Positions 1 to 64,000 of a stretch of 64,000 nucleotides of DNA are shown piece after piece. Under the pieces are notes generated by a model. That model saw only the letters and a list, made by a program, of their open reading frames with translations. It searched no databases and was not told the DNA's origin. Position numbers and translations under genes: made by a program. The stretch comes from Cocleimonas flava (GTDB lineage: Bacteria; Pseudomonadota; Gammaproteobacteria; Thiotrichales; Thiotrichaceae), in contig NZ_SMFQ01000005.1 in NCBI RefSeq assembly GCF_004339015.1, positions 620,001 to 684,000 of the forward strand. The letters run 5' to 3'. Position 1 is the first letter of the stretch. Every line of letters begins with the position of its first letter.

Positions 1-1071
1 TGACTAACTGTTGTTTCAGCCGTGTTATCTGCGGTGGAATCTTCGGTAACAACACCTGAGCCATTTGGACCATAAGCAATCGGTGTCGCTGTGTTGGTTA
101 ACGTGGTTCCTGCATTGATCTGTTCCTGACTGACTGCACGAGTAGCGGTACACGATTTCGTCGCTGTGCCTACTGCCAATGAATCTATCTGGGTTCCATT
201 CGGGCAAACCAGTGCCGAGTCAATATCATCATCAGCAACGGTCAAATTCGTTAACGCCACATTACCCGTATTGGTAAACGTAAACGTATAAGTAATGTTA
301 CCCGGAGAACTGATACTCGCAGGGCTTGCTGTCTTCACCATATTGTAACTGGGTGATTGAGTGATTGATGTTTCAGCCGTGTTATCTGCGGTGGAATCTT
401 CTGTGACAACACCTGTGCCATTTGGACCATAAGCTGTCGGGGTTGCTGTGTTGGTTAAGGTCGTTCCGGCATTGATCTGTTCCTGACTGACTGCGCGAGT
501 AGAGGTACACGATTTCGTCGTCGTGCCTACGGGTAATAGATCTATTTGAGTACCATTCGGGCAATCAAGAACTGAATCAATATCATTATCAGCAACAGTC
601 AAATTCGTTAACGCCACATTACCCGTATTGGTAAACGTAAACGTATAGGTGATGTTACCCGGTGTACTGATACTCGCGGGGCTTGCTGTCTTCACCATAT
701 TGTAACTTGGACTTTGAGCAATAGTAGTTTCAGTGGTGTTATCCGTGGTGGAGTCTTCTGCTGCAAGACCTATTCCATTCGGGCCGTTTGCACTTGGCAT
801 AGCTGTATTTAATAACGGAGTTCCCGTGTTGATCTGTTCTTGAGTAACAACACGAGTTGCGGTACACGACTTCGTTGCTGTGCCTACGGGTAATAAATCT
901 ATCTGGGTTCCATTCGGGCAAACCAGTGCCGAGTCAATATCATCATCAGCAACGGTCAAATTCGTTAACGCTACATTACCCGTATTAGTAAACGTAAAGG
1001 TATAGGTGATACTGCCTGGCTCACTGATACTCGCAGGACTCGCCGTCTTCACCATATTGTATCTTGGCGAT
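1..1071 (-). repeat. Three tandem 357-bp coding repeats
   Basis: Units at about 1-357, 358-714 and 715-1071 repeat with an exact 357-bp (119-codon) period; a diverged, slightly shifted fourth unit follows to about 1420. The unit encodes SPSYNMVKTASPASIS, then a TYTFTFTNTGNVALTNLTV core, a CPNGTQID segment, a CTATRAVSQEQIN segment and an EDSTADNTAET tail. Positions 184-257 and 898-971 are identical over 74 bases, whereas the middle copy differs there, which points to recombination between copies. Confidence 0.85.
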
Positions 1072-4000
1072 TGTGCTATTGGTGTGCTGGTGCTGTTATC
1101 TGAAGTATCAGATTCAGAAACCGGAGAAATTCCATCTAAATCTGTGGCTGACGCTGTAGCAGAATTAGTTATTGCCGTACCTGCATTTATTTGTGCCTGT
1201 GAAATTGTTCTCTCAGCAGTACACGTTTGAACACCATCAATTGCAAGATTATCAATAGCCCCATCTGAGTCAGAGTCGCCATTACAGACCAATGAATTTA
1301 CATCTATATCAGGGTCATTTACCGCTAAATTTGTCAGGTCAATATTACCTATATTCGTAAAAGTAAAAACATAAGTAATAATACCGGGAACTGTTATCGA
1401 GGAAGGTACTGTCGTTTTTTCCATGTTGAACGATGGATTTCTCGGTAAGGTCACTATGGTGGGGTCGTCGGGTTCACCATCTCCATTAATATCGACATTA
1501 TCTGCATCTGTAGGATCATCGGATACATCACTTGTGGAACCTGTCCCAGTAGGCCCATCTGCAGTAACTGTTGCTGTATTCGTAATGGTCCCTAAATCCA
1601 TATCTTCTTGAGTTATTTCATAAGTACCAGTTATTGAATTATCTGACCCGCCAACAGCTATACTAATAGGGTTACCAGAGATTGAAACAGCAGAGTTTGT
1701 ATCTACAACCACTATATTAGTTAAATCAACGCCACCAGTATTTTTAACATTAAAGATATAAGTAATCTCATCGCCAACTCCACCCACTTCTCCATCACTG
1801 TTAGTATCGGAAAATGCGGCAGCAGTTTTCTCTAATTCGATTAAAGGAATTAATAAGGTCTCAGTTTCAGCCACTTCAGGCTCATTCCTCTCATTTGGAC
1901 TGCTACCCGGAACTGTCGTTGAAATTGTATTGGTTGCCGTATTATCAATAGTGGAAATACCTGGTTGAACGGGGACTGTGAACACGAAGGAGATTGTTTC
2001 ACTAGGTTCTATAGAATTCGTGGGGGCCGTTGCACTATCATCCGTTGTCATTAAAACTGTAGTTTCAGTTGGATTAGGTCCGGAAACTGTGGTCAAAGTG
2101 AATCCAGCTGGAACTGTTGTTGGAATAATTTGGCTAGTATCCCAATTTGCTAAATCTAGAACATCTTCAATCTGAATATCATAAGCGCTAGCTGTTCCGG
2201 TATTCTCTAAGTCAATTGTGATTGTTGCCAATCCATTATCAACAGTCATCGTTTTATTAATAAGCATTTTAGGCTCAACAATATCGACAATCGCAGTATC
2301 AGTTAGATTCTGTACAGTTGATGCAGCATCAGTATAGCTAAAAGTAGCTGAATTAACGGGCTGTGCCCCATCGACATTCGATACGTTGTCGGTCACTACG
2401 CCCGTTACTGTAACCGAGATTAAGTCATCAGATGTATCAACGTTATCTGGTAGATTTGTTACCGTACCAAAATCAATAGTAAAACCATCATTAGCTGGAT
2501 TGACACTTACATCAGACAAACTAGTAGAAACCTTATTGCCAAGGGTAACAATTGGAGGCCCTGCCATTTCAATAACACCATCAGTGCCCGACGGCATTAC
2601 ATCGGTCAGAATTACATTCTTAGTGGTGCCCTCAGGGAATTTCAGGGAAATAGTATAAGTAACCTCTTCACCTATTGCTAAATCCTGTAAGTTAGCACCA
2701 TGTTGACTTTGACCCGTATCAGATAAACTACTTGCAGTAACTTCTTTCACCATCATACTTGGCGCAGAAACAATGACATCTGCTGTAGCATTGTCAGTTG
2801 AACTTCGGGTTTCAGTGGCAACAAATACCGGTGTGGAATCATATTCTAAAGCCACTGAATTCTGTAAAGTCTGCCCAGGAGTCGCTAAAGTATCGACAAG
2901 CACTTCATAAGTAATCGTACAACTTCCAGTGGCAGTATCCAATGTGGGCACATCAAAAATCACATTAAATGGGAATGCCCCACTAGCGCTCGAATCTACA
3001 ACTGTACCTATGCAGGTGCCACCAATATTTCCATCACCATTCCATTGCATTACTGTTGTCGAACCGTCGTTCGCCAGGGTATCAATCAATTGAATGTTGA
3101 AAGCATCTGCGTTTGAATCTGCGTCATGACTGACTTCAATCTCAAAAGTAACCACATCGCCTGCATCAACTATAAATGGCGAAGCCGCAGGAGTTGCTTG
3201 TTTAGAAATACTTAATTTTGGTTCAACAATATCAATAGCTACAGAACCGCTTACCATCTGGCCAGAACCAAAGGAAATTACAGCTGTGTTTACAACATCA
3301 TCGTCAGTTCCTGTGTTAACTGTTGCATCCGTCACAACAGCAACGACTCCAAACACTATTTCATCATTCGTATCATTTGATCCGTCTGGTGTATTCACAA
3401 TGGTTCCTAGATTCCACTCAGCAAGGTCTGGCTCACCATCATTATTACTATCGCAGGCGTTAGCGAGTGAACAATCATCCCCAACATCACCAGCTGAAGC
3501 AGTTAATCCAAGATTGCTACCAATACTAACAATTCTGGAGCTAATCTTTCTTAACACCACTCCTGTGTTTGGCAACTGATCAGTGATTATGACTGAGTTT
3601 GATTCTCCTTCTGGTATGGTCGCCGTAAATCTATAAGTAACTCTTTCACCAATCGTTACATCCTCTTCAAGACCATTAACACTCGCATCAGAAGTTACTT
3701 CTGAAGTTTCAAAAACCACTTTAGAAACACCTGGGCTTGATACAGTAATCTGGTGATCATCATTTATAGAATAATTTCGTTCATTGGCATCATCATCTGC
3801 AACCAAGCTATCCCATTGCAGATTAGCAGTATTCGTAATTATTTGATTAGGATTAACTGAATTATCAAGTTTTGCATCAAAAGTGAGTTCGCAAACATCT
3901 GTTTTAGGGAGGTTATCAAAGCGTGCATTAATTCCCACTACAGTGGGATCGCTATCATCCAGAGTAGCCATTACTGAACAACTAGCTAAAGTCGACTGTT

Positions 4001-7000
4001 GTAAGGAACCATCAACATAAACCAAACCAGCTGGTATCAGATCCGTAACGATAAGGTCGAACGCTTCCTGAGTAGAAGCGGAACTATGGTTAACACGTAG
4101 AGTAAAAGTAACATCATCAGCAGCATCGGCTGTTGTTGTAGTACTACTCTTATTAATTTCAAGCAGTGGTTCAACAACATCAAGAGCGACTAAAGAGGTA
4201 TCTGTTAAACCTGGACCAAAGCTAATAGAAGAAATGTTTCTTGCACGGTCACCACTTGTATTTTTAACGTTATCAACAATCCTACCAGTAACCACAATAA
4301 TTATTCTTTCGTCATTATCGTCATTGTTATCTATACCATCTATCGAGCTGTTTACTACTTTGCCAAAATCCCAAACTACCCTATCAAGTATCCCATCACC
4401 GAGACGAGCATCACTTACTACTCCAACAGGTGTATTCGCGGTTGTTAGACTGCTTCCTATTGACACGCTATCTACAGATACGAATTCCATAACAACGGCT
4501 GCATTTGCAGGAAAATTATCTGTGACGACAATTTCTTCACTGGTGCCCTCAGGAACAGTTATCGTCAAGCTATAAGTAGCAGTTTCACCAATGGACAGGT
4601 CTATTGTTCCTGTTCTATCTTCAGCTTTGGTCGTTGTCGTTTCGGAAGTGCTTTCTGATAATTTTTTTATAACAACTTCACGAATATCAATCGTGGCACT
4701 ATCCTCTACATCGTAATCATTTCCACTACCACATTCAGGGTTAGTTGCAGAAGTTCTTTCGCAGCTATCTGCATTATAAATAGAAATGGGACCAGCCACA
4801 GTGCCTGCCTGACTAGTCCAGTCAATATCTACGGTATTATTCAAGCTTACCCCAGCTGTAACTGCCACATCTAAAACCACTTGATATTGATAGTGACAAT
4901 CATCTGTAGCCGTAAAACTTAAAGCCGTAGCAGTTAAGACACCTAGGGTTGTATCGTCAGTTACAATCAGACTACAGCTACCTGATACTTGCTGAAGTGA
5001 ATTAGCCACATAAGTGACATTTGATGGCAGCGTGTCGATTAATATCACATCATAAGCAGTAGTTAAGTTTGTACCTTCTTGACGAATATGCCAGTCATAA
5101 GTAACGGTATCTCCTGCATCGTAAGGACCCACTCCGGATGCGACAGTTTTATCGACAACAATATTAGGCTCTAAAATTGTTATATCGTCTGCGGAAGTAT
5201 TACCACTGCTCGAGTTAGTGCTCGTTATTATTGCGGTATTATTTAAAGTATCACCAGCATTGGCATTTGTGTCATTAACAACAACAACATCATATGCAAT
5301 TTTTATAGTTTCTATTTGAGAGTTATCATTATTACTGTTAACAACAGTACCTAAATTTAAATCTAAGGTCCTACCATTGTTGCTAATATTAAAAACACTC
5401 GTGTTAGAAGTTACATCAGCGCTACGATCAATGGTGTGAGTATTTACATTTACAAATGCTAAACCAGGGTCGAGCTGATCATGCAGCAAAACATCGTTTA
5501 ATGTTAACTCAGGAACGGTATAAGTAATCTCATACCTAATGATGTCGCCGATAGTAAAAGTAGTTCCAGAAGTTAAAATCGTTTTTTCTATTTCTGGTGC
5601 ACTTATAGTTATCGTTGCATCATCTGTGACAGCAGGAAATAATGCTTCACCTATATCAGAGGTCCAAACCGCAGAACTTGTATTTGTAATTATTTGATTA
5701 GCGACAACAGCCTGAGAAACATTACAAGCGATCCTTATGAGTGCAGTATCAGTACTATAAGGAGCCCCACCATCTATTGGATCTCCATCATTTTGTTCAA
5801 GTTGGTCTGTAAGGTTTATGACCCCATTAAAAGTTGGTGATACTGAGTAAGCTAAGCTTGTCCCATTTCCATTTACAACAGAGACTACACTACAATTTTC
5901 TAACAAATTTGCTGGCAGGCCAAGATCATCAGCAACCTGAATACTCCTCGCTGGGGCACCACCAATATTCTCTACAGTAATCTCATAAGTAATAGTGTCA
6001 CTTGCATCAGCAGCTATCAGATTTGAATCAACAGGCACAGTTGCCGCATCGATAACGCTATTCGAATTTGTCGAACTTACTACACCCTTTGTTATTTCAA
6101 GAACGGGAGCACCAACTTTAATACCTGCTAAACCCAAATTCACAATTGCCGCAGGTGTTGGCGTATTGCTGGTGGATGCCTGAAATAAATTAGAAAGACT
6201 GAGATTATCAGCAAAAGGTTGCGTCCCAACCTTGATATCTATATCAACAGCTAAAACTTGAGGACTAATAGTACTAACGTCTGGCCAATTTATTGATAAT
6301 TTATTCGCCACAGAGTCTATTGATATATTTGTGGGAACAATACCCAAAGTATCTGAGGCTGCTAGTCGAATATCACTACCAAAAGCCAAATTTAAAGTAC
6401 TTACATCGAAAACTGGTAAAGGAAAAAAATCATCAAAAACAATATTTGATGTATCCCCAGATGGAATACTCATCGTTAGTCTAAAAGTAACTACATCTCC
6501 GGGTTGGTATTCTGTTTGAGCATTCAAAATCTCTTTAGTTAAAGCTAACGGGCGTATTGAAACGGTAGCACTACTAACATCCGAACAATTACTTGCGCCT
6601 TCAACTAATCCATAATTTATTAATGCACTATTGGTTAAAAAATCATTAGCTTTAACGGGTGTATTAGGGTTTGTATAGAATTGAGCGATATCAGCCGTGT
6701 AAACTATTGTGATTTCTGAAGCTGGCGGCAAATCACCTGAAACTGCATGAATATCGTAAACAACCCCAATTGTTCCATCTGTGTTATTGGTCACTACTGG
6801 TACAATCGTAAGCGGACCAGTTGGACCTGTCACTGAAACGGCATTGAAGTTTTCCAAACCATCTGGCAACAAATCATTAAAAACCAAACTATTTACGGTA
6901 CCAAAATCTGAGGTTTGCAAATTAACTGTGTAAGTTAAAGAATCACCGGGCGAAACATAACTTGGTGCGACTCCCGGGGTCACAGATTTCTGCATTACAA

Positions 7001-7973
7001 CGTGTGATGTTGTAAGCGTTTCTTCTGAAGTGATCGTTGTAATCGCAGTGTTAGTGCTGGTTACAGAATCATACCTTTGGGCATCAAAACTGGACGTATT
7101 CGTGATTACATCACTACTACAAGCAGACTCTTCAAGTACGTCTGTTACAAAAGCCTGATAAGAAACGACAACATCGTTATCAACCGCCGTGCCGGTGGCA
7201 TTGACACAATCGACCTTGATAGTTTGGCCGTTTACCGAAGGTACACACCCATTTCCACCTGTAACACTTAACGATCCTGCAACATACTGTAATTGACTTG
7301 GCAAAACATCATTAAACTCAAGGTTTGAAATAGTATTACCATTAGCGATATCTGCCACTAACTGATACGACACCGGCCAACTAGAGCCTGGAGTACTTTC
7401 TCCTTCGTCTGCGCTCATAACCTTTTCAAAGTCCACCAAAGAAGGTGTAACTGAAGTAGTTTCTGTAGAACCAGAAATTGGGCCATTATCACCCGTAGCC
7501 GTATCCCCAAACTGAAAAACAGGTGTGGAAGTAATTGTGAGTTGATCGCCTATAACCACATCATCAGCGATATCTGCACAAACGTTTATATATAAATCTG
7601 GCCCACCTGTAACTATTGAACCTATAGGAGGTTGAATAATTATTAAGCTATTTCCATTCGTCCCTGTGACAGTTTCATTGGTTAATGGATCGATAAGATC
7701 AGGAGGGAAAGTACCTACATTTTGAGTAGAAACTGGGTTATCGAGAAAAGTCGATGAAGAAAATGAAATGCCAGCAGGTAGCTGTAATTGTAAATAAGGG
7801 CCATACCCAACATCACCAGTATTAGCGAGAGAGACATCAAAACAAAACTCTTCACCTGCGAATGAGACTGCGGGAACATCTGAAAGATCAGCCGTAGGTT
7901 CCGGTGCTGCATGAACGATACTTTGAAATGCAAATACAACAAGCATCATCGAGACAACTTTTAACAAGCCCAT
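1..7973 (-). CDS. Giant secreted DUF11-repeat surface protein, 3' end outside window
   Basis: An open frame runs on the minus strand from an ATG at 7973 to the window edge, 2,657 complete codons without a stop, so the C-terminus is missing. The start follows an AAGGG-type ribosome site. Residues 1-22 form a signal peptide (MGLLKVVSMMLVVFAFQ..VHA, then APEP). The rest is a string of beta-rich modules of the DUF11 / conserved-repeat type, recognisable by recurring TYTFTFTNTGN, VTYTITV and ITNTA phrases and DxDxDG-like acid loops. The last three complete modules are about 119 residues each and nearly identical. Family knowledge: such proteins are large secreted or surface-anchored adhesins or matrix proteins. 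The anchoring signal would be in the missing end, so secretion route and function are inferred. Few Cys and no catalytic motif were seen. It stands alone, transcribed away from the ferritin genes. Confidence 0.85.
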   Translation of the reverse strand, partial: MGLLKVVSMMLVVFAFQSIVHAAPEPTADLSDVPAVSFAGEEFCFDVSLANTGDVGYGPYLQLQLPAGISFSSSTFLDNPVSTQNVGTFPPDLIDPLTNETVTGTNGNSLIIIQPPIGSIVTGGPDLYINVCADIADDVVIGDQLTITSTPVFQFGDTATGDNGPISGSTETTSVTPSLVDFEKVMSADEGESTPGSSWPVSYQLVADIANGNTISNLEFNDVLPSQLQYVAGSLSVTGGNGCVPSVNGQTIKVDCVNATGTAVDNDVVVSYQAFVTDVLEESACSSDVITNTSSFDAQRYDSVTSTNTAITTITSEETLTTSHVVMQKSVTPGVAPSYVSPGDSLTYTVNLQTSDFGTVNSLVFNDLLPDGLENFNAVSVTGPTGPLTIVPVVTNNTDGTIGVVYDIHAVSGDLPPASEITIVYTADIAQFYTNPNTPVKANDFLTNSALINYGLVEGASNCSDVSSATVSIRPLALTKEILNAQTEYQPGDVVTFRLTMSIPSGDTSNIVFDDFFPLPVFDVSTLNLAFGSDIRLAASDTLGIVPTNISIDSVANKLSINWPDVSTISPQVLAVDIDIKVGTQPFADNLSLSNLFQASTSNTPTPAAIVNLGLAGIKVGAPVLEITKGVVSSTNSNSVIDAATVPVDSNLIAADASDTITYEITVENIGGAPARSIQVADDLGLPANLLENCSVVSVVNGNGTSLAYSVSPTFNGVINLTDQLEQNDGDPIDGGAPYSTDTALIRIACNVSQAVVANQIITNTSSAVWTSDIGEALFPAVTDDATITISAPEIEKTILTSGTTFTIGDIIRYEITYTVPELTLNDVLLHDQLDPGLAFVNVNTHTIDRSADVTSNTSVFNISNNGRTLDLNLGTVVNSNNDNSQIETIKIAYDVVVVNDTNANAGDTLNNTAIITSTNSSSGNTSADDITILEPNIVVDKTVASGVGPYDAGDTVTYDWHIRQEGTNLTTAYDVILIDTLPSNVTYVANSLQQVSGSCSLIVTDDTTLGVLTATALSFTATDDCHYQYQVVLDVAVTAGVSLNNTVDIDWTSQAGTVAGPISIYNADSCERTSATNPECGSGNDYDVEDSATIDIREVVIKKLSESTSETTTTKAEDRTGTIDLSIGETATYSLTITVPEGTSEEIVVTDNFPANAAVVMEFVSVDSVSIGSSLTTANTPVGVVSDARLGDGILDRVVWDFGKVVNSSIDGIDNNDDNDERIIIVVTGRIVDNVKNTSGDRARNISSISFGPGLTDTSLVALDVVEPLLEINKSSTTTTADAADDVTFTLRVNHSSASTQEAFDLIVTDLIPAGLVYVDGSLQQSTLASCSVMATLDDSDPTVVGINARFDNLPKTDVCELTFDAKLDNSVNPNQIITNTANLQWDSLVADDDANERNYSINDDHQITVSSPGVSKVVFETSEVTSDASVNGLEEDVTIGERVTYRFTATIPEGESNSVIITDQLPNTGVVLRKISSRIVSIGSNLGLTASAGDVGDDCSLANACDSNNDGEPDLAEWNLGTIVNTPDGSNDTNDEIVFGVVAVVTDATVNTGTDDDVVNTAVISFGSGQMVSGSVAIDIVEPKLSISKQATPAASPFIVDAGDVVTFEIEVSHDADSNADAFNIQLIDTLANDGSTTVMQWNGDGNIGGTCIGTVVDSSASGAFPFNVIFDVPTLDTATGSCTITYEVLVDTLATPGQTLQNSVALEYDSTPVFVATETRSSTDNATADVIVSAPSMMVKEVTASSLSDTGQSQHGANLQDLAIGEEVTYTISLKFPEGTTKNVILTDVMPSGTDGVIEMAGPPIVTLGNKVSTSLSDVSVNPANDGFTIDFGTVTNLPDNVDTSDDLISVTVTGVVTDNVSNVDGAQPVNSATFSYTDAASTVQNLTDTAIVDIVEPKMLINKTMTVDNGLATITIDLENTGTASAYDIQIEDVLDLANWDTSQIIPTTVPAGFTLTTVSGPNPTETTVLMTTDDSATAPTNSIEPSETISFVFTVPVQPGISTIDNTATNTISTTVPGSSPNERNEPEVAETETLLIPLIELEKTAAAFSDTNSDGEVGGVGDEITYIFNVKNTGGVDLTNIVVVDTNSAVSISGNPISIAVGGSDNSITGTYEITQEDMDLGTITNTATVTADGPTGTGSTSDVSDDPTDADNVDINGDGEPDDPTIVTLPRNPSFNMEKTTVPSSITVPGIITYVFTFTNIGNIDLTNLAVNDPDIDVNSLVCNGDSDSDGAIDNLAIDGVQTCTAERTISQAQINAGTAITNSATASATDLDGISPVSESDTSDNSTSTPIAQSPRYNMVKTASPASISEPGSITYTFTFTNTGNVALTNLTVADDDIDSALVCPNGTQIDLLPVGTATKSCTATRVVTQEQINTGTPLLNTAMPSANGPNGIGLAAEDSTTDNTTETTIAQSPSYNMVKTASPASISTPGNITYTFTFTNTGNVALTNLTVADNDIDSVLDCPNGTQIDLLPVGTTTKSCTSTRAVSQEQINAGTTLTNTATPTAYGPNGTGVVTEDSTADNTAETSITQSPSYNMVKTASPASISSPGNITYTFTFTNTGNVALTNLTVADDDIDSALVCPNGTQIDSLAVGTATKSCTATRAVSQEQINAGTTLTNTATPIAYGPNGSGVVTEDSTADNTAETTVS

Positions 7974-8508
7974 TTTTTACCCTTTTTTATATATCCTTAT
8001 AATAAATAGCCTTGTTTTTATAATTCTTATATAGCTATGCAATTTGTGTCGTCTCTATGTGTGAATGTTCAGATTATATTTTTTGTTAAACCGACAAAAC
8101 ATCTCACTGCGAGCATTTTTTCATAATACCTTAGTCTGACTAGATAAAAAAAGCCATACTCGAAACTAACTGTAAAACAGTGCTTCGTCGATCACACAGC
8201 TATGCTTATGTTATTAAAATTTCGTCAGGGATAAATTTATTAAACAAAATGAAATCTTTCCATACTCTACATAACCCTTAATCTATTTCAAAGGCACCCC
8301 CCCTACTTATAGGGCTTTTTTAAACGCAATCTCATTTATAACCAACATGATTATCAAACCATATTAAAACGTGCTGAAGTCATTCACAAAAATCAAACGA
8401 GATAAAGGGCAAACCCTTTCTCATTAATGTTTTACTAAACGCAGCTGCTTGAGAAGAAATCCCAAGCAACCGCTCTCATAGAACCTTACTATTAAGTTAT
8501 CTGATTGA
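7974..8508. other. Intergenic region upstream of the surface-protein gene
   Basis: About 535 bases without a gene, lying between the start of the giant surface protein and the end of the second ferritin gene, both on the minus strand. It holds one C-tract element (8291-8321). An imperfect inverted repeat lies around 8441-8473 (TGCTTG/CAAGCA), near the ferritin stop codon. The long AT-rich stretch before 7973 presumably holds the surface-protein promoter, but I cannot assign -35/-10 boxes with confidence. Confidence 0.5.
8291..8321 (+). repeat. C-tract intergenic element, copy 1
   Basis: GGC, then a C7 run, TACTTATA and GGGC, followed by six T. It sits downstream of the two minus-strand ferritin genes, but its T-run is on the plus strand, where no gene precedes it. 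GGC/GCC ends could pair across the C-rich loop. It belongs to the family discussed in the findings. Confidence 0.7.
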
Positions 8509-8976
8509 TTAGCTTTGAGATTGCAAATAATTCTGCAGGCCGATTTTATCGATTAAACCTAGTTGCTGTTCTAACCAGTAAGCATGATCTTCTTCAGTAT
8601 CTTTTAATTGTAGAAGCAACATATCTCTGGATACAAAGTCTTTTTCTTCTTCGCATATTTTGATTGCGGCTTTCAGATCATCGGCAACTTTATACTCTAA
8701 AGCCAAATCGCTTTTTAACATGCTTACTACATCGCTACCGATGTTGATTTGTTCTTGTTTATTGAGGTCTGGAGTTTCTTCAAAAAAGAGGATTCTTTTA
8801 ATCATCGCATCAGCGTGATCAGTCTCTTCCTGCATTTCGTGATGAATGCGTTCATATAGTTTTGATAGCCCCCAATCTTCATACATTCTTGAATGTATGA
8901 AGTATTGATCTCTCGCTGCAAGTTCACCCGCCAGTAACTCTTTTAATATAGCAATTACTTTGTTACTGCCTTTCAT
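8509..8976 (-). CDS. bfr: Bacterioferritin, ferroxidase-type subunit without the heme methionine
   Basis: 155 residues, the normal Bfr length. Family knowledge: bacterioferritin is a 24-mer that oxidises Fe2+ at a di-iron centre and stores the mineral; heme is held by Met52 between subunits. Aligned by eye to E. coli Bfr, the ferroxidase ligands are present: E18, E51, H54, E94 and the E/H pair at 128/131 (one residue inserted). The heme ligand position 52 is Thr. The C-terminal GLQNYLQ phrase is the typical Bfr ending. The gene overlaps the preceding bfr by 4 bases (ATGA), so the two are translationally coupled. With its partner it probably forms mixed-subunit shells. Confidence 0.92.
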
Positions 8977-9449
8977 TCCTGCTCTCCCATTTTGCTTTGC
9001 GTATAATTCTCAATCCCTGTATTTTCTATTTGCCATTGCTGGGTTTCGAGCCAATCTAGAGAGTCTTCTTCATAAGTCAGTATGCTTTCTAACAGTTCAC
9101 GAGACACATAATCTTGCTGATCTTCGCAGGATTTTATTGCCTCTCTTAACTGCTCAATGGTTGCTTCAACCATCTTGATATCATTTTCGATAATCTCTTC
9201 AGTATCTTCACCTATAAATAATTTTCCTAAGTCCTGCAGGTTTGGCAAACCTTCCATGAATAGAATTCTTTCAATTAGGCTGTCAGCGTATTTCATCGCT
9301 TTAATCGAACGTTTGTATTCATCGGAATTAAGGCTTTTCAAGCCCCAGTGATTCAACATCCTTGCATGAAGAAAATATTGATTAATTGCGGTTAATTGAT
9401 TTTTAAGTGCAGCATTTAGAATGCTTTTCTGGTTTCCGTTAAATTTCAT
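8973..9449 (-). CDS. bfr: Bacterioferritin, heme-type subunit lacking ferroxidase ligands
   Basis: 158 residues, Bfr fold throughout ([26 protein letters not shown]). It carries Met52, the axial heme ligand, but the di-iron ligands are largely replaced: Q18 for Glu, A51 for Glu, Y54 for His, V94 for Glu and S130 for His; only E127 remains. It should therefore bind heme but not oxidise iron by itself, the mirror image of the overlapping downstream gene. The start follows GGAA. It is transcribed divergently from bfd, with Fur-like sequence in the shared promoter region. Paired subunits of this kind are known from Magnetospirillum and Neisseria. Confidence 0.92.
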
Positions 9450-9536
9450 GTCGGTTCCTTTTCTTGTGTCCTTTTAATGGCTTATTGCTTTATAAATTCT
9501 AAGATACAAATAATATCCATTCTCACTTGCAAATAC

Positions 9537-9556
9537 AAATGAGAATGATTATTATT
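9537..9556. promoter_or_regulatory. Candidate Fur box in the bfr/bfd divergent promoter
   Basis: The stretch AATGAGAATGATTATTATT is close to the classical Fur consensus (repeats of the GATAAT/ATTATC hexamer). A second, weaker AATAATATCCATTCTCA stretch lies at about 9509-9525 on the bfr side. The position between bfr and bfd is what iron control of storage and release would need. Inferred from the sequence match only. Confidence 0.6.
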
Positions 9557-9588
9557 CGTTTACTATAACCTATCAACGAGGATATGCC

Positions 9589-9828
9589 ATGTATGTATGC
9601 AATTGTAACGCAGTGACAGTAAAACAGATAAAACGCGCATTGTCAGAGGGTTGTAATGGGTATGAAGGTATCTGCAATAAGCTTGGAGTAGGTTCTTGTT
9701 GCGGTAAATGTCGTGAGCATGCGTGTGAAGTAATAGACGAACACATTGTTGAGATGTCATCGCTTAAAACGTTAACCACCCAAAACACTTCTCTTGCAGC
9801 TAGCCCTAATATTTTAGCTGCAGTTTGA
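9589..9828 (+). CDS. bfd: Bacterioferritin-associated ferredoxin
   Basis: 79 residues. Cys4, Cys6, Cys38 and Cys41 match the four [2Fe-2S] ligands of E. coli Bfd (VCNCNAVT near the N-terminus and SCCGKC around 36-41). Family knowledge: Bfd docks on bacterioferritin and donates electrons to the core through the heme to release Fe2+. This fits a partner that keeps Met52-bound heme. About 15 residues extend past the usual Bfd length (SLKTLTTQNTSLAASP..) with no recognisable motif. It is divergent from the two bfr genes and followed closely by hemP; a Fur-like box lies about 33-52 bases upstream. Confidence 0.92.
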   Translation: MYVCNCNAVTVKQIKRALSEGCNGYEGICNKLGVGSCCGKCREHACEVIDEHIVEMSSLKTLTTQNTSLAASPNILAAV

Positions 9829-9857
9829 TATCGATTTAAATTTAATACAATAATTTT

Positions 9858-10049
9858 ATGGAAAGTAACAATAAAAAAATAATATCCAATCCATCTAACA
9901 CTGTTGATGTATCGCAGCTAATGAATGGACAAAATAAAATGATTTTAGAGCATAAGGAAAAACCCTATTTATTAAGTATCACCCGTAGAGGGAAACTTAT
10001 ACTCACTGCACATCAACCTCCCCCGACACATTCTAATAAAGACCTTTAA
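9858..10049 (+). CDS. hemP: Hemin uptake protein HemP family
   Basis: 63 residues. The C-terminal half has the HemP pattern: VDVSQLMNGQNKMILEHKEK, a tyrosine-leucine strand, then ITRRGKLILT. HemP is a small conserved protein found with heme/iron uptake genes in proteobacteria; its molecular role is poorly defined. It lies 29 bases after bfd and 111 bases before irpA and is probably co-transcribed with them under iron control. No clear Shine-Dalgarno site precedes it. Confidence 0.8.
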   Translation: MESNNKKIISNPSNTVDVSQLMNGQNKMILEHKEKPYLLSITRRGKLILTAHQPPPTHSNKDL

Positions 10050-10160
10050 AAATATTCCTCAAGCAGGAGTATTTTCACCTTTTAAACGTCAGCCAGTGAA
10101 TAACATCGACATCGACACCAGCCATACGTTTTTTCATTTACACTGGAGAATACAATAATC

Positions 10161-11399
10161 ATGTTCAAAAAAACTTTACTTGTAGCGATCTCAGCATCGT
10201 TACTTTCCCTCGCGTCTTTATCGACCTTGCCTGCTTACGCAAAAGAAGTAAGCAATAAAGAGGTTATAGAGAATTATGCAACCATTGCTTTAGCAGGATT
10301 CAGCGATTCTTTAAACAGCGCTAAAAAACTTAAATTAGAAATAGATGCTTTTGTTGCCAACCCTTCAGAAGCAGGTTTCAAAGCAGCTAAACAAGCCTGG
10401 TTAGCGGCACGTGTACCTTACGGCCAAACAGAAGTTTTCAGATTTGGTAATCCGAATGTTGATGAGTGGGAAGGACAAGTCAATGCATGGCCATTAGACG
10501 AAGGCTTAATTGATTACGTTGCAAGTAACTATGAACACGAAGATGGCAATCAATTTGCCGCTGCAAACATCGTATCGGGAAAAGAAAAAATAGATGCTGC
10601 GTTGCTTAAATCTTTTCATGAAAAAGGCGGCTCTGAAGCGAATGTTGCAACCGGATACCACGCAATAGAATTTTTATTATGGGGACAAGATCTCAATAAA
10701 GACCCTAAATCAGCAGGTACACGAAGCTACACCGATTACGCGAAAGGCAAAGATTGCACCAACGGCAACTGTGATCGTCGCGCTGAATATTTAACGGCTA
10801 CCGCCCAATTACTGGTTACTGATTTACAAGACATGGTCGCTGACTGGCAAGCAGATAAAGACAACTACCGCGCAACATTCATGAAACTCTCTGAAAAAGA
10901 AGCATTACGCAGAATGTTGTTCGGCATGGGTAGTTTAAGCCTGGGTGAATTAGCCGGTGAACGTATCAATGTAGCATTGCTCGCTCACTCTCAAGAAGAT
11001 GAACACTCATGTTTTAGTGACAATACCCATACTGATATTGCCGAAAACGCACGCGGTATTAACAATGTATTTAATGGACGTTACTCACGAATTGATGGCA
11101 CCACCATTAAAGGTGCAAGTCTTGCTCAACTGGTTGAAGCGAAAGATAAGAAGCTAAGTGACTCACTTAAAACCAAGCTGACAACAACCGAAAATAAGAT
11201 TAACGCCATTGTAAAAGCTGCAAATTACGGCGAGCATTTTGATCAACAAATCAAAAGCGAAAACAAAGTGGGCAACGCACGCATTCAAGCGGTGATTGAA
11301 TCTTTACGTAATCAGACTGTTGATATTGAAGCAACGGCTAAGGTTCTTGGCATCAGCAATCTGAATTCTGAAACCAGCGAATCGTTTTCTCAAAACTAA
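10161..11399 (+). CDS. irpA: Imelysin-family iron-regulated periplasmic protein (IrpA type)
   Basis: 412 residues. The signal peptide is about 1-27 (SLSTLPAYA, then KEV). The GxHxxE motif of imelysins is present as GYHAIE at 165-170, followed by FLLWGQDLN. Family knowledge: imelysin/IrpA proteins are periplasmic helical proteins tied to iron acquisition; GxHxxE is a proposed metal site. Two Cys near 195-199 (KDCTNGNCD) might form a disulfide or bind metal. It is followed by two hairpins and then a diheme oxidoreductase and a second imelysin, a common grouping in marine gammaproteobacteria. Confidence 0.88.
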   Translation: MFKKTLLVAISASLLSLASLSTLPAYAKEVSNKEVIENYATIALAGFSDSLNSAKKLKLEIDAFVANPSEAGFKAAKQAWLAARVPYGQTEVFRFGNPNVDEWEGQVNAWPLDEGLIDYVASNYEHEDGNQFAAANIVSGKEKIDAALLKSFHEKGGSEANVATGYHAIEFLLWGQDLNKDPKSAGTRSYTDYAKGKDCTNGNCDRRAEYLTATAQLLVTDLQDMVADWQADKDNYRATFMKLSEKEALRRMLFGMGSLSLGELAGERINVALLAHSQEDEHSCFSDNTHTDIAENARGINNVFNGRYSRIDGTTIKGASLAQLVEAKDKKLSDSLKTKLTTTENKINAIVKAANYGEHFDQQIKSENKVGNARIQAVIESLRNQTVDIEATAKVLGISNLNSETSESFSQN

Positions 11400-11400
11400 A

Positions 11401-11453
11401 CCATTAAAAAGAAACCAGAAAATACCGATTGAAATACATTCTGGTTTTAATGG
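11401..11453 (+). other. Hairpin after irpA
   Basis: CCATTAAAA plus CCAGAA (11401-11420, five extra bases between the two parts) pair with TTCTGGTTTTAATGG at 11439-11453. It begins right after the irpA stop codon. There is no real U-run, so it looks like an mRNA-end or partial terminator structure rather than a full terminator. Confidence 0.5.
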
Positions 11454-11470
11454 TCAATTTTGATCTTGTT

Positions 11471-11498
11471 AAAGTGCTTGAGGAAACTCAGGCACTTT
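11471..11498 (+). other. 12-bp hairpin with GAAA tetraloop
   Basis: AAAGTGCTTGAG pairs with CTCAGGCACTTT (one G-U) around a GAAA loop. GNRA loops are unusually stable. It lies between irpA and the diheme oxidoreductase and has no U-run. It may block 3' exonucleases and so favour irpA mRNA over downstream genes. Confidence 0.55.
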
Positions 11499-11533
11499 GG
11501 CGTTACTGTTAGACCTTGTAAAAGTACTTATAA

Positions 11534-12943
11534 ATGAAAAAAGTTATTCTAGTTGCATCGCTGTTTTTGATGCTACCAAACCTGGCGGAAACCGACCCAG
11601 CATTGTTATTTAATGGCGGAAATAGGTTATCTGGCGGAGAAACAAGCGTTTTTGACACCAGTCATAATGCTTTTTCATTACCTGCGCGCAATCTGGGCAT
11701 ATTAAGGCGTGATAACTTTTTCATAGGTAATGCTTTTTTCAAACAACCTTGGGTAAGCGCACCCGCTTCAACTTCCGCACGCGACGGTTTAGGTCCTTTA
11801 TTTAACATCAATACCTGTCAGGGCTGTCATGTAAAAGACGGTCGAGGCAGACCACCAATTAGTGATGGTGAGTCTCTCATATCAGCACTTGTTCGAATCA
11901 GTGTTCCTGCTAAAACTGATGAGCAAAAAAAAGAAGCCGCAAAAAAAGGCGTAGCAACTGAGCCCAACTACGGAGACCAGTTACAAACCAATGCCATTCA
12001 CGGAATCAAAAAGGAAGGCGATGCAGACATAAAGTATGTCGAAATTAAAGGCCAGTACAGTGATGGTGAATCCTACATTTTGATCAAACCAACGCTTACA
12101 TTGAGCGAATTAAATTACGGTGAATTACACCCTGACAGCTTATTCTCGATACGCACAGCACCTGCAATGGTAGGTCTGGGCTTATTAGAGGCAATCAAAG
12201 AAGAAGATATACTCGCTTTAGCCGATAAGGATGATACTAATTCGGATGGTATATCAGGTCGACCTAACTGGGTCTGGGATGTAAAACAAAAGAAAAAAGC
12301 ACTCGGACGCTTTGGCTGGAAGTCCAACCAACCAACCGTTGAACAACAATCTGCTGGCGCTTTTCTAGGAGATATGGGCTTAACAAGTTCTTTATTTCCA
12401 AATCAAAACTGTTCTGGTGTTCAGCAAAAATGTCAACAAGCCCCAGATGGTGGCAAGCCAGAAGTTACCGACGAAATCTTATCTAAAGTTGTTTTTTACG
12501 CGTCTATGTTAGGCGTTCCCGCACGCAGAGATGTCGACAATATCAAGGTTAAGCTGGGACAAAAGTTATTTACTGATACGGGTTGTGCTAGTTGTCATAC
12601 GAGCCAGTTTACAACCGGCAATTCTGAAAAATTTCCAGAGTTATCTGGGCAAAAAATTCACCCTTATACCGATCTATTATTGCACGATATGGGAGAAGGT
12701 TTAAGCGATAACCGCCCCGATTTTGACGCAGCAGGAAACGAATGGCGCACCCCCCCACTTTGGGGCATTGGTTTGGTTGAGAAAGTAAACAAACACACTC
12801 GATTTTTACATGATGGACGTGCCAGAAACCTGACTGAAGCGATCTTATGGCACGGCGGCGAAGCAAAGCAGAGCAAAGAAAAATTTGCGGCACTGGCGAA
12901 ACAGGAACGAGAAGCTGTCATCGCTTTTCTCAAATCACTCTAA
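11534..12943 (+). CDS. Di-heme oxidoreductase of the DUF1111 / COG3488 family
   Basis: 469 residues with an N-terminal export signal. Two c-type heme sites are seen: CQGCH at 95-99 and CASCH at 351-355. The C-terminal part has the family's WRTPPLWGIGL and HDGRARNLTEAILWHGGEA phrases, which resemble the MauG/di-heme peroxidase family. Family knowledge: DUF1111 proteins are periplasmic putative thiol oxidoreductases or peroxidases that co-occur with imelysins. The reaction is not established; a redox step in periplasmic iron handling is an inference from context. The next gene starts 36 bases later. Confidence 0.88.
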   Translation: MKKVILVASLFLMLPNLAETDPALLFNGGNRLSGGETSVFDTSHNAFSLPARNLGILRRDNFFIGNAFFKQPWVSAPASTSARDGLGPLFNINTCQGCHVKDGRGRPPISDGESLISALVRISVPAKTDEQKKEAAKKGVATEPNYGDQLQTNAIHGIKKEGDADIKYVEIKGQYSDGESYILIKPTLTLSELNYGELHPDSLFSIRTAPAMVGLGLLEAIKEEDILALADKDDTNSDGISGRPNWVWDVKQKKKALGRFGWKSNQPTVEQQSAGAFLGDMGLTSSLFPNQNCSGVQQKCQQAPDGGKPEVTDEILSKVVFYASMLGVPARRDVDNIKVKLGQKLFTDTGCASCHTSQFTTGNSEKFPELSGQKIHPYTDLLLHDMGEGLSDNRPDFDAAGNEWRTPPLWGIGLVEKVNKHTRFLHDGRARNLTEAILWHGGEAKQSKEKFAALAKQEREAVIAFLKSL

Positions 12944-12979
12944 TTTTTTACTTACTTTTCATATCGAAGATCTAATCTC

Positions 12980-14122
12980 ATGAAACTGAATAAACTTGAA
13001 CCAATAAAAATAATAATTCTTAGTGTACTTTTCACAATATGCTGCTTGTTAATACTTTCTTTATTTAAGAACGCCTGGGCAGATAAAAGCAATGCAAACA
13101 CGCCACAACATACGGCAAATATAGAGATAACAAAAGCTGATCGACAAATGCTGCTCAGCTCGATCAGCAAAAATGCGATGCTACCAATTTTTAAAGAATT
13201 GAAACTAGCCAGCAATACTCTGTATCAACAGACACAACAATTTTGTGGCGCAAAGACTGAGGACTCTTTATCAAAATTACGACAATCATGGAATACAACC
13301 GCCAATGCCTGGCAACAAGTTGACAGTCTCGCATTTGGACCAACGACTGACGAAAACATCGATTTTGGCGTGTACTTCCTACCTATCAAAAAAGGCATCA
13401 TCAAAGAATTATTACAACGCGACACACTAAGCAAAAAAGATATTGATGCCGCTGGAGTTGGTGCTCAAGGCTTAGGTGCTTTGGAATACATCTTATTTTC
13501 CAGAGAACAAAGCACAGCCCAAATACTACAAAGTTTTACCGATCAGCCACAACGTTGCGAATACTTACAACTGACCACTGAATTATTAAATGACAATATC
13601 AACACTATCAGCAACCAGTGGGAGCATTACGGCGTCCAGTTTGGTTTAGCAGGAAATAATAGCCTGTATTTTTTAGAGTCATCAGAAGCGATGACCATTT
13701 TAGTCAACAAGCTCTATCAATCGGCACAGAAAGTTTCAAATAAGAAACTAGGACTGCTGGATAGCAAAAACGAAATCAAAAACTCCACACCTTACAAACT
13801 CCATGCATGGCGAAGTGGCGACAGCCTCGATCAGGTTAAAGCTAATATCATCGGAATAAAGCGGATTTTAAAAAACGGTGAAGTATTGCAGTGGCTAAAC
13901 CAGCAAAACAAGCAGCAACTGGCTACAGATCTCGAGCAGTTGATGGATAGTATCGTGCAACAAAAACTGAAAGAGAAAGACCTTTTTGATGCCATAAAAA
14001 CCTCTCCCGAAAGCTTACAACCCTTAGTGTCAAACAGTAAAAAACTCACTGAGTTGATTAAAGCCCAACTTGCGCCTTCATTGGGTGTAGAGCTCGGATT
14101 TAATGACAATGATGGCGACTAA
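12980..14122 (+). CDS. Second imelysin-family protein
   Basis: 380 residues with a membrane-spanning or signal segment at about 8-34 (IIILSVLFTICCLLILSLF..AWA). The imelysin repeat architecture is present. The site equivalent to GxHxxE reads GLGALEYILFSRE, with Gly in place of His, as in the imelysin-like partner proteins that accompany IrpA. Thus it is probably not a metal-binding duplicate but a companion subunit. It lies between the diheme oxidoreductase and a DUF1513 gene with short gaps (36 and 27 bases), so all belong to one operon. Confidence 0.82.
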   Translation: MKLNKLEPIKIIILSVLFTICCLLILSLFKNAWADKSNANTPQHTANIEITKADRQMLLSSISKNAMLPIFKELKLASNTLYQQTQQFCGAKTEDSLSKLRQSWNTTANAWQQVDSLAFGPTTDENIDFGVYFLPIKKGIIKELLQRDTLSKKDIDAAGVGAQGLGALEYILFSREQSTAQILQSFTDQPQRCEYLQLTTELLNDNINTISNQWEHYGVQFGLAGNNSLYFLESSEAMTILVNKLYQSAQKVSNKKLGLLDSKNEIKNSTPYKLHAWRSGDSLDQVKANIIGIKRILKNGEVLQWLNQQNKQQLATDLEQLMDSIVQQKLKEKDLFDAIKTSPESLQPLVSNSKKLTELIKAQLAPSLGVELGFNDNDGD

Positions 14123-14149
14123 TACAACAATATTTGACTATAGAAAAAG

Positions 14150-15322
14150 ATGAATCGTCGTCAATTTACATTATTCGCGCTTGCCTCTGCGTTCACAGGG
14201 GCTGCATCAGCATCCAGTGGCGGAAAAGCTCTTAAGAACATTATTGAGTCGGAGGATAATACTGACCTAAAAAATCATTCGAAAAGCCAGTCTACGGATG
14301 TATTTGGTGCTTATGATGATGAGAATGGTCAGCACTTTGTCACTTGTTTAAACCTCATTGATAACAAACTCAGCGGCGAAAAACTCGATTCATTGCAGAT
14401 TCCTTTTCGCGCGCACGACACCATCCCATTATCAAAAGGTAGGTCGCTATCTTTTGCTCGCAGACCTCATAATCAAATGATTATCAGCGACTTCGCGACA
14501 AAAGAACAACGTATTATTAATGCTAACGAAGGCCGACATTTCTATGGTCATGGCTGCATTGATATTTCCAGAAACACATTGTTTGCCACTGAAAATGATT
14601 ATGACAATGCCAGAGGTGTAATCAGTCTTCGCGATGCTCACAATTTCAAACAGTTAGGCGAATACGAAAGTTGTGGCATAGGCCCTCACGATATTCACTT
14701 AATGCCAGATAACAAAACACTGGTCGTTGCCAATGGTGGAATCGAGACGCATCCAGACTTTGGTCGCCGCAAATTAAATATTAAAACGATGCAGCCTTCG
14801 CTGACCTTTATTGATATTGACTCGGGTAAAAAGATTGATGAGTACCGCCTTTCAAATCATAAACTGAGTATTCGCCATTTAATGGTTACCGCAGATGGCG
14901 GTGTTGCCGTGGGAACACAATATCAAGGGCAACCAATTGATGGCACGCCAGACTATCTGCTCGCATGGATAGATAAAAACACTGACGGCTTGCAAACATT
15001 CGATAATAACAGGCAGTTCACCAAAGATTGCAGAGGGTATATTGCTGATGTCGCCGTTGATACACATGCACAAATCATGGCAGCAACATCCCCTCGTGGT
15101 AACAATGTGAGCTTTTGGAGCATTCCAAATCGGACGCTACTGAAAACAATCGAAATATCAGGCCCCAGTGGCCTTTGTTTCAATTCAAAAGACCAGGAAT
15201 TTCTGGTTTCTAACGACAAGGGTGTTGTTTTTAAAATACCACTCAATTCAAACCAATTTATAGCCACTCAGTTACAGACATTCCCGGTCAAATGGGATAA
15301 CCACATGTACATAAGCGTGTAA
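14150..15322 (+). CDS. DUF1513 beta-propeller-like protein, Tat-exported
   Basis: 390 residues. It starts MNRRQFTLFALASAF, a twin-arginine signal, which suggests folding with a cofactor or partner before export. The body has the DUF1513 phrases: GHGCIDISRNTLFATENDYDN, GIGPHDIHLMPD, VVANGGIETHPDFGR and HLMVTADGGVAVG. These are repeated propeller-like blades with conserved His. Family knowledge: DUF1513 genes are regularly the last member of imelysin/diheme oxidoreductase clusters; no reaction is known. It follows the second imelysin by 27 bases. Confidence 0.85.
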   Translation: MNRRQFTLFALASAFTGAASASSGGKALKNIIESEDNTDLKNHSKSQSTDVFGAYDDENGQHFVTCLNLIDNKLSGEKLDSLQIPFRAHDTIPLSKGRSLSFARRPHNQMIISDFATKEQRIINANEGRHFYGHGCIDISRNTLFATENDYDNARGVISLRDAHNFKQLGEYESCGIGPHDIHLMPDNKTLVVANGGIETHPDFGRRKLNIKTMQPSLTFIDIDSGKKIDEYRLSNHKLSIRHLMVTADGGVAVGTQYQGQPIDGTPDYLLAWIDKNTDGLQTFDNNRQFTKDCRGYIADVAVDTHAQIMAATSPRGNNVSFWSIPNRTLLKTIEISGPSGLCFNSKDQEFLVSNDKGVVFKIPLNSNQFIATQLQTFPVKWDNHMYISV

Positions 15323-15366
15323 CTGATAGCCAATAATTATAATTTTAAACAAAAGCGGAGTTATAA

Positions 15367-16245
15367 ATGAAAAAGAAAATACTATCTTTAGTGATAGCGG
15401 GGCTATTACCAGTAAGTTATTCACATACACTTTATGCAGAAACCACAATCAGCGGATCGATTGAAGCAGAAGCTAATTTCACCGAAGATGAAGATGATAC
15501 TGGCGTTACTGTAGAAGTAGGCCTCGACCATAAAGTCAGTGATAAAGTGGATGGTCACCTGTTATTAAAATACGAGCAGGATGACGAAGATGATGATGTA
15601 TACGTCGATGAAGCCGTAATCAATTTACACCCAACAGATTCAATGGACATCGTGGTAGGTCGTCAATACGTTCCGTTTGGTCGTTTCGATACCAATATGA
15701 TCTCTGACCCTATCACTTTAGATTTAGGCGAAACACGCGAAGAAGCAGCACTTATCACTCAGAAATTTGGTGGTTTTGGTGCATCAGCCTATGTATTTAA
15801 AGACAAAGCAGATGGCGCTAACGATAAAATTGACAATTACGGTGTTGATTTCGCCTATGAAAATGAGCAATTTTCAGCAGGTGTCGGTTACATATCTGAT
15901 GTCGCAGACACTACTGTTGAAGGTATAAATGTTCATGCAAAACTATCACTAGGTAAAGCTAGCATCATTGCAGAACATATGCGTCTTGATGATATCGCTG
16001 GTGTAAACCCAAATGCGAGCCACCTGGAATTTGCCTTTGACCTAGGTAATGACAAAGTAATTGCAGCGACTTATCAGGAATCATCAGATGCATCAGTATT
16101 AGATCTTCCTAAAGAAGTGGTCGGTATCAGCTACAGCATGCCTGTTTATAAAAACACCAGCGTGGCTGCAGAATACCTGAACAGTACTGATTATGATGAT
16201 GAAGATTCTGATGTCATTAATTTAAAACTTACCTATGAGTTTTAA
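15367..16245 (+). CDS. LbtU-family outer-membrane siderophore porin
   Basis: 292 residues with signal peptide 1-25 (SHTLYAE). It consists of amphipathic beta strands with acidic extracellular loops (DEDDTG, DEDDDVYVDE), a VVGRQYVPFGRFDTNMISDP segment and a C-terminal aromatic residue (LKLTYEF) typical of outer-membrane barrels. The VGRQYVPFG and SDPITLDLGETRE phrases resemble LbtU, the TonB-independent legiobactin receptor of Legionella, and its relatives. The location at the end of the iron cluster supports an iron-chelate or iron-uptake role. Substrate not determinable. It has a clear GGAG site 8 bases before ATG. Confidence 0.75.
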   Translation: MKKKILSLVIAGLLPVSYSHTLYAETTISGSIEAEANFTEDEDDTGVTVEVGLDHKVSDKVDGHLLLKYEQDDEDDDVYVDEAVINLHPTDSMDIVVGRQYVPFGRFDTNMISDPITLDLGETREEAALITQKFGGFGASAYVFKDKADGANDKIDNYGVDFAYENEQFSAGVGYISDVADTTVEGINVHAKLSLGKASIIAEHMRLDDIAGVNPNASHLEFAFDLGNDKVIAATYQESSDASVLDLPKEVVGISYSMPVYKNTSVAAEYLNSTDYDDEDSDVINLKLTYEF

Positions 16246-16347
16246 TAAACAAACAATATCAGTGACAAAATAACAGTGATAAGAAGATAAAAAACTTTCG
16301 CCCATGGCATATGCTGTGGGCATTTGTAACTCTTATTTAACTTATAT

Positions 16348-16376
16348 GTCACCCCCCTACTTTAAGTGGCTTTTTT
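16348..16376 (+). terminator. C-tract element copy 2, after the porin gene
   Basis: GTCA, a C6 run, TACTTTAAGTGGC and six T, 103 bases after the porin stop codon. The T-run lies on the coding strand, as for an intrinsic terminator, but the pairing stem (GYC/GGC) is short. Confidence 0.6.
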
Positions 16377-16503
16377 AAATAAAAATTATGGGGGAAACAC
16401 ATAAGTCGCTTTTCAAACAATTTGGAATTAAGCTTTCAAGATATTCGATATAACATTGAATAACCGCCGAAAAGAAATGAGGTGATAAAGGGGTGATAAA
16501 GCG

Positions 16504-17382
16504 ATGAATAAATCAGTTTTAGCTGAAGGTAAAAATGGCTTTTCCATGTTACAAATCGATAACAAATTCGCCACCGCAGTAATCTCTCTGTATGGCGCTC
16601 AAGTACTTTCATACAAACCCAAAACGCAAGACGCCAAAGAGCTGTTATTTGTCAGTGATAATGCTTATTTTGAACAAGGTAAAGCCATCAAAGGTGGCAT
16701 TCCTATCTGTTGGCCGTGGTTTGGAGATGACCCACTCAACTCAGGTCGACCTGCTCATGGTTTTGCCCGAAACACGCTTTGGCAACACGAAAGCACAACG
16801 GCAACAAAACAGGGTGAAACTCAAGTTACTTTAAGCTTAAATGATACTGCAACAACTCAAACACTCTGGCCACACGCTTTCAAACTCACACTGATAGTTA
16901 CCATCGGCAAAACACTGCACTTATCGTTGCAAACAATTAACATGGATAACGAGACGTTTACTATTACCCAGGCACTGCATACATACTTCGCCATTGGTGA
17001 TATCAAACACACTCGTGTTACCGGTCTGGATAATATTCACTATATTGATAAAACGATTGAATCTGACATACCCATAAAACAGATTGGAGATATCATCGTC
17101 GACCAGGAAGTAGATCGTATTTATACCAGTTCACCTTCCACCACAACCTTGGTTGATGAGAAAAACAAACAGCAAATAAGCATTCAATCCAGCGCTAGCA
17201 ATACCACGGTCGTTTGGAACCCCTGGGCGAACGGAGCGGCCAAAATGGCAGATCTTAACGATGATGGCTATCAATACTTTATTTGTGTTGAGACCGCCAA
17301 TGCAGCATCCGACACTATCGAGATTGCACCAAATGAATCATTTGAAATTGGGGTTGAATACACCGTAGAACAAATAAATTAG
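16504..17382 (+). CDS. yeaD: Glucose-6-phosphate 1-epimerase / hexose-6-P mutarotase (YeaD type)
   Basis: 292 residues, the usual length for the aldose-1-epimerase-like YeaD family. Typical segments are GAQVLSYKP, KGGIPICWPWFGDDP, PAHGFARN, LHTYFAIGDI and VVWNPWANGAAKMADL. Family knowledge: catalyses anomer interconversion of hexose-6-phosphates; catalytic His and Glu would be the HGFARN His and a C-terminal Glu. The product is the beta-anomer used by Zwf, which matches the Entner-Doudoroff operon elsewhere in the window. Two direct copies of GGTGATAAAG precede the start. It is monocistronic, flanked by C-tract elements on both sides. Confidence 0.88.
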   Translation: MNKSVLAEGKNGFSMLQIDNKFATAVISLYGAQVLSYKPKTQDAKELLFVSDNAYFEQGKAIKGGIPICWPWFGDDPLNSGRPAHGFARNTLWQHESTTATKQGETQVTLSLNDTATTQTLWPHAFKLTLIVTIGKTLHLSLQTINMDNETFTITQALHTYFAIGDIKHTRVTGLDNIHYIDKTIESDIPIKQIGDIIVDQEVDRIYTSSPSTTTLVDEKNKQQISIQSSASNTTVVWNPWANGAAKMADLNDDGYQYFICVETANAASDTIEIAPNESFEIGVEYTVEQIN

Positions 17383-17741
17383 ACCATCAAATCAATAGCA
17401 CCCAGACTATCGAGCCAAAGGGTGCATGATTACTGTTTTAAAGGCTTTAAAGGCCCCCCCCTACTTATAAGGCTTTTTTCTATCGCTTTATTCAAAGGGA
17501 TGGCCTAGTTATTCTTTTTCATTCTCCCTTGAATGACTTTTTAATCTAGCAATTGAATCCGATTGATCATCAACTTGCGTAATGTGAAATATATGTTAAC
17601 TCTTTAATAAAAGGCATTATTTTGAATAACGCACTTATGACAAATACAATCTCTTCAACGAGCAAAAAAGATAGTGGACGAAGCATAATGTCTTCTATAC
17701 TGTATCGTTATGAAGACTTATATGATTCTCAGGAGGTTGTA
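17383..17741 (+). other. Intergenic region before the ECF sigma gene
   Basis: About 360 bases. It contains C-tract element copy 3 just after the mutarotase gene and then the promoter and leader region of the sigma gene. The sigma reading frame is open upstream to an ATG at 17622, but the AGGAGG site decides for 17742. No confident promoter boxes. Confidence 0.5.
17450..17479 (+). terminator. C-tract element copy 3, after mutarotase gene
   Basis: AAGG, a C8 run, TACTTATAAGGC and six T, about 70 bases after the stop codon and on the coding strand. AAAG-CC and GGCTTT can pair across the C-rich loop. Confidence 0.65.
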
Positions 17742-18335
17742 ATGGGACAAGAGCAAGATCCCTTATCTGCATTACTTAACCGCATAAAAAAGCGCGACGA
17801 AGCCGCTATGGGAGAGTTATACGATTCTACGGTTAAGCGCGTTTATGGTTTAGCGATCAAAATCGTGATTAAACCCGAGCTAGCCGAAGAAGTAGTTGGC
17901 GATGTATTCATGCAAGTATGGAATAAGACCAAGAACTTTGATGGTAAAAAGTCTACACCAATCGCATGGATACTGATGATGTGTCGCAGTCGCGCCTTAG
18001 ACAAATTACGTCGTGAACGACCACAACTGAACAACAATACATACGAGTTAGATCAAAACCTGACGCCAGATTCCGATACCGTGACACCTTACACAGAGCT
18101 ACAAGGTATCGATATATCCAGCCGTATTCATGAAGCCTTGCAGCTCTTGAATGAAAAACAGCGACTGGTGATTACTCTGGCTTTTTATGAAGATATGACC
18201 CAAACAGAAATCAGTGAATACACGGGCGAACCGATCGGCACCGTAAAGTCGAATATTCGCCGGGCCCAGCTGATTCTAAGAGAAACCTTATCCCGCGATG
18301 ATTTTGCAACAGGAGGGATTTATGGCAAAGCATGA
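17742..18335 (+). CDS. ECF RNA polymerase sigma factor
   Basis: 197 residues from the chosen start at 17742, which has a perfect AGGAGG five bases upstream; an in-frame ATG at 17622 lacks one. Region 2 runs from YDSTVKRVYGLAIKI to RALDKLRRERP and region 4 from LNEKQRLVITLAFYE to TVKSNIRRAQLILRE with a helix-turn-helix (TQTEISEYTGEPIGTVKS). The -MTQTEIS- and group features resemble sigma factors paired with ChrR-like cupin anti-sigma factors. The stop codon lies inside the next gene (14-base overlap), so the two are co-translated. Likely autoregulated; no regulon is visible here. Confidence 0.92.
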   Translation: MGQEQDPLSALLNRIKKRDEAAMGELYDSTVKRVYGLAIKIVIKPELAEEVVGDVFMQVWNKTKNFDGKKSTPIAWILMMCRSRALDKLRRERPQLNNNTYELDQNLTPDSDTVTPYTELQGIDISSRIHEALQLLNEKQRLVITLAFYEDMTQTEISEYTGEPIGTVKSNIRRAQLILRETLSRDDFATGGIYGKA

Positions 18336-18828
18336 CACTAAAAACAATGTCCTTGATGACGACGTTCTAGAGATGTTGGCTGAGGCACATGAACCTGTCG
18401 AAATAGATGATAGCGTTGTATTGCGCATGCGTAATAACCTTATGGCAAATATCACTGGCGATAAATCAGCCGTAGCTGAAACTGTGTCTGATAATAAAGC
18501 AGACGCTAGTTTTGATGTAGTCCCCGGTTCTGATACAGAAGGATGGATCGAAGCTTTCCCCGGTGGTAGTTTTAAAGTACTTCATGGAGATGTTAGCAAG
18601 CCCGCATCGGTATTGTCTTACCTTATCAAATTAGAGCCTGGCTTTAATATGGATGGCCACGGCCACCCGTTTGATGAAGAAACGCTTATGCTTGAAGGTG
18701 ATTTAAGTCTGGGAGATATTCATCTCAAAGCCGGTGATTTCCACTTTGCTGCGGCTGGTGCAACACACGGAAAGGTCTATACCAAAAATGGTTGTACCGC
18801 GTTTATGCGAGGCGCACTGCCTATCTAA
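18322..18828 (+). CDS. Cupin protein, probable anti-sigma partner (ChrR-like cupin part)
   Basis: 168 residues from ATG 18322 (AGGAGGG before it), overlapping the sigma gene. A helical N-terminal region (about 1-50) is followed by a cupin barrel. The GHGHPFDEETLMLEG motif (two His and Glu ligands) and the later THGK His give a standard cupin metal site. In ChrR of Rhodobacter an N-terminal zinc-binding anti-sigma domain with His and Cys ligands precedes the cupin; here the N-terminal half has no Cys and only one or two His, so zinc-based control is absent or replaced. Context strongly supports sigma-factor control; the signal is unknown. Confidence 0.78.
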   Translation: MAKHDTKNNVLDDDVLEMLAEAHEPVEIDDSVVLRMRNNLMANITGDKSAVAETVSDNKADASFDVVPGSDTEGWIEAFPGGSFKVLHGDVSKPASVLSYLIKLEPGFNMDGHGHPFDEETLMLEGDLSLGDIHLKAGDFHFAAAGATHGKVYTKNGCTAFMRGALPI

Positions 18829-18831
18829 ACC

Positions 18832-18859
18832 AGTTATGTGATGTCCTTTTCACATAACT
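18832..18859 (+). terminator. Hairpin after the sigma/cupin operon
   Basis: AGTTATGTGA and TCACATAACT form a 10-bp perfect stem with an 8-base loop immediately after the cupin stop. It is followed by a second hairpin at 18894-18909 (CCTGAC, TTTT loop, GTCAGG). There is no strong U-run, but the position fits an operon end. Confidence 0.55.
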
Positions 18860-18989
18860 TCACACAAACCTGACACCAAGCTTTTGCAAGCTGCCTGACT
18901 TTTGTCAGGTATACGCGTTATTAATCTGACATACTCTAATTTCACTATTAAAATCAGTATTATATTACTGTAATTCTTAGGGTCATTTA

Positions 18990-21900
18990 ATGCGTTTAAT
19001 CATTTTTAGCTTATGTTTGGTCTTAGCATCTACGTTACATGCCAACACACTTGAGAGTGGCACCAAAAAACATATTCCGATTTCGATGGGAATTAATCTC
19101 AATGAGCCACAAAGTCAGGTAAATACAGTCACGACCGCACAAATCATGGCCGATTTGGCAAAGACATTCCGCCCTTTTGATGAAAGTATTTTTAACCGCG
19201 TAAAAGAACGTCTGGAAACCAAAGGCGTTGATGCTGTCGACTTCGTTTCTCAGGACCCTGAAGTAAAAAACATCTTTGTTGATGAATACATTGATCATGA
19301 GAATGGGCAGCTATACACCATTAGTCGCGACCTCTCAGATGACCAAAAAGAAAAAGAGGCTTTTTCTCTGAGCCCTTACAAAGAACTGAGTGATTTCAAG
19401 ATTCGAGGCTTGGTTAATCGCTTCGCTCAAAAAAGGTATCGTAGATTTAGTGAGTTCGGAATAACCGTCAATAAAGACAAAACGGTTATCTTGAAAAAAG
19501 GTAGTTACGTTTATACCCGAGGATTGGAATCTGCGATTGTAGGCGATGTCCCTAATGGAGTTTACCCCCTATATTTTAAAGGTGATGTTGAAGTAGATGT
19601 CGAAGGCTTTGCGACTGTTGTAGACTGCCCTGAAAAATACACAACTGCGAACAAGTGTTTGGATATTCAAATCCCTGAAACTCCTTCAGTAGACGGCATC
19701 AAGCTTACCTTTACTGCAAACAGTGATACCTATTTACGAGATTTTCACTTAATCCTGCCGACGGTTAATCATGAAGATGTGCTCAATGGCAAGATTGTAT
19801 TTAATCCTGATTACTTAAAATACATTAAGCCTTTCTCTACATTCAGAGTGATGAATATGATGATCTCATCACCCAAAGCACCTTTTGAATGTGTGACCAC
19901 GTATGTAAAAACTACCGATGTTTATTCATTACCTAAACAGGCATTAGAAGCTGAGTACTTAAGACATCAGGTAAAAATCAGACTATTGGAAATAATCAAC
20001 CAAGCTGATTTACCGCTTGCCGATAACGAGTCCTTGAAAATCGAAGCACTGCTTAAAAACTTTAAAGAGTTCAGAAATGAAGACAATGAGATCTTCTATA
20101 CCGAAGATGAAATAGACTTGACAGAACCAATACTGGGTGAATTACTCGCTCAGGATGATTTCCTCAACATCATGACGCTTGAATACAGAATTCAACAGAA
20201 TAAAGATGCTTTGGAGCCACTCAAAGAGAAACTCGCCGTATTAAGACAGAAGTCACTCGAATACAACTGGAACTATGTCTCACCTAATGAAGACTATGGC
20301 AACTGCTTGATGAAATTTGCACGAACCCCAGAAAACAGAGCGCAATTAAACGACCAGTTTTGGGGGAATTCTTATATAACCCCTGAAGAAAGATGGAGAG
20401 GCTTACCTTACGAAGTCATTGTGGCATTAATCAATGAAACCAAAGCGAATGTTTGGGTAAACATACCGCACAACGCTTCTATTGATTATGTGACAGAGAT
20501 GTCCACATACTTTAACGATAATCTAAACAAAGACTCTCAGATCTTTATAGAGTTAAGCAATGAAGTATGGAACGGAGGCTTCGCCAGCCAAAAATACTTC
20601 ACTGGTCTGGCTAAATACCGCTATGAATATTATGTCACTGAATTTCTGGATCAGTTTGAACACTATTTGAAAACCTCTGATGACAAAGTAGTGACTTATA
20701 GAAATCTGAGAAAGAGCTATTTGACCCACTTTAATCGCTATAAAAAAGAGATTACTCAAGAGCTGGACACTTTCAAATCCTGCAAAAAACAGGACGAATT
20801 ATCAACCTTGGTCAATGGCCTTAGATTTATCAGCGATGGTAAATCCATAAGCGAAATCGAAACATTCATATCAAAAGCATACGACAGTAAAACGTCAATT
20901 CTGAATGAGAAAATTGATTATAAGCTCAAAGATACCGGTTTGAATGTCGATAAGATTACACAAGCTTTATCTCACAACGCTAAAGCCTCAGACTGTGAAA
21001 CTTATGTAGAAAATGACTATCTGGGTAACGATGAATTTATCCAGACAATCAAATATAAAAAGGGTAACTTCTTTGAAAAACTCGCCCGTCAAATCCCGGA
21101 AATGAGTGCTTACTGGCTAGGTTATACCGGTGCAGCCAAGGGTAAATTGAAAATTCAGGTTGAAGATAAAGAAGGCAACTACAAAGACACTTTAGTGGAT
21201 AGATTCAAATACACAAAAGAAAACAAGAACGAATTGCATAGCCCGGATTTGGTGTATCACTATTCTGGTAACGAAATTCGAGACCTGCAAGAGAAGCTGT
21301 TCATAGACTTTAAAGAAGGCTGGAATAAAAGAGCCTTGAGCAGAAAACCATTTGATTTCAATATGAACGCTAAAGTCTACGTTTTGAAAAATCTGGATAG
21401 AGCCTATCAAACGATGGCACAAATGGCGTATGTGGATAGATTAGACCAGATAGCAAAAATCTGGATTGATTCTGGAATCGATGAAAAGAAACTGATATTC
21501 ACTTTAGCAACCAAACAAAATAACCCAAACTTAACGCAATCAATGCTGGAGTACGCGGTCAAGAAAAAATCCATCCAACGGGTTGATGCCATTGCTACCC
21601 CTGCTTACTTTTTTGGATGCTTTGGTGACCTGAAAGTAAAAGACGAAATCATAAAGCCGTATAAATTTGGCCCATGCAAGGGTATTTCAAAAGGCGTGCT
21701 CAATGCCGAAACCCCAGAAGAGATTATTGATATATTAAAAGACCCTAAAAACCCAAAAGGGGTTGAGGCCATAAGAGCAGAGATGATTGCTCACAAAGCT
21801 GTCATCAATAAATCTGACAAAAGAATCCAGCTTGTAGCCTACGAAGGTGGCCATCATCTGGCTATTGCCAACCTTGGCAGAAACCAACGAAAGTATTTTG

Positions 21901-22190
21901 ATAGCCACCCAGAGCTGAAGGTCGAAAAATTAGCCTTATTTAAAGACGCGATAGAAAGCATAGGGATGGGAGAAATCACCAAAGACTTGTATAAAGTCTG
22001 GTTAGAAGAAGATGGCAAACAATTCAATAACTTTTATATGCCGCAATCGTTTCATGAGTGGGGAAGTTTAGGCCTTAGCCTTAGCCTTTCAGACATGAAA
22101 ACCCCAAGATATTTGGCAGCAGATGAATATGCTGGTATTTATGAAAAAGTAGAATTAAAACAAACAGAAAAACCTAAGAAACCACAATAA
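18990..22190 (+). CDS. Large secreted protein resembling a split clan GH-A glycoside hydrolase
   Basis: 1,066 residues, signal peptide 1-18 (LVLASTLHA). I recognise the skeleton of a TIM-barrel glycoside-hydrolase-like family: FRVMNMM near 285, GLPYEVIVALINETKANVWVNIPHNA near 470, IELSNEVWNGGF with N524-E525 (acid/base position in clan GH-A), DAIATPAYFFG near 870 and AYEGGHHLA with E952 (nucleophile position). Between these lie two long charged helical insertions (about 290-465 and 545-800) not expected in a barrel, for example DNEIFYTEDEIDLTEP and the LRKSYLTHFNRYKKEI region. It ends in a Lys/Pro/Glu-rich tail (TEKPKKPQ). No carbohydrate-binding module was seen. Substrate unknown. It is monocistronic between hairpins and a C-tract terminator. 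The enzyme class is an inference from motif order. Confidence 0.6.
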   Translation: MRLIIFSLCLVLASTLHANTLESGTKKHIPISMGINLNEPQSQVNTVTTAQIMADLAKTFRPFDESIFNRVKERLETKGVDAVDFVSQDPEVKNIFVDEYIDHENGQLYTISRDLSDDQKEKEAFSLSPYKELSDFKIRGLVNRFAQKRYRRFSEFGITVNKDKTVILKKGSYVYTRGLESAIVGDVPNGVYPLYFKGDVEVDVEGFATVVDCPEKYTTANKCLDIQIPETPSVDGIKLTFTANSDTYLRDFHLILPTVNHEDVLNGKIVFNPDYLKYIKPFSTFRVMNMMISSPKAPFECVTTYVKTTDVYSLPKQALEAEYLRHQVKIRLLEIINQADLPLADNESLKIEALLKNFKEFRNEDNEIFYTEDEIDLTEPILGELLAQDDFLNIMTLEYRIQQNKDALEPLKEKLAVLRQKSLEYNWNYVSPNEDYGNCLMKFARTPENRAQLNDQFWGNSYITPEERWRGLPYEVIVALINETKANVWVNIPHNASIDYVTEMSTYFNDNLNKDSQIFIELSNEVWNGGFASQKYFTGLAKYRYEYYVTEFLDQFEHYLKTSDDKVVTYRNLRKSYLTHFNRYKKEITQELDTFKSCKKQDELSTLVNGLRFISDGKSISEIETFISKAYDSKTSILNEKIDYKLKDTGLNVDKITQALSHNAKASDCETYVENDYLGNDEFIQTIKYKKGNFFEKLARQIPEMSAYWLGYTGAAKGKLKIQVEDKEGNYKDTLVDRFKYTKENKNELHSPDLVYHYSGNEIRDLQEKLFIDFKEGWNKRALSRKPFDFNMNAKVYVLKNLDRAYQTMAQMAYVDRLDQIAKIWIDSGIDEKKLIFTLATKQNNPNLTQSMLEYAVKKKSIQRVDAIATPAYFFGCFGDLKVKDEIIKPYKFGPCKGISKGVLNAETPEEIIDILKDPKNPKGVEAIRAEMIAHKAVINKSDKRIQLVAYEGGHHLAIANLGRNQRKYFDSHPELKVEKLALFKDAIESIGMGEITKDLYKVWLEEDGKQFNNFYMPQSFHEWGSLGLSLSLSDMKTPRYLAADEYAGIYEKVELKQTEKPKKPQ

Positions 22191-22609
22191 TAAAAAAACG
22201 CCTATAGGAAGTTAAAAGGTAGTTAAGCTATTAATTTATCGTTAAATTTTTAGTAAGCCCCCCCCTACTTATAGGCGCTTTTTTTGCAATCAAACACATC
22301 GCGCCCATTCTCTTCGCGATACACCAAGAAAGTCGTTTTGCTTATATTTGACCTCTTAATACATCAAAACATATTAATTTTTGGTTAAAAATCTATATTT
22401 AACATTCAAAATTTCACAGCTATTGAACAAGAATTCAATTGAATTTTCAATCGTTTGCAATAGTTAATTAGAATTATTTATGTAGGTAGATAAAATACAC
22501 ATAAGGATTCTCCTATAAAGTCAACTGTGAAGGCCTCTATTTTGCTACAATACGCCATTGATTTTTATCAATGCGTTGAATTAACTACTGTTCTTTAGGA
22601 GCTAGAATA
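22191..22609 (+). other. Intergenic region upstream of aprM
   Basis: About 420 bases. The first 95 hold the terminator region of the preceding gene (copy 4 element). The remainder is very AT-rich and presumably contains the apr promoter. An AGGAGC ribosome site precedes aprM. No regulatory repeat was recognised. Confidence 0.5.
22193..22285 (+). terminator. C-tract element copy 4 with upstream complementary arm
   Basis: The element proper is at 22256-22285: a C8 run, TACTTATAGGCGC and T7. A partial opposite-strand arm, AAAAAAACGCCTATAGG, lies at 22193-22209, directly after the stop codon. The two can pair (CGCCTATA with TATAGGCG plus A/T tails), giving a large stem with about 60 bases in the loop. 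Position and T-run fit a terminator of the preceding 1,066-residue gene. Confidence 0.65.
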
Positions 22610-23461
22610 ATGTTTATAACGACCAATCCATTCGCACAGTTGAATGCGGAATCCCCTGAAATATTTACCCCCGGCCTTATGCAAGGTTACGTCATTCTGA
22701 TGATTCTTTTTGTTATCGGTGGGACTTTATTTGATGTTTGGCATAAGAAAAGCGCAAAGTACTTTTTTGAAAATGCGGAGAGAGCAAAAAAGAAAGCAAC
22801 ACGCCAATTAGATAAAGCAGAAAGACGTGAACTTCTAGTAAAAACAATTAAAAATGAAGTACTTACTTCTTCAGAATTTTCTAATCAAAAACGTAGACTT
22901 TCACACTTGATGTCAATGTATGGCTTCATTGTTTTTGTTGTAACAACAGCAATCATGATTTTTGGCTATGCAGATGCAGGTAATGACACTCCGGCAATCT
23001 GGCCATTACTGTGGCACCTTGGCGCACTTAGTTTAGCAGCCGGCGGTTACTGGTTCTGGTTTGCGATTCGTGTTGATGTTGCTGCAGAAGGCAAGCCATG
23101 GAATAAAATTGCACCACGAGCTGATATGTTCATCCTGTCATTGCTTGCGATGAGTACTTTCGCACTACTTTGGTCTATCACTAATGGTCTTGGTATTTTC
23201 TTTGTATTATTCATTCTTGCGACAACGATTTTATTCGCTGGTGTAATCTGGTCTAAATTCGCACACATGTTCTTCAAGCCAGCTGCTGCTTATCAAAAGA
23301 AACAAGTTTGGGCTGATGGAAGCCGTGAAGGTTTACCGGATATGCCTGACCTTTCTGATCCTGCTGTTCACGAGAAATTCCCTGATATCCCAACATATAT
23401 GGGTAAAAACCCACCTAATATGGGTGCTGGAATCAGACGCGAACCTGCTCGTCACTATTAA
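22610..23461 (+). CDS. aprM: Adenylylsulfate reductase membrane anchor AprM
   Basis: 283 residues. There are about five hydrophobic segments (near 24-42, 105-122, 130-155, 175-195 and 198-218), separated by a charged Lys/Arg-rich loop at 50-90. The C-terminus is hydrophilic and Pro-rich (PDMPDLSDPAV, NPPNMGAGIRREP). Family knowledge: in many sulfur oxidisers such as Allochromatium, AprM anchors AprBA to the membrane and connects APS oxidation with the quinone pool or another redox partner. The order aprM-aprB-aprA matches that type. aprB follows after 66 bases. Confidence 0.88.
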   Translation: MFITTNPFAQLNAESPEIFTPGLMQGYVILMILFVIGGTLFDVWHKKSAKYFFENAERAKKKATRQLDKAERRELLVKTIKNEVLTSSEFSNQKRRLSHLMSMYGFIVFVVTTAIMIFGYADAGNDTPAIWPLLWHLGALSLAAGGYWFWFAIRVDVAAEGKPWNKIAPRADMFILSLLAMSTFALLWSITNGLGIFFVLFILATTILFAGVIWSKFAHMFFKPAAAYQKKQVWADGSREGLPDMPDLSDPAVHEKFPDIPTYMGKNPPNMGAGIRREPARHY

Positions 23462-23527
23462 TACTGATTCATTAATCGTTCTATAACGTTCAATAATTAG
23501 TTAATAACAATTTAAAGAGGATTTATT

Positions 23528-24010
23528 ATGCCAACTTATGTACATATGACCCGCTGTGATGGTTGTGGTGAGTGTGTTGATATTTGTCCATCAGATATCA
23601 TGCATATCGACACAGATATTAGACGCGCTTATAACATAGAGCCTGATATGTGTTGGGAGTGTTACTCCTGTGTTAAAGCTTGTCCACATAATGCAATTGA
23701 TGTTCGTGGCTATGCAGACTTTACCCCGCTAGGAAGTTCTGTGCGCGTACGTCGTGACGAAGAGAAAGGTGTTATTGCCTGGAGAATCATCTTCCGTAAC
23801 GGTCAAAAAGACTGGGATCTTATTGCGCCAATTACAACCAAGCCCTGGGGCTCTGGATATGACGATCTTAGAGCGGTACCAGCTCCTGAAGACAGCATGC
23901 GTAATAGTGAATTGCTATATAAAGAACCTAAGTATGTTCGCTTTGATGAAGGTGGATTACACGACCTAAACACCAATAAATTGGTTATGAAAGAAGGAGT
24001 GTATTACTAA
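23528..24010 (+). CDS. aprB: Adenylylsulfate reductase beta subunit AprB
   Basis: 160 residues. Two [4Fe-4S] clusters are bound by Cys10, 13, 16, 20 (RCDGCGECVDICP) and Cys42, 45, 48, 52 (CWECYSCVKACP), the expected ferredoxin-like arrangement. The C-terminal tail (from about 110) wraps around AprA in known structures. It transfers electrons between the AprA FAD and the membrane partner. Its final base is the first base of the aprA ATG, i.e. translational coupling. In this context the enzyme oxidises sulfite plus AMP to APS. Confidence 0.95.
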   Translation: MPTYVHMTRCDGCGECVDICPSDIMHIDTDIRRAYNIEPDMCWECYSCVKACPHNAIDVRGYADFTPLGSSVRVRRDEEKGVIAWRIIFRNGQKDWDLIAPITTKPWGSGYDDLRAVPAPEDSMRNSELLYKEPKYVRFDEGGLHDLNTNKLVMKEGVYY

Positions 24011-25920
24011 TGGCTTCGTATAAAACAATTGTTGAAGACAATATTGATGTTCTTGTTGTAGGTGCTGGTTTAGGTGGCACAGGTGCTGCTTTTGAAGCGA
24101 GATACTGGGGCAAGGACAAAAAAATTATTATTGCTGAAAAAGCAAATATTGACCGTTCTGGTGCTGTAGCACAGGGTCTTTACGCGATTAACTGTTACAT
24201 GGGAACGCGTTTTGGCGAGAACAACCCGGAAGATCACGTACGCTATGCACGTATGGATTTAATGGGTATGGTTCGTGAAGACTTGCTATTTGATATGGCG
24301 CGTCACGTTGACTCGGCTGTTCATCAGTTCGAAGAATGGGGCCTACCCATTATGCGTAACGAAAAGTCTGGTACCTATCAGCGTGAAGGTCGTTGGCAGA
24401 TTATGATTCACGGCGAGTCATACAAGCCAATCGTTGCTGAAGCTGCAAAGAAATCAGCCGACAAGGTTTACAACCGTGTCTGTGTGACTCATCTACTTAT
24501 GGATGACAACACTGAAAACCGTGTTGGTGGCGCTGTTGGTTTTAACGTTCGTACTGGTAACTACCACGTATTCAAATCTAAAACGGTTATTGTTGGTGCG
24601 GGTGGCGCGTCAAATATCTACAAGCCTCGTTCAGTTGGTGAAGGTGCTGGTCGTGTATGGTACGCACCATGGTCATCAGGTTCTGCTTACGGTCTATTGA
24701 TCGAAGCCGGCGCAAAGATGACGCAGATGGAAAACAAAATCGTTCTGGCTCGTTTTAAAGATGGCTACGGTCCGGTTGGCGCTTACTTCTTGCACCTTAA
24801 GACGTATACGCAAAACGGTAACGGCGAAGAATATGAATCAAAGTGGTTCCCTGCACTATCCAAGATGGTTGGTAAAGAATATCTGGATACTGAAGGACAG
24901 CATTTATCTCATAAGCCAATCCCAACCTGTTTACGTAACCACGCATTCATTAATGAAGTTAATGCAGGTCGTGGCCCGATTTACATGGTTACAACAGAAG
25001 CATTCCAGGATCCGCATTTAGAAGAAATCGGCTGGCATAACTTCCTCGGCATGACGGTTGGTCAAGCGGTTCTTTGGGCGGCAACTGATGTTGATCCTAA
25101 ATACGAAAACCCAGAGCTAACAACGTCTGAGCCTTACGTAATGGGTTCTCACGCAACGGGTTGTGGCGCATGGTGTTCAGGCCCTGAAGATATTTCTCCG
25201 GATGAGTACTTCTGGGGTTATAACCGTATGACTACGGTACAAGGACTATTCGGTGCAGGTGATGCTGTTGGTGGAACGCCTCATGCATTCTCATCAGGTT
25301 CTTTCACTGAAGGTCGTTTGGCTGCTAAAGCCGCTGTTAAGTACATCAATGATGGAAAAGGCGATGGTATCTCTATCAACGATTCTCAAATCGAGAAACG
25401 CAAAGAGCAGATTTACCAGCCACTAGAAACCTACAAGATTTATCGCAACCACATTACTGCTGGTACGGTAAACCCTCACTACATCAACCCTAGACAAGGC
25501 CTTGACCGTCTACAAAAGTTGATGGATGAGTACTGCGGTGGCGTAACTGTTAGCTATATGACTAACGATAATCTACTCAACATCGGCCTTAAGAAGCTTG
25601 GTCTTCTTGCTGAAGATTGGGACGGCGGAATTGCTGCAAAAGATATCCATGAGCTACTGCGCGCATGGGAACTTAAGCACCGCATCCTGACATCTGAAGC
25701 AGTTATACAGCACACTCTCTTCCGCGAAGAGACTCGCTGGCCTGGTTACTACTACCGTGGTGACAAGATGAAGCTAGATGATAAAAACTGGCATGTACTA
25801 ACTGTTTCACGTCGTGATCCTGAAACTGGCGAGTACACACTGGAAAAAGCGCCGCTTTATCATCTAATCGATGAAGCAGACGAAAAGAAGCCAACTAAAA
25901 AGAAGAAAGCAGCTGCTTAA
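24010..25920 (+). CDS. aprA: Adenylylsulfate reductase alpha subunit AprA
   Basis: 636 residues, normal length. The N-terminal FAD-binding motif is VLVVGAGLGGTGAAFEARYWG. Other typical segments are NIDRSGAVAQGLYAINCYMG, WYAPWSSGSAYGLLIEAG, SHATGCGAWCSGPED and FGAGDAVGGTPHAFSSGSFTEGR. Family knowledge: the FAD protein converts APS and sulfite/AMP. The C-terminus is a short Lys/Ala tail (KKPTKKKKAAA). No sat gene (ATP sulfurylase) is seen nearby, so the next step is encoded elsewhere. A strong terminator hairpin follows at 25948. Confidence 0.97.
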   Translation: MASYKTIVEDNIDVLVVGAGLGGTGAAFEARYWGKDKKIIIAEKANIDRSGAVAQGLYAINCYMGTRFGENNPEDHVRYARMDLMGMVREDLLFDMARHVDSAVHQFEEWGLPIMRNEKSGTYQREGRWQIMIHGESYKPIVAEAAKKSADKVYNRVCVTHLLMDDNTENRVGGAVGFNVRTGNYHVFKSKTVIVGAGGASNIYKPRSVGEGAGRVWYAPWSSGSAYGLLIEAGAKMTQMENKIVLARFKDGYGPVGAYFLHLKTYTQNGNGEEYESKWFPALSKMVGKEYLDTEGQHLSHKPIPTCLRNHAFINEVNAGRGPIYMVTTEAFQDPHLEEIGWHNFLGMTVGQAVLWAATDVDPKYENPELTTSEPYVMGSHATGCGAWCSGPEDISPDEYFWGYNRMTTVQGLFGAGDAVGGTPHAFSSGSFTEGRLAAKAAVKYINDGKGDGISINDSQIEKRKEQIYQPLETYKIYRNHITAGTVNPHYINPRQGLDRLQKLMDEYCGGVTVSYMTNDNLLNIGLKKLGLLAEDWDGGIAAKDIHELLRAWELKHRILTSEAVIQHTLFREETRWPGYYYRGDKMKLDDKNWHVLTVSRRDPETGEYTLEKAPLYHLIDEADEKKPTKKKKAAA

Positions 25921-25947
25921 TTCAATTTAGGAAAACTTCCAGTAAAC

Positions 25948-25977
25948 AAAAATGCCTTACCTACGTAAGGCATTTTT
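25948..25977 (+). terminator. Intrinsic terminator after aprA
   Basis: AAAAATGCCTTAC pairs with GTAAGGCATTTTT around a four-base loop. The stem is strong, ends in a T-run and lies 28 bases past the aprA stop. This is a conventional terminator, unlike the C-tract family. Confidence 0.88.
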
Positions 25978-26103
25978 GCGAAAGCAAAACAGCAAAACCA
26001 CAGAGAGACCACAAAGAATATCTTTTGGTCTTTTTTTATCTTAGAGTAACCCCACTTTATATAAAATAGCGCTAATATAAGTCCCCTTTTTACGGAGAGT
26101 AAT

Positions 26104-26454
26104 GTGAACATCCTAGACAAAACTGATGAAGAAATAATTGCAATAGCCGGCCCTTGGTGGGCAAATCTGATTAAATATTCGAATAATAAAAACTACCTGA
26201 TGTTCATCGAACACTTTGCCAAAGTACTTCGCCCCAGCGCCAATGAAATGGAGCTTGGAAAGCAATTTGCTCGCAGTGATCTGGCACAAAATCTGAGTCC
26301 GGAATTTGATATCTTAGGAACGATTCGTCGAGGCGAACACATCACGGTATTATTCAAACAAAGACACAAAAAAATGGAAGGAGAATGGCTTGGCAGAATG
26401 GTACTGGGTTATGAAGATGACGAGATTCGTATATTCAGTGTTTCAATTTTCTAA
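26104..26454 (+). CDS. Conserved-looking 116-residue protein of unknown function
   Basis: Not recognised. The start is GTG at 26104 (the overlapping ATG at 26102 runs straight into TGA), with GGAGAG upstream. The protein has no signal peptide or membrane segment and mixes helix at the N-terminus (TDEEIIAIAGPWWANLIKYS) with beta strands at the C-terminus (FDILGTIRRGEHITVLFKQRHK, WLGRMVLGYEDDEIRIFSVSIF). The helix-then-sheet layout could suit a SnoaL/NTF2-like fold, which is a guess. It is monocistronic or paired with the following SlyD-like gene (93 bases apart). Confidence 0.65.
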   Translation: MNILDKTDEEIIAIAGPWWANLIKYSNNKNYLMFIEHFAKVLRPSANEMELGKQFARSDLAQNLSPEFDILGTIRRGEHITVLFKQRHKKMEGEWLGRMVLGYEDDEIRIFSVSIF

Positions 26455-26547
26455 TTCGGAAGACATTAACAATAAATCTGGTTTCAAACACGCTAGAACA
26501 CCCCTCAAACCTGCTTAAACATATTATTAAAGTACGATTAAAATCCT

Positions 26548-27054
26548 ATGAAACATATTATTGAAGAAAATAAACTCGTGGAACTCAACTACGAAGTAGT
26601 GGATACGAAGTCTAAAGAGCCTCTGGTTCACATTGAGTACCCTATTGGTTATGTTCATGGGACCAATTCAGTTTTATCTTCTGATGTTACGTCTATTCTA
26701 GCGGGACATTCGGTTGGCGACGTTATCGAAGTACCAATAGACACCAAAAAACTCTATGGCGACAGAGACGAATCATTGGTTTTCACTGATCTTATCGAAA
26801 ATGTGCCAGAGGAATATCGTGAAATTGGCATGACTATCACGATGGAAAATGAAAAAGGCGAAGCCAAGAGCTTCATCGTGACGCGCATGGATGATAAAAC
26901 ACTAACAGTAGACGGCAACAACCCGCTTTGTGGCAGAGATGTCGTGTTCAAACTCAAAGTTCTTTCTATCCGCGAAGCCACTCCAGAAGAAATTGATGTG
27001 GGCGGCAAAGTGGATGCCGATCCTGATGTCGATGAACTGCTAAAAAACAGTTAA
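26548..27054 (+). CDS. slyD: SlyD-like FKBP-type peptidyl-prolyl isomerase
   Basis: 168 residues. It has the FKBP half-domains interrupted by an insert-in-flap domain: YPIGYVHGTNSVL, LAGHSVGDVIEVPI near the flap, the IF domain, then DGNNPLCGRDVVFKLKVLSIREATPEEI. The NHPLAG-type motif appears as NNPLCG. The His/Cys-rich metal-binding tail of E. coli SlyD is missing; it ends in an acidic VDADPDVDELLKNS. So chaperone and prolyl isomerase activity is likely, nickel storage not. A C-tract terminator follows 27 bases after the stop. Confidence 0.82.
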   Translation: MKHIIEENKLVELNYEVVDTKSKEPLVHIEYPIGYVHGTNSVLSSDVTSILAGHSVGDVIEVPIDTKKLYGDRDESLVFTDLIENVPEEYREIGMTITMENEKGEAKSFIVTRMDDKTLTVDGNNPLCGRDVVFKLKVLSIREATPEEIDVGGKVDADPDVDELLKNS

Positions 27055-27080
27055 TTAGTTTCATTATTCTGAATAAGTCA

Positions 27081-27106
27081 GCCCCCCCCTACTCTAGGGG
27101 GTTTTT
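27081..27106 (+). terminator. C-tract element copy 5, true GC hairpin
   Basis: A C8 run, TACTCTA, then GGGGG and TTTTT. In this copy C5 pairs with G5 around a seven-base loop and a T-run follows, which is a fully credible intrinsic terminator for the SlyD-like gene. It suggests the family as a whole originates from, or acts as, terminators. Confidence 0.82.
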
Positions 27107-27191
27107 AATGCCTTCTGCACACAGAGCTTGTTGCTAATCCCTAGCCTTTAATCGTTGAATACTTTAAAACAAGCATTCCCACTTGATCTAA

Positions 27192-27208
27192 TTGGTATGT
27201 TTTTTGCA
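27192..27208 (+). promoter_or_regulatory. Candidate sigma-54 (-24/-12) promoter
   Basis: TTGGTATGTTTTTTGCA has GG at 27194-27195 and GC at 27206-27207 with the required ten-base spacing, and a T-rich spacer. It lies about 180 bases before the 86-residue gene. It departs from consensus at one C in the -24 box. No enhancer-binding site was recognised. Confidence 0.35.
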
Positions 27209-27386
27209 TATATTAAATAGACCACAAAAAATAAAACTTTCTAAAAATACTAAAGTTATATCAATTCAATAAGTTATAAGTATCTGCTGTTCGTACTGCA
27301 TATCTTTTTTAGTGCAACGCCCCAAAATACGCACTTAGGATGTGCAATTTCATAGTCGACACTGGTCGTCGTAAAAGGAGGTTACA

Positions 27387-27647
27387 ATGCTAAGATTTAC
27401 TGATTTTTCAGATTTTTGTGATTTAACTGACGGAGAAATTCAATCCATATCCAGCGGAGCAAACGTTCCCTACATAGAAGCTTGTGCTTTAGCCCACGAA
27501 GCCGAAGACAATCCTGAAAGCAGCCGTGCAGTTCTAAAAATGATGCAGCAACATTTAGAACGTGTGGAAAAAAATGCAGATGGGCTTCGCTCTAAAGAAA
27601 TACACCTGGCAATTAATAACTTTGCAGCCACCCATAAGTTCACATAA
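27387..27647 (+). CDS. Unknown 86-residue acidic helical protein
   Basis: Not recognised. The start has a perfect AGGAGG six bases upstream, which supports strong expression. The sequence is mostly helical (LAHEAEDNPESSRAVLKMMQQHLERVEKNADGL) with no signal peptide or Cys cluster; Cys11 and Cys33 are single. It is isolated, with its own long leader and a bidirectional terminator after it, and faces putA convergently. Confidence 0.65.
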   Translation: MLRFTDFSDFCDLTDGEIQSISSGANVPYIEACALAHEAEDNPESSRAVLKMMQQHLERVEKNADGLRSKEIHLAINNFAATHKFT

Positions 27648-27693
27648 CGGTATATTGCAATAATCGAGAAAGCGCTGATTTAGTTTTTAAGCC

Positions 27694-27751
27694 CCACCCC
27701 CCTACTTATAGGCACTTTTTTTAGAAAAAGTGCCTATAAGTAGGGGGGTGG
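27694..27751. terminator. Perfect 27-bp-arm palindromic C-tract element, copy 6 (bidirectional)
   Basis: The left arm is the C6 / TACTTATAGGCAC / T5 element; after a TTAG loop the right arm is its exact complement. It lies between the convergent 86-residue gene and putA. Read in either direction it gives a 27-bp stem. This is what a shared terminator should look like, and it may have arisen from two element copies head to head. Confidence 0.85.
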
Positions 27752-27817
27752 CTTTCGTTGCTCGTTAGTCATCACAATTTTATTGAAATGACTATTAACA
27801 TTACATCGTGTTATGAA

Positions 27818-30800
27818 TTACTCAGAATTCGCAATCAACTGAACATTTCCGCCCGCAGCAGTCGTGTTGATACAAAGATGACGCTCTTGCGCATATAGAT
27901 AAGGTGATTCAGCTTCATTGATAAAGCGCACAATCGCACCATCGCGATTGGCTAATGCAATCCTGTATTCACGAGCCATTGCAATCTGATCATCATTCGC
28001 TGCTGTGAAAGCAAAGTTAGTCAAATCTGAAATTTCTTCCAATTGCTTAGGGCTGATACCTTTTGCATTTAAAATAACGTTTGGATGCTGCGTTAACCAA
28101 TCCTGTTGTGCTTTATTGAAGTTTTCATTACATACCAATATTGGATTACCGCAATACAAGGCCTGAATTGCTTGCTGGAAAGCCACATCGGCATTTGGTG
28201 TCGCTATGATGGTTAAACCACGAGGATTCAAACTGAGTAGATTGTCTTCGCCTGTCGGCCCTGGCAACGAACGCGACTCATGAAGGTCTTGTCTACAGCG
28301 ATTAATCAATCCTAGGTAGTCCTGCGAAATTTCAGCATCTAACGGTAATAGATGGCCAAACTCTTCAAACGAGCTCTTCAATAATAGTTGAACACTGTTA
28401 TTCAACTCAGCCGTATCAATAATTTCCGCAGCCACAGATTGCTCAGCGTTTTCAGCAGTATCGATTTCATGCACCAGTCTTTTCAAATAGAAAGGTCCAC
28501 CTGCTTTAGGACCTGTACCTGATAGGCCTTCTCCGCCAAATGGTTGAGAACCTACGATCGCACCGATTTGGTTACGATTCACATACATATTACCGGCTTT
28601 GAGGTTATCAACAATCTGCTGAACACGAGAGTCAATACGCGTGTGTAAACCAAATGTCAGACCAAAGCCTGCATTATTTACAGCGTCTACAACCTCATCT
28701 ATCTCATCAGCAGAAAAAGTTGCTACGTGTAGCACAGGACCAAATATTTCACGAGAAAGGTCTTGAATACCGTTTACTTTGATCACGGTTGGCGGCACAA
28801 AGAATCCAGTTGAGGCGACATCTTTTTCGACATTCGACATTGGCGTTTGCTTTAAGATCGAAGCTTTGTTTTCTTCGATATAATCAGTAATGCCTTTGGC
28901 AGCCGTTTCATCGATCACAGGCCCCACATCCACATTTAAATTCCATGGATTGCCCATGCGCAATAAATCCATTGAACCGTAGAGCATTTCCAACGTGTGT
29001 TCCGCAATGTCTTCCTGTAAATACAATACGCGCAATGCCGAACAACGCTGACCTGCAGACTGGAATGCAGAAGCGACGATATCTGTAATTGCTTGCTCTG
29101 GAAGCGCTGAAGAATCGACGATCATCGCATTCAAACCGCCCGTTTCAGCAATCAATGGCGCACGAACATCGCTCGATTGACTCATACTGCGTTCAATGTG
29201 TTTTGCCGTTGCTGTAGAGCCAGTGAAGATCATGCCATTAATATCTGGATGACTACTTAAACCCGCACCGATGACATTACCTTGACCCGGTAAATATTGA
29301 AGTATCGCTTCAGGCACACCCGCTTCGTGCAATAGTTGCACCGCCTTATAGGCAATTAACGAGGTTGATTCTGCTGGCTTTACCAAAACTGCATTACCCA
29401 CCGCAAGCCCTGCACTAAGTTGCCCAGAAAAAATGGCTAGAGGAAAGTTCCACGGCGAAATACACGCCATCACACCACACGCTTGTTTATTAGGCGCGAT
29501 ATGTTCGGCTTGTGCAGCATAATAACGAAGGAAGTCTACGGCTTCGCGTAACTCGGCAATACAATCAACAATCGATTTACCCGCTTCGCGTGATAATAAA
29601 GCGAAAAACTCGCCTGCATTTTCTTCATATAAATCAGCGGCTTTATTCAAAATTCGGCCACGCTCGATAACATCTAACTGCTGCCAAGCTGGCTGTGCTT
29701 TATGTGCGCTTTCAACAGCGGCATCCAATTGCTCTGCATTTGCATCGGTAATCCAGCCAACCACTTCGCCAGTAGCCGGGTTAAACACGTCGTGTTTAAT
29801 GTGCGTTGAATTAGCGGCACCTACAACCATTGGTTCTGCAGTCCACTGCACTGTTTTAAACGGTGTTCTCATCGACTCCATTTTCTGAATATCAGCGACA
29901 TCCAGCCAATCAAACCCTTTTGAATTCACACGCTCAGGCATAAACAACAAATCAGGTTCCGCAACACCCGGTACCGCTTGAGCCAACCATGCTTCAGCTT
30001 TTTTGACAGGGTCTGCTGTTACTTCACTTGGTGGAATCTGGTTATCCAACACCTGACTAACAAACGATGCATTTGCGCCGTTTTCTAATAAGCGTCTAAC
30101 CAGATAAGCGAGTAAATCTTGGTGAACACCAACCGGCGCATAGATTCTACAAGCGAAGTTGTGTTTGTTGCGAACCAACTCGTGTAAAGATTCGCCCATG
30201 CCGTGGAGGCGCTGGAATTCGAAGGTGCTCGCTGCATCTTCTTCCTGCTCAGTTAACTTGATAATTGAAGCAATCGTATGCGCATTATGCGTTGCAAACT
30301 GAGGGAAAATTCTATCGCGTTGACCCAGTAATTTCTTCGCGCAATACCAGTAAGAAAGGTCACTATTATTCTTACGCGTATATACAGGATACCCCGGTAA
30401 ACCTAGCTCTTGAGAACGCTTCACTTCACGATCCCAATAAGCGCCTTTCACCAAACGCACCATTAATTTAGTGTCGTATTTTTCGGCAAGTTCGTATAAC
30501 CAATCAAGCACGTGTGGAGCGCGATAGCCATAAGCTTGAACGACAATACCCAGACCTTCCCAGCCTTGCAGACTTCCGTCTTCAAGCAATGCTTCGATGA
30601 TATCCAGAGAGATGTCCAGACGCTCTGCTTCTTCCGCATCGATATTGAGACCAATACCTGCTTTTTTAGCTAATAAACACAATGATCTTAGCGATGGATA
30701 AAGCGTTTTCATCACATCTTCTTTGTGCAGAGTTTCATAGCGAGGATATAACGCAGAAAGCTTGACTGAGATACCGGGATTCAAACGAACATCCTTACCA

Positions 30801-31483
30801 TTACAATGTTCTACTAACTCTGTAATCGCATCTGCATAGGCAAGGTAATACTTATCCGCATCTTGTAATGTGTAAGCCGCTTCACCCAGCATATCGAACG
30901 AGTAACGATAGCCTTTCTTGGTGTAATCAGTACCGTTATCAATAGCAGACTCGATACTTTCACCCAGTACAAACTGTCCACCCATCATTTTCATCATGCG
31001 CTTTACGGCAACGCGAATGATCGGCTCACCCGCACGCTTAACGACTTTTTGTAGTGCTGGCATTAATCCGCGCTGATCTGAATCAGACAATACGCTTCCA
31101 GTTAACATCAATCCCCAAGTCGATGCATTCACCATCATTGAACTTGAGTGCCCGAGGTGATCACCGAAATTTTGCGGTGCAATTTTATCTTGAATGAGAT
31201 CGTCCAGCGTTTTGTTGTCTGGTACACGCAAATACGCTTCTGCCATACACATTAACGCTACGCCTTCCTGTGTCGACAAACCATATTCTGCGAGGAAACT
31301 TTCCATCAAGCCCGGGTCACCTGATGCACGCAAATCACGCACCCAGGATGCCGCCATATCTACTGTTGATTGGCGTAAAGCCTCATCAATATCAAGATCA
31401 TCTAGCATCTGTTTAACGACAACGGCTTCATCACCGAGTGTTGCAGCACGTAATGTTTCTCGAATATCTGAAAGTTTACTCAT
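27818..31483 (-). CDS. putA: Bifunctional proline dehydrogenase / pyrroline-5-carboxylate dehydrogenase
   Basis: 1,221 residues. The FAD proline dehydrogenase barrel is at about 90-480 (KLSALYPRYE, GLNIDAEEAERLDISLDIIE, VRLVKGAYWDREVK, ATHNAHTIASI). The NAD+ P5C dehydrogenase is at about 560-1030 with the catalytic AGQRCSALR Cys814 and the GGLNAMIVDSSALPEQ segment. A C-terminal ALDH-like domain follows. It oxidises proline to glutamate, passing electrons to quinone and NAD. The N-terminal ribbon-helix-helix DNA-binding domain of E. coli PutA (1,320 residues) is absent, so it should not repress itself; a divergent Lrp-type gene probably does the regulation. Confidence 0.96.
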   Translation of the reverse strand: MSKLSDIRETLRAATLGDEAVVVKQMLDDLDIDEALRQSTVDMAASWVRDLRASGDPGLMESFLAEYGLSTQEGVALMCMAEAYLRVPDNKTLDDLIQDKIAPQNFGDHLGHSSSMMVNASTWGLMLTGSVLSDSDQRGLMPALQKVVKRAGEPIIRVAVKRMMKMMGGQFVLGESIESAIDNGTDYTKKGYRYSFDMLGEAAYTLQDADKYYLAYADAITELVEHCNGKDVRLNPGISVKLSALYPRYETLHKEDVMKTLYPSLRSLCLLAKKAGIGLNIDAEEAERLDISLDIIEALLEDGSLQGWEGLGIVVQAYGYRAPHVLDWLYELAEKYDTKLMVRLVKGAYWDREVKRSQELGLPGYPVYTRKNNSDLSYWYCAKKLLGQRDRIFPQFATHNAHTIASIIKLTEQEEDAASTFEFQRLHGMGESLHELVRNKHNFACRIYAPVGVHQDLLAYLVRRLLENGANASFVSQVLDNQIPPSEVTADPVKKAEAWLAQAVPGVAEPDLLFMPERVNSKGFDWLDVADIQKMESMRTPFKTVQWTAEPMVVGAANSTHIKHDVFNPATGEVVGWITDANAEQLDAAVESAHKAQPAWQQLDVIERGRILNKAADLYEENAGEFFALLSREAGKSIVDCIAELREAVDFLRYYAAQAEHIAPNKQACGVMACISPWNFPLAIFSGQLSAGLAVGNAVLVKPAESTSLIAYKAVQLLHEAGVPEAILQYLPGQGNVIGAGLSSHPDINGMIFTGSTATAKHIERSMSQSSDVRAPLIAETGGLNAMIVDSSALPEQAITDIVASAFQSAGQRCSALRVLYLQEDIAEHTLEMLYGSMDLLRMGNPWNLNVDVGPVIDETAAKGITDYIEENKASILKQTPMSNVEKDVASTGFFVPPTVIKVNGIQDLSREIFGPVLHVATFSADEIDEVVDAVNNAGFGLTFGLHTRIDSRVQQIVDNLKAGNMYVNRNQIGAIVGSQPFGGEGLSGTGPKAGGPFYLKRLVHEIDTAENAEQSVAAEIIDTAELNNSVQLLLKSSFEEFGHLLPLDAEISQDYLGLINRCRQDLHESRSLPGPTGEDNLLSLNPRGLTIIATPNADVAFQQAIQALYCGNPILVCNENFNKAQQDWLTQHPNVILNAKGISPKQLEEISDLTNFAFTAANDDQIAMAREYRIALANRDGAIVRFINEAESPYLYAQERHLCINTTAAGGNVQLIANSE

Positions 31484-31641
31484 AGTAGTTTCCTGTTTTA
31501 AAGATGGCGAAAATGGTGATTGGGTTCATCTACAATCTCAGATTCCTAAGATACTATACTTTAAATAGTCCAATAGACTTATATAGAGCAATAAACTAAT
31601 CTATGGGAAAGCATAACTACATTTAACGAGTATTTTTAACC
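31484..31641. promoter_or_regulatory. putA / Lrp-type regulator divergent promoter region
   Basis: 158 bases between the two start codons. It is AT-rich and contains an inverted repeat AGTC-CAATA-GACT at 31567-31579 within the stretch AAATAGTCCAATAGACTTA. This could be an Lrp-type binding site for the divergent regulator. Inferred only. Confidence 0.4.
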
Positions 31642-32118
31642 ATGAAAAAAACCATTGATAGTCTTTTAGACTTCTACGACAAAAAAATACTATCTATTAT
31701 GGCTGTTGATGGACGTATTAGTGTTGCTGAACTAGCTAACCAGATTGGGCTCAGTAAAACCCCCACACTGAAGCGATTAAGAAAGTTAGAGCAAACCGGT
31801 TACATAACGGGGTATCAGGCTCAGCTTGATTATGATTTGCTAGATGAAACGCACGTTGCCTTTATTAACGTCACGCTCAGCGATACGACTGCGGCATCCT
31901 TGAAGAAATTCAATACTGCTGTTAAAGAGCTAGTCGCCGTTGAACAATGCAATATGATTGCGGGAAATTTTGATTATCTTTTAAAAGTAAGAACTACTGA
32001 TATACAAGAATACCGAACGCTTTTAGGTGAGAAGATTGCAGCATTACCATTCGTGTCTCACACTTCAACGTTTGTTTCGATGGAAACAGTCTGCGACAGA
32101 CAAAAAGTGAATTTATAA
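31642..32118 (+). CDS. putR: Lrp/AsnC-family regulator, probably of putA
   Basis: 158 residues. The N-terminal helix-turn-helix is at about 10-60 (DKKILSIMAVDGRISVAELANQIGLSKTPTLKRLRKLEQTGYI) and the RAM ligand-binding domain at about 70-150 (NVTLSDTTAASLKKFNTAV, CNMIAGNFDYLLKVRTTDIQEY). It is divergent from putA, the standard arrangement for PutR, which activates putA in response to proline in several alpha- and gammaproteobacteria. The assignment is by context. Confidence 0.82.
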   Translation: MKKTIDSLLDFYDKKILSIMAVDGRISVAELANQIGLSKTPTLKRLRKLEQTGYITGYQAQLDYDLLDETHVAFINVTLSDTTAASLKKFNTAVKELVAVEQCNMIAGNFDYLLKVRTTDIQEYRTLLGEKIAALPFVSHTSTFVSMETVCDRQKVNL

Positions 32119-32434
32119 AAAACTAAATAAATTGCTAGATTATTCCAAAGCCACCCCCCTACTTTGAGGCCTTTTTTTATACTGCTTAGCAATTATGAGC
32201 ATGGGTCAGTCAATCACACCATATCTTCAGCGAATTCAAAATGTTACCGTTTTCGGTTTTTCAGTGTGCCTAGTAAATGCACATACGAGGATTAATAAGA
32301 GATACCAATAATCAATTTTTCAACGCTTGCATCTAATTTAATTATTGAGTCGTTTATGCTAATGACTAGTCAATCTACATTGATAAACGAAACATAAACA
32401 ATTTATTTACATTACAAAATTCGAGGCAAACAAA
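32119..32434 (+). other. Intergenic region after the Lrp-type gene
   Basis: About 316 bases: C-tract terminator copy 7 near the left end, then AT-rich sequence that must hold the promoter of the small lipoprotein gene. Nothing else recognised. Confidence 0.45.
32149..32178 (+). terminator. C-tract element copy 7, after the Lrp-type gene
   Basis: AGCCA, a C6 run, TACTTTGAGGCC and seven T, 31 bases after the stop codon, on the coding strand. GCC and GGC ends can pair. It fits a terminator. Confidence 0.68.
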
Positions 32435-32656
32435 ATGAAAACATTATTATTAGCTCTTTCAGTTCCATTTATTCTTAGCGCTTGTTCATCAGGCTCTATT
32501 CCTGCAAATAAAGTAAACTATTCAAGCCCGACGACTGTTAACTATGGCTCAGTCAACTCTGAAAGTTTTAGATCCCCAGAAGTGTTATCGACAAGTAGTA
32601 ATAGAGGCTCTCTAGTGTCATCAAAGCTTAGTGCAAGAAGCGGAAGAGCTAGATAG
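32435..32656 (+). CDS. Small serine-rich lipoprotein, function unknown
   Basis: 73 residues. The signal peptide ends in a lipobox LSAC with Cys17 as the lipidation site. The mature part (about 56 residues) is rich in Ser and Asn with a basic end (KLSARSGRAR) and no recognised domain. Residue +2 is Ser, which suggests outer-membrane sorting. AGGCAA is a weak ribosome site. It is monocistronic; the next gene is convergent. Confidence 0.65.
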   Translation: MKTLLLALSVPFILSACSSGSIPANKVNYSSPTTVNYGSVNSESFRSPEVLSTSSNRGSLVSSKLSARSGRAR

Positions 32657-32746
32657 GAAAGGGGTAGAATTAGAAAGGTGAATTTAATAGCTTAAGGCAG
32701 GAAAAACCAATCAATAGCAGAAATAAAAATTGGATGGTAAAGCGTG

Positions 32747-32782
32747 TTCTCTTCTCCTAATGGCCCCAAAAGGAGAAGAGAA
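32747..32782. terminator. 12-bp perfect inverted repeat between convergent genes
   Basis: TTCTCTTCTCCT and AGGAGAAGAGAA are separated by a 12-base loop. It lies between the small lipoprotein gene and the convergent porin gene. There is no U-run on either strand, so it may be a factor-dependent terminator, an mRNA-end stabiliser or a protein-binding site. Confidence 0.55.
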
Positions 32783-32884
32783 ACAATGCCCCAGTATTCG
32801 ATGAAAAAGACTGTAATTTATGCCACTAATGAACTCAGGGTAGGGTTCACTTAACGTGGCGATAAATTTTGTAGTTAACTACGA

Positions 32885-33877
32885 TTAGAATGTGTAGTTA
32901 AAACGAACTTTTGCAGCGTTCAATGTGTCGTTGTCACCAACATTGTCAGCTTTAGAAGTATTCAATGCGAAAGTTACACTAGCATCTTTTAGGTTAAGCA
33001 AAGGCATAGTGTAAGCTGCGTATAATGTGTCTACAGATGGATCTGCATCACTACCGGAATCAACTTCTGAATGAAGGTAACCCGCACCAAATGGACCTAC
33101 TGTGTAGTTCACCGCTAAAGTATCAACTTTATTGTCATTTTCATGCTCACCATGTGCATAACTGACATTTAAATCGCCACTACCAACCTTAAATCCAGCA
33201 CCGATACCAAAACCGTCGAAATCTACATCATTATCGCTGATGCTTTCGAAACCGGCATGTAATTTAACTTTACCGAAGTTGTAAGTCATCGCAGGACGAA
33301 TCGCTGTAAACTCATCATCGCCACTTTTGTTAGCCATTACACCTAATTCAAATAGGAACTTGTCTGAGTTACCAACGTGGATTGCTGTGTGTAAAACATC
33401 GTCTTTTCTACCACGAGCGATATTCGCCTCGTATACCTGAACGCCACCAACGTTTGCAACTAAGGTATCTTTTCCTAACGGAACCAAGTTGATTGCTTCA
33501 AAACGACCGATCTGAACATCCCATGCGTTAGTTTTACCAAACTGGAAATAAAGGTCGTCAACTTCTAGGGCATCATTACCAGGAAAAGTTGTCGTTTCTT
33601 GCTCAATTAGTTGGTTTGTATCACCAGGATTAAAAAGTACAAGCGGCTGAGCAACACCTTTACCGAAGAAACCGTTGTCATTTGTTACCATGCCAACTGC
33701 GTTTAGTTTGATTCTACCACCATGATCAAAATTGCTATCGTTTTCATCTTCAGATGCAATGATATCTAATTCAACATCACCACCGATGCTAAATGTTTTG
33801 TCGGCTGCAAATCCAGTTGTTGCTACACACATTGTGGTCAGGCCACATGCGATTGCCAGGCTTAATTTGTTTTTCAT
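32885..33877 (-). CDS. Outer-membrane carbohydrate porin
   Basis: 330 residues with a signal peptide cleaved after TGFAA. Beta-barrel strands alternate with acidic loops, and it ends in VRFNYTF, the C-terminal Phe typical of outer-membrane barrels. Segments such as VDDLYFQFGKTNAWDVQIGRFEAINLVPLGKDT and the repeated GFGAGYLHSEVDSG-like strands resemble sugar porins of marine gammaproteobacteria. It lies divergent from the fructokinase and sorbitol dehydrogenase genes, supporting polyol/fructose passage. Substrate inferred from context. Confidence 0.75.
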   Translation of the reverse strand: MKNKLSLAIACGLTTMCVATTGFAADKTFSIGGDVELDIIASEDENDSNFDHGGRIKLNAVGMVTNDNGFFGKGVAQPLVLFNPGDTNQLIEQETTTFPGNDALEVDDLYFQFGKTNAWDVQIGRFEAINLVPLGKDTLVANVGGVQVYEANIARGRKDDVLHTAIHVGNSDKFLFELGVMANKSGDDEFTAIRPAMTYNFGKVKLHAGFESISDNDVDFDGFGIGAGFKVGSGDLNVSYAHGEHENDNKVDTLAVNYTVGPFGAGYLHSEVDSGSDADPSVDTLYAAYTMPLLNLKDASVTFALNTSKADNVGDNDTLNAAKVRFNYTF

Positions 33878-34435
33878 TTCTCTCTTCCTTGTTAGTTTTT
33901 CATTTTAAAATTACTTACCCCGAATATGGAAAGTAAGAGTTCTGATTGGTAAAAACGTCTAAAATTAGCGGGAATATTCTTTTTCTAATGCCGTTCAAAT
34001 GCGGTTAAAAGAGGCCAAATACATAAAAACTTAAATTTCTTAGAAGTGTTTACTAATAGATAAAGCAATTCTAAACATTAAGTTTTAAGAGAAGTGATAC
34101 TCTGTTGCACAATGCTTCACTTGATTTGTCATATTTCTGAAATATTGAGCTACTAAATTTAATTTTTATTGTGGCTAAATAGATGAAAGTAATACTAATT
34201 CTGATGAGCTCTTAAACCATCAAACCTCGCAAATACTCTTACAAACATTTGTTATATAAAGATTTTTTTGAATTTTTCTCATTCTCATGATTTCCAAAGT
34301 ATCGTCAGCTTAAATATTCACCCGAAAATAAAATTTTCATTCTCGAAGAATTTAACCGTCATTAGAGTATTCACTGAATTTAAAAAATGATGATAATCTC
34401 ACTCCAAATTACGTATTTTTTAGCCAGAGGTTGTT
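33878..34435. promoter_or_regulatory. Divergent porin / fructokinase promoter region
   Basis: About 560 bases, very AT-rich, serving two divergent sugar genes. It contains AGTGATACT (34093-34101), the complement of the AGTATCAC motif found upstream of the polyol ABC operon, and a weaker AGTATCG at 34298-34304. These are candidate sites for the AraC-type polyol regulators. No other structure was seen. Confidence 0.35.
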
Positions 34436-35383
34436 ATGTTTGTCATTTGCGGTGAAGCACTAATTGATATTTTTCTTGAAGATAATCAGCAAGCCCCTGC
34501 TGAAGTTTTCCCAATGCAGGCCTGCGTCGGCGGCTCACCATTCAATGTTGCCATTGGGCTATCCAGGCTTGGACAATCTTCAGCCTTATTCACAGGAATA
34601 TCTAACGACATGTTCGGCAAACGCTTGAGTGCTGTGCTTTCTGAGGAAAATGTTTCGCAAGAATTGATAGTAAAAAAGCAGTTACCAACAACCGTTGCCT
34701 TCGTTGAAAAAGATAAAAATGGTGTTCCTACTTATTCTTTCTATGGAGAAGGAACGGCTGACCGCTCGATAACAGCAGAAGATATTAATTTTGATATTGA
34801 AGACCCTATCGCAATACACCTAGGCTCTTACAGTATTGTTTCTCAACCCACCGCCGATTCATTGCTTTCACTTGTGAAAAAGTATTCTGGCAAATGTTTG
34901 ATCTCACTCGATCCTAATATCAGGGCAATTGTCGAACCTGACATGAAAGTCTGGCAAAACAGGGTTGATGAGTTAGTTAGTCTTGCGGATATCGTGAAAG
35001 TCAGCGATGAAGATTTAGCATTAATGTACCCGGACATTGCGCCCGAAGAAATCATCCAGAAATGGTTAGCAACAGGATTAAAACTAATCGTACTAACAAG
35101 AGGCGGAGAAGGAAGCTCGCTATGGAGTGCCCAAGCCCACACGAATCTTGAAACGCCTAAAATCAAGGTTATAGATACTGTTGGTGCGGGTGATACTTAT
35201 CAAGCAGCATTACTGGATTCAGTCGGAGGCTTATTCTCGCAATATGGTAATAATTGGTTCGAACAACTCGACGAAAACAAACTCAAAGAGATTGGTAACT
35301 TCTCAGCTGCTGCTGCAGCAATCACCTGCTCTCGACAAGGTGCTGATTTACCGACAAAGACAGAAGTATTGGATTTCATGTAG
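34436..35383 (+). CDS. PfkB-family fructokinase
   Basis: 315 residues. It has the PfkB signatures GGSPFNVAIGLSRLG near the N-terminus and DTVGAGDTYQAALLDS near 243-260 (catalytic Asp in GAGD). It phosphorylates a sugar, here probably fructose to fructose-6-phosphate, because the neighbours make or import fructose and no fructose PTS is present. The equivalent in Pseudomonas and Rhodobacter polyol operons is mtlZ. It leads an operon with the SDR sorbitol dehydrogenase (66 bases gap). Confidence 0.85.
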   Translation: MFVICGEALIDIFLEDNQQAPAEVFPMQACVGGSPFNVAIGLSRLGQSSALFTGISNDMFGKRLSAVLSEENVSQELIVKKQLPTTVAFVEKDKNGVPTYSFYGEGTADRSITAEDINFDIEDPIAIHLGSYSIVSQPTADSLLSLVKKYSGKCLISLDPNIRAIVEPDMKVWQNRVDELVSLADIVKVSDEDLALMYPDIAPEEIIQKWLATGLKLIVLTRGGEGSSLWSAQAHTNLETPKIKVIDTVGAGDTYQAALLDSVGGLFSQYGNNWFEQLDENKLKEIGNFSAAAAAITCSRQGADLPTKTEVLDFM

Positions 35384-35449
35384 TGACAGGTAAATTTTGT
35401 CACTTATATCTCATTAATTTCATTACTAACACCAAAAAGGGAAAGTTGA

Positions 35450-36229
35450 ATGAGCGCTAAACGCCTAGAGGGTCGCGTCGCCTTGATCACAGGGTCTGCA
35501 AGAGGCATCGGGCGTAGCTTTGCTAAACGCTATATCGATGAGGGTGCCAAGGTAGTGATAGCCGACATAAATATCGAACAGGCTCAGGCAACGGCTAAAG
35601 AGCTCGGTGAAAATAGCATTTCTATTGGTCTTGATGTTACCCAGCAAGAGAGTATCGACACTTGTGTTGCCGAAACTATTCAGCACTTCGGAAAAATAGA
35701 TATTTTGATTAATAATGCGGCACTTTTTAGCGCTGCACCTACGATAGAAATTGAGCGCAAAGACTACGAAAAACTCTATGCGGTCAATGTATCAGGGACC
35801 CTCTTCATGTTACAAGCTGTTGCAAAGCACATGATTGAACGTGGCGAAGGAGGTAAAATCATTAATATGGCGAGTCAGGCAGGTCGACGCGGTGAACCTT
35901 TGGTTGCTGTTTACTGTTCGACCAAAGCAGCTATTATCAGCCTGACCCAATCAACAGGACTTGATTTGATAAAACACCGCATCAATGTCAATGCTATTTC
36001 ACCCGGCGTGGTGGATGGTGAGCATTGGGATATCGTTGATTCTTTTTTTGCCAAACATGAAAACCTTAAGCCAGGCGAAAAGAAACAACAGGTTGGTAAG
36101 AACGTGCCTTATGGAAGAATGGGCGTTGCTGATGATTTGACAGGCATGGCTGTTTTCCTAGCCAGCAGTGACGCAGATTATATTGTCGCGCAAACCTACA
36201 ATGTTGATGGTGGACAGTGGATGAGTTAG
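35450..36229 (+). CDS. smoS: Sorbitol (L-iditol 2-) dehydrogenase, SDR family
   Basis: 259 residues. The Rossmann motif is TGSARGIG, the active-site Tyr-Lys pair is in YCSTK (preceded by the Ser of NMASQAG), and the SDR NNAA motif is present. The phrase DGEHWDIVDSFFAKHENLKPGEKK is characteristic of SmoS-type sorbitol dehydrogenases. It oxidises sorbitol to fructose with NAD+, and the product goes to the fructokinase just upstream. A C-tract element follows, in reverse orientation. Confidence 0.9.
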   Translation: MSAKRLEGRVALITGSARGIGRSFAKRYIDEGAKVVIADINIEQAQATAKELGENSISIGLDVTQQESIDTCVAETIQHFGKIDILINNAALFSAAPTIEIERKDYEKLYAVNVSGTLFMLQAVAKHMIERGEGGKIINMASQAGRRGEPLVAVYCSTKAAIISLTQSTGLDLIKHRINVNAISPGVVDGEHWDIVDSFFAKHENLKPGEKKQQVGKNVPYGRMGVADDLTGMAVFLASSDADYIVAQTYNVDGGQWMS

Positions 36230-36316
36230 CCTGTATTTGTTATCGCGATTTTACGTTTGCACGACTTTAATGATTCTGCTTAATGTCTGAATCTATTGCT
36301 TTTACAATTCATCTGT

Positions 36317-36348
36317 AAAAAAACCGCTCAAAGTAGGGGGGTGTGTTT
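36317..36348 (-). repeat. C-tract element copy 8 (reverse orientation)
   Basis: A7, CCGCTCAAAGTA, a G6 run, TGTGTTT. It is between two plus-strand genes, 88 bases after the sorbitol dehydrogenase. The C-tract and T7 are on the minus strand, so it does not end in a U-run for the upstream gene. Confidence 0.6.
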
Positions 36349-36440
36349 ATATTAAGTACCTGGCATATATTGAGTGTCAGGCGGTTAGTATTGATATACT
36401 CCTCGCCCTATTTCCCAGTAAAGATATTGAATAAACAATC

Positions 36441-37778
36441 ATGAATACGAAAAACAATCCGCATCACATTGTCATTGTTGGTGGAGGAGCTGGCGGCGCA
36501 GAACTAGCTAAAAAATTAGGTGATTCTGTCGGCAAAAATAAGCAAGCCATAGTGACTCTAGTCGATGCGAAGCTGACACATATCTGGAAACCATTACTCC
36601 ATGAGATTGCAGCAGGAACGCTGAACTCATCGATTGAAGCCATGGAATACATTGATCACGCGCATCGTCATCACTATAACTTTCAACTGGGCTATGTGGA
36701 CCATGTCGATCCACAAGCAAAAGAAATTTCGATTGCCCCTACGCTGGATGATGACGAAGAAGAAACCATTCCACGCCGATCACTAAAGTACGATACGTTA
36801 ATTTTAGCCGTCGGCAGTTTAACCAAACACTTCAATACCAAAGGTGTGGTTGAATACTGTAAATTCCTGGACACCCTGGAAGAAGCCAATAACTTCCAAA
36901 GCTACCTGATGCGAAAAATGCTTAGAGCGCAAAACCGCACTCAAGAACTAAGACCGGGCCAGTTACATGTAGCTATTGTCGGCGCAGGCGCAACAGGCAT
37001 AGAGTTAGCGGCAGAATTACACGGCGCGACCAAGAAATTAATTGCTTTTGGTTTTGATAAACTCGAAGCAAGCCGGGATATCAAAATAACCATTATCGAA
37101 GCTTCACCCAGCATTTTACCCGCTTTACCAAAACGATTATCAGATGCCGCACTAGAAGAACTTCGAAAACTAAATATCGAAGTGATGACGGATGAACGCG
37201 TGGTTGAAGCGAAAAAAGAAGGCTTGATTACGCACACTGGGAAATTTATTCCCGCAGAAACCATGGTCTGGGCAGCGGGCATTAAAGCACCAAACTTCCT
37301 GACTACGATTGATGGTCTGGAAACGAATGCGATTAATCAGTTATTGGTGAAAACCACCTTACAAACCACTAACGATGAAAATATTTTTGCTTTCGGAGAT
37401 TGCGCCAGTTGCCCCTTGATAGGAGAAGAAGGTTTTGTTCCACCCAGAGCACAGGCTGCTCACCAACAGGCTTCATTACTTGTAAAAACCATGAAATATC
37501 GTTTAGCGGGTAAAGATAACTTACCTGAGTATCGCTATGTTGATTACGGCTCATTAGTAAATCTAGGGCATTACAGCACGGTCGGTAATTTAATGGGGAA
37601 CCTCATGGGTCGTTGGTCAGGAAGCATGAGTGTTGAAGGCTTTGTAGCAAGAATGGTTTATAAATCACTTTATAGAATGCATTTAATCGCTTTGCACGGC
37701 TACACCCGTGAAATTTTAATGACGATCGCTAACTGGATAACAAACCGTGGCTTAAAACCTCGCCTAAAACTTCATTAG
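36441..37778 (+). CDS. ndh: Type II NADH:quinone oxidoreductase
   Basis: 445 residues. There are two dinucleotide-binding folds: GGGAGGAELAKKLG at the N-terminus for FAD and VGAGATGIELAAEL near 176 for NADH. The FGDCASCP motif near 318 binds FAD. The C-terminus has an amphipathic membrane-binding stretch (MVYKSLYRMHLIALHGYTREILMTIANWI). It oxidises NADH to reduce quinone without pumping protons and would recycle NADH from polyol oxidation. It stands alone, with its own promoter region after the C-tract element. Confidence 0.92.
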   Translation: MNTKNNPHHIVIVGGGAGGAELAKKLGDSVGKNKQAIVTLVDAKLTHIWKPLLHEIAAGTLNSSIEAMEYIDHAHRHHYNFQLGYVDHVDPQAKEISIAPTLDDDEEETIPRRSLKYDTLILAVGSLTKHFNTKGVVEYCKFLDTLEEANNFQSYLMRKMLRAQNRTQELRPGQLHVAIVGAGATGIELAAELHGATKKLIAFGFDKLEASRDIKITIIEASPSILPALPKRLSDAALEELRKLNIEVMTDERVVEAKKEGLITHTGKFIPAETMVWAAGIKAPNFLTTIDGLETNAINQLLVKTTLQTTNDENIFAFGDCASCPLIGEEGFVPPRAQAAHQQASLLVKTMKYRLAGKDNLPEYRYVDYGSLVNLGHYSTVGNLMGNLMGRWSGSMSVEGFVARMVYKSLYRMHLIALHGYTREILMTIANWITNRGLKPRLKLH

Positions 37779-38235
37779 GATTTATTTTAGCGGGTAGCTT
37801 CTGCAAATGAGTACCAGTATTCATCAAATGCAGTAGCTACCGCATCACGTCAGACAGAATAAATATCCTTTAAATAGACCGAAAGTGTACATAACTATCG
37901 GTTCAGACTCGAATCTGAAGCTACCTAGCTTCAGATTCGAGAAAATCCTGACTAATACCTCAATCCAATTGCCTTTATTTTAAAACTCTTTAATTTATAC
38001 TCTTTATTGGATTTTCAACGTAAACTCATAAAAGTTAAGCTTTTTCTGCACTATTTTTGCTTAAACAGCCTAACTTCCTACAAAAAAGTATCACATCTAA
38101 GTATTTTAGTATCAATCCAAATTAAATCTTGATGCTAATCTTGCTGCACTTAGGTAATGATATATTAGAGATTCAAGTCTTTATTCCGAAAATCTTGTCT
38201 ATGTGATACTAAAAAACTTAAAGGAGAGAGTTAGT
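37779..38235 (+). promoter_or_regulatory. Promoter region of the polyol ABC operon
   Basis: About 457 bases. It contains a perfect 16-bp inverted repeat at 37908-37941, then three AGTATCA-type half sites: AGTATCACAT at 38088, AGTATCA at 38108 (20 bases on, same strand) and the inverted ATGTGATACT at 38201-38210. Two direct sites two helical turns apart suit an AraC-family dimer. AAGGAGAGAG is the ribosome site of the first gene. Confidence 0.45.
37908..37941. other. Perfect 16-bp inverted repeat after ndh
   Basis: CTCGAATCTGAAGCTA and its exact complement TAGCTTCAGATTCGAG are separated by only CC. It lies 130 bases after the ndh stop. There is no T-run, so it is either a strong mRNA-end hairpin, a factor-dependent terminator or a cruciform-prone regulatory site. 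Confidence 0.6.
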
Positions 38236-39549
38236 ATGAAACTAGGAAAAATAGCTGCCGCGTTCGCAGGCACTTTATTTATGACCGCCGCATCAATTGC
38301 ACACGCTGAAACTGAGCTTGTAATTGCGACAGTAAACAACGGTCATATGGTTGAAATGCAGAAACACACAGATGCATTCGAAAAAGCAAATCCAGATATT
38401 AAACTGAAATGGGTTACATTAGAAGAAGGCGTACTTCGTTCTCGTGTAACAACTGATATAGCTACCAAAGGTGGTCAGTTCGACATCATGACTATTGGTA
38501 TGTACGAAGCTCCAATCTGGGGTAAGAAAGGTTGGTTAACTGAGCTAAATTTCAGCGATGATTACGCTGTTGATGATATTTTCCCAGCAGTAAGAAAAGG
38601 CCTTTCTGCAGAAGGTAAGCTATACGCTGCACCTTTCTACGGTGAAAGTTCAATGATTATGTACCGTGGAGATCTTGTTGAAAAAGCAGGATTAAACATG
38701 CCAAACACTCCTACATGGGATGATGTTGAGAAGATTGTAAAAGGTATTCACAACCCAGATGAAGGCGTTTACGGTATTTGTTTACGTGGTAAGCCAGGTT
38801 GGGGCGATAACATGGCATTCATCACTACACTTGCAAATAGTTACGGCGCACAGTGGTTTGGTGAAGATTGGAAACCACAGTTAGACTCTCCTGAGTGGGA
38901 AGCAGCTGTAACGTTCTATGTTGACCTACTTACTAAATACGGACCTCCAGGTTCTGCTAACAATAGCTTCAACGAGATTCTTGCGCTAATCAATGAAGGT
39001 AAATGTGGTATGTGGATTGATGCGACAATCGCAGCATCATTCGTATCAGACCCTGATCAATCTAAAGTTGCTGATGTGATTAAATTTGCTCAAGCGCCTT
39101 CTAAGAAGACTGCTAAAGGTAAGAACTGGTTATGGGCTTGGTCTCTAGCTGTTCCTGCTTCTTCTAAGAAAACAGCTGAAGCAATGAAGTTCCTTGAGTG
39201 GGCAACATCTAAAGATTATGTCAACTACATTGGTGAGAACGTTGGTTGGGGTAAAGTTCCTACAGGAACTCGCGCTTCTACTTATGAAAATCCTAAGTTC
39301 CTTGAAGCAGCTAAATTTGCTTCTGCTGAATTAGAAGCTATCCAAAGTGCCAACCCTGAAGACAGTACATTCAATAAGTCTCCTTATGTTGGTGTTCAGT
39401 TTGCTGCAATCCCAGAGTTCCAATCTATTGGTGTCGCTGTTGGCCAGCAAATGAGTTCAGCTTTAGCAGGAAAAGTAACAGTTAAAGAAGCACTAGCTAA
39501 ATCTCAAACTGCTGCCGATCGTACAATGAAAAAGGCTAAATACTACTAA
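38236..39549 (+). CDS. smoE: Sorbitol/mannitol ABC transporter periplasmic binding protein
   Basis: 437 residues from ATG 38236, chosen for the AAGGAGAG site; an in-frame ATG lies 33 bases upstream without one. The signal peptide is 1-24 (ASIAHA). The family-1 solute-binding fold is present, with IATKGGQFDIMTIGMYEAPIWGKKGWL and FYGESSMIMYRGDLVEKAGL typical of polyol-binding SmoE/MtlE. It is followed by three hairpins and then two permease genes and the ATPase. It binds sorbitol and mannitol in known homologues. Confidence 0.9.
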   Translation: MKLGKIAAAFAGTLFMTAASIAHAETELVIATVNNGHMVEMQKHTDAFEKANPDIKLKWVTLEEGVLRSRVTTDIATKGGQFDIMTIGMYEAPIWGKKGWLTELNFSDDYAVDDIFPAVRKGLSAEGKLYAAPFYGESSMIMYRGDLVEKAGLNMPNTPTWDDVEKIVKGIHNPDEGVYGICLRGKPGWGDNMAFITTLANSYGAQWFGEDWKPQLDSPEWEAAVTFYVDLLTKYGPPGSANNSFNEILALINEGKCGMWIDATIAASFVSDPDQSKVADVIKFAQAPSKKTAKGKNWLWAWSLAVPASSKKTAEAMKFLEWATSKDYVNYIGENVGWGKVPTGTRASTYENPKFLEAAKFASAELEAIQSANPEDSTFNKSPYVGVQFAAIPEFQSIGVAVGQQMSSALAGKVTVKEALAKSQTAADRTMKKAKYY

Positions 39550-39579
39550 GCTAAAAGCCATTGTACTTAATGTTTCTAC

Positions 39580-39623
39580 ACTGGGTTCTGCAATCAGAGT
39601 TATTCAACTCAACAGAACCCAGT
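39580..39623 (+). other. Hairpin 1 in the smoE-smoF gap
   Basis: ACTGGGTTCTG pairs with CAGAACCCAGT (11 bp); inside the loop GAGTT pairs with AACTC. It starts 31 bases after the smoE stop and resembles the stabilising structures after binding-protein genes. Confidence 0.7.
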
Positions 39624-39630
39624 TAGAAAC

Positions 39631-39678
39631 CTAGTTAGAGTAATTTGATCTAGCTAGGCTCTAGTTTTATCTAACTAG
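39631..39678 (+). other. Hairpin 2 in the smoE-smoF gap
   Basis: CTAGTTAGA pairs with TCTAACTAG (9 bp) over a 30-base loop that itself contains CTAG palindromes. It is the middle one of three consecutive structures. Confidence 0.5.
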
Positions 39679-39694
39679 TTTTATGTAAAAAAGC

Positions 39695-39728
39695 AGTACT
39701 GGTGCATATCGATGTGCTAGTACTTTTT
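39695..39728 (+). terminator. Hairpin 3 in the smoE-smoF gap, partial terminator
   Basis: AGTACTGGTGCAT pairs over 13 positions (three G-U) with ATGTGCTAGTACT around an ATCG loop and is followed by T5. This would attenuate transcription from smoE into the permease genes, giving more binding protein than membrane subunits. Confidence 0.7.
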
Positions 39729-39760
39729 AAACCCCCAATTCTGTAAACGGAATTATTACT

Positions 39761-40639
39761 ATGTCTTCAAACGCAACCGAAAGTAGATTTCTACCTCGTC
39801 TATTAATGAGCCCTGCTGTGGTGACCTTATTAATCTGGATGCTAGTTCCTTTAGGGATGACGATCTATTTTTCATTAATTCGTTACAATCTAATGTCTCC
39901 CGATATTTCTGGCTTTGCAGGCTGGGAGAATTATGATTTCTTCATTACCAATCCAGCGTTTATGGATTCAGTGTTCAACACGCTTATTTTATTAGGTAGC
40001 GTTGTAATAATTACTGTTGGTTTCGGACTTGCCATTGCACTCCTCATCAACAGCCCTTTTCCCGGGCAATCGTTTGTTAGAATTTTATTAATTTCGCCTT
40101 TCTTTGTAATGCCTACAGTAAATGCATTACTTTGGAAGCACATGATGATGAATCCCATCTATGGTGTATTCGCACAGATATCAGGCTTCTTTGGACTTGA
40201 GCCAATTGATTGGTTAACAGAGATACCACTCGGTTCCATTATCATCATGCTTAGCTGGCAATGGATGCCATTTGCCTGCCTGATTTTCATCACCGCTTTA
40301 CAATCTATGGATAGGGAGCAGTTAGAAGCCTCTCGCATGGATGGAGCGACCTATTTCCAACAACTGAGATTTTTATACTTACCTCACATGGCACGCTCTA
40401 TCGCAGTCGTGATCATGATCGAAGTTATTTTCTTGTTGAGTGTATTCGCTGAAATATTTACCACCACTTCGGGTGGACCCGGAACAGAAAGTACCAACTT
40501 GGCATTCTTGATATTCCAGGAAGCACTTATGAACTTTGATGTGGGCGCAGCCTCTGCCGGTGCAATTTTCGCCATTATCTTGGCCAATATCGTTGCAATC
40601 ATTCTGATCCGTATGATCGGAAAAAACCTTGATAATTAA
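39761..40639 (+). CDS. smoF: Polyol ABC transporter permease 1
   Basis: 292 residues, six predicted membrane segments. The conserved cytoplasmic EAA loop appears as LEASRMDGATYFQQLRFLYLPHM. The C-terminal GGPGTESTNLAFLIFQEAL segment matches MalF-type permeases of the SmoF/MtlF group. It pairs with the following permease and the SmoK ATPase. The start has no strong Shine-Dalgarno (GGAATT). Confidence 0.9.
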   Translation: MSSNATESRFLPRLLMSPAVVTLLIWMLVPLGMTIYFSLIRYNLMSPDISGFAGWENYDFFITNPAFMDSVFNTLILLGSVVIITVGFGLAIALLINSPFPGQSFVRILLISPFFVMPTVNALLWKHMMMNPIYGVFAQISGFFGLEPIDWLTEIPLGSIIIMLSWQWMPFACLIFITALQSMDREQLEASRMDGATYFQQLRFLYLPHMARSIAVVIMIEVIFLLSVFAEIFTTTSGGPGTESTNLAFLIFQEALMNFDVGAASAGAIFAIILANIVAIILIRMIGKNLDN

Positions 40640-40651
40640 TGGATAACTACT

Positions 40652-41485
40652 ATGAAAATCTCTAAATACGATTGGAACGCATTATTTGTCACAAGAACAG
40701 TAGCCTCATGGCTTGTTGCATTTATTGTGTTTTTCCCACTACTTTTTTTGATGGTGACTGCCTTTAAAACGGAGTTGCAAGCAATTGCCGTGCCTTCGTT
40801 ATGGGTATTCGAACCGACTTTAGAAAACTTCACTGAAGTACAAGAACGAAGTGACTATATGCGATTTGCCATGAATTCTTTAATCACGAGTCTTGTATCA
40901 ACAATTCTAGGATTAATCATTGCCGTACCTTCAGCTTATAGTTTTGCGTTTTCACCGACGATACAAACTAAAAACATTATGGTGTGGATGCTTTCAACCA
41001 AGTTCATGCCTGCTGTTGGTGCATTGCTTCCGGTTTATTTGCTTTTCCAATGGGCGGGCTTACTGGATAGCCAAATAGCTCTCATCATTGTTTTTACCAT
41101 GTCCAATCTACCGATAATGGTTTGGATGTTGTACTCAAATTTTAAAGATATACCACATGAAATTCTTGAAGCTTCAAGAATGGATGGCGCTAGTTTATGG
41201 GAAGAATTCCGCCATGTTCTATTGCCTCTGGCGATGGGCGGAATGGCCTCTACAGGTTTACTCTGTTTGGTTCTTTCATGGAATGAAGCCTTTTGGGCGT
41301 TGAATCTTACTTCTGCCAATGCAGGTACGTTAGCGGTTCTGGTTGCCTCTTATTCAAGTCCTGAAGGCTTGTTCTGGGCAAAACTTTCTGCAGCTTCCTT
41401 GATGGCGATCGGACCAATCATCGTATTCGGTTGGTTTAGTCAGAAGCAGTTAGTTCAGGGACTCACCTTTGGTGCTGTTAAATAA
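40652..41485 (+). CDS. smoG: Polyol ABC transporter permease 2
   Basis: 277 residues with six membrane segments. The EAA loop is LEASRMDGASLWEEFRHVLLPLAMGG. Typical of SmoG/MtlG is VWMLSTKFMPAVGALLPVYLLFQW. It starts 12 bases after smoF, so the two are co-expressed as the heterodimeric channel. Confidence 0.9.
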   Translation: MKISKYDWNALFVTRTVASWLVAFIVFFPLLFLMVTAFKTELQAIAVPSLWVFEPTLENFTEVQERSDYMRFAMNSLITSLVSTILGLIIAVPSAYSFAFSPTIQTKNIMVWMLSTKFMPAVGALLPVYLLFQWAGLLDSQIALIIVFTMSNLPIMVWMLYSNFKDIPHEILEASRMDGASLWEEFRHVLLPLAMGGMASTGLLCLVLSWNEAFWALNLTSANAGTLAVLVASYSSPEGLFWAKLSAASLMAIGPIIVFGWFSQKQLVQGLTFGAVK

Positions 41486-41550
41486 TATAAATCAATTAAT
41501 AAATATATTTGCGAAATATCGCTGTTATTAAAAATTTAAGGTAATAGAAA

Positions 41551-42567
41551 ATGTCATTTTTAGAGCTTCAAAAAGTAGAAAAATATTACGGTGAGCACCA
41601 TGCGATTAAGGGAATTGATTTAAATATCGAGCCTGGTGAATTCATCGTTTTTGTTGGCCCGTCTGGTTGTGGTAAATCAACGCTACTTCGCATGATTGCT
41701 GGTTTGGAAGTTATCAATAAAGGAAAGTTAATCCTGGATGGCGTTGATATCACGGAGACTCCTTCATCAAAACGTGACTTAGCGATGGTATTTCAGTCAT
41801 ATGCCTTATATCCGCATATGACCGTGGAAGACAATATGTCGTTTGCATTGAGATTGGCAAAAGTAGATCAGGGTAAAATCGACAAACTTGTAAAAGAAGC
41901 AGCAGAGAAGCTTGATTTAACCCAATACCTGAAGCGTAAACCAGGAGCTCTTTCAGGTGGACAACGTCAGCGTGTAGCCATTGGTCGCGCCATTGTTCGT
42001 CATCCAAAAATATTCTTATTCGATGAGCCATTATCAAATCTCGATGCTGCCCTACGTGGACAGACACGTGTTGAAATTGCTCAATTACATCGTGATTTAG
42101 GTGCTACCACGATTTACGTAACTCATGACCAGGTTGAAGCAATGACATTGGCTGATCGAGTGGTTGTTTTACGTGACGGAATCATCGAACAAGTAGGAAC
42201 ACCTTTAGAGTTATACGACAAACCAGCAAACCGTTTTGTTGCGCAATTTATCGGTATGCCTCAGATGAATATCATCCCATCTTCATTACTGCAAAATGTT
42301 CCAGCTGGTAGTTCATTTGCTGGTATACGTCCAGAGCATTTAAGCATTTCAGATGATTCACGCTTAACAGGCAAGGTTGTATTGGTTGAATCTTTAGGTA
42401 ACGAAACACTCGTCCACCTAAGTCTTGGGGATCAAAGCGCAGAGCCTCTCATTATCCGTTCATATCAAAGAACTACATTAAAGCTAGGTGACACAGTAGG
42501 TGTTAATTGGTCCGATGACATTGTTCATTACTTTGATAACGATGGAAAAGTTTTACACCTAGCATAG
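41551..42567 (+). CDS. smoK: Polyol ABC transporter ATP-binding protein
   Basis: 338 residues of the MalK type. Walker A is GPSGCGKST, the signature LSGGQRQR, Walker B IFLFDEP and the H-loop THDQVEAMT. A C-terminal TOBE/regulatory domain (from about 235, AGIRPEHLSISDDS) is shorter than in E. coli MalK. It powers the two permeases above. Mannitol dehydrogenase follows after 12 bases. Confidence 0.93.
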   Translation: MSFLELQKVEKYYGEHHAIKGIDLNIEPGEFIVFVGPSGCGKSTLLRMIAGLEVINKGKLILDGVDITETPSSKRDLAMVFQSYALYPHMTVEDNMSFALRLAKVDQGKIDKLVKEAAEKLDLTQYLKRKPGALSGGQRQRVAIGRAIVRHPKIFLFDEPLSNLDAALRGQTRVEIAQLHRDLGATTIYVTHDQVEAMTLADRVVVLRDGIIEQVGTPLELYDKPANRFVAQFIGMPQMNIIPSSLLQNVPAGSSFAGIRPEHLSISDDSRLTGKVVLVESLGNETLVHLSLGDQSAEPLIIRSYQRTTLKLGDTVGVNWSDDIVHYFDNDGKVLHLA

Positions 42568-42579
42568 GCTTAATTAAAT

Positions 42580-43986
42580 ATGAAAAATTCTGGAAATTCT
42601 GACACGTCGATTCAATTACATTTGGGCCTAGGCTCATTTCACCGTGCGCATCAAGCCATGTATATGCAAAACTTACATGATATCGGTGAGACACAATGGG
42701 AGATTGCTGCGGGTAATATAAGATCTGACATGCAGTCAGTTGTTGAAATTCTAAAATCTCAAAACAACGAGTACATGCTAGAAACGGTTAGCCCTGCTGG
42801 TGAACATAAATATCAATTGATTCGATCCATCAAACATATTGTGGATTGGGAAAAAGATATGAAAGGCATCACAGAAATTGCTGCTAATGAAAATACTAAA
42901 ATCATCTCTTTTACCGTAACGGAAGCAGGATATTATCTGGACGGTAACTTTAAACTAGATGATAACTATAAGGATTTACAGAGCGATTTAGCGGGTAACG
43001 CGCCTTGCACGATTTATGGAACCATGACGCAATTATTACGTGCACGAATGGCTAGCCATGGTGAGCCTGTCACCTTACTCAACTGTGACAATGTACGCAG
43101 CAATGGGGAAAAATTCAAAAACGCACTGCTTGAATATATAGAACGCATTGGCGATACAGACTTATTGGAATGGGTTAAAACCCACACCAGCTCTCCAAAC
43201 TCTATGGTTGATCGCATCACCCCTAGACCGACAGCAGATATTATCGAACGTGTTTTTGCAGCAACTGGCAGAAGGGATGAAGCAGCATTGATGGGAGAGA
43301 GCTTCACCCAGTGGGTTATCGAAGATAATTTTATTGCTGGTCGCCCACCATGGGAGCTTGTCGATGTTGAAATGGTTGAAGATGTAGAACCTTATGAAGA
43401 AGCAAAGATCAGGGTTTTGAATGCGACTCACTCTTGCATTGCCTGGGCAGGAACACTGCGTGGATATCAATACATTCACCAGGGAACAAACGACCCAGAA
43501 GTCCGTCAACTAGCTTTTGATTATGTGACTAATGATGTTATTCCTTGTCTAACAAGCGCTGAATCACCAAGCCCTATAGATTTAGAAAAATACCGGGATA
43601 CTGTTCTTGAAAGATTTAGTAACCCTAATATTCTAGATACCAATCAACGAGTGGTTATGGATGCATATTCCAAGATTCCAAGCTTCATTTTACCGACCAT
43701 ACAGGATGCCATAAAAACAGGTCGTTCTATCGACAGTGTGGCGATGTTGCCTGCCCTATTCCTTGCGTTTTTAGTGAGAGAGCAAAAAGGTGAAATCAAA
43801 TTTGAATATGAAGATGCCATGATGAGTACAGAAAATGCACAAAAAATTGTTTCTTCTGATGACATTATTCATGCATTTTCAAATGACAAAATATTGTTTG
43901 GAGATCTGGCAGGAAATCAGACCTTAAGAGAAACACTAAGAAAGGCCTATGACCGCGTAAATGCGTTTATTGAAAAAACGGCATAA
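42580..43986 (+). CDS. mtlK: Mannitol 2-dehydrogenase
   Basis: 468 residues of the long-chain polyol dehydrogenase family. The N-terminus has LHLGLGSFHRAHQAMYMQ (nucleotide binding), the active site is around NSMVDRITPR, and the conserved Lys region KIRVLNATHSCIAWAG is present. It oxidises mannitol to fructose with NAD+. It is the last complete catalytic gene of the polyol operon and is followed by a reverse-oriented C-tract element, then an AraC regulator. Confidence 0.93.
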   Translation: MKNSGNSDTSIQLHLGLGSFHRAHQAMYMQNLHDIGETQWEIAAGNIRSDMQSVVEILKSQNNEYMLETVSPAGEHKYQLIRSIKHIVDWEKDMKGITEIAANENTKIISFTVTEAGYYLDGNFKLDDNYKDLQSDLAGNAPCTIYGTMTQLLRARMASHGEPVTLLNCDNVRSNGEKFKNALLEYIERIGDTDLLEWVKTHTSSPNSMVDRITPRPTADIIERVFAATGRRDEAALMGESFTQWVIEDNFIAGRPPWELVDVEMVEDVEPYEEAKIRVLNATHSCIAWAGTLRGYQYIHQGTNDPEVRQLAFDYVTNDVIPCLTSAESPSPIDLEKYRDTVLERFSNPNILDTNQRVVMDAYSKIPSFILPTIQDAIKTGRSIDSVAMLPALFLAFLVREQKGEIKFEYEDAMMSTENAQKIVSSDDIIHAFSNDKILFGDLAGNQTLRETLRKAYDRVNAFIEKTA

Positions 43987-44023
43987 ACCAGTACCAGGCA
44001 GATATTAGTTGAGAAAATGATGT

Positions 44024-44050
44024 AAAAACCCCTCAAAAGGTGGGGGGTGT
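44024..44050 (-). repeat. C-tract element copy 9 (reverse orientation)
   Basis: AAAAACCCCTCAAAAGGTG, then a G-run and TGTC, between mtlK and the AraC gene, both on the plus strand. CCCCTC could pair with part of the G-run, but no U-run follows on the plus strand. Confidence 0.55.
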
Positions 44051-44169
44051 CAAAAAATGATATGATTTGAGTCAATTGTTATATCTTATATTGTTTTTTG
44101 GGGGCTGAACCACTTAATAAAAAGGTAGTTTTATTCTAACGACTTAAAAACTTAACTTTGGACTTTACC

Positions 44170-45087
44170 ATGAGAAATAACGCTTCTAAATATACCCCAT
44201 CACTCGAACAAGACTTTCAGAGAAATTCGACATTAGGTTATGAACCAGAAGGGTCTTATGGTTTTTTGAGATGTTTAGAACACGGTGCTCCAAATGACCT
44301 CATTCGATGGCATCACCACGAAGAATATGAATTACATTTAATTACCTCAACAAAAGGAAAGATGTTTGTTGGAGACTACATCGGTACCTTTAAGCCAGGC
44401 AATCTTGTACTGACTGGTCCACGTTTACCCCATAACTGGATTTCTACAGAAATACCTAAAGAAGGCGTAGCAAGAAGAGATTTTGTTTTGCAATTTTTAG
44501 GAGAGCCATTACGCAAGGCATCTGATCTAATCCCTGAATTACAACAAGCAATGCCGCTGTTAACCCGTGCAAAAAATGGGATTGAGTTCTTTGGCATAAG
44601 TGACTTTACCGAGAGACAATTAAGTTTAATTAAAAATTCTTCAGGTTTACGACGCTTTAATGCATTTTTAGAATTGATGTTAACCTTGTCTGAACATAAC
44701 GATTATCAATTACTGTCTAATACACAAATTCAAAGCTTTGATAATGACGCGTCGATGAGACGTATTAGTGAAGTTGTGGATTACATCACCGAAAATTATT
44801 CTAGCCAGTTTTCAATGGCAGACATCGCTAAAAGAACAGGAATGGATAGCAGCCAATTCTCACGCTATTTCAGCAAAGCTTCTGGAAATACCTTTACCGG
44901 TTTTGTCAACAGACTACGAATCAACAAAGCCTGTCAGCTATTGATGGAAACAGATCAATACATCAGCACTATTTGTTACCACGTAGGTTATAACAATGTT
45001 GCAAACTTCAATCGCCGCTTCATAGAAATCAAAAACATGACACCAAGCGACTTTAGAAAACAAAGCAAAAACAGATTCAAGCAGTAA
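44170..45087 (+). CDS. AraC-family regulator with cupin sensor, copy 1
   Basis: 305 residues from ATG 44170; the same start and length as the copy at 51010 (MRNNASKYTPSLEQ versus MKNRTSKYTPSLEQ). N-terminal cupin: RWHHHEEYELHLI and the FVGDYIGTFKPGNLVLTGPRLPHNW strand. C-terminal double helix-turn-helix: SMADIAKRTGMDSSQFSRYFSKASG and YISTICYHVGYNNVANFNRRF. It probably activates the polyol operon in response to the sugar. It follows mtlK and precedes a xylulokinase remnant. Confidence 0.9.
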   Translation: MRNNASKYTPSLEQDFQRNSTLGYEPEGSYGFLRCLEHGAPNDLIRWHHHEEYELHLITSTKGKMFVGDYIGTFKPGNLVLTGPRLPHNWISTEIPKEGVARRDFVLQFLGEPLRKASDLIPELQQAMPLLTRAKNGIEFFGISDFTERQLSLIKNSSGLRRFNAFLELMLTLSEHNDYQLLSNTQIQSFDNDASMRRISEVVDYITENYSSQFSMADIAKRTGMDSSQFSRYFSKASGNTFTGFVNRLRINKACQLLMETDQYISTICYHVGYNNVANFNRRFIEIKNMTPSDFRKQSKNRFKQ

Positions 45088-45089
45088 TT

Positions 45090-45316
45090 ATGTTAAATAG
45101 CATCAAACAATCCCATGCAAAAAAAATGTCTTCGGATATAGGCATCGGACTAACAGGTCAAATGCACGGAGCAACAATACTAAGCAAAGACAATGAGATT
45201 CTGTGCCCATGCATGCTCTCTGGAATGACACCCCTGAAAAACTTCAGCTGCAACACAGAAAAGGTGCAGATAATGCCTTTGACAGCCAAGGCTTTGCGAA
45301 GCTGATCAAATCTTAA
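45090..45316 (+). pseudogene. xylB: Xylulokinase remnant (internal fragment, frameshifted)
   Basis: The frame from ATG 45090 contains IGIGLTGQMHGATILSKDNEIL, the highly conserved GLxGQMHG block of xylulokinases (FGGY family). The family's RP-ILWND block follows, but it is split: after CPCML a CTCTCT run has two extra bases, and the ILWND ending (LWND) continues in the other frame to a stop at 45314. The N-terminal ATP-binding part and the C-terminal two thirds are missing. xylB belongs to the same kind of polyol operon in Rhodobacter and Pseudomonas, so this is a decayed operon member. The sequence after LWND is not recognisable. Confidence 0.8.
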
Positions 45317-45421
45317 AGCAGTGCGAATAAATCAATCAACATCCCTTCTCTCGATCGGTAAAGCGATGCAACTATTCCAGACGCCTAAACGATTCATGTA
45401 GATCGTCGTATCCTGATTTTA

Positions 45422-45433
45422 GGGGGGGGGGGG
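45422..45433 (+). repeat. G12 homopolymer
   Basis: Twelve consecutive G, preceded by TTTTA. This is the longest G tract in the window. It could be an expanded relative of the G6 elements (which read AGTA then G6) or simply a slippage-prone tract in dead sequence. Length may be uncertain in sequencing. Confidence 0.75.
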
Positions 45434-45464
45434 AAATTACCTACTGTTGAAATCAGAGTATTAG

Positions 45465-45659
45465 CCACATCTACATGAGATTTATGACTTAAAGATATTC
45501 CTCAAACCTGATATTGACACAATCAAAACAAAATTAATCGATCTCTGGCTAGATTATGGTTATGACTTGGAGGGTGCAAAGCAACTAGCTTTGTCTAATG
45601 ATATTCCCAATGCGGAATTTTCTGTTGTGCATTCAGTGGAAGCAGATTTAGTCATTTGA
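45465..45659 (+). pseudogene. Startless open stretch, C-terminal gene fragment of unknown family
   Basis: The frame opens after TAG at 45462 and encodes 64 residues, including EIYDLKIFLKPDIDTIKTK, LWLDYGYDLEGAKQLALSN and AEFSVVHSVEADLVI, ending in TGA. There is no ATG/GTG start or ribosome site, and the composition looks coding. Not recognised. It may be the end of a former gene of the polyol operon. Confidence 0.4.
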
Positions 45660-45704
45660 TAGAGTGATCATTAAAAAGAGTAAACCTATTTCAATTTTAA
45701 CAGA

Positions 45705-46394
45705 CTATTTTAACCATTTCTGATAATCAGATACCAATAAATGCAAGGGTTCTTCATCTTCTTCAATATCAGAGAAACGTCCAATTGGGTCTTTAAAATA
45801 ATTATCGGTAGTATCATCATTAACTGTAGAAACCTCGCCGATAAGCACATCACCACCTTTACCAGAAAATGAGTGCCACATACCCGGCATTAGAGTAACA
45901 CTCTCTCCCGGATCGAGTTCAAGTACATCTTCAGCGTGAAGAGTTCTTAATAAACCATCAGTTGCAACCTTTACATCAGATTTTTTATCAATATTCCCTT
46001 TTTTATCGGAGTTATAAATTTTCAGCATTAAAGTCGCGCCACCACGATTAATAATATCTTCAGCTTTATGCAGATGATGATGCATAGGCGATATCTGATT
46101 TTCGCGAGAGATCATTATTTTTTCGGCGTAACACATACCACCACCCTGTTTTAAATCTTCACGTTTACCATTGCGAATCGTGAAAAGAAACAAACCTAGA
46201 TTGTCAAAATCTCCCTGTCCATAATCGGTGATATCCCAACCAAGGCCGGCATCAATAATTCCGTGAATATCACCTTTACGATTGATCATCTGCTGTGGTG
46301 ACCAATAGGCAAAAGGCGGTAATTTAAATCCAAAAGACTGTATATATTTGTCAGCCTCAGACATTATTTCATTTACTTTAGAGCGTTTCATCAA
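45705..46394 (-). CDS. lyxI: D-lyxose ketol-isomerase, cupin type
   Basis: 229 residues. The cupin metal site is in SPMHHHLHKAEDIINRGGATLML (His, His, Glu) with a further His in LMPGMWHSFSG. The phrase GLGWDITDYGQGDFDNLGLFLFTIRNG is characteristic of D-lyxose isomerases. Known enzymes interconvert D-lyxose/D-xylulose and also D-mannose/D-fructose. With a fructose importer next door and xylulokinase lost, mannose to fructose may be the relevant reaction here (inference). Same strand as, and downstream of, the ROK regulator, separated by a C-tract element. Confidence 0.87.
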   Translation of the reverse strand: MMKRSKVNEIMSEADKYIQSFGFKLPPFAYWSPQQMINRKGDIHGIIDAGLGWDITDYGQGDFDNLGLFLFTIRNGKREDLKQGGGMCYAEKIMISRENQISPMHHHLHKAEDIINRGGATLMLKIYNSDKKGNIDKKSDVKVATDGLLRTLHAEDVLELDPGESVTLMPGMWHSFSGKGGDVLIGEVSTVNDDTTDNYFKDPIGRFSDIEEDEEPLHLLVSDYQKWLK

Positions 46395-46462
46395 TAATTC
46401 TCTTTAGTTAGCATTTAAAATATATATTCCAAATATATCTATTGATATGATCTGTTTTAATG

Positions 46463-46490
46463 TCACCCCCCTACTTTTAGGCGCTTTTTT
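46463..46490 (+). repeat. C-tract element copy 10 (opposite to flanking genes)
   Basis: TCA, a C6 run, TACTTTTAGGCGC and six T on the plus strand, while both flanking genes (ROK regulator ending at 46518, lyxose isomerase starting at 46394) are on the minus strand. It therefore lies inside a likely operon in reverse orientation. Confidence 0.6.
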
Positions 46491-46517
46491 ACATAAATCA
46501 TCTTAATAAATTGGCAT

Positions 46518-47756
46518 TTAACCAGCGGACAAACTTTTAAACAATACACTCTGATCCAATAAATATCGTGAAAACAAAGGTAAGCTAGCTGCTCCAACAG
46601 CTCTAGCGTTTCGCCCAACCAGTCCAGAATATACTTTAGGACAGCTAATGCCTTGTAAATCCAATTCCGCAATTCTATTTATGGTTGCTTCAACTATACG
46701 TAATCGGACATCCGATGGAAAATCTCCGTCAATTATCGCAGCCTCAAAATCAATCACGGAATGTGATGAAGCAACTGCAATTGCCAAATGATGTGCGGTT
46801 TCATTGATCCAGTGTTCCAGAGATTTACCCAGGACTCCCCAGTCTTCTTCCTTCAGTATCTCAAAAGGAATATCCAGACCATCCTTTTTTATCTGATTTT
46901 CCAGTTCAAGCATAGAGGCGTGATCAATTAATTGTGTAGCCACACCTTTTTCATTGACTACAGGCATAGAACCCAGAGCACCGGCATTCCCAGTATGCCC
47001 AGAATAAACAGCCTGATTAAGTACGATCCCTCCTCCAATAAAAGTACCAATAAAGAAATAAACAAAATCAGCCAGTTCACTACCTTGACCAAAAATCAGT
47101 TCAGCACCACAAGCAGCTGTGGCATCATTTTGTTCAAACACTGGGTACAGACAGCGACGTTCCAGACGTTCTGCAAAATCTTTATTTTGCCAATCCTGCA
47201 TTAGCTCAGGTGGTGCGCCAATCTTCTCTGCCCAGTTCCATAATTCAAAAGGCAATGCCACCCCGATACCCGCTATACGACTGCGCTGATCTTCAGTCAA
47301 TTTGGATGTAAGCTCTTTAATTCCAGACTGTGCAAATTGAAATATCTCCTCTTGAACTGGATATGAATAGTTAAAGTGCAAACTTTGGCGAGGGTTTCCC
47401 AAGAAATCTACCATCAATAGATCTGCACTGCGTCGTCCGATCTTAAGACCTATTGAAAAAGCACCTTCAGGGTTTAGAAACATTGGAATTGAAGGCTGCC
47501 CTACCTGACCTCTTTTTGGGTCTCCACGTAGCAATAATCCATCTTTTTCAAGGGCACGCATAATCACAGATACTGTTTGTGCAGACAAACCTGTTCGACG
47601 TGCAATTTCTGATTTTGGCTGACTGCCATGTCTTCGCACTAGGGATAAAAGTAACCTTTCATTATAAGCGCGTACTCTCGTTTGGTTTGATCCACCACTT
47701 GGATCAATAACTTTTTCTGAACGATCATTTATCTCTAACAATTGTATCTGCCTCAT
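46518..47756 (-). CDS. ROK-family transcriptional repressor
   Basis: 412 residues. The N-terminal winged helix-turn-helix is at about 30-95 (SQPKSEIARRTGLSAQTVSVIMRALEKDGLLLRGDPKRGQ), followed by a ROK sugar-binding domain (AFSIGLKIGRRSADLLMVDFLGNP, YFFIGTFIGGGIVLNQAVYSG). The zinc-binding Cys cluster typical of ROK kinases is not evident. It is divergent from frcBCA, with an AACAATTGTT palindrome between, and corresponds to FrcR-like regulators. Probably controls the fructose importer and the lyxose isomerase. Confidence 0.87.
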   Translation of the reverse strand: MRQIQLLEINDRSEKVIDPSGGSNQTRVRAYNERLLLSLVRRHGSQPKSEIARRTGLSAQTVSVIMRALEKDGLLLRGDPKRGQVGQPSIPMFLNPEGAFSIGLKIGRRSADLLMVDFLGNPRQSLHFNYSYPVQEEIFQFAQSGIKELTSKLTEDQRSRIAGIGVALPFELWNWAEKIGAPPELMQDWQNKDFAERLERRCLYPVFEQNDATAACGAELIFGQGSELADFVYFFIGTFIGGGIVLNQAVYSGHTGNAGALGSMPVVNEKGVATQLIDHASMLELENQIKKDGLDIPFEILKEEDWGVLGKSLEHWINETAHHLAIAVASSHSVIDFEAAIIDGDFPSDVRLRIVEATINRIAELDLQGISCPKVYSGLVGRNARAVGAASLPLFSRYLLDQSVLFKSLSAG

Positions 47757-47810
47757 CTAATCAATTAATAAAAATATACCAATGTAAAACTACACAGTTG
47801 ATACCTTATT

Positions 47811-47820
47811 AACAATTGTT
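47811..47820. promoter_or_regulatory. Candidate ROK operator palindrome
   Basis: AACAATTGTT is a perfect 10-bp palindrome in the 240-base divergent region between the ROK gene (start 47756) and frcB (start 47997). A TTAGATCTAA palindrome lies further right at 47933-47942, next to the frcB start. Position suggests regulation; not proven. Confidence 0.4.
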
Positions 47821-47996
47821 GGTACATTCTTTCATGAAAAAACTATTTTAACAAATAATAAATCACTATGATTTATTTATTGACAGCAAAATAAAAGAAT
47901 GCAAAACTTTATCAAGATTAGGAGAAAAGCTTAGATCTAAAAAAAAAATTAGAAAACCACTTAATCTACCAATTTAATTTTTTGGAGGAGATCCCA

Positions 47997-49022
47997 ATGA
48001 GAAAAACAGCAATTTCAAGTGCATTAGCAGCACTGGTTCTTGGAACCACAACTTTGTCTTCAGCTAACGCAGAAGGCTTATCAGCTTGTCTGATAACAAA
48101 AACTGATACCAACCCTTTCTTCGTAAAGATGAAAGAAGGTGCAGAAGCAAAAGCAAAAGAAATGGGAATGACACTCAAATCTTACGCTGGAAAAATAGAT
48201 GGTGATTCTGAAAGTCAGGTTGCAGCAATTGAAACCTGTATTGCCGATGGAGCGAAAGGTATTCTGCTAACACCTTCTGATACAAAAGGAATTGTACCCG
48301 CGGTTAAACAAGCGCGTGATGCAGGTCTGTTAGTAATTGCACTTGATACTCCACTCGAGCCAATTGATGCAGCGGACGCTACGTTTGCCACAGATAACTT
48401 CCGCGCTGGTGAATTAATCGGACAATGGGCTGCGGCTACTCTTGGTGATAAAGCAAAAGACGCCAAAATTGCAATGCTCGACTTAGCAGTAAGCCAACCA
48501 TCAGTGGGAGTGCTTCGTGATCAGGGTTTCTTAAAAGGTTTTGGTATTGATCTTGGTGACCCTAATAAATGGGGTGATGAGTCTGACAAGCGCATTGTTG
48601 GCAACGAAGTTACCGCTGGTAATGAAGAAGGCGGGCGCAAAGCAATGGAAAATTTACTTGCTAAAGACCCAATGATCAATGTTGTATATACAATTAACGA
48701 ACCTGCTGCTGCTGGTGCGTATGAAGCTTTAAAAGCTTTAGACCGTCAAGATGATGTACTAATAGTTTCTGTGGATGGCGGTTGCCCGGGTATTGCGAAT
48801 GTGAAGGACGGAGTAATCGGTGCTACATCACAACAATATCCTTTACTAATGGCATCTAAGGGGATTGAAGCAATTGCTGCTTGGGCTAAAGACAAAACTA
48901 AACCTAAAAATACCGAAGGAAAAGACTTTTTTGATACGGGTGTATCACTAGTAACAGACAAACCTGTTGCTGGCGTAGAGTCAATAAATGTCAAAGAAGG
49001 AACAGAACGCTGTTGGGGTTAA
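47997..49022 (+). CDS. frcB: Fructose-type sugar ABC transporter binding protein
   Basis: 341 residues from ATG 47997 (GGAGGAG before it); an upstream in-frame TTG overlaps the ribosome site and was rejected. The signal peptide is 1-24 (SSANA). The periplasmic type I binding fold has [47 protein letters not shown] and [16 protein letters not shown]. These match FrcB of Sinorhizobium, which binds fructose, mannose and ribose. A hairpin follows before frcC. Confidence 0.88.
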
Positions 49023-49047
49023 ACCAAAGCTAATTAAAGTCAAAAAG

Positions 49048-49075
49048 CCTATCGTCTGTATATGCAGTCGATAGG
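49048..49075 (+). terminator. Hairpin in the frcB-frcC gap, partial terminator
   Basis: CCTATCG and CTG pair with CAG and CGATAGG (one T/T mismatch), flanked by AAAAAG and TTTTA. It starts 25 bases after frcB and could lower read-through into the permease and ATPase genes. Confidence 0.65.
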
Positions 49076-49130
49076 TTTTAAATTTAAAGTTTTTATTCCT
49101 CAGATTACTGTTAAATTTTAAGGTAAAACC

Positions 49131-50192
49131 ATGTCCAAATCGCAACAAGATTTTGAATCTGTACTCAGTGATAGTGCGACTGACGTTGCTTCTTTTTCTC
49201 AGAAAAAAACGTTACTTGATAAAATACAAAGTCTTCTACATGCAAATCCGGCATTAGTTCCATTAATTGTACTGATGCTATCTCTTCTAGTTTTTGGCTT
49301 GATATTAGGTGAAAAATTCTTCTCACCTTTTTCACTCACTCTTATATTGCAACAAGTTGCCATTGTAGGTTTCGTTGGGGCCGCGCAAACGCTGATTATA
49401 ATTACTGCTGGTATTGATCTGTCTGTCGGTGCCATCATGGTACTTTCGTCGGTGGTCATGGGTCAGTTTACTTTTCGCTATGGTTTACCAGTTGAGTTCG
49501 CAATTTTATGCGGATTAGGGGTTGGAGCAATTTGCGGGTTTATCAATGGATTTTTAGTCGCGGTGGTAAAGCTTCCCCCTTTCATTGTTACCTTAGGCAT
49601 GTGGCAAATCGTTCTTGCTTCTAATTTTCTTTATTCAGCAAACGAGACCATCCGAAGCCAGGATATAGCAGAAAAAGCTGCTGCTTTGCACTTTTTTGGA
49701 GAAAAGGTAAAGATTGGTGGTGCGGTTTTTACCTATGGTGTTATTTTCATGGTGGTACTTGTTCTGGTGTTAAATTACATACTTAATCATACCGCCTGGG
49801 GTCGTCATGTTTATGCTATTGGTGATGACTCCGATGCAGCAGAACTTTCAGGGGTACAAGTAAAAAAGACTTTGATTTCAGTGTACGTAATAGCTGGTTT
49901 AATTTGCGCTTTAGCGGGGTGGGTACTTATTGGGAGAATCGGCTCAGTTTCGCCCACAGCTGGTCAATTTGCGAATATAGAATCAATCACTGCAGTAGTA
50001 ATCGGTGGTATATCTCTATTTGGTGGCCGTGGTTCGATAATGGGGATGTTGTTCGGCGCTCTCATAGTAGGCGTCTTCTCATTAGGGTTAAGGCTCATCG
50101 GCACTGATCCACAATGGACTTATATGTTAATCGGGATTTTAATCATATCTGCCGTTGCGATAGATCAATGGATTAGGAGGGTGTCAGCATGA
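49131..50192 (+). CDS. frcC: Fructose-type sugar ABC transporter permease
   Basis: 353 residues. A soluble N-terminus of about 38 residues is followed by 8-10 hydrophobic segments typical of RbsC-type permeases (GAAQTLIIITAGIDLSVGAIMVLSSVVMG, NTAWGRHVYAIGDDSDAAELSGVQVKK, SITAVVIGGISLFGGRGSIMG). It overlaps frcA by 4 bases. Works with FrcB and the single-domain FrcA. Confidence 0.92.
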   Translation: MSKSQQDFESVLSDSATDVASFSQKKTLLDKIQSLLHANPALVPLIVLMLSLLVFGLILGEKFFSPFSLTLILQQVAIVGFVGAAQTLIIITAGIDLSVGAIMVLSSVVMGQFTFRYGLPVEFAILCGLGVGAICGFINGFLVAVVKLPPFIVTLGMWQIVLASNFLYSANETIRSQDIAEKAAALHFFGEKVKIGGAVFTYGVIFMVVLVLVLNYILNHTAWGRHVYAIGDDSDAAELSGVQVKKTLISVYVIAGLICALAGWVLIGRIGSVSPTAGQFANIESITAVVIGGISLFGGRGSIMGMLFGALIVGVFSLGLRLIGTDPQWTYMLIGILIISAVAIDQWIRRVSA

Positions 50193-50959
50193 ACAACAAC
50201 ATAGAACCTATATTAACGGGTCGCGGTCTGGTAAAACGCTATGGTCGAGTCACCGCCCTAGATCATGCTGATTTCGATTTATACCCAGGAGAAATCCTAG
50301 CTGTTATCGGAGATAATGGTGCAGGAAAATCCAGTATGATTAAAGCTGTGTCCGGAGCTACAATTCCTGATGAAGGCGAAGTTATGCTTGAAGGTAAGCC
50401 AGTGCATTTCACCTCACCCATTGACGCTCGTGAAGCCGGTATAGAAACGGTATACCAGAATCTTGCGCTCTCCCCTGCTCTATCAATAGCAGATAATATG
50501 TTTATGGGACGTGAAGTACGTAAAAAAGGTTTCCTTGGGAAATATATGCGTATGCTGGATCGGCCTAAAATGGAACAAATCGCTCGCGATAAATTGTCTG
50601 AACTAGGTTTATTGACAATACAGAATATCAATCAGACTGTTGAAACATTATCTGGTGGTCAGCGCCAAGGTGTAGCCGTCGCTAGAGCTGCTGCTTTCGG
50701 TTCTAAGGTAATTATACTTGACGAGCCAACAGCAGCACTAGGTGTAAAAGAATCACGTAAAGTTTTAGAATTAATCAGCGATGTACGTTCACGTGGTATC
50801 CCAATCGTTTTGATTTCACATAATATGCCACATGTTTTTGAAGTTGCTGATCGAATCCATATTCACAGACTTGGCAAACGATTATGTGTTATCAACCCAA
50901 AAGATTATTCTATGTCAGATGCTGTTGCTTTCATGACTGGAGCAAAAGAACCAACTTGA
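50189..50959 (+). CDS. frcA: Fructose-type sugar ABC transporter ATPase
   Basis: 256 residues, a single ATPase domain (unlike the double RbsA). Walker A is GDNGAGKSS, the signature LSGGQRQG, Walker B VIILDEPTAALG and the H-loop SHNMPHVF. Size and sequence match FrcA. ATGA overlap with frcC indicates coupled translation. The second AraC copy begins 51 bases downstream. Confidence 0.93.
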   Translation: MNNNIEPILTGRGLVKRYGRVTALDHADFDLYPGEILAVIGDNGAGKSSMIKAVSGATIPDEGEVMLEGKPVHFTSPIDAREAGIETVYQNLALSPALSIADNMFMGREVRKKGFLGKYMRMLDRPKMEQIARDKLSELGLLTIQNINQTVETLSGGQRQGVAVARAAAFGSKVIILDEPTAALGVKESRKVLELISDVRSRGIPIVLISHNMPHVFEVADRIHIHRLGKRLCVINPKDYSMSDAVAFMTGAKEPT

Positions 50960-51009
50960 ATAAAGGAATTTGAATACATCTTACTGCAAGATGAAGATAA
51001 GACCACACC

Positions 51010-51927
51010 ATGAAAAACAGAACCTCAAAATATACACCATCACTTGAGCAAGCTTTTCAAAGAAACTCAACTCAGGGCTATGAGCCGGAAGGTTCTTATG
51101 GTTATCTTCGTTGCTTGGAACACGGTGCACCGAATGACCTGATTCGCTGGCACCACCACGAAGAATATGAATTACACCTAATAACTGCAACTACTGGCAA
51201 GATATTTGTGGGCGATTATATAGGCACCTTCAAACCCGGCAATCTGGTTCTTACTGGGCCGCACTTACCCCATAACTGGATTTCTACAGACATGCCCAAA
51301 GAGGGGGTGTTTAGAAGAGATTTTGTTTTACAGTTTTTAGGTGAACCATTTCGTAAATCCTGTGAACACCTGCCCGAATTAAAGCAGGCATTGCCGCTTT
51401 TAAGTCGCGCCAAAAATGGTATTGAATTTTTTGGCATCAGTGACATAGCTGAGCATAAATTAAAGTGCATCAAAGAAACGACAGGCTTACGTCGCTTTAA
51501 TCACTTTCTGGAGTTAGTTCTAGTCCTGTCTGAACACTCGGATTACCAACTACTTTCAACCACACAAATTCAAAGCTCTGATAATGATGCCTCGATGAAG
51601 CGCATCAGTGAAGTCGTTGATTTCATCACAGAGAACTATGCCAGTCAGTTCTCGATGGCAGACATCGCCAAAAGAACCGGAATGGATAGCAGCCAATTTT
51701 CCCGCTATTTCAGTAAAGCGTCTGGAAATACCTTCACCGGGTTTGTTAATCGATTAAGGATAAACAAAGCCTGTCAGTTATTGATGGAAACAGATCAATA
51801 CATCAGCACTATTTGTTATCACGTAGGTTATAACAATGTTGCAAACTTCAATCGCCGCTTCATAGAAATCAAAAACATGACCCCAAGCGATTACAGAAAA
51901 CAAAGCAAAAACAGATTCAAACAATAA
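51010..51927 (+). CDS. AraC-family regulator with cupin sensor, copy 2
   Basis: 305 residues, paralogue of the gene at 44170, same start, length and domain order (cupin with RWHHHEEYELHLI, then two helix-turn-helix motifs). The protein is highly similar throughout, but the DNA of the first 750 bases differs at many third positions, while the last 150 are nearly identical. Lies at the end of frcBCA, so may respond to fructose or a related sugar and bind the same operators as copy 1. Confidence 0.9.
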   Translation: MKNRTSKYTPSLEQAFQRNSTQGYEPEGSYGYLRCLEHGAPNDLIRWHHHEEYELHLITATTGKIFVGDYIGTFKPGNLVLTGPHLPHNWISTDMPKEGVFRRDFVLQFLGEPFRKSCEHLPELKQALPLLSRAKNGIEFFGISDIAEHKLKCIKETTGLRRFNHFLELVLVLSEHSDYQLLSTTQIQSSDNDASMKRISEVVDFITENYASQFSMADIAKRTGMDSSQFSRYFSKASGNTFTGFVNRLRINKACQLLMETDQYISTICYHVGYNNVANFNRRFIEIKNMTPSDYRKQSKNRFKQ

Positions 51928-52020
51928 TCTCTCTTTGCTTTATCACGTTTGTATATTTAGCCCATACAAAATAAAAACAGCCTAAGTCTCTGAAACACAT
52001 CCAGAGTGCTCCGTTAAGCT

Positions 52021-53694
52021 TTAATCCTGACCGTAAACAACACTTTTATAATAGTTGATCAAAGAGTTCGTCGAGCTATCATGATTCGTTACAGGATCAG
52101 GCTGTCCAAATTCGGCTAATATATTCTTAGTTAGTTTTTTCCCTAACTCAACACCCCACTGATCAAACGAATTCAAATTCCAGATTATGCCCTGCACGAA
52201 TATTTTATGTTCGTAAAGCGCGATCAGCATACCCAGAGAACGAGGCGTCAGCTTAGTAAGTAACAAGGTATTCGTCGGGTTATTACCCTCGAAAACCATG
52301 TGATGAATACGATCTTCTACGTTTTCTAATTTAACTTTACTTTCAACAAAGTCAGAATACGTTTCATCCAAGGTTCTGCCTTTCATCAACGCTTCAGTCT
52401 GCGCCAGTGCATTCGCCATCATAATATCGTGTTGATCTTGATGACTACTGTGCGTGAGTATCGATACAATGAAATCAGAAGGAATCATTTGCGTCCCTTG
52501 ATGGATCGCCTGATAAAACGCGTGCTGACCATTAATACCTGAAGTACCCCAAATAATAGGACCCGTAGCGTAGTCTACTTTCTTGCCATTTCTATCCACC
52601 GATTTACCATTACTTTCCATATCTGCTTGTTCAAGATAAAAAGTAAGGTCTCTCAAATAGTGGTCATACGGAAAAATACCGTGAGACTCAGCGCCAAAGA
52701 AATTGTTATACCAAACACCCAGTAAACCCATAATCACGGGCATATTCTCTTCTAATGGCGTTTCTTTGAAATGCTCATCCATCGAGTGCGCACCACTCAA
52801 CATTTTCTTAAAGTTCTCCATCCCTACCGACAGAACAATTGAAAGACCGATGGCTGACCATAGTGAATAACGCCCGCCAACCCAGTCCCAGAACTCGAAC
52901 ATATTATCGGCATCGATACCAAACTTCGTGGCTTCTTCAATATTGGTAGAAACTGCAACAAAATGCTTACTCACATCTTGTTCTTTAGCGTCACTTTTCA
53001 ATAACCATTTACGGGCTATATGCGCATTTGTAATCGTTTCCTGAGTAGTAAATGTCTTCGAAGATACAATAAAGAGCGTTGTCTCAGGGTCGATATCTTC
53101 AAGGATGTCATCAATATGCGCACCATCTACATTAGAAACAAAATGCACCGTCAGGTTTTTATGGTGATAAGGCTTTAAGGCGTTATAAACCATCTTCGGC
53201 CCTAAATCAGAACCTCCAATACCTATATTAACGATATCTGTAATGGTTCTATTACTAAAGCCTTTCCAGGTTCCTTTTCTTATCTTGTTCGCAAACACCT
53301 CCATTTTATCAATAGTGGCATTTATTTTAGGCATGATATCTTCGCCATCAACATAAATAGGTTGATTGGTTTCATTGCGCAAAGCGGTATGTAACACCGC
53401 TCTATTTTCAGTGTTATTTATTTTATCGCCGGCAAACATGCGGTCACGCCAGCTTTCTAAATTCACTTCTCTTGCAAGATCACAAAGCAACGGGATTGTT
53501 TCATCAACAATGCGATTTTTTGAGTAATCTAACAGTAAGCTTTTATGCTTGATCGAGTACTTCTCGCCGCGCTTTTCATCCGTCGCGAATAAGTGGCGCA
53601 TATTCAGTTGATTGATCAAATTATAATGATCTTCCAACGCTTCAAAAGCAGGTAGATCTGTTAGCGAAGGTTTTGAATTATTCTTTGAAGGCAT
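52021..53694 (-). CDS. pgi: Glucose-6-phosphate isomerase
   Basis: 557 residues, normal length. Signatures seen: [36 protein letters not shown], the family block [19 protein letters not shown] and [17 protein letters not shown]-like C-terminus. It interconverts fructose-6-phosphate and glucose-6-phosphate and so connects the fructose pathway with Zwf. It is the last gene of the minus-strand Entner-Doudoroff operon, 93 bases after pgl. Confidence 0.95.
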
Positions 53695-53787
53695 CTTTTT
53701 TATTTCTTTATCTGGTTATGATGTCTGTAAATCTTTGGCATACATAAAACAGCGAACCAACGAAGCTACAGAAACAATGAATTTTTA

Positions 53788-54480
53788 TTACTCAGGCGAA
53801 GCGTCACTATCAAGCATGACGGTCAACGTATCTATTGCAGAGATACTTGCAATCGGCAACGACTCCCCTTGATTCCATGCTTTAACGCTCTCGCGTTTTC
53901 CCGCACCCGTAATAATAATGAGTACTTGTTCTGAATTACTTAAACTTGATGCGCTCAAACTGACTCTATCCGCTGGAGGCTTCGGCGCATTATGCACAGC
54001 GTGAACCAACTCTGTTTCGTCGTGCTCATGCCCGGGAAAAAGACTTGCTGTGTGCCCATCTTCACCCATGCCTAACAACACCATATCAAAAGGCATTTTG
54101 TTTTTAATGGTTTCTGCGTAGCTTGTCGCAGCGGTTTCGGCACCTAATTCTGAAGGCATAAAATGAATATTGGTGGCAGGAATATCAATATGATCCAACC
54201 AGGTCTGCATTGCCATCTGACTGTTTCTTTCAGCTGACGTTTCTGGCAAACAGCGTTCATCACCCAGAAAAATTTCCCAGTTCTGCCAATCACATCGTGC
54301 TTCTGCCAACATTCTATAAATACGCTCTGGAGTTGTTCCGCCTGCCAAAACGATGCGGAATATTCCTTTCTCTTGTAATGCTTTTTTCGCCGCATCCAAA
54401 ATCATCTGAAACGACTTTTGCGCCACGACAGAGGAATCTGTTTCTACTAACCATTGTTTTTTTGGTGAAGAGTTATTCAT
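53788..54480 (-). CDS. pgl: 6-phosphogluconolactonase
   Basis: 230 residues. It has the family motifs IVLAGGTTPERIYRML, IFLGDERCLPETSAERN, MPFDMVLLGMGEDGHTASLFPGHE and a C-terminal VLIIITGAGKRE. It hydrolyses 6-phosphogluconolactone. It starts 7 bases after eda, so they are translated together, and lies 93 bases before pgi. Confidence 0.93.
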   Translation of the reverse strand: MNNSSPKKQWLVETDSSVVAQKSFQMILDAAKKALQEKGIFRIVLAGGTTPERIYRMLAEARCDWQNWEIFLGDERCLPETSAERNSQMAMQTWLDHIDIPATNIHFMPSELGAETAATSYAETIKNKMPFDMVLLGMGEDGHTASLFPGHEHDETELVHAVHNAPKPPADRVSLSASSLSNSEQVLIIITGAGKRESVKAWNQGESLPIASISAIDTLTVMLDSDASPE

Positions 54481-54487
54481 AGTTATA

Positions 54488-55126
54488 CTATTTTATATTT
54501 GCGAGAGCTGAAGCCGATAATTCAGTGATTTTTTCAAAGTCACCAGAACGCGTCAAATCACTAGGCGCTACCCAACTGCCGCCAACACAAAGTACATTTT
54601 TCAGCGCCAGAAAATCAAGGTAGTTGGATTCACTGATACCACCCGTTGGGCAAAATTTTGCATTCTGAAAAGGCCCAGAAAATGATTTTAAAAGGGGAAT
54701 ACCGCCAACACTGGTTGCAGGAAACAACTTGAAATGCGTATAGCCCAACTCAAGTCCATTCATAACTTCAGAGCCCGTTGAAACACCAGGAATCAATGGA
54801 AACTGCATATCTTTAGCACTTTTTAACAGTGTATTGGTGCAACCTGGGCTAATTGCAAAGCTCGCCCCTGCATCTCTCACCTTAGCAAGATCGTCAGGAT
54901 TTAAAACTGTACCTGCGCCAAGAACAGCCTCAGGAACTTCTTTAGCTAAGAGCTCAATAGCACCAAGTGCGGCTTCGGTTCGTAGCGTGATTTCCAGGAC
55001 TTTGATACCGCCTGCAATAAGCGCATTAGCAAGATCAATTGACTGTGAAATATCAGCAATTTCAATAACAGGGATAACTGGAGAAACAGTCATTATCTCC
55101 TGCGGAGTTAAACTCGTTTTATTCAT
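54488..55126 (-). CDS. eda: KDPG aldolase
   Basis: 212 residues. The Schiff-base Lys is in GYTHFKLFPATSVGG, and AGTVLNPDDLAKVRDAGASFAISPGCT and FCPTGGISESNYLDFLALKNVLCVGGSW are typical. It cleaves KDPG to pyruvate and glyceraldehyde-3-phosphate. It is separated from edd by 190 bases that hold a C-tract element and an inverted repeat, so its expression may be uncoupled from zwf-edd. Confidence 0.95.
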   Translation of the reverse strand: MNKTSLTPQEIMTVSPVIPVIEIADISQSIDLANALIAGGIKVLEITLRTEAALGAIELLAKEVPEAVLGAGTVLNPDDLAKVRDAGASFAISPGCTNTLLKSAKDMQFPLIPGVSTGSEVMNGLELGYTHFKLFPATSVGGIPLLKSFSGPFQNAKFCPTGGISESNYLDFLALKNVLCVGGSWVAPSDLTRSGDFEKITELSASALANIK

Positions 55127-55150
55127 AATGAGTGACCTTACGCTAAAATA

Positions 55151-55177
55151 ATCTATACCTATTTATTAGGTATAGAT
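55151..55177 (-). promoter_or_regulatory. 10-bp inverted repeat just upstream of eda
   Basis: ATCTATACCT and AGGTATAGAT are separated by seven bases, 25 bases before the eda start codon. It is between the C-tract element and eda. It may be an operator for an internal eda promoter, or a 5' leader hairpin. Confidence 0.45.
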
Positions 55178-55198
55178 AAAAGATTAAAAGACAGAATT

Positions 55199-55232
55199 AA
55201 AAAAGTGCCTCAAAGGTGGGGGGTGGCTTTTT
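55199..55232 (-). terminator. C-tract element copy 11, between edd and eda
   Basis: On the minus strand: AAAAAGCCA, a C6 run, ACCTTTGAGGCAC, then T6. This is terminator orientation for edd, 86 bases after its stop codon, yet it lies inside an otherwise continuous operon. It suggests partial termination before eda-pgl-pgi. Confidence 0.65.
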
Positions 55233-55317
55233 GATCAGCCAAAAGGCTAACTAACCGCCGAATCCCAAAGCCCACTATTAAAAACACTTTCAATATTCTT
55301 GAAGTTAGCAAACCGTT

Positions 55318-57159
55318 TTAAGCGCTTTCTTCCCCGGGTAAATTAAAGATAGACGCCCCCTCTTCTGCACCAGAAACATTGCCACGTAGCGACGAAAATA
55401 ATTCACGTCCCATGGCAAAACGATTTCCACTTAAATCAGGCGGTACAATTTTTCGTTTTGCTAATTCTGTTGGGTGAACAAGTAGCTCCACCGTTGAATT
55501 TTCAACATCTAATCGAATCATGTCGCCTTGCTCTATTTCAGCAATAACGCCACCTTCACTCGCTTCTGGTGTCATGTGAATTGCAGAAGCAACCTTACCC
55601 GATGCGCCTGACATACGACCATCGGTAATAATAGCGATCTTAAAACCTTCGTCTTGTAATGACCCAAGTGCTGGAAGTAAGCCATGCAATTCAGGCATAC
55701 CGTTGGATTTTGGTCCCTGATAACGAACCACAGCAACAAAATCTTTATTCAGCTCACCGCGTTGATAAGCCTCTTGTAACGCCTCTTGCGAGTTAAAAAC
55801 CTCAGCTGGCGCTTCAATTAGATGGTGTTCTGGTTTTAGCGCAGATGTCTTGATCACACTGCGACCAATATTACCATCCAGAATAGTTAACCCACCATGG
55901 TGGCTAAAGGGCTCTGCTACCGTACTAACGATGTTTTTGTTTTCTTCCTTGTACTTTTTCTTTTTCCATTTAAGCTTTTCTGTACCGGCATCACCTTTTA
56001 ATTTAGGCATGCTGGTATATGCGCTCAAACCTTCACCCATAATGGTTTTCACATCATCATGTATCAGTCCATTTTCTAATAACTGATCAATGACAACTGG
56101 CATTCCGCCTGCATTATGGAAGTGATTTACGTCGGCACTACCATTAGGGTAAAGCTTGGTAAGTAATGGAATGACTTGCGAAAGATCATGAAAATCCTGC
56201 CAATTAATGACGATACCTGCAGCACGCGCCATAGCGACCAAATGCAAGGTATGATTACTCGAGCCACCCGTTGTCAGCAAGCCAATAATAGCGTTCACAA
56301 AGCTCTTTTCATCAAGCATTTTACCAATGCCCATTGAGCTTGTTTCGGTATCAATCAACGATAAAACCTGCTTCGATGCGGCTTTAGTCAACTCATCTCG
56401 CAATGGTGTATTAGCAATTACAAATGATGACCCAGGAAGGTGTAACCCCATGATTTCCATCATCATCTGATTACTATTGGCAGTACCATAAAAAGTACAG
56501 GTGCCAGGACTATGGTAAGAGCCAGACTCTGAGAGCAGCAGTGTTTTTTCATCCACCTTACCCTGCGCAAAGTCCTGACGAACTTTTACCTTCACCTCGT
56601 TACTAATGCCAGAAGGCATTGGTCCACCGGGTACAAATACAGCCGGCAAGTGACCAAAGGTTAATGCGCCAATCATTAGGCCAGGCACAATCTTGTCGCA
56701 CACGCCCAAATACAGCGCACCGTCGAACATATTATGTGATAACGCTATGGCAGTAGCCTGTGCAATGACGTCACGACTAAAGAGACTCAGCTCCATACCC
56801 GGCTGTGATTGTGTTACACCATCACACATCGCAGGAACACCGCCAGCAAACTGCCCTGTCGCGCCAGCTTCATGCAGAGCTTGTTTAATAATCTTGGGAA
56901 ATGCTTCAAAGGGTTGATGTGCAGAAAGCATATCGTTATACGCAGAAACAATGGCTATATTCGGCACCACATCCTCAGAGAGCAATGCTTTATCACCAGC
57001 GGAACAGGCAGCAAAACCATGTGCCAGATTACTACAGCCTAATGCCGATCGATGAACACCTCTTGAGTCGGCATCAGCAATGCGCCCCAGATAAACCTCT
57101 CGATAAGGCTTACTGCGTTCAATAATATTATTCGTAACTTTCTGGATGAGGGTATTCAT
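55318..57159 (-). CDS. edd: 6-phosphogluconate dehydratase
   Basis: 613 residues, IlvD/Edd family. [Fe-S] ligand Cys are in the AMCDGVTQSQPGM and LGVCDKIVPG regions and in the GTCTFYGTANSNQMMME segment. The C-terminus has ITDGRMSGASGKVASAIHMTPEA. It dehydrates 6-phosphogluconate to KDPG. Lies 69 bases after zwf on the same strand. Confidence 0.96.
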   Translation of the reverse strand: MNTLIQKVTNNIIERSKPYREVYLGRIADADSRGVHRSALGCSNLAHGFAACSAGDKALLSEDVVPNIAIVSAYNDMLSAHQPFEAFPKIIKQALHEAGATGQFAGGVPAMCDGVTQSQPGMELSLFSRDVIAQATAIALSHNMFDGALYLGVCDKIVPGLMIGALTFGHLPAVFVPGGPMPSGISNEVKVKVRQDFAQGKVDEKTLLLSESGSYHSPGTCTFYGTANSNQMMMEIMGLHLPGSSFVIANTPLRDELTKAASKQVLSLIDTETSSMGIGKMLDEKSFVNAIIGLLTTGGSSNHTLHLVAMARAAGIVINWQDFHDLSQVIPLLTKLYPNGSADVNHFHNAGGMPVVIDQLLENGLIHDDVKTIMGEGLSAYTSMPKLKGDAGTEKLKWKKKKYKEENKNIVSTVAEPFSHHGGLTILDGNIGRSVIKTSALKPEHHLIEAPAEVFNSQEALQEAYQRGELNKDFVAVVRYQGPKSNGMPELHGLLPALGSLQDEGFKIAIITDGRMSGASGKVASAIHMTPEASEGGVIAEIEQGDMIRLDVENSTVELLVHPTELAKRKIVPPDLSGNRFAMGRELFSSLRGNVSGAEEGASIFNLPGEESA

Positions 57160-57228
57160 TGTCGATACCTATTTGTTTTGTAGCGAATTAGTTGTTAAAA
57201 AATAAAGAAAAACCAAGCGTTAGAAGAA

Positions 57229-58707
57229 TTAGGAATCTTCATGCCAGCTTCTGCCATCACGCTCGATTAATGCAACTGCCGAACTTGGGCCATCGGTACC
57301 CGCTGAATATTTTTTCACCATAATATTATCTTCTTTCCAGGTGTCTAAAATATTGTCTGCCCATTCCCACGCGGCTTCAACTTCATCACGGCGCATAAAC
57401 AACGTCGCGTCATTCTTAATTACGTCTAGTAATAAACGCTCATAAGCCGTTGGAGAGCGAGGATCGTCATGAAGCACATTCAGCTCTAGCTCAACAGGTC
57501 TCAATCTCATGCCCTGACTTAAACCAGGTACTTTATTCATTAGCAATAAGCGGATGCTTTCTTCTGGTTGAATATGAATAATCAGCTTATTAGGTTCAAG
57601 CGGCTTGCCATCATTCGGAAAGATAGAATGAGGAACATCTTTAAACTGGATTACGATTTCTGAGAAACGTCCAGACATTCGCTTACCTGTTCGTAAGTAA
57701 AAAGGCACACCGTTCCAGGTCCAGTTTTCTATCTCGGCTTTAACGGCAACAAACGTTTCAGTATCACTTTCGTGGATTTTATCGTCATCTTCCAGATAAC
57801 CCGGGACTGATTGTTTATTACTTACTCCGTGTTTGTATTGACCACGAACCGTTTTTTCAGCCACTTCACGATTATTTAATTTACGTAAAGATTTGAGTAC
57901 TTTTACTTTCTCGTTACGCACGCTATCGCTGTCTTTTTGCAGGCTGCGTGGTGGCTCCATCGCGACAAGACATAGTAACTGCATGAGATGGTTCTGAACC
58001 ATATCGCGCATTGCACCGTATTTATCGTAATAGCCCCAGCGTCCTTCTACACCAACGGTTTCAGCAACCGTTATCTGCACATGATCGATACTCTTGTTAT
58101 CCCATAGAGGCATAAACAAAGTATTGGAAAAACGTAATGCGAGGATGTTCTGTACCGTATCTTTACCTAGATAATGGTCAATACGGAAGATACTGCTCTC
58201 AAGAAAAACAGCGGCAACCGTATCATCAATCTCTTTGAAGGATTGTAGGTTATGCCCAATTGGTTTTTCCAGCACGACACGGCTTTTTTGAGTGACTAAT
58301 CCCGTTTGATTGAGTGCCGTACAAATATCACCGAATAACGACGAGGGCGTCGATAGATAATTGATTCTATCGCGCTCAGGGAATTCATTTAATGCGATTG
58401 CCAACTCTTGATAATCATCGGCATTGCTAATATCCATTTTGGTACAGAAAAGCTGTGACGAGAAAACCGACCAGGTTTCTTCTGAATAAAAGTTATCAGG
58501 ATGAAATTCACGAAATTTGTTAAACACTAATTCGCGATGTTGCTCATCAGTATCATCGGTACGAATCGTTGAGAAGATCCGGCTTCTAGGATCTATATGA
58601 TTCTGCCAAAACAAATAATAAAGCGCAGGCATTATCTTGCGTAATGCGAGATCTCCATGGCCACCAAAGATAACAATATCAACAAGTGGTAACTCTTTCA
58701 AAGCCAT
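57229..58707 (-). CDS. zwf: Glucose-6-phosphate 1-dehydrogenase
   Basis: 492 residues from the ATG at 58707, which has AAAGGTG nine bases upstream; a GTG four codons earlier sits inside that site and is less likely. The NADP motif is VIFGGHGDLALRK (a variant of GASGDLAxRK) and the active site RIDHYLGKDTVQN. It commits glucose-6-phosphate to the Entner-Doudoroff route. First gene of the zwf-edd-eda-pgl-pgi series. Confidence 0.95.
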   Translation of the reverse strand: MALKELPLVDIVIFGGHGDLALRKIMPALYYLFWQNHIDPRSRIFSTIRTDDTDEQHRELVFNKFREFHPDNFYSEETWSVFSSQLFCTKMDISNADDYQELAIALNEFPERDRINYLSTPSSLFGDICTALNQTGLVTQKSRVVLEKPIGHNLQSFKEIDDTVAAVFLESSIFRIDHYLGKDTVQNILALRFSNTLFMPLWDNKSIDHVQITVAETVGVEGRWGYYDKYGAMRDMVQNHLMQLLCLVAMEPPRSLQKDSDSVRNEKVKVLKSLRKLNNREVAEKTVRGQYKHGVSNKQSVPGYLEDDDKIHESDTETFVAVKAEIENWTWNGVPFYLRTGKRMSGRFSEIVIQFKDVPHSIFPNDGKPLEPNKLIIHIQPEESIRLLLMNKVPGLSQGMRLRPVELELNVLHDDPRSPTAYERLLLDVIKNDATLFMRRDEVEAAWEWADNILDTWKEDNIMVKKYSAGTDGPSSAVALIERDGRSWHEDS

Positions 58708-59195
58708 CCTAAAAAACACCTTTATTTAACAAAAAAACATTTAAAATGTGTAACTTATGTCAACAATAGTACAAATTCTGATAAAACACTAATATACCCA
58801 GATGCATTAAATTTATTTACCATAAGGGTTAATTTTACTTACCTAGAATGAAATCTTATGAATGAAAATCTTAATCAAGCCACTAAAAATCAGACTCTTA
58901 AAATTTTGAGAAACTTATCTATTTGAAATTTATAAAATAATTAAGTTAAACGGCATCAGTGCTTTTCCCCCTTTCTGACATAACTTAAATTCGATAGAAA
59001 AAACACGGTAATAAAATTGCGAATTAAAGAGCCATAAATGCAAAAAAAACGGGAAATTTAGTATTACATATAAGCATTACAGTTTTATAAAAAACCAATA
59101 AGGAATAGACAAAAAAACGCCTATAAGTAGGGGGGTGTATTTACTAATCTCATAAATAAAATTCAGATAATTATTTTTATTTGTAGGAGAAAATC
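58708..59195 (-). other. Intergenic region upstream of zwf
   Basis: About 490 bases, AT-rich. It contains C-tract element copy 12 near the rhodanese gene start side and presumably the zwf promoter. I looked for a HexR-type site (TGTAATTxAATTACA) and did not find a convincing one. Confidence 0.5.
59111..59143 (-). terminator. C-tract element copy 12, after the rhodanese gene end side
   Basis: On the minus strand: ACACC-like start, a C6 run, TACTTATAGGCG and T7. The two flanking genes are both on the minus strand: the rhodanese gene ends at 59196 and zwf starts at 58707. It lies downstream of the rhodanese stop codon by about 50 bases with the T-run on the coding strand, as expected for a terminator. 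Confidence 0.65.
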
Positions 59196-60785
59196 TTAAT
59201 TCTCAGTCTGTAATGGTCTGAAATGATGCGTACCATCTTTACCCAATTGATCCACTAAACCGTATTCCCAATCCAAATAAGCCTGCATCACATCATCGGT
59301 GATTGCGGTTCCTTCATAAGGTCTTTTATAACGATCTATTGGTGTTGAAAGCAAATGTGTCTCGCCTTCTTCTAATTTGTATCCTGCTTTTACCCAAGCT
59401 TGCGTACCACCTAATAAGACAAAAATATCAGCATCCGTTTGTGCTTGAATATTCGCCACGGCATAGGCAGCTAATTCACCATCATCGCTGGTAAGGACTA
59501 ATTTTGATGTGTTTGGTAATTCGACATTCTGTTGCTCTAACTGCGATCGAATTAAGTAGTTAGCACCAGGAATATGCCCTCTTACATAAGTAACGTATTT
59601 GGCGAAATCCAGAATAGTGACATCGCTATTATCCTGAATCCAACTCGATAACGTTTCAGGTGATAGTGTTTCAGCCTGTGGTTTTTCTGGCAGGCGAGAT
59701 TGCCATTTACCTGTTACCGAGAAGTCTGCTGCTTGCAAACCATCCAGCACATACACATCCCATGTCATTTGCGCCAACCACGATGCTGACATATTGGCAC
59801 GCGCACCATCGTCATCGGCTAGCACAATTCTCGCACCTCTAACTGGTGCATACATTTCTAGCTCTTGCACTAATTGTCCACCGGGGATGGGATAGAAACC
59901 AGATAGATGTCCAATTTCATACTCATCAAAACTGCGCACATCAAAAAAATAGGTGGTCCGATCTACTTGTTTAGACCAGCTTTCCAGATCGTCTTTCGTC
60001 GCACGTTTAACACCCGCCCTATCCGCCACACCTCTTGCTCTTTCACTGGCGATTTGCCGGGTGTCATCACCTGTTTGACTGTAGGTTCGGGATTGCCCTG
60101 TTACCAACTCTTGCTTAGCCAAGGTCCAACCAATCGTCCCATTACGTAAGGCATAAATAGGGTTTGGTAATCCTGAATTTACCAGCGATTGAGCACCTAC
60201 CAGACTTCTGGTTCGGCCCGCACAATTGACGATGACGGTGGTTTCTGGATTCGTTGCGATATCAGGTACCCGCAACACTAATTCTGCCCCGGGAACGCTA
60301 ATTCCGGTAGGAATACACATGGTGTTATATTCATCAAAACGGCGTACATCGACAACAACCATATCCGCATTGTTATCCATCATTTTCTTAACATCTTCCG
60401 CGGGCATTGATGGCGTATCGCAAGTAGCTTCTAACAATTCCCCGAAGGATTTACTGGGCACATTTACATCTATAAATAACTCACCACCTGCAGCTGACCA
60501 GGCTTCAATCCCGCCTTCAAAAACGGACACATTGGTATAACCTAGCTCTATTAATCGTGTTGCCGACGCTTCTGCAAGCCCTTCTCCAGAATCAATAGTC
60601 ACGATGGGTACCTCTAATCGCGGCAGTTTGGTATACGCATTCAATTCAATCGAAGAAAAAGGGAAATTTGCCGCGAATAAGGGATGGCCTTCGGCATGCG
60701 GGGCTTCTTCTCTAACATCCAGCAAGCAGATTTCTTCTCGATTTAATAAACGCTGTCTGACGTAATCGTAATCTTTGTAATTCAT
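59196..60785 (-). CDS. Four-module rhodanese sulfurtransferase
   Basis: 529 residues, four rhodanese repeats at about 5-120, 125-235, 260-375 and 385-480, each with the DVRxxxExxxGHxxG pattern (LLDVREEAPHAEGHP, VVDVRRFDEYNTMCIP, FFDVRSFDEYEIGHLSG, ILDFAKYVTYVRGHIPG). Only module 2 has an active-site Cys, Cys188 in VNCAGRTRS; in the others the loop reads DSGEGLA, DDDGARA or SDDGELA. So one catalytic and three probably structural modules. It follows the cysteine-dioxygenase-like gene by 12 bases, and the two likely act on the same sulfur compound in this sulfur oxidiser. Confidence 0.88.
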   Translation of the reverse strand: MNYKDYDYVRQRLLNREEICLLDVREEAPHAEGHPLFAANFPFSSIELNAYTKLPRLEVPIVTIDSGEGLAEASATRLIELGYTNVSVFEGGIEAWSAAGGELFIDVNVPSKSFGELLEATCDTPSMPAEDVKKMMDNNADMVVVDVRRFDEYNTMCIPTGISVPGAELVLRVPDIATNPETTVIVNCAGRTRSLVGAQSLVNSGLPNPIYALRNGTIGWTLAKQELVTGQSRTYSQTGDDTRQIASERARGVADRAGVKRATKDDLESWSKQVDRTTYFFDVRSFDEYEIGHLSGFYPIPGGQLVQELEMYAPVRGARIVLADDDGARANMSASWLAQMTWDVYVLDGLQAADFSVTGKWQSRLPEKPQAETLSPETLSSWIQDNSDVTILDFAKYVTYVRGHIPGANYLIRSQLEQQNVELPNTSKLVLTSDDGELAAYAVANIQAQTDADIFVLLGGTQAWVKAGYKLEEGETHLLSTPIDRYKRPYEGTAITDDVMQAYLDWEYGLVDQLGKDGTHHFRPLQTEN

Positions 60786-60797
60786 CTTTTTATCTGC

Positions 60798-61367
60798 TTA
60801 AGCCGGTGTCGTGTAACCAGAAATAAAATCTTTTTTCGGACTGCCATCAGTAGGGAAAACATGCCTTTCGATTTTGCCAATATCACCACCGTAAATATGT
60901 ATGCTGATAGATACCTGATCGTCATACACATTGCTCACACGATGCACATCGCCAATCGTCGGAGAAACAAAACCAATATCACCGGGCGACAAAGTCACTT
61001 CATCACCTTTCGCTGTTAGTGAATGATCACTCCCTGCTTCATAGTGTTGCTCACGTTCTTTCCCACGAAGCATGCCAATCACACCCCAAACTGTATGATT
61101 ATGCACCGGTGTTTGCTGACCGGGTCCCCAGACAAAACTCACCACAGAAAATCGTTCTTGCGGATCAACATAGAGTAAAAATTGCTGATAATACTCAGGA
61201 TGAGGCACAGCATATTTAGGGTCTAACCAATCATCTTCTTTCACCAACTCCCTTAATAACTCACCAACCTCAGGGTGAAATTCAGCCTCAACTTGCTTCT
61301 GATCCAGTAAATCTGAAACACCATCCACAAAGGTTTGTAGCTTAGGTGCAATGCTTTGACTGTTCAT
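60798..61367 (-). CDS. Cysteine dioxygenase-like thiol dioxygenase
   Basis: 189 residues of the cupin thiol-dioxygenase family. Iron ligands are the two His of TPVHNHTVWGVIGML and the His of IGDVHRVSN. The Cys of the mammalian Cys-Tyr cross-link is Gly here (VWGVI), as in bacterial enzymes. It adds O2 to cysteine, or to 3-mercaptopropionate in close homologues, to give a sulfinate. The coupled multi-rhodanese downstream would handle sulfane sulfur. Confidence 0.85.
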   Translation of the reverse strand: MNSQSIAPKLQTFVDGVSDLLDQKQVEAEFHPEVGELLRELVKEDDWLDPKYAVPHPEYYQQFLLYVDPQERFSVVSFVWGPGQQTPVHNHTVWGVIGMLRGKEREQHYEAGSDHSLTAKGDEVTLSPGDIGFVSPTIGDVHRVSNVYDDQVSISIHIYGGDIGKIERHVFPTDGSPKKDFISGYTTPA

Positions 61368-61541
61368 TGGTGACTCCTCTAATTTCCCTATTAATCAATA
61401 CATAATAGTTAAATGCACCACTTACTACCTGTAGTTTTTTTTAATATAAGCATAAGCCATGATTAACACGCTTTAAGATTTACCAAATAGAGCCTGATTT
61501 AAAGTAAACTCAGTTCCTATCAAACAGCAACGAGTTCCACC

Positions 61542-61820
61542 ATGGCAAAGGCATGTGCAAGACATATTTTAGTGAAAACCAAAGAAGAAGCTGAGTCGCT
61601 TAAAAAGCAACTCGCCAGTGGTAAAGATTTTGGAATGCTGGCGAAGAAACATTCAATCTGCAACTCTGCAAAAAAAGGCGGTGACCTAGGAGAATTCGGT
61701 CCCGGAAAAATGGTGAAAGCATTTGATAATGTGGTATTCAAAAAGCCCGTACTTAAAGTACACGGCCCTGTTAAAACCAAGTTTGGCTATCACCTAATCG
61801 AAACAATATATCGCAGTTAA
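61542..61820 (+). CDS. ppiC: Parvulin-type peptidyl-prolyl isomerase
   Basis: 92 residues, a stand-alone parvulin domain (ARHILVKTKEEAESLKKQL, GDLGEFGPGKMVKAFDNVVF, GPVKTKFGYHLI). No signal peptide, so it is cytoplasmic, as E. coli PpiC. Monocistronic, divergent from the dioxygenase gene, followed by a C-tract element. Confidence 0.92.
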   Translation: MAKACARHILVKTKEEAESLKKQLASGKDFGMLAKKHSICNSAKKGGDLGEFGPGKMVKAFDNVVFKKPVLKVHGPVKTKFGYHLIETIYRS

Positions 61821-61845
61821 ATGACTACTCAAATAACATAACAAC

Positions 61846-61880
61846 AAAAAAGTCCTTATAAGTAGGGGGGTGGCTTTTAT
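61846..61880 (-). repeat. C-tract element copy 13 (reverse orientation)
   Basis: AAAAAAGTCCTTATAAGTA, then a G6 run, TGGCTTTTA. It begins 26 bases after the ppiC stop codon. The T6 lies on the minus strand, although a short T-run (TTTTA) also exists on the plus strand after GGC. Confidence 0.6.
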
Positions 61881-62077
61881 AGTCTTAAGCTCCCAAACGT
61901 GTTATTTCCAATCACTCGCCCAATACTTTTCTAAGGATTACACAAGCTTTTCCGTTTACATCGTTCTTGCATGCCATTGCATAGGATTTGTACGTTAGCT
62001 TTTACTCCCTTTATTTTTAGTAAATAAACGATAAATACATCTTCAGAATGGGCCACGCCAGCATCTGGAAAACAACG

Positions 62078-62106
62078 TCACTCCCCTACTTAAATAACAG
62101 CTCGTT
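62078..62106 (+). repeat. Degenerate C-tract element copy 14
   Basis: TCACT, a C4 run, TACTTAAATAACAGC, then TCGTTTTTG. It shares the core (CCCCTACTTA) and the trailing T-run, but the tract is shorter and GGC is lost. Lies in the promoter region of the amino-acid transporter, after ppiC. Confidence 0.4.
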
Positions 62107-62326
62107 TTTGTTTTATAAAAACGACATTGGAATTTATGCAGAGCTAGGCATTTTTTATCGAGCTTTTACCTAATAGGTCAAACAGTCGTTGAGAACATCA
62201 AGTGCAACCATTGATTTAATCGCCCGAGTTTTAACTATTAAGCGCACTTAATTTGCTTTATCAAATTTGTTTACTACTCTATTAGTATCCCAGACCACTA
62301 TTCCAGCAAAAACCAAGGACAATTAG

Positions 62327-63349
62327 ATGAAAGAACTATTTCAGTTTACAAAAGTTTCAGCCCTCATTTTAGGCTTAGCAATGATCACGACTACCGCCAG
62401 TGCAAGTACATTGGAAGATGTAAAAAAGAAAGGCGTTTTAAGCTGTGGCGTTAGTGAAGGTGTTCCAGGCTTTTCTAATCCTGACTCTTCCGGTAAGTGG
62501 GTTGGTTTAGATGTGGATATGTGTCGTGCTGTTGCCGCGGCAGTGCTTGGTGATCCGACTAAAATAAAGTTTGTGCCATTGGCATCAAAGCAGAAAATAA
62601 TAGCCGTAACCAGCGGACAAGTTGATTTAACCTCACGTACTACCACCTGGACGATGAAACGAGACACCAAAGAAGGCGCCGATTTTACTGCGGTTGTTTA
62701 CTATGATGGTCAAGGTTTTATGGTACGTAAAGAAGACGGTATCAAAAGTGCCAAAGAAATGAGTGGAGCAAGTGTTTGTGTAACCACAGGTACAACTACC
62801 GAACTAAATATTGCCGATTATTCAAGAGCCAATAATTTGAAATTAGAAGCCGTTGTTTTTGACGGTAAAAAAGAAGCCCTAAATGCTTATGCCTCAGGTC
62901 GCTGTGATGTATTTACAACCGATACAAGCCAATTAGCCTCTTTAAGAACGACGTTAAAAGACCCAGAAAATCATATCATTCTTCCAGAAATTATCTCAAA
63001 AGAACCACTATCACCGTTAGTTCGTCACGGTGACAATCAATGGAAAGATATCATCACCTGGGTAATTTTCGGCTTAATTAATGCTGAAGAAAAAGGTGTG
63101 ACTGCGGCTAATGCAGCAGAGATGAAAGCCAAATCTACAGACCCTACTGTGCAACGCATGCTAGGTAAAACAGGAGACCTCGGTACTTTTATTGGTCTGG
63201 ATAACGACTGGCTACTTCGTGCAATCACAAGTGTGGGTAATTACGGCGAAATATATGAGCGCAATTTAACCAAAACCTTAGGTCTTGAGCGCGGCGTTAA
63301 TCAGCTCTGGAGTAAAGGCGGTATTCTTTACGCTTCACCTTTAAGATAA
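62327..63349 (+). CDS. aapJ: General amino-acid ABC transporter binding protein
   Basis: 340 residues with signal peptide 1-26 (TTTASAS). Family-3 binding fold: LSCGVSEGVPGFSNPDSSGKWVGLDVDMCRAVAAAVLGD is characteristic of AapJ/BztA. It binds L-amino acids in the periplasm. A large hairpin follows before the permease gene. Confidence 0.92.
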   Translation: MKELFQFTKVSALILGLAMITTTASASTLEDVKKKGVLSCGVSEGVPGFSNPDSSGKWVGLDVDMCRAVAAAVLGDPTKIKFVPLASKQKIIAVTSGQVDLTSRTTTWTMKRDTKEGADFTAVVYYDGQGFMVRKEDGIKSAKEMSGASVCVTTGTTTELNIADYSRANNLKLEAVVFDGKKEALNAYASGRCDVFTTDTSQLASLRTTLKDPENHIILPEIISKEPLSPLVRHGDNQWKDIITWVIFGLINAEEKGVTAANAAEMKAKSTDPTVQRMLGKTGDLGTFIGLDNDWLLRAITSVGNYGEIYERNLTKTLGLERGVNQLWSKGGILYASPLR

Positions 63350-63361
63350 ATATTCCGATTT

Positions 63362-63433
63362 AAAACCATCTGCGTATCTATTCTGCATAACTACTCTAAG
63401 TACCTACTCTAAGGTACCTACGCAGATGGTTTT
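63362..63433 (+). other. Large hairpin between aapJ and aapQ
   Basis: AAAACCATCTGCGTA pairs perfectly with TACGCAGATGGTTTT (15 bp). The 42-base loop contains a smaller hairpin (GTACC/GGTAC) and two direct copies of CTACTCTAAG. It begins 10 bases after the aapJ stop and probably stabilises aapJ mRNA and reduces permease expression. Confidence 0.75.
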
Positions 63434-63549
63434 GAATGGATCATTGTTTATTAAGATGAACTTGTGACAGTTTTAGGTGAGTCTAGATAATTTAAAAATA
63501 ATTAAAGTGGGCTAGAACGTCCATTATTTCCCACACTTAGGTAGTTTGC

Positions 63550-64000
63550 TTGAAAATCCTCGTCAGTCAGATTAAACAAAGCTTTAACAATATCAGTGTC
63601 AGCGGCCTAGTCGGTCAAATGTTTGTGCTTGGGCTGATTTTTTACGGTTCGTATTTCCTGTTATTAACAACCCAGGAGAATTTGACGGCACGCGGAATTG
63701 ATTCTGGCTTTAAGTTTTTAAATAGCGAAGCTGGCCTGCCAATCAGTGATAGCCTCATCGAATACAGCCCAGCCAAAAGCTACGGCACTGCTTTTTTAGT
63801 CGGTATTTTAAATACTCTATTTGTATCCTTTATTGCGATTATATTTGCAACCATTTTAGGCGTAATCGTAGGTGTCGGTCGTACCTCAAAAAACTGGGTA
63901 ATCTCCAAGGTATCCGCATTTTTTGTTGAAACCTTACGAAATATTCCGCTATTACTTACTCTTTTATTTATTTACACGGTGGCGCTAGGCACTTTGCCAC
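63550..64000 (+). CDS. aapQ: General amino-acid ABC transporter permease, N-terminal part
   Basis: The frame is open from a TTG at 63550 (AGGTAG before it) to the window end, 150 codons. It encodes KILVSQIKQSFNNISVSGL, a first membrane segment (MFVLGLIFYGSYFLLL), a periplasmic part and then SYGTAFLVGILNTLFVSFIAIIFATILGVIVGVGR and VETLRNIPLLLTLLFIY, the start of the EAA-type permease domain. Matches AapQ. TTG is unusual but the reading frame upstream of the first ATG clearly codes. C-terminus outside the window. Confidence 0.85.
   Translation, partial: MKILVSQIKQSFNNISVSGLVGQMFVLGLIFYGSYFLLLTTQENLTARGIDSGFKFLNSEAGLPISDSLIEYSPAKSYGTAFLVGILNTLFVSFIAIIFATILGVIVGVGRTSKNWVISKVSAFFVETLRNIPLLLTLLFIYTVALGTLP

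Follow-up and report, generated by a model that had tools for sequence, protein, structure and literature searches.

The open reading frame at 18990..22190 (+) of the window, the whole 64,000-nucleotide stretch of Cocleimonas flava DNA analysed here, raises the question whether a protein whose two putative catalytic glutamates are hundreds of residues apart can still form a single glycoside hydrolase barrel, what the intervening sequences are and on which polymer it might act. A first-pass annotation, made from the sequence alone, had described it as a clan GH-A-like enzyme split by two long helical insertions. The frame is indeed intact, with an ATG start and 1066 amino acids followed by a stop. 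It contains all the motifs quoted there, FRVMNMM (285-291), GLPYEVIVALINE, NEVWNGG (with E525), DAIATPAYFFG and AYEGGHHL (with E952), and the confirmed distance between E525 and E952 along the sequence is 427 residues. Its parts are the following.

18990..19043 (+), putative signal peptide, residues 1-18, judged by eye
19044..19787 (+), N-terminal part, residues 19-266, from the AlphaFold2 model and conserved with relatives; it holds barrel strand 1 (32-38) and a beta-sandwich-like block with strands within 190-255, residues 80-185 being of low confidence
19788..19862 (+), block 1, residues 267-291, with strand b2 (284-288) and R286, from the model; R286 in 63/63 relatives
19878..20324 (+), insert 1, residues 297-445, modelled as mostly helical at low confidence; missing from relatives without the subfamily architecture
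20325..20615 (+), block 2, residues 446-542, with b3 (487-492), b4 (518-522), H494, N524 and E525, from the model and conservation
20562..20564 (+), codon of E525, predicted acid/base, in 63/63 relatives; role assigned from clan GH-A
20616..21425 (+), insert 2, residues 543-812, modelled as mostly helical at low confidence; otherwise only in two orthologs
21426..22124 (+), block 3, residues 813-1045, with b5-b8 (835-840, 867-874, 947-955, 1011-1014), from the model and conservation
21843..21845 (+), codon of E952, predicted nucleophile, in 63/63 relatives; role assigned from clan GH-A

Predicted fold and described glycosidases

The structure prediction proposed as a check in the first-pass annotation gives one barrel spanning the inserts, and a core of the clan GH-A (beta/alpha)8 type is well supported by this prediction. 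The AlphaFold2 model, built from the protein and 35 relatives, 33 of them from IMG/VR and two orthologous, has a mean pLDDT of 60.5 with 488 residues below 50, the block means of the core being 79-96 (471-540), 85-95 (811-870) and 72-94 (901-1060). The eight barrel strands listed above were assigned by us from this model. The beta-sandwich-like block (190-255) lies between b1 and b2, insert 1 comes after b2, and insert 2 has a helical stretch of the b4-b5 connection on either side. Both inserts are mostly below pLDDT 50 in the full model, and insert 2 folded alone with one ortholog has a mean pLDDT of 40. Foldseek alone found no match at E <= 0.001 (best 0.0016, with low TM-scores). VIA-align applied to its list places a GH51 enzyme first (Z 24.0, 3.7 A over 320 residues, model range 30..1062), followed by GH39, GH5 and beta-glucuronidase/heparanase (GH79) entries at Z 20-22; in this ranking, rows that differ by no more than Z 1 count as ties, and glycoside families missing from the rows are not thereby excluded.

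In clan GH-A the acid/base glutamate is preceded by an asparagine at the end of b4, the nucleophile glutamate lies at the end of b7, and the catalytic carboxylates are about 5 A apart. The model places N524-E525 directly after strand b4 and E952 inside strand b7, both as in this clan. Twelve positions are invariant in 63/63 relatives (the 67 rows of the tree described below minus three insert-bearing proteins and one partial row): R286, N482, W489, E521, N524, E525, W527, N528, Y873, Y951, E952 and G954. All twelve are kept in the three insert-bearing proteins, as is H494, present in 55/63. The clan GH-A-like barrel suggested at first is thus borne out in the predicted model, by E525 after b4, E952 in b7 and the VIA-align score.

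By predicted fold and residues the protein is best described as clan GH-A-like, and it is not filed here under GH39, GH51 or GH148. The GH51 arabinofuranosidases 6zt9 and 2vrq give the highest structural scores for the core (Z 24.0 and 23.8), but they are 12% identical to the protein and carry no inserts, and having a fold in common does not establish function. The protein has no GH51 Pfam match such as ASD1_dom, and its genome no PF22848 match at E <= 1e-10. For GH39, the comparison is with PslG of Pseudomonas aeruginosa, described in PMC11912335 as an endoglycosidase with a signal peptide that acts on the cell's own exopolysaccharide Psl, with Glu165 as acid/base and Glu276 as nucleophile. 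Both are of clan GH-A type with a signal peptide (in our case a predicted type and a signal peptide judged by eye), but the PslG glutamates are 111 residues apart against 427 here, and PslG belongs to GH39, whose Pfam model the protein does not match. The genome gave no PF01229 (GH39) match at E <= 1e-10, hhalign against a very small GH39 alignment of four sequences gave no match, and GH51 and GH39 Pfam matches each number 0/75 in class-level genomes. Literature searches with the motif strings returned only an unrelated match. No phage depolymerase paper combining TIM barrel and clan GH-A was found, and neither Cocleimonas nor Leucothrix was named among the matches listed for glycoside hydrolase, polysaccharide or sheath. 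The accessible parts of the papers on GalNAc-targeting glycosidases (PMC11087588) and on domain insertion (PMC13114784) offered no closer link to the protein.

The family and its possible substrate

The protein itself gave nothing in a Pfam scan up to E 5 beyond one sub-threshold Allexi_40kDa match, and no match in NCBIfam or, by phmmer, in the PDB. In the members scanned, no model from Pfam, NCBIfam or PHROGs covers the family's core either, and family profiles searched against the PDB found no relative of the core. Some members carry recognisable side domains: CBM9 in L063 and L071, Big_6 in L062, a putative Ig domain in L142 and, at the N-terminus of L043, a stretch that matches SslE/AcfD below threshold.

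The family is multi-copy in Thiotrichaceae. It occurs in 37/57 genomes searched, namely 36/36 of the same taxonomic family (our own included) and 1/21 others, and the C. flava genome (4.49 Mb) encodes ten distinct members at E <= 0.001, the present protein counted. At E <= 1e-10 it was found in 9/274 genomes of the class, two of the nine belonging to the same family, and it occurs in 5/249 genomes of the phylum, our own counted. The closest named relative is L021, from an uncultured Cocleimonas (85% identity); L022 is a gene fragment from a MAG named Thiotrichaceae. On plasmids, 31 records match one paralog and 25 of them hold the core, since the other six match only the C-terminal residues 723-901 of that paralog; these six bear xylanase-type annotations and look CBM9-like.

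Relatives were also found in at least 145 viral contigs of IMG/VR, of which 80 were kept. Three IMG/VR family queries gave no match in GenBank phages, and the viral members scanned have no PHROGs family over the domain. At five of the seven IMG/VR loci whose neighbours were scanned (L097, L116, L120, L139, L142) the gene is near phage head, packaging or connector genes; of the other two, L128 gave nothing and L108 a weak tail-fibre match. The IMG/VR members are candidates for virion-linked polysaccharide depolymerases.

A function read from the surroundings of the gene itself was rejected: the ortholog in G022 has other neighbours. Those downstream (22610-25917), which we take by eye to be aprM, aprB and aprA, are the same in the window and in the Cocleimonas relative. 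Directly upstream (17637-18825, +), a sigma-70-type regulator with regions 2 and 4 overlaps a ChrR cupin-like protein; this ECF sigma/anti-sigma-like pair is farther from the gene in the Cocleimonas relative. The paralogs in the genome are scattered among unrelated genes, two of them in tandem, and neither they nor the present gene lie in a polysaccharide-biosynthesis cluster. Elsewhere in the window, a surface-protein-like frame of more than 2657 amino acids with DUF7507 and DUF11 domains runs off the edge (3-7973, -) and includes a 357-base tandem repeat in 3 copies (12-1073). Four genes form a run at 10161-15322 (+), the second encoding a DHOR di-haem oxidoreductase and the other three, by eye, imelysin-type iron-uptake proteins. 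A tRNA-Gly called by ARAGORN at 35244-35327 (-) lies inside a 315-amino-acid frame on the opposite strand (34436-35383) and is probably a false call.

The neighbourhoods of relatives in other bacteria provide indirect support for a surface or matrix polymer as the target. Among the 25 core-holding plasmid records, 16 neighbourhoods were viewed (4-9 kb of flanking DNA, in one case a stretch of 45 kb), four of them without annotation. By raw count, six of the 12 annotated ones are clear polysaccharide-biosynthesis regions: Shinella zoogloeoides, Roseobacter denitrificans, R. litoralis, Rhodobacter CZR27 and two Thioclava. As the two Roseobacter are kin, and likewise the two Thioclava, they amount to about four independent cases. 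The remaining six comprise one with a single sugar-nucleotide gene, one with a lone glycosyltransferase and four with neither. These neighbourhoods are at most suggestive of a self-made polysaccharide. We consider it moderately probable that the gene encodes a secreted retaining clan GH-A glycosidase with two gained inserts that remodels the surface or matrix polysaccharide of its own cell.

It is unlikely, though conceivable, that the enzyme is active on a foreign polysaccharide used for nutrition, or on another glycan. Such a substrate would be consistent with the half of the annotated plasmid neighbourhoods that show no clear polysaccharide-biosynthesis region, with the annotation of one plasmid relative as a family 16 glycosylhydrolase and with the CBM9 of some members. 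CBM9 is a domain known from xylanases, and the PDB matches of one family profile (A1) are the CBM9 of xylanases. The other half of these neighbourhoods argues against it, and the C. flava genome has no GH5 cellulase-type match, which fits a lithotroph and not a degrader.

The two inserts and the subfamily that carries them

Relative to the family, the inserts are real additions. Insert-free relatives align to the protein in three blocks with little between them (148-301, 433-536 and 814-1034 for L043). The net gain over relatives is about 130-150 residues for insert 1 and about 250 for insert 2, so that the two inserts of the first-pass annotation stand and its sizes, about 175 and 255 residues, give way to these values. 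Smaller additional stretches are found in the N-terminal part (at about 66-97 and 99-160), and the Cys-bearing PGGIC..C loop of the family is absent at about 258-262, as it is from all three insert-bearing proteins. Among 112/124 sequences in which both motifs were matched (12 were dropped, one motif being missed by the pattern; near-duplicate IMG/VR records and the protein itself are included), the spacing between the two glutamates has a median of 159 and a 5-95% range of 143-223. It exceeds 300 in only four: the protein (427), its two orthologs (417 and 427) and the phage protein L120 (420), whose additional sequence is unlike that discussed here. Twenty more relatives show spacings of 146-196.

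Insert 2 has strong matches in three of 63 genomes of the family (G000, G007, G022), four others giving E values of 0.05-0.53 only, and none was found in viral contigs. Among the frames at hand, insert 1 matches only the protein and its two orthologs. In G005 there is a 158-residue gene fragment at a contig end. In G006 (L079, 2927-3250, -), a 108-amino-acid open frame is about 64% identical to residues 825-922, with another short match to 1038-1059 and no further significant match close by; it looks like a decayed remnant of an insert-bearing gene. Neither insert matches any family searched, in agreement with the first impression that they have no recognised family. A Pfam scan of insert 2 alone found no carbohydrate-binding module; spectrin-like and Allexi_40kDa matches below the cut-offs were rejected as identities and taken to reflect helical composition.

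The closest described case is EngU of GH148. According to PMC5725463, this GH-A barrel has a CBM4 of about 131 residues between b4 and a4, which sets the catalytic E239 and E581 apart, and the barrel still works. The present protein also has its putative catalytic glutamates split by an insert in the b4-b5 connection, but EngU carries one recognisable module and this protein two inserts matching no known family. The Pfam scan of insert 2 alone found no CBM4 of this kind between b4 and a4, and the EngU motifs INNEN and VTEYN, as described there, set it apart from NEVWN and YEGG.

In a tree of 67 rows (a quick method with SH-aLRT support only, inserts removed before building), the three insert-bearing proteins form one clade with support 100, which supports the new subfamily that had been proposed. 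The stem of this clade, with 2.3 changes per column, is the longest inner branch, and the clade groups with the insert-free Thiotrichaceae paralogs L043, L044 and L055 (support 84). These paralogs belong to the same family and have the same catalytic residues, but neither insert is present in them, the Cys-bearing loop is retained and their N-terminal parts are longer. The tree therefore suggests that the inserts arose on a single branch, during a burst of change after which evolution was slow. Departures common to the three proteins at columns at least 85% conserved include F53M, W141L, G200V, V508F, L516S, Y522L, Q955H, Y997T and G1008D, and a Trp next to 447 (60/63 relatives) is lost. Because these shared departures lie on such a long stem, function may have shifted in the subfamily.

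One such shift would be that the barrel no longer cleaves, the subfamily being a carbohydrate-binding or scaffolding protein of unchanged fold with the inserts as its new working part. The length of the stem, changes near the active site such as Q955H and Y522L, and two large additions, one in a loop expected at the active-site border, are in line with this, but every invariant position, both glutamates included, is kept in the three proteins and evolution of the core is slow, with an omega of about 0.03 relative to the 85% ortholog. We regard it as improbable.

Against the same ortholog, identity and omega are 87% and 0.03 for the N-terminal part, 92% and 0.02 for block 1, 93% and 0.03 for block 3, 85% and 0.04 for insert 1 and 75% and 0.08 for insert 2. 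These omega values are rough because dS is 1.6-2.2, near saturation; block 2 is 90% identical with saturated dS, and values against G022 were not computable. Judged from this one comparison, core and inserts appear to be under purifying selection. There is accordingly little likelihood that the inserts are filler, disordered for the most part or neutral, with no role of their own, a reading consistent with their low pLDDT and with the variable middle part of insert 2. The low omega and the identity of both inserts to the ortholog, together with their retention in a second genus (59% for insert 1, 56% for insert 2), argue against it, and low pLDDT is expected since only two or three sequences are available for them. 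A frame error or chance gene fusion is ruled out as the source of the inserts because the two orthologs hold both in one open frame.

A proposed remodelled barrel

The best reading is thus that the gene would represent a new variant in an uncharacterised family of clan GH-A-like glycosidases. The predicted enzyme would be secreted, periplasmic or extracellular, and would act by a retaining mechanism with E525 as acid/base and E952 as nucleophile. The most likely task of the family would be to trim or remodel polysaccharide of the surface or matrix of its own cell, in the way that PslG acts on Psl. Insert 1 would have been gained in the connection after b2, in a loop expected to border the active site, and insert 2 within the a4 region of the b4-b5 connection. 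The two modules probably alter how substrate gains access, or attach the enzyme to a partner or a surface, and leave the barrel unbroken. More tentatively, the core may correspond to an unrecognised clan GH-A family that edits exopolysaccharides and is common to EPS-making bacteria and uncultivated phages, where head and connector genes are its neighbours; here, two helical modules with a new fold would have been grafted on the barrel, giving a differently addressed or regulated matrix-remodelling enzyme.

The family is present in 36/36 Thiotrichaceae genomes of one sample, in alphaproteobacterial polysaccharide loci and beside phage head genes, and none of Pfam, NCBIfam and PHROGs covers its core in the members scanned. 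Once an activity is assigned, many proteins now labelled hypothetical would gain an annotation, and an enzyme of a new kind that cuts matrix or capsule might come of it. The subfamily offers a clear, predicted case of a split GH-A barrel and, because both insertions lie on one branch, the effect of the inserts is directly testable against the insert-free paralogs.
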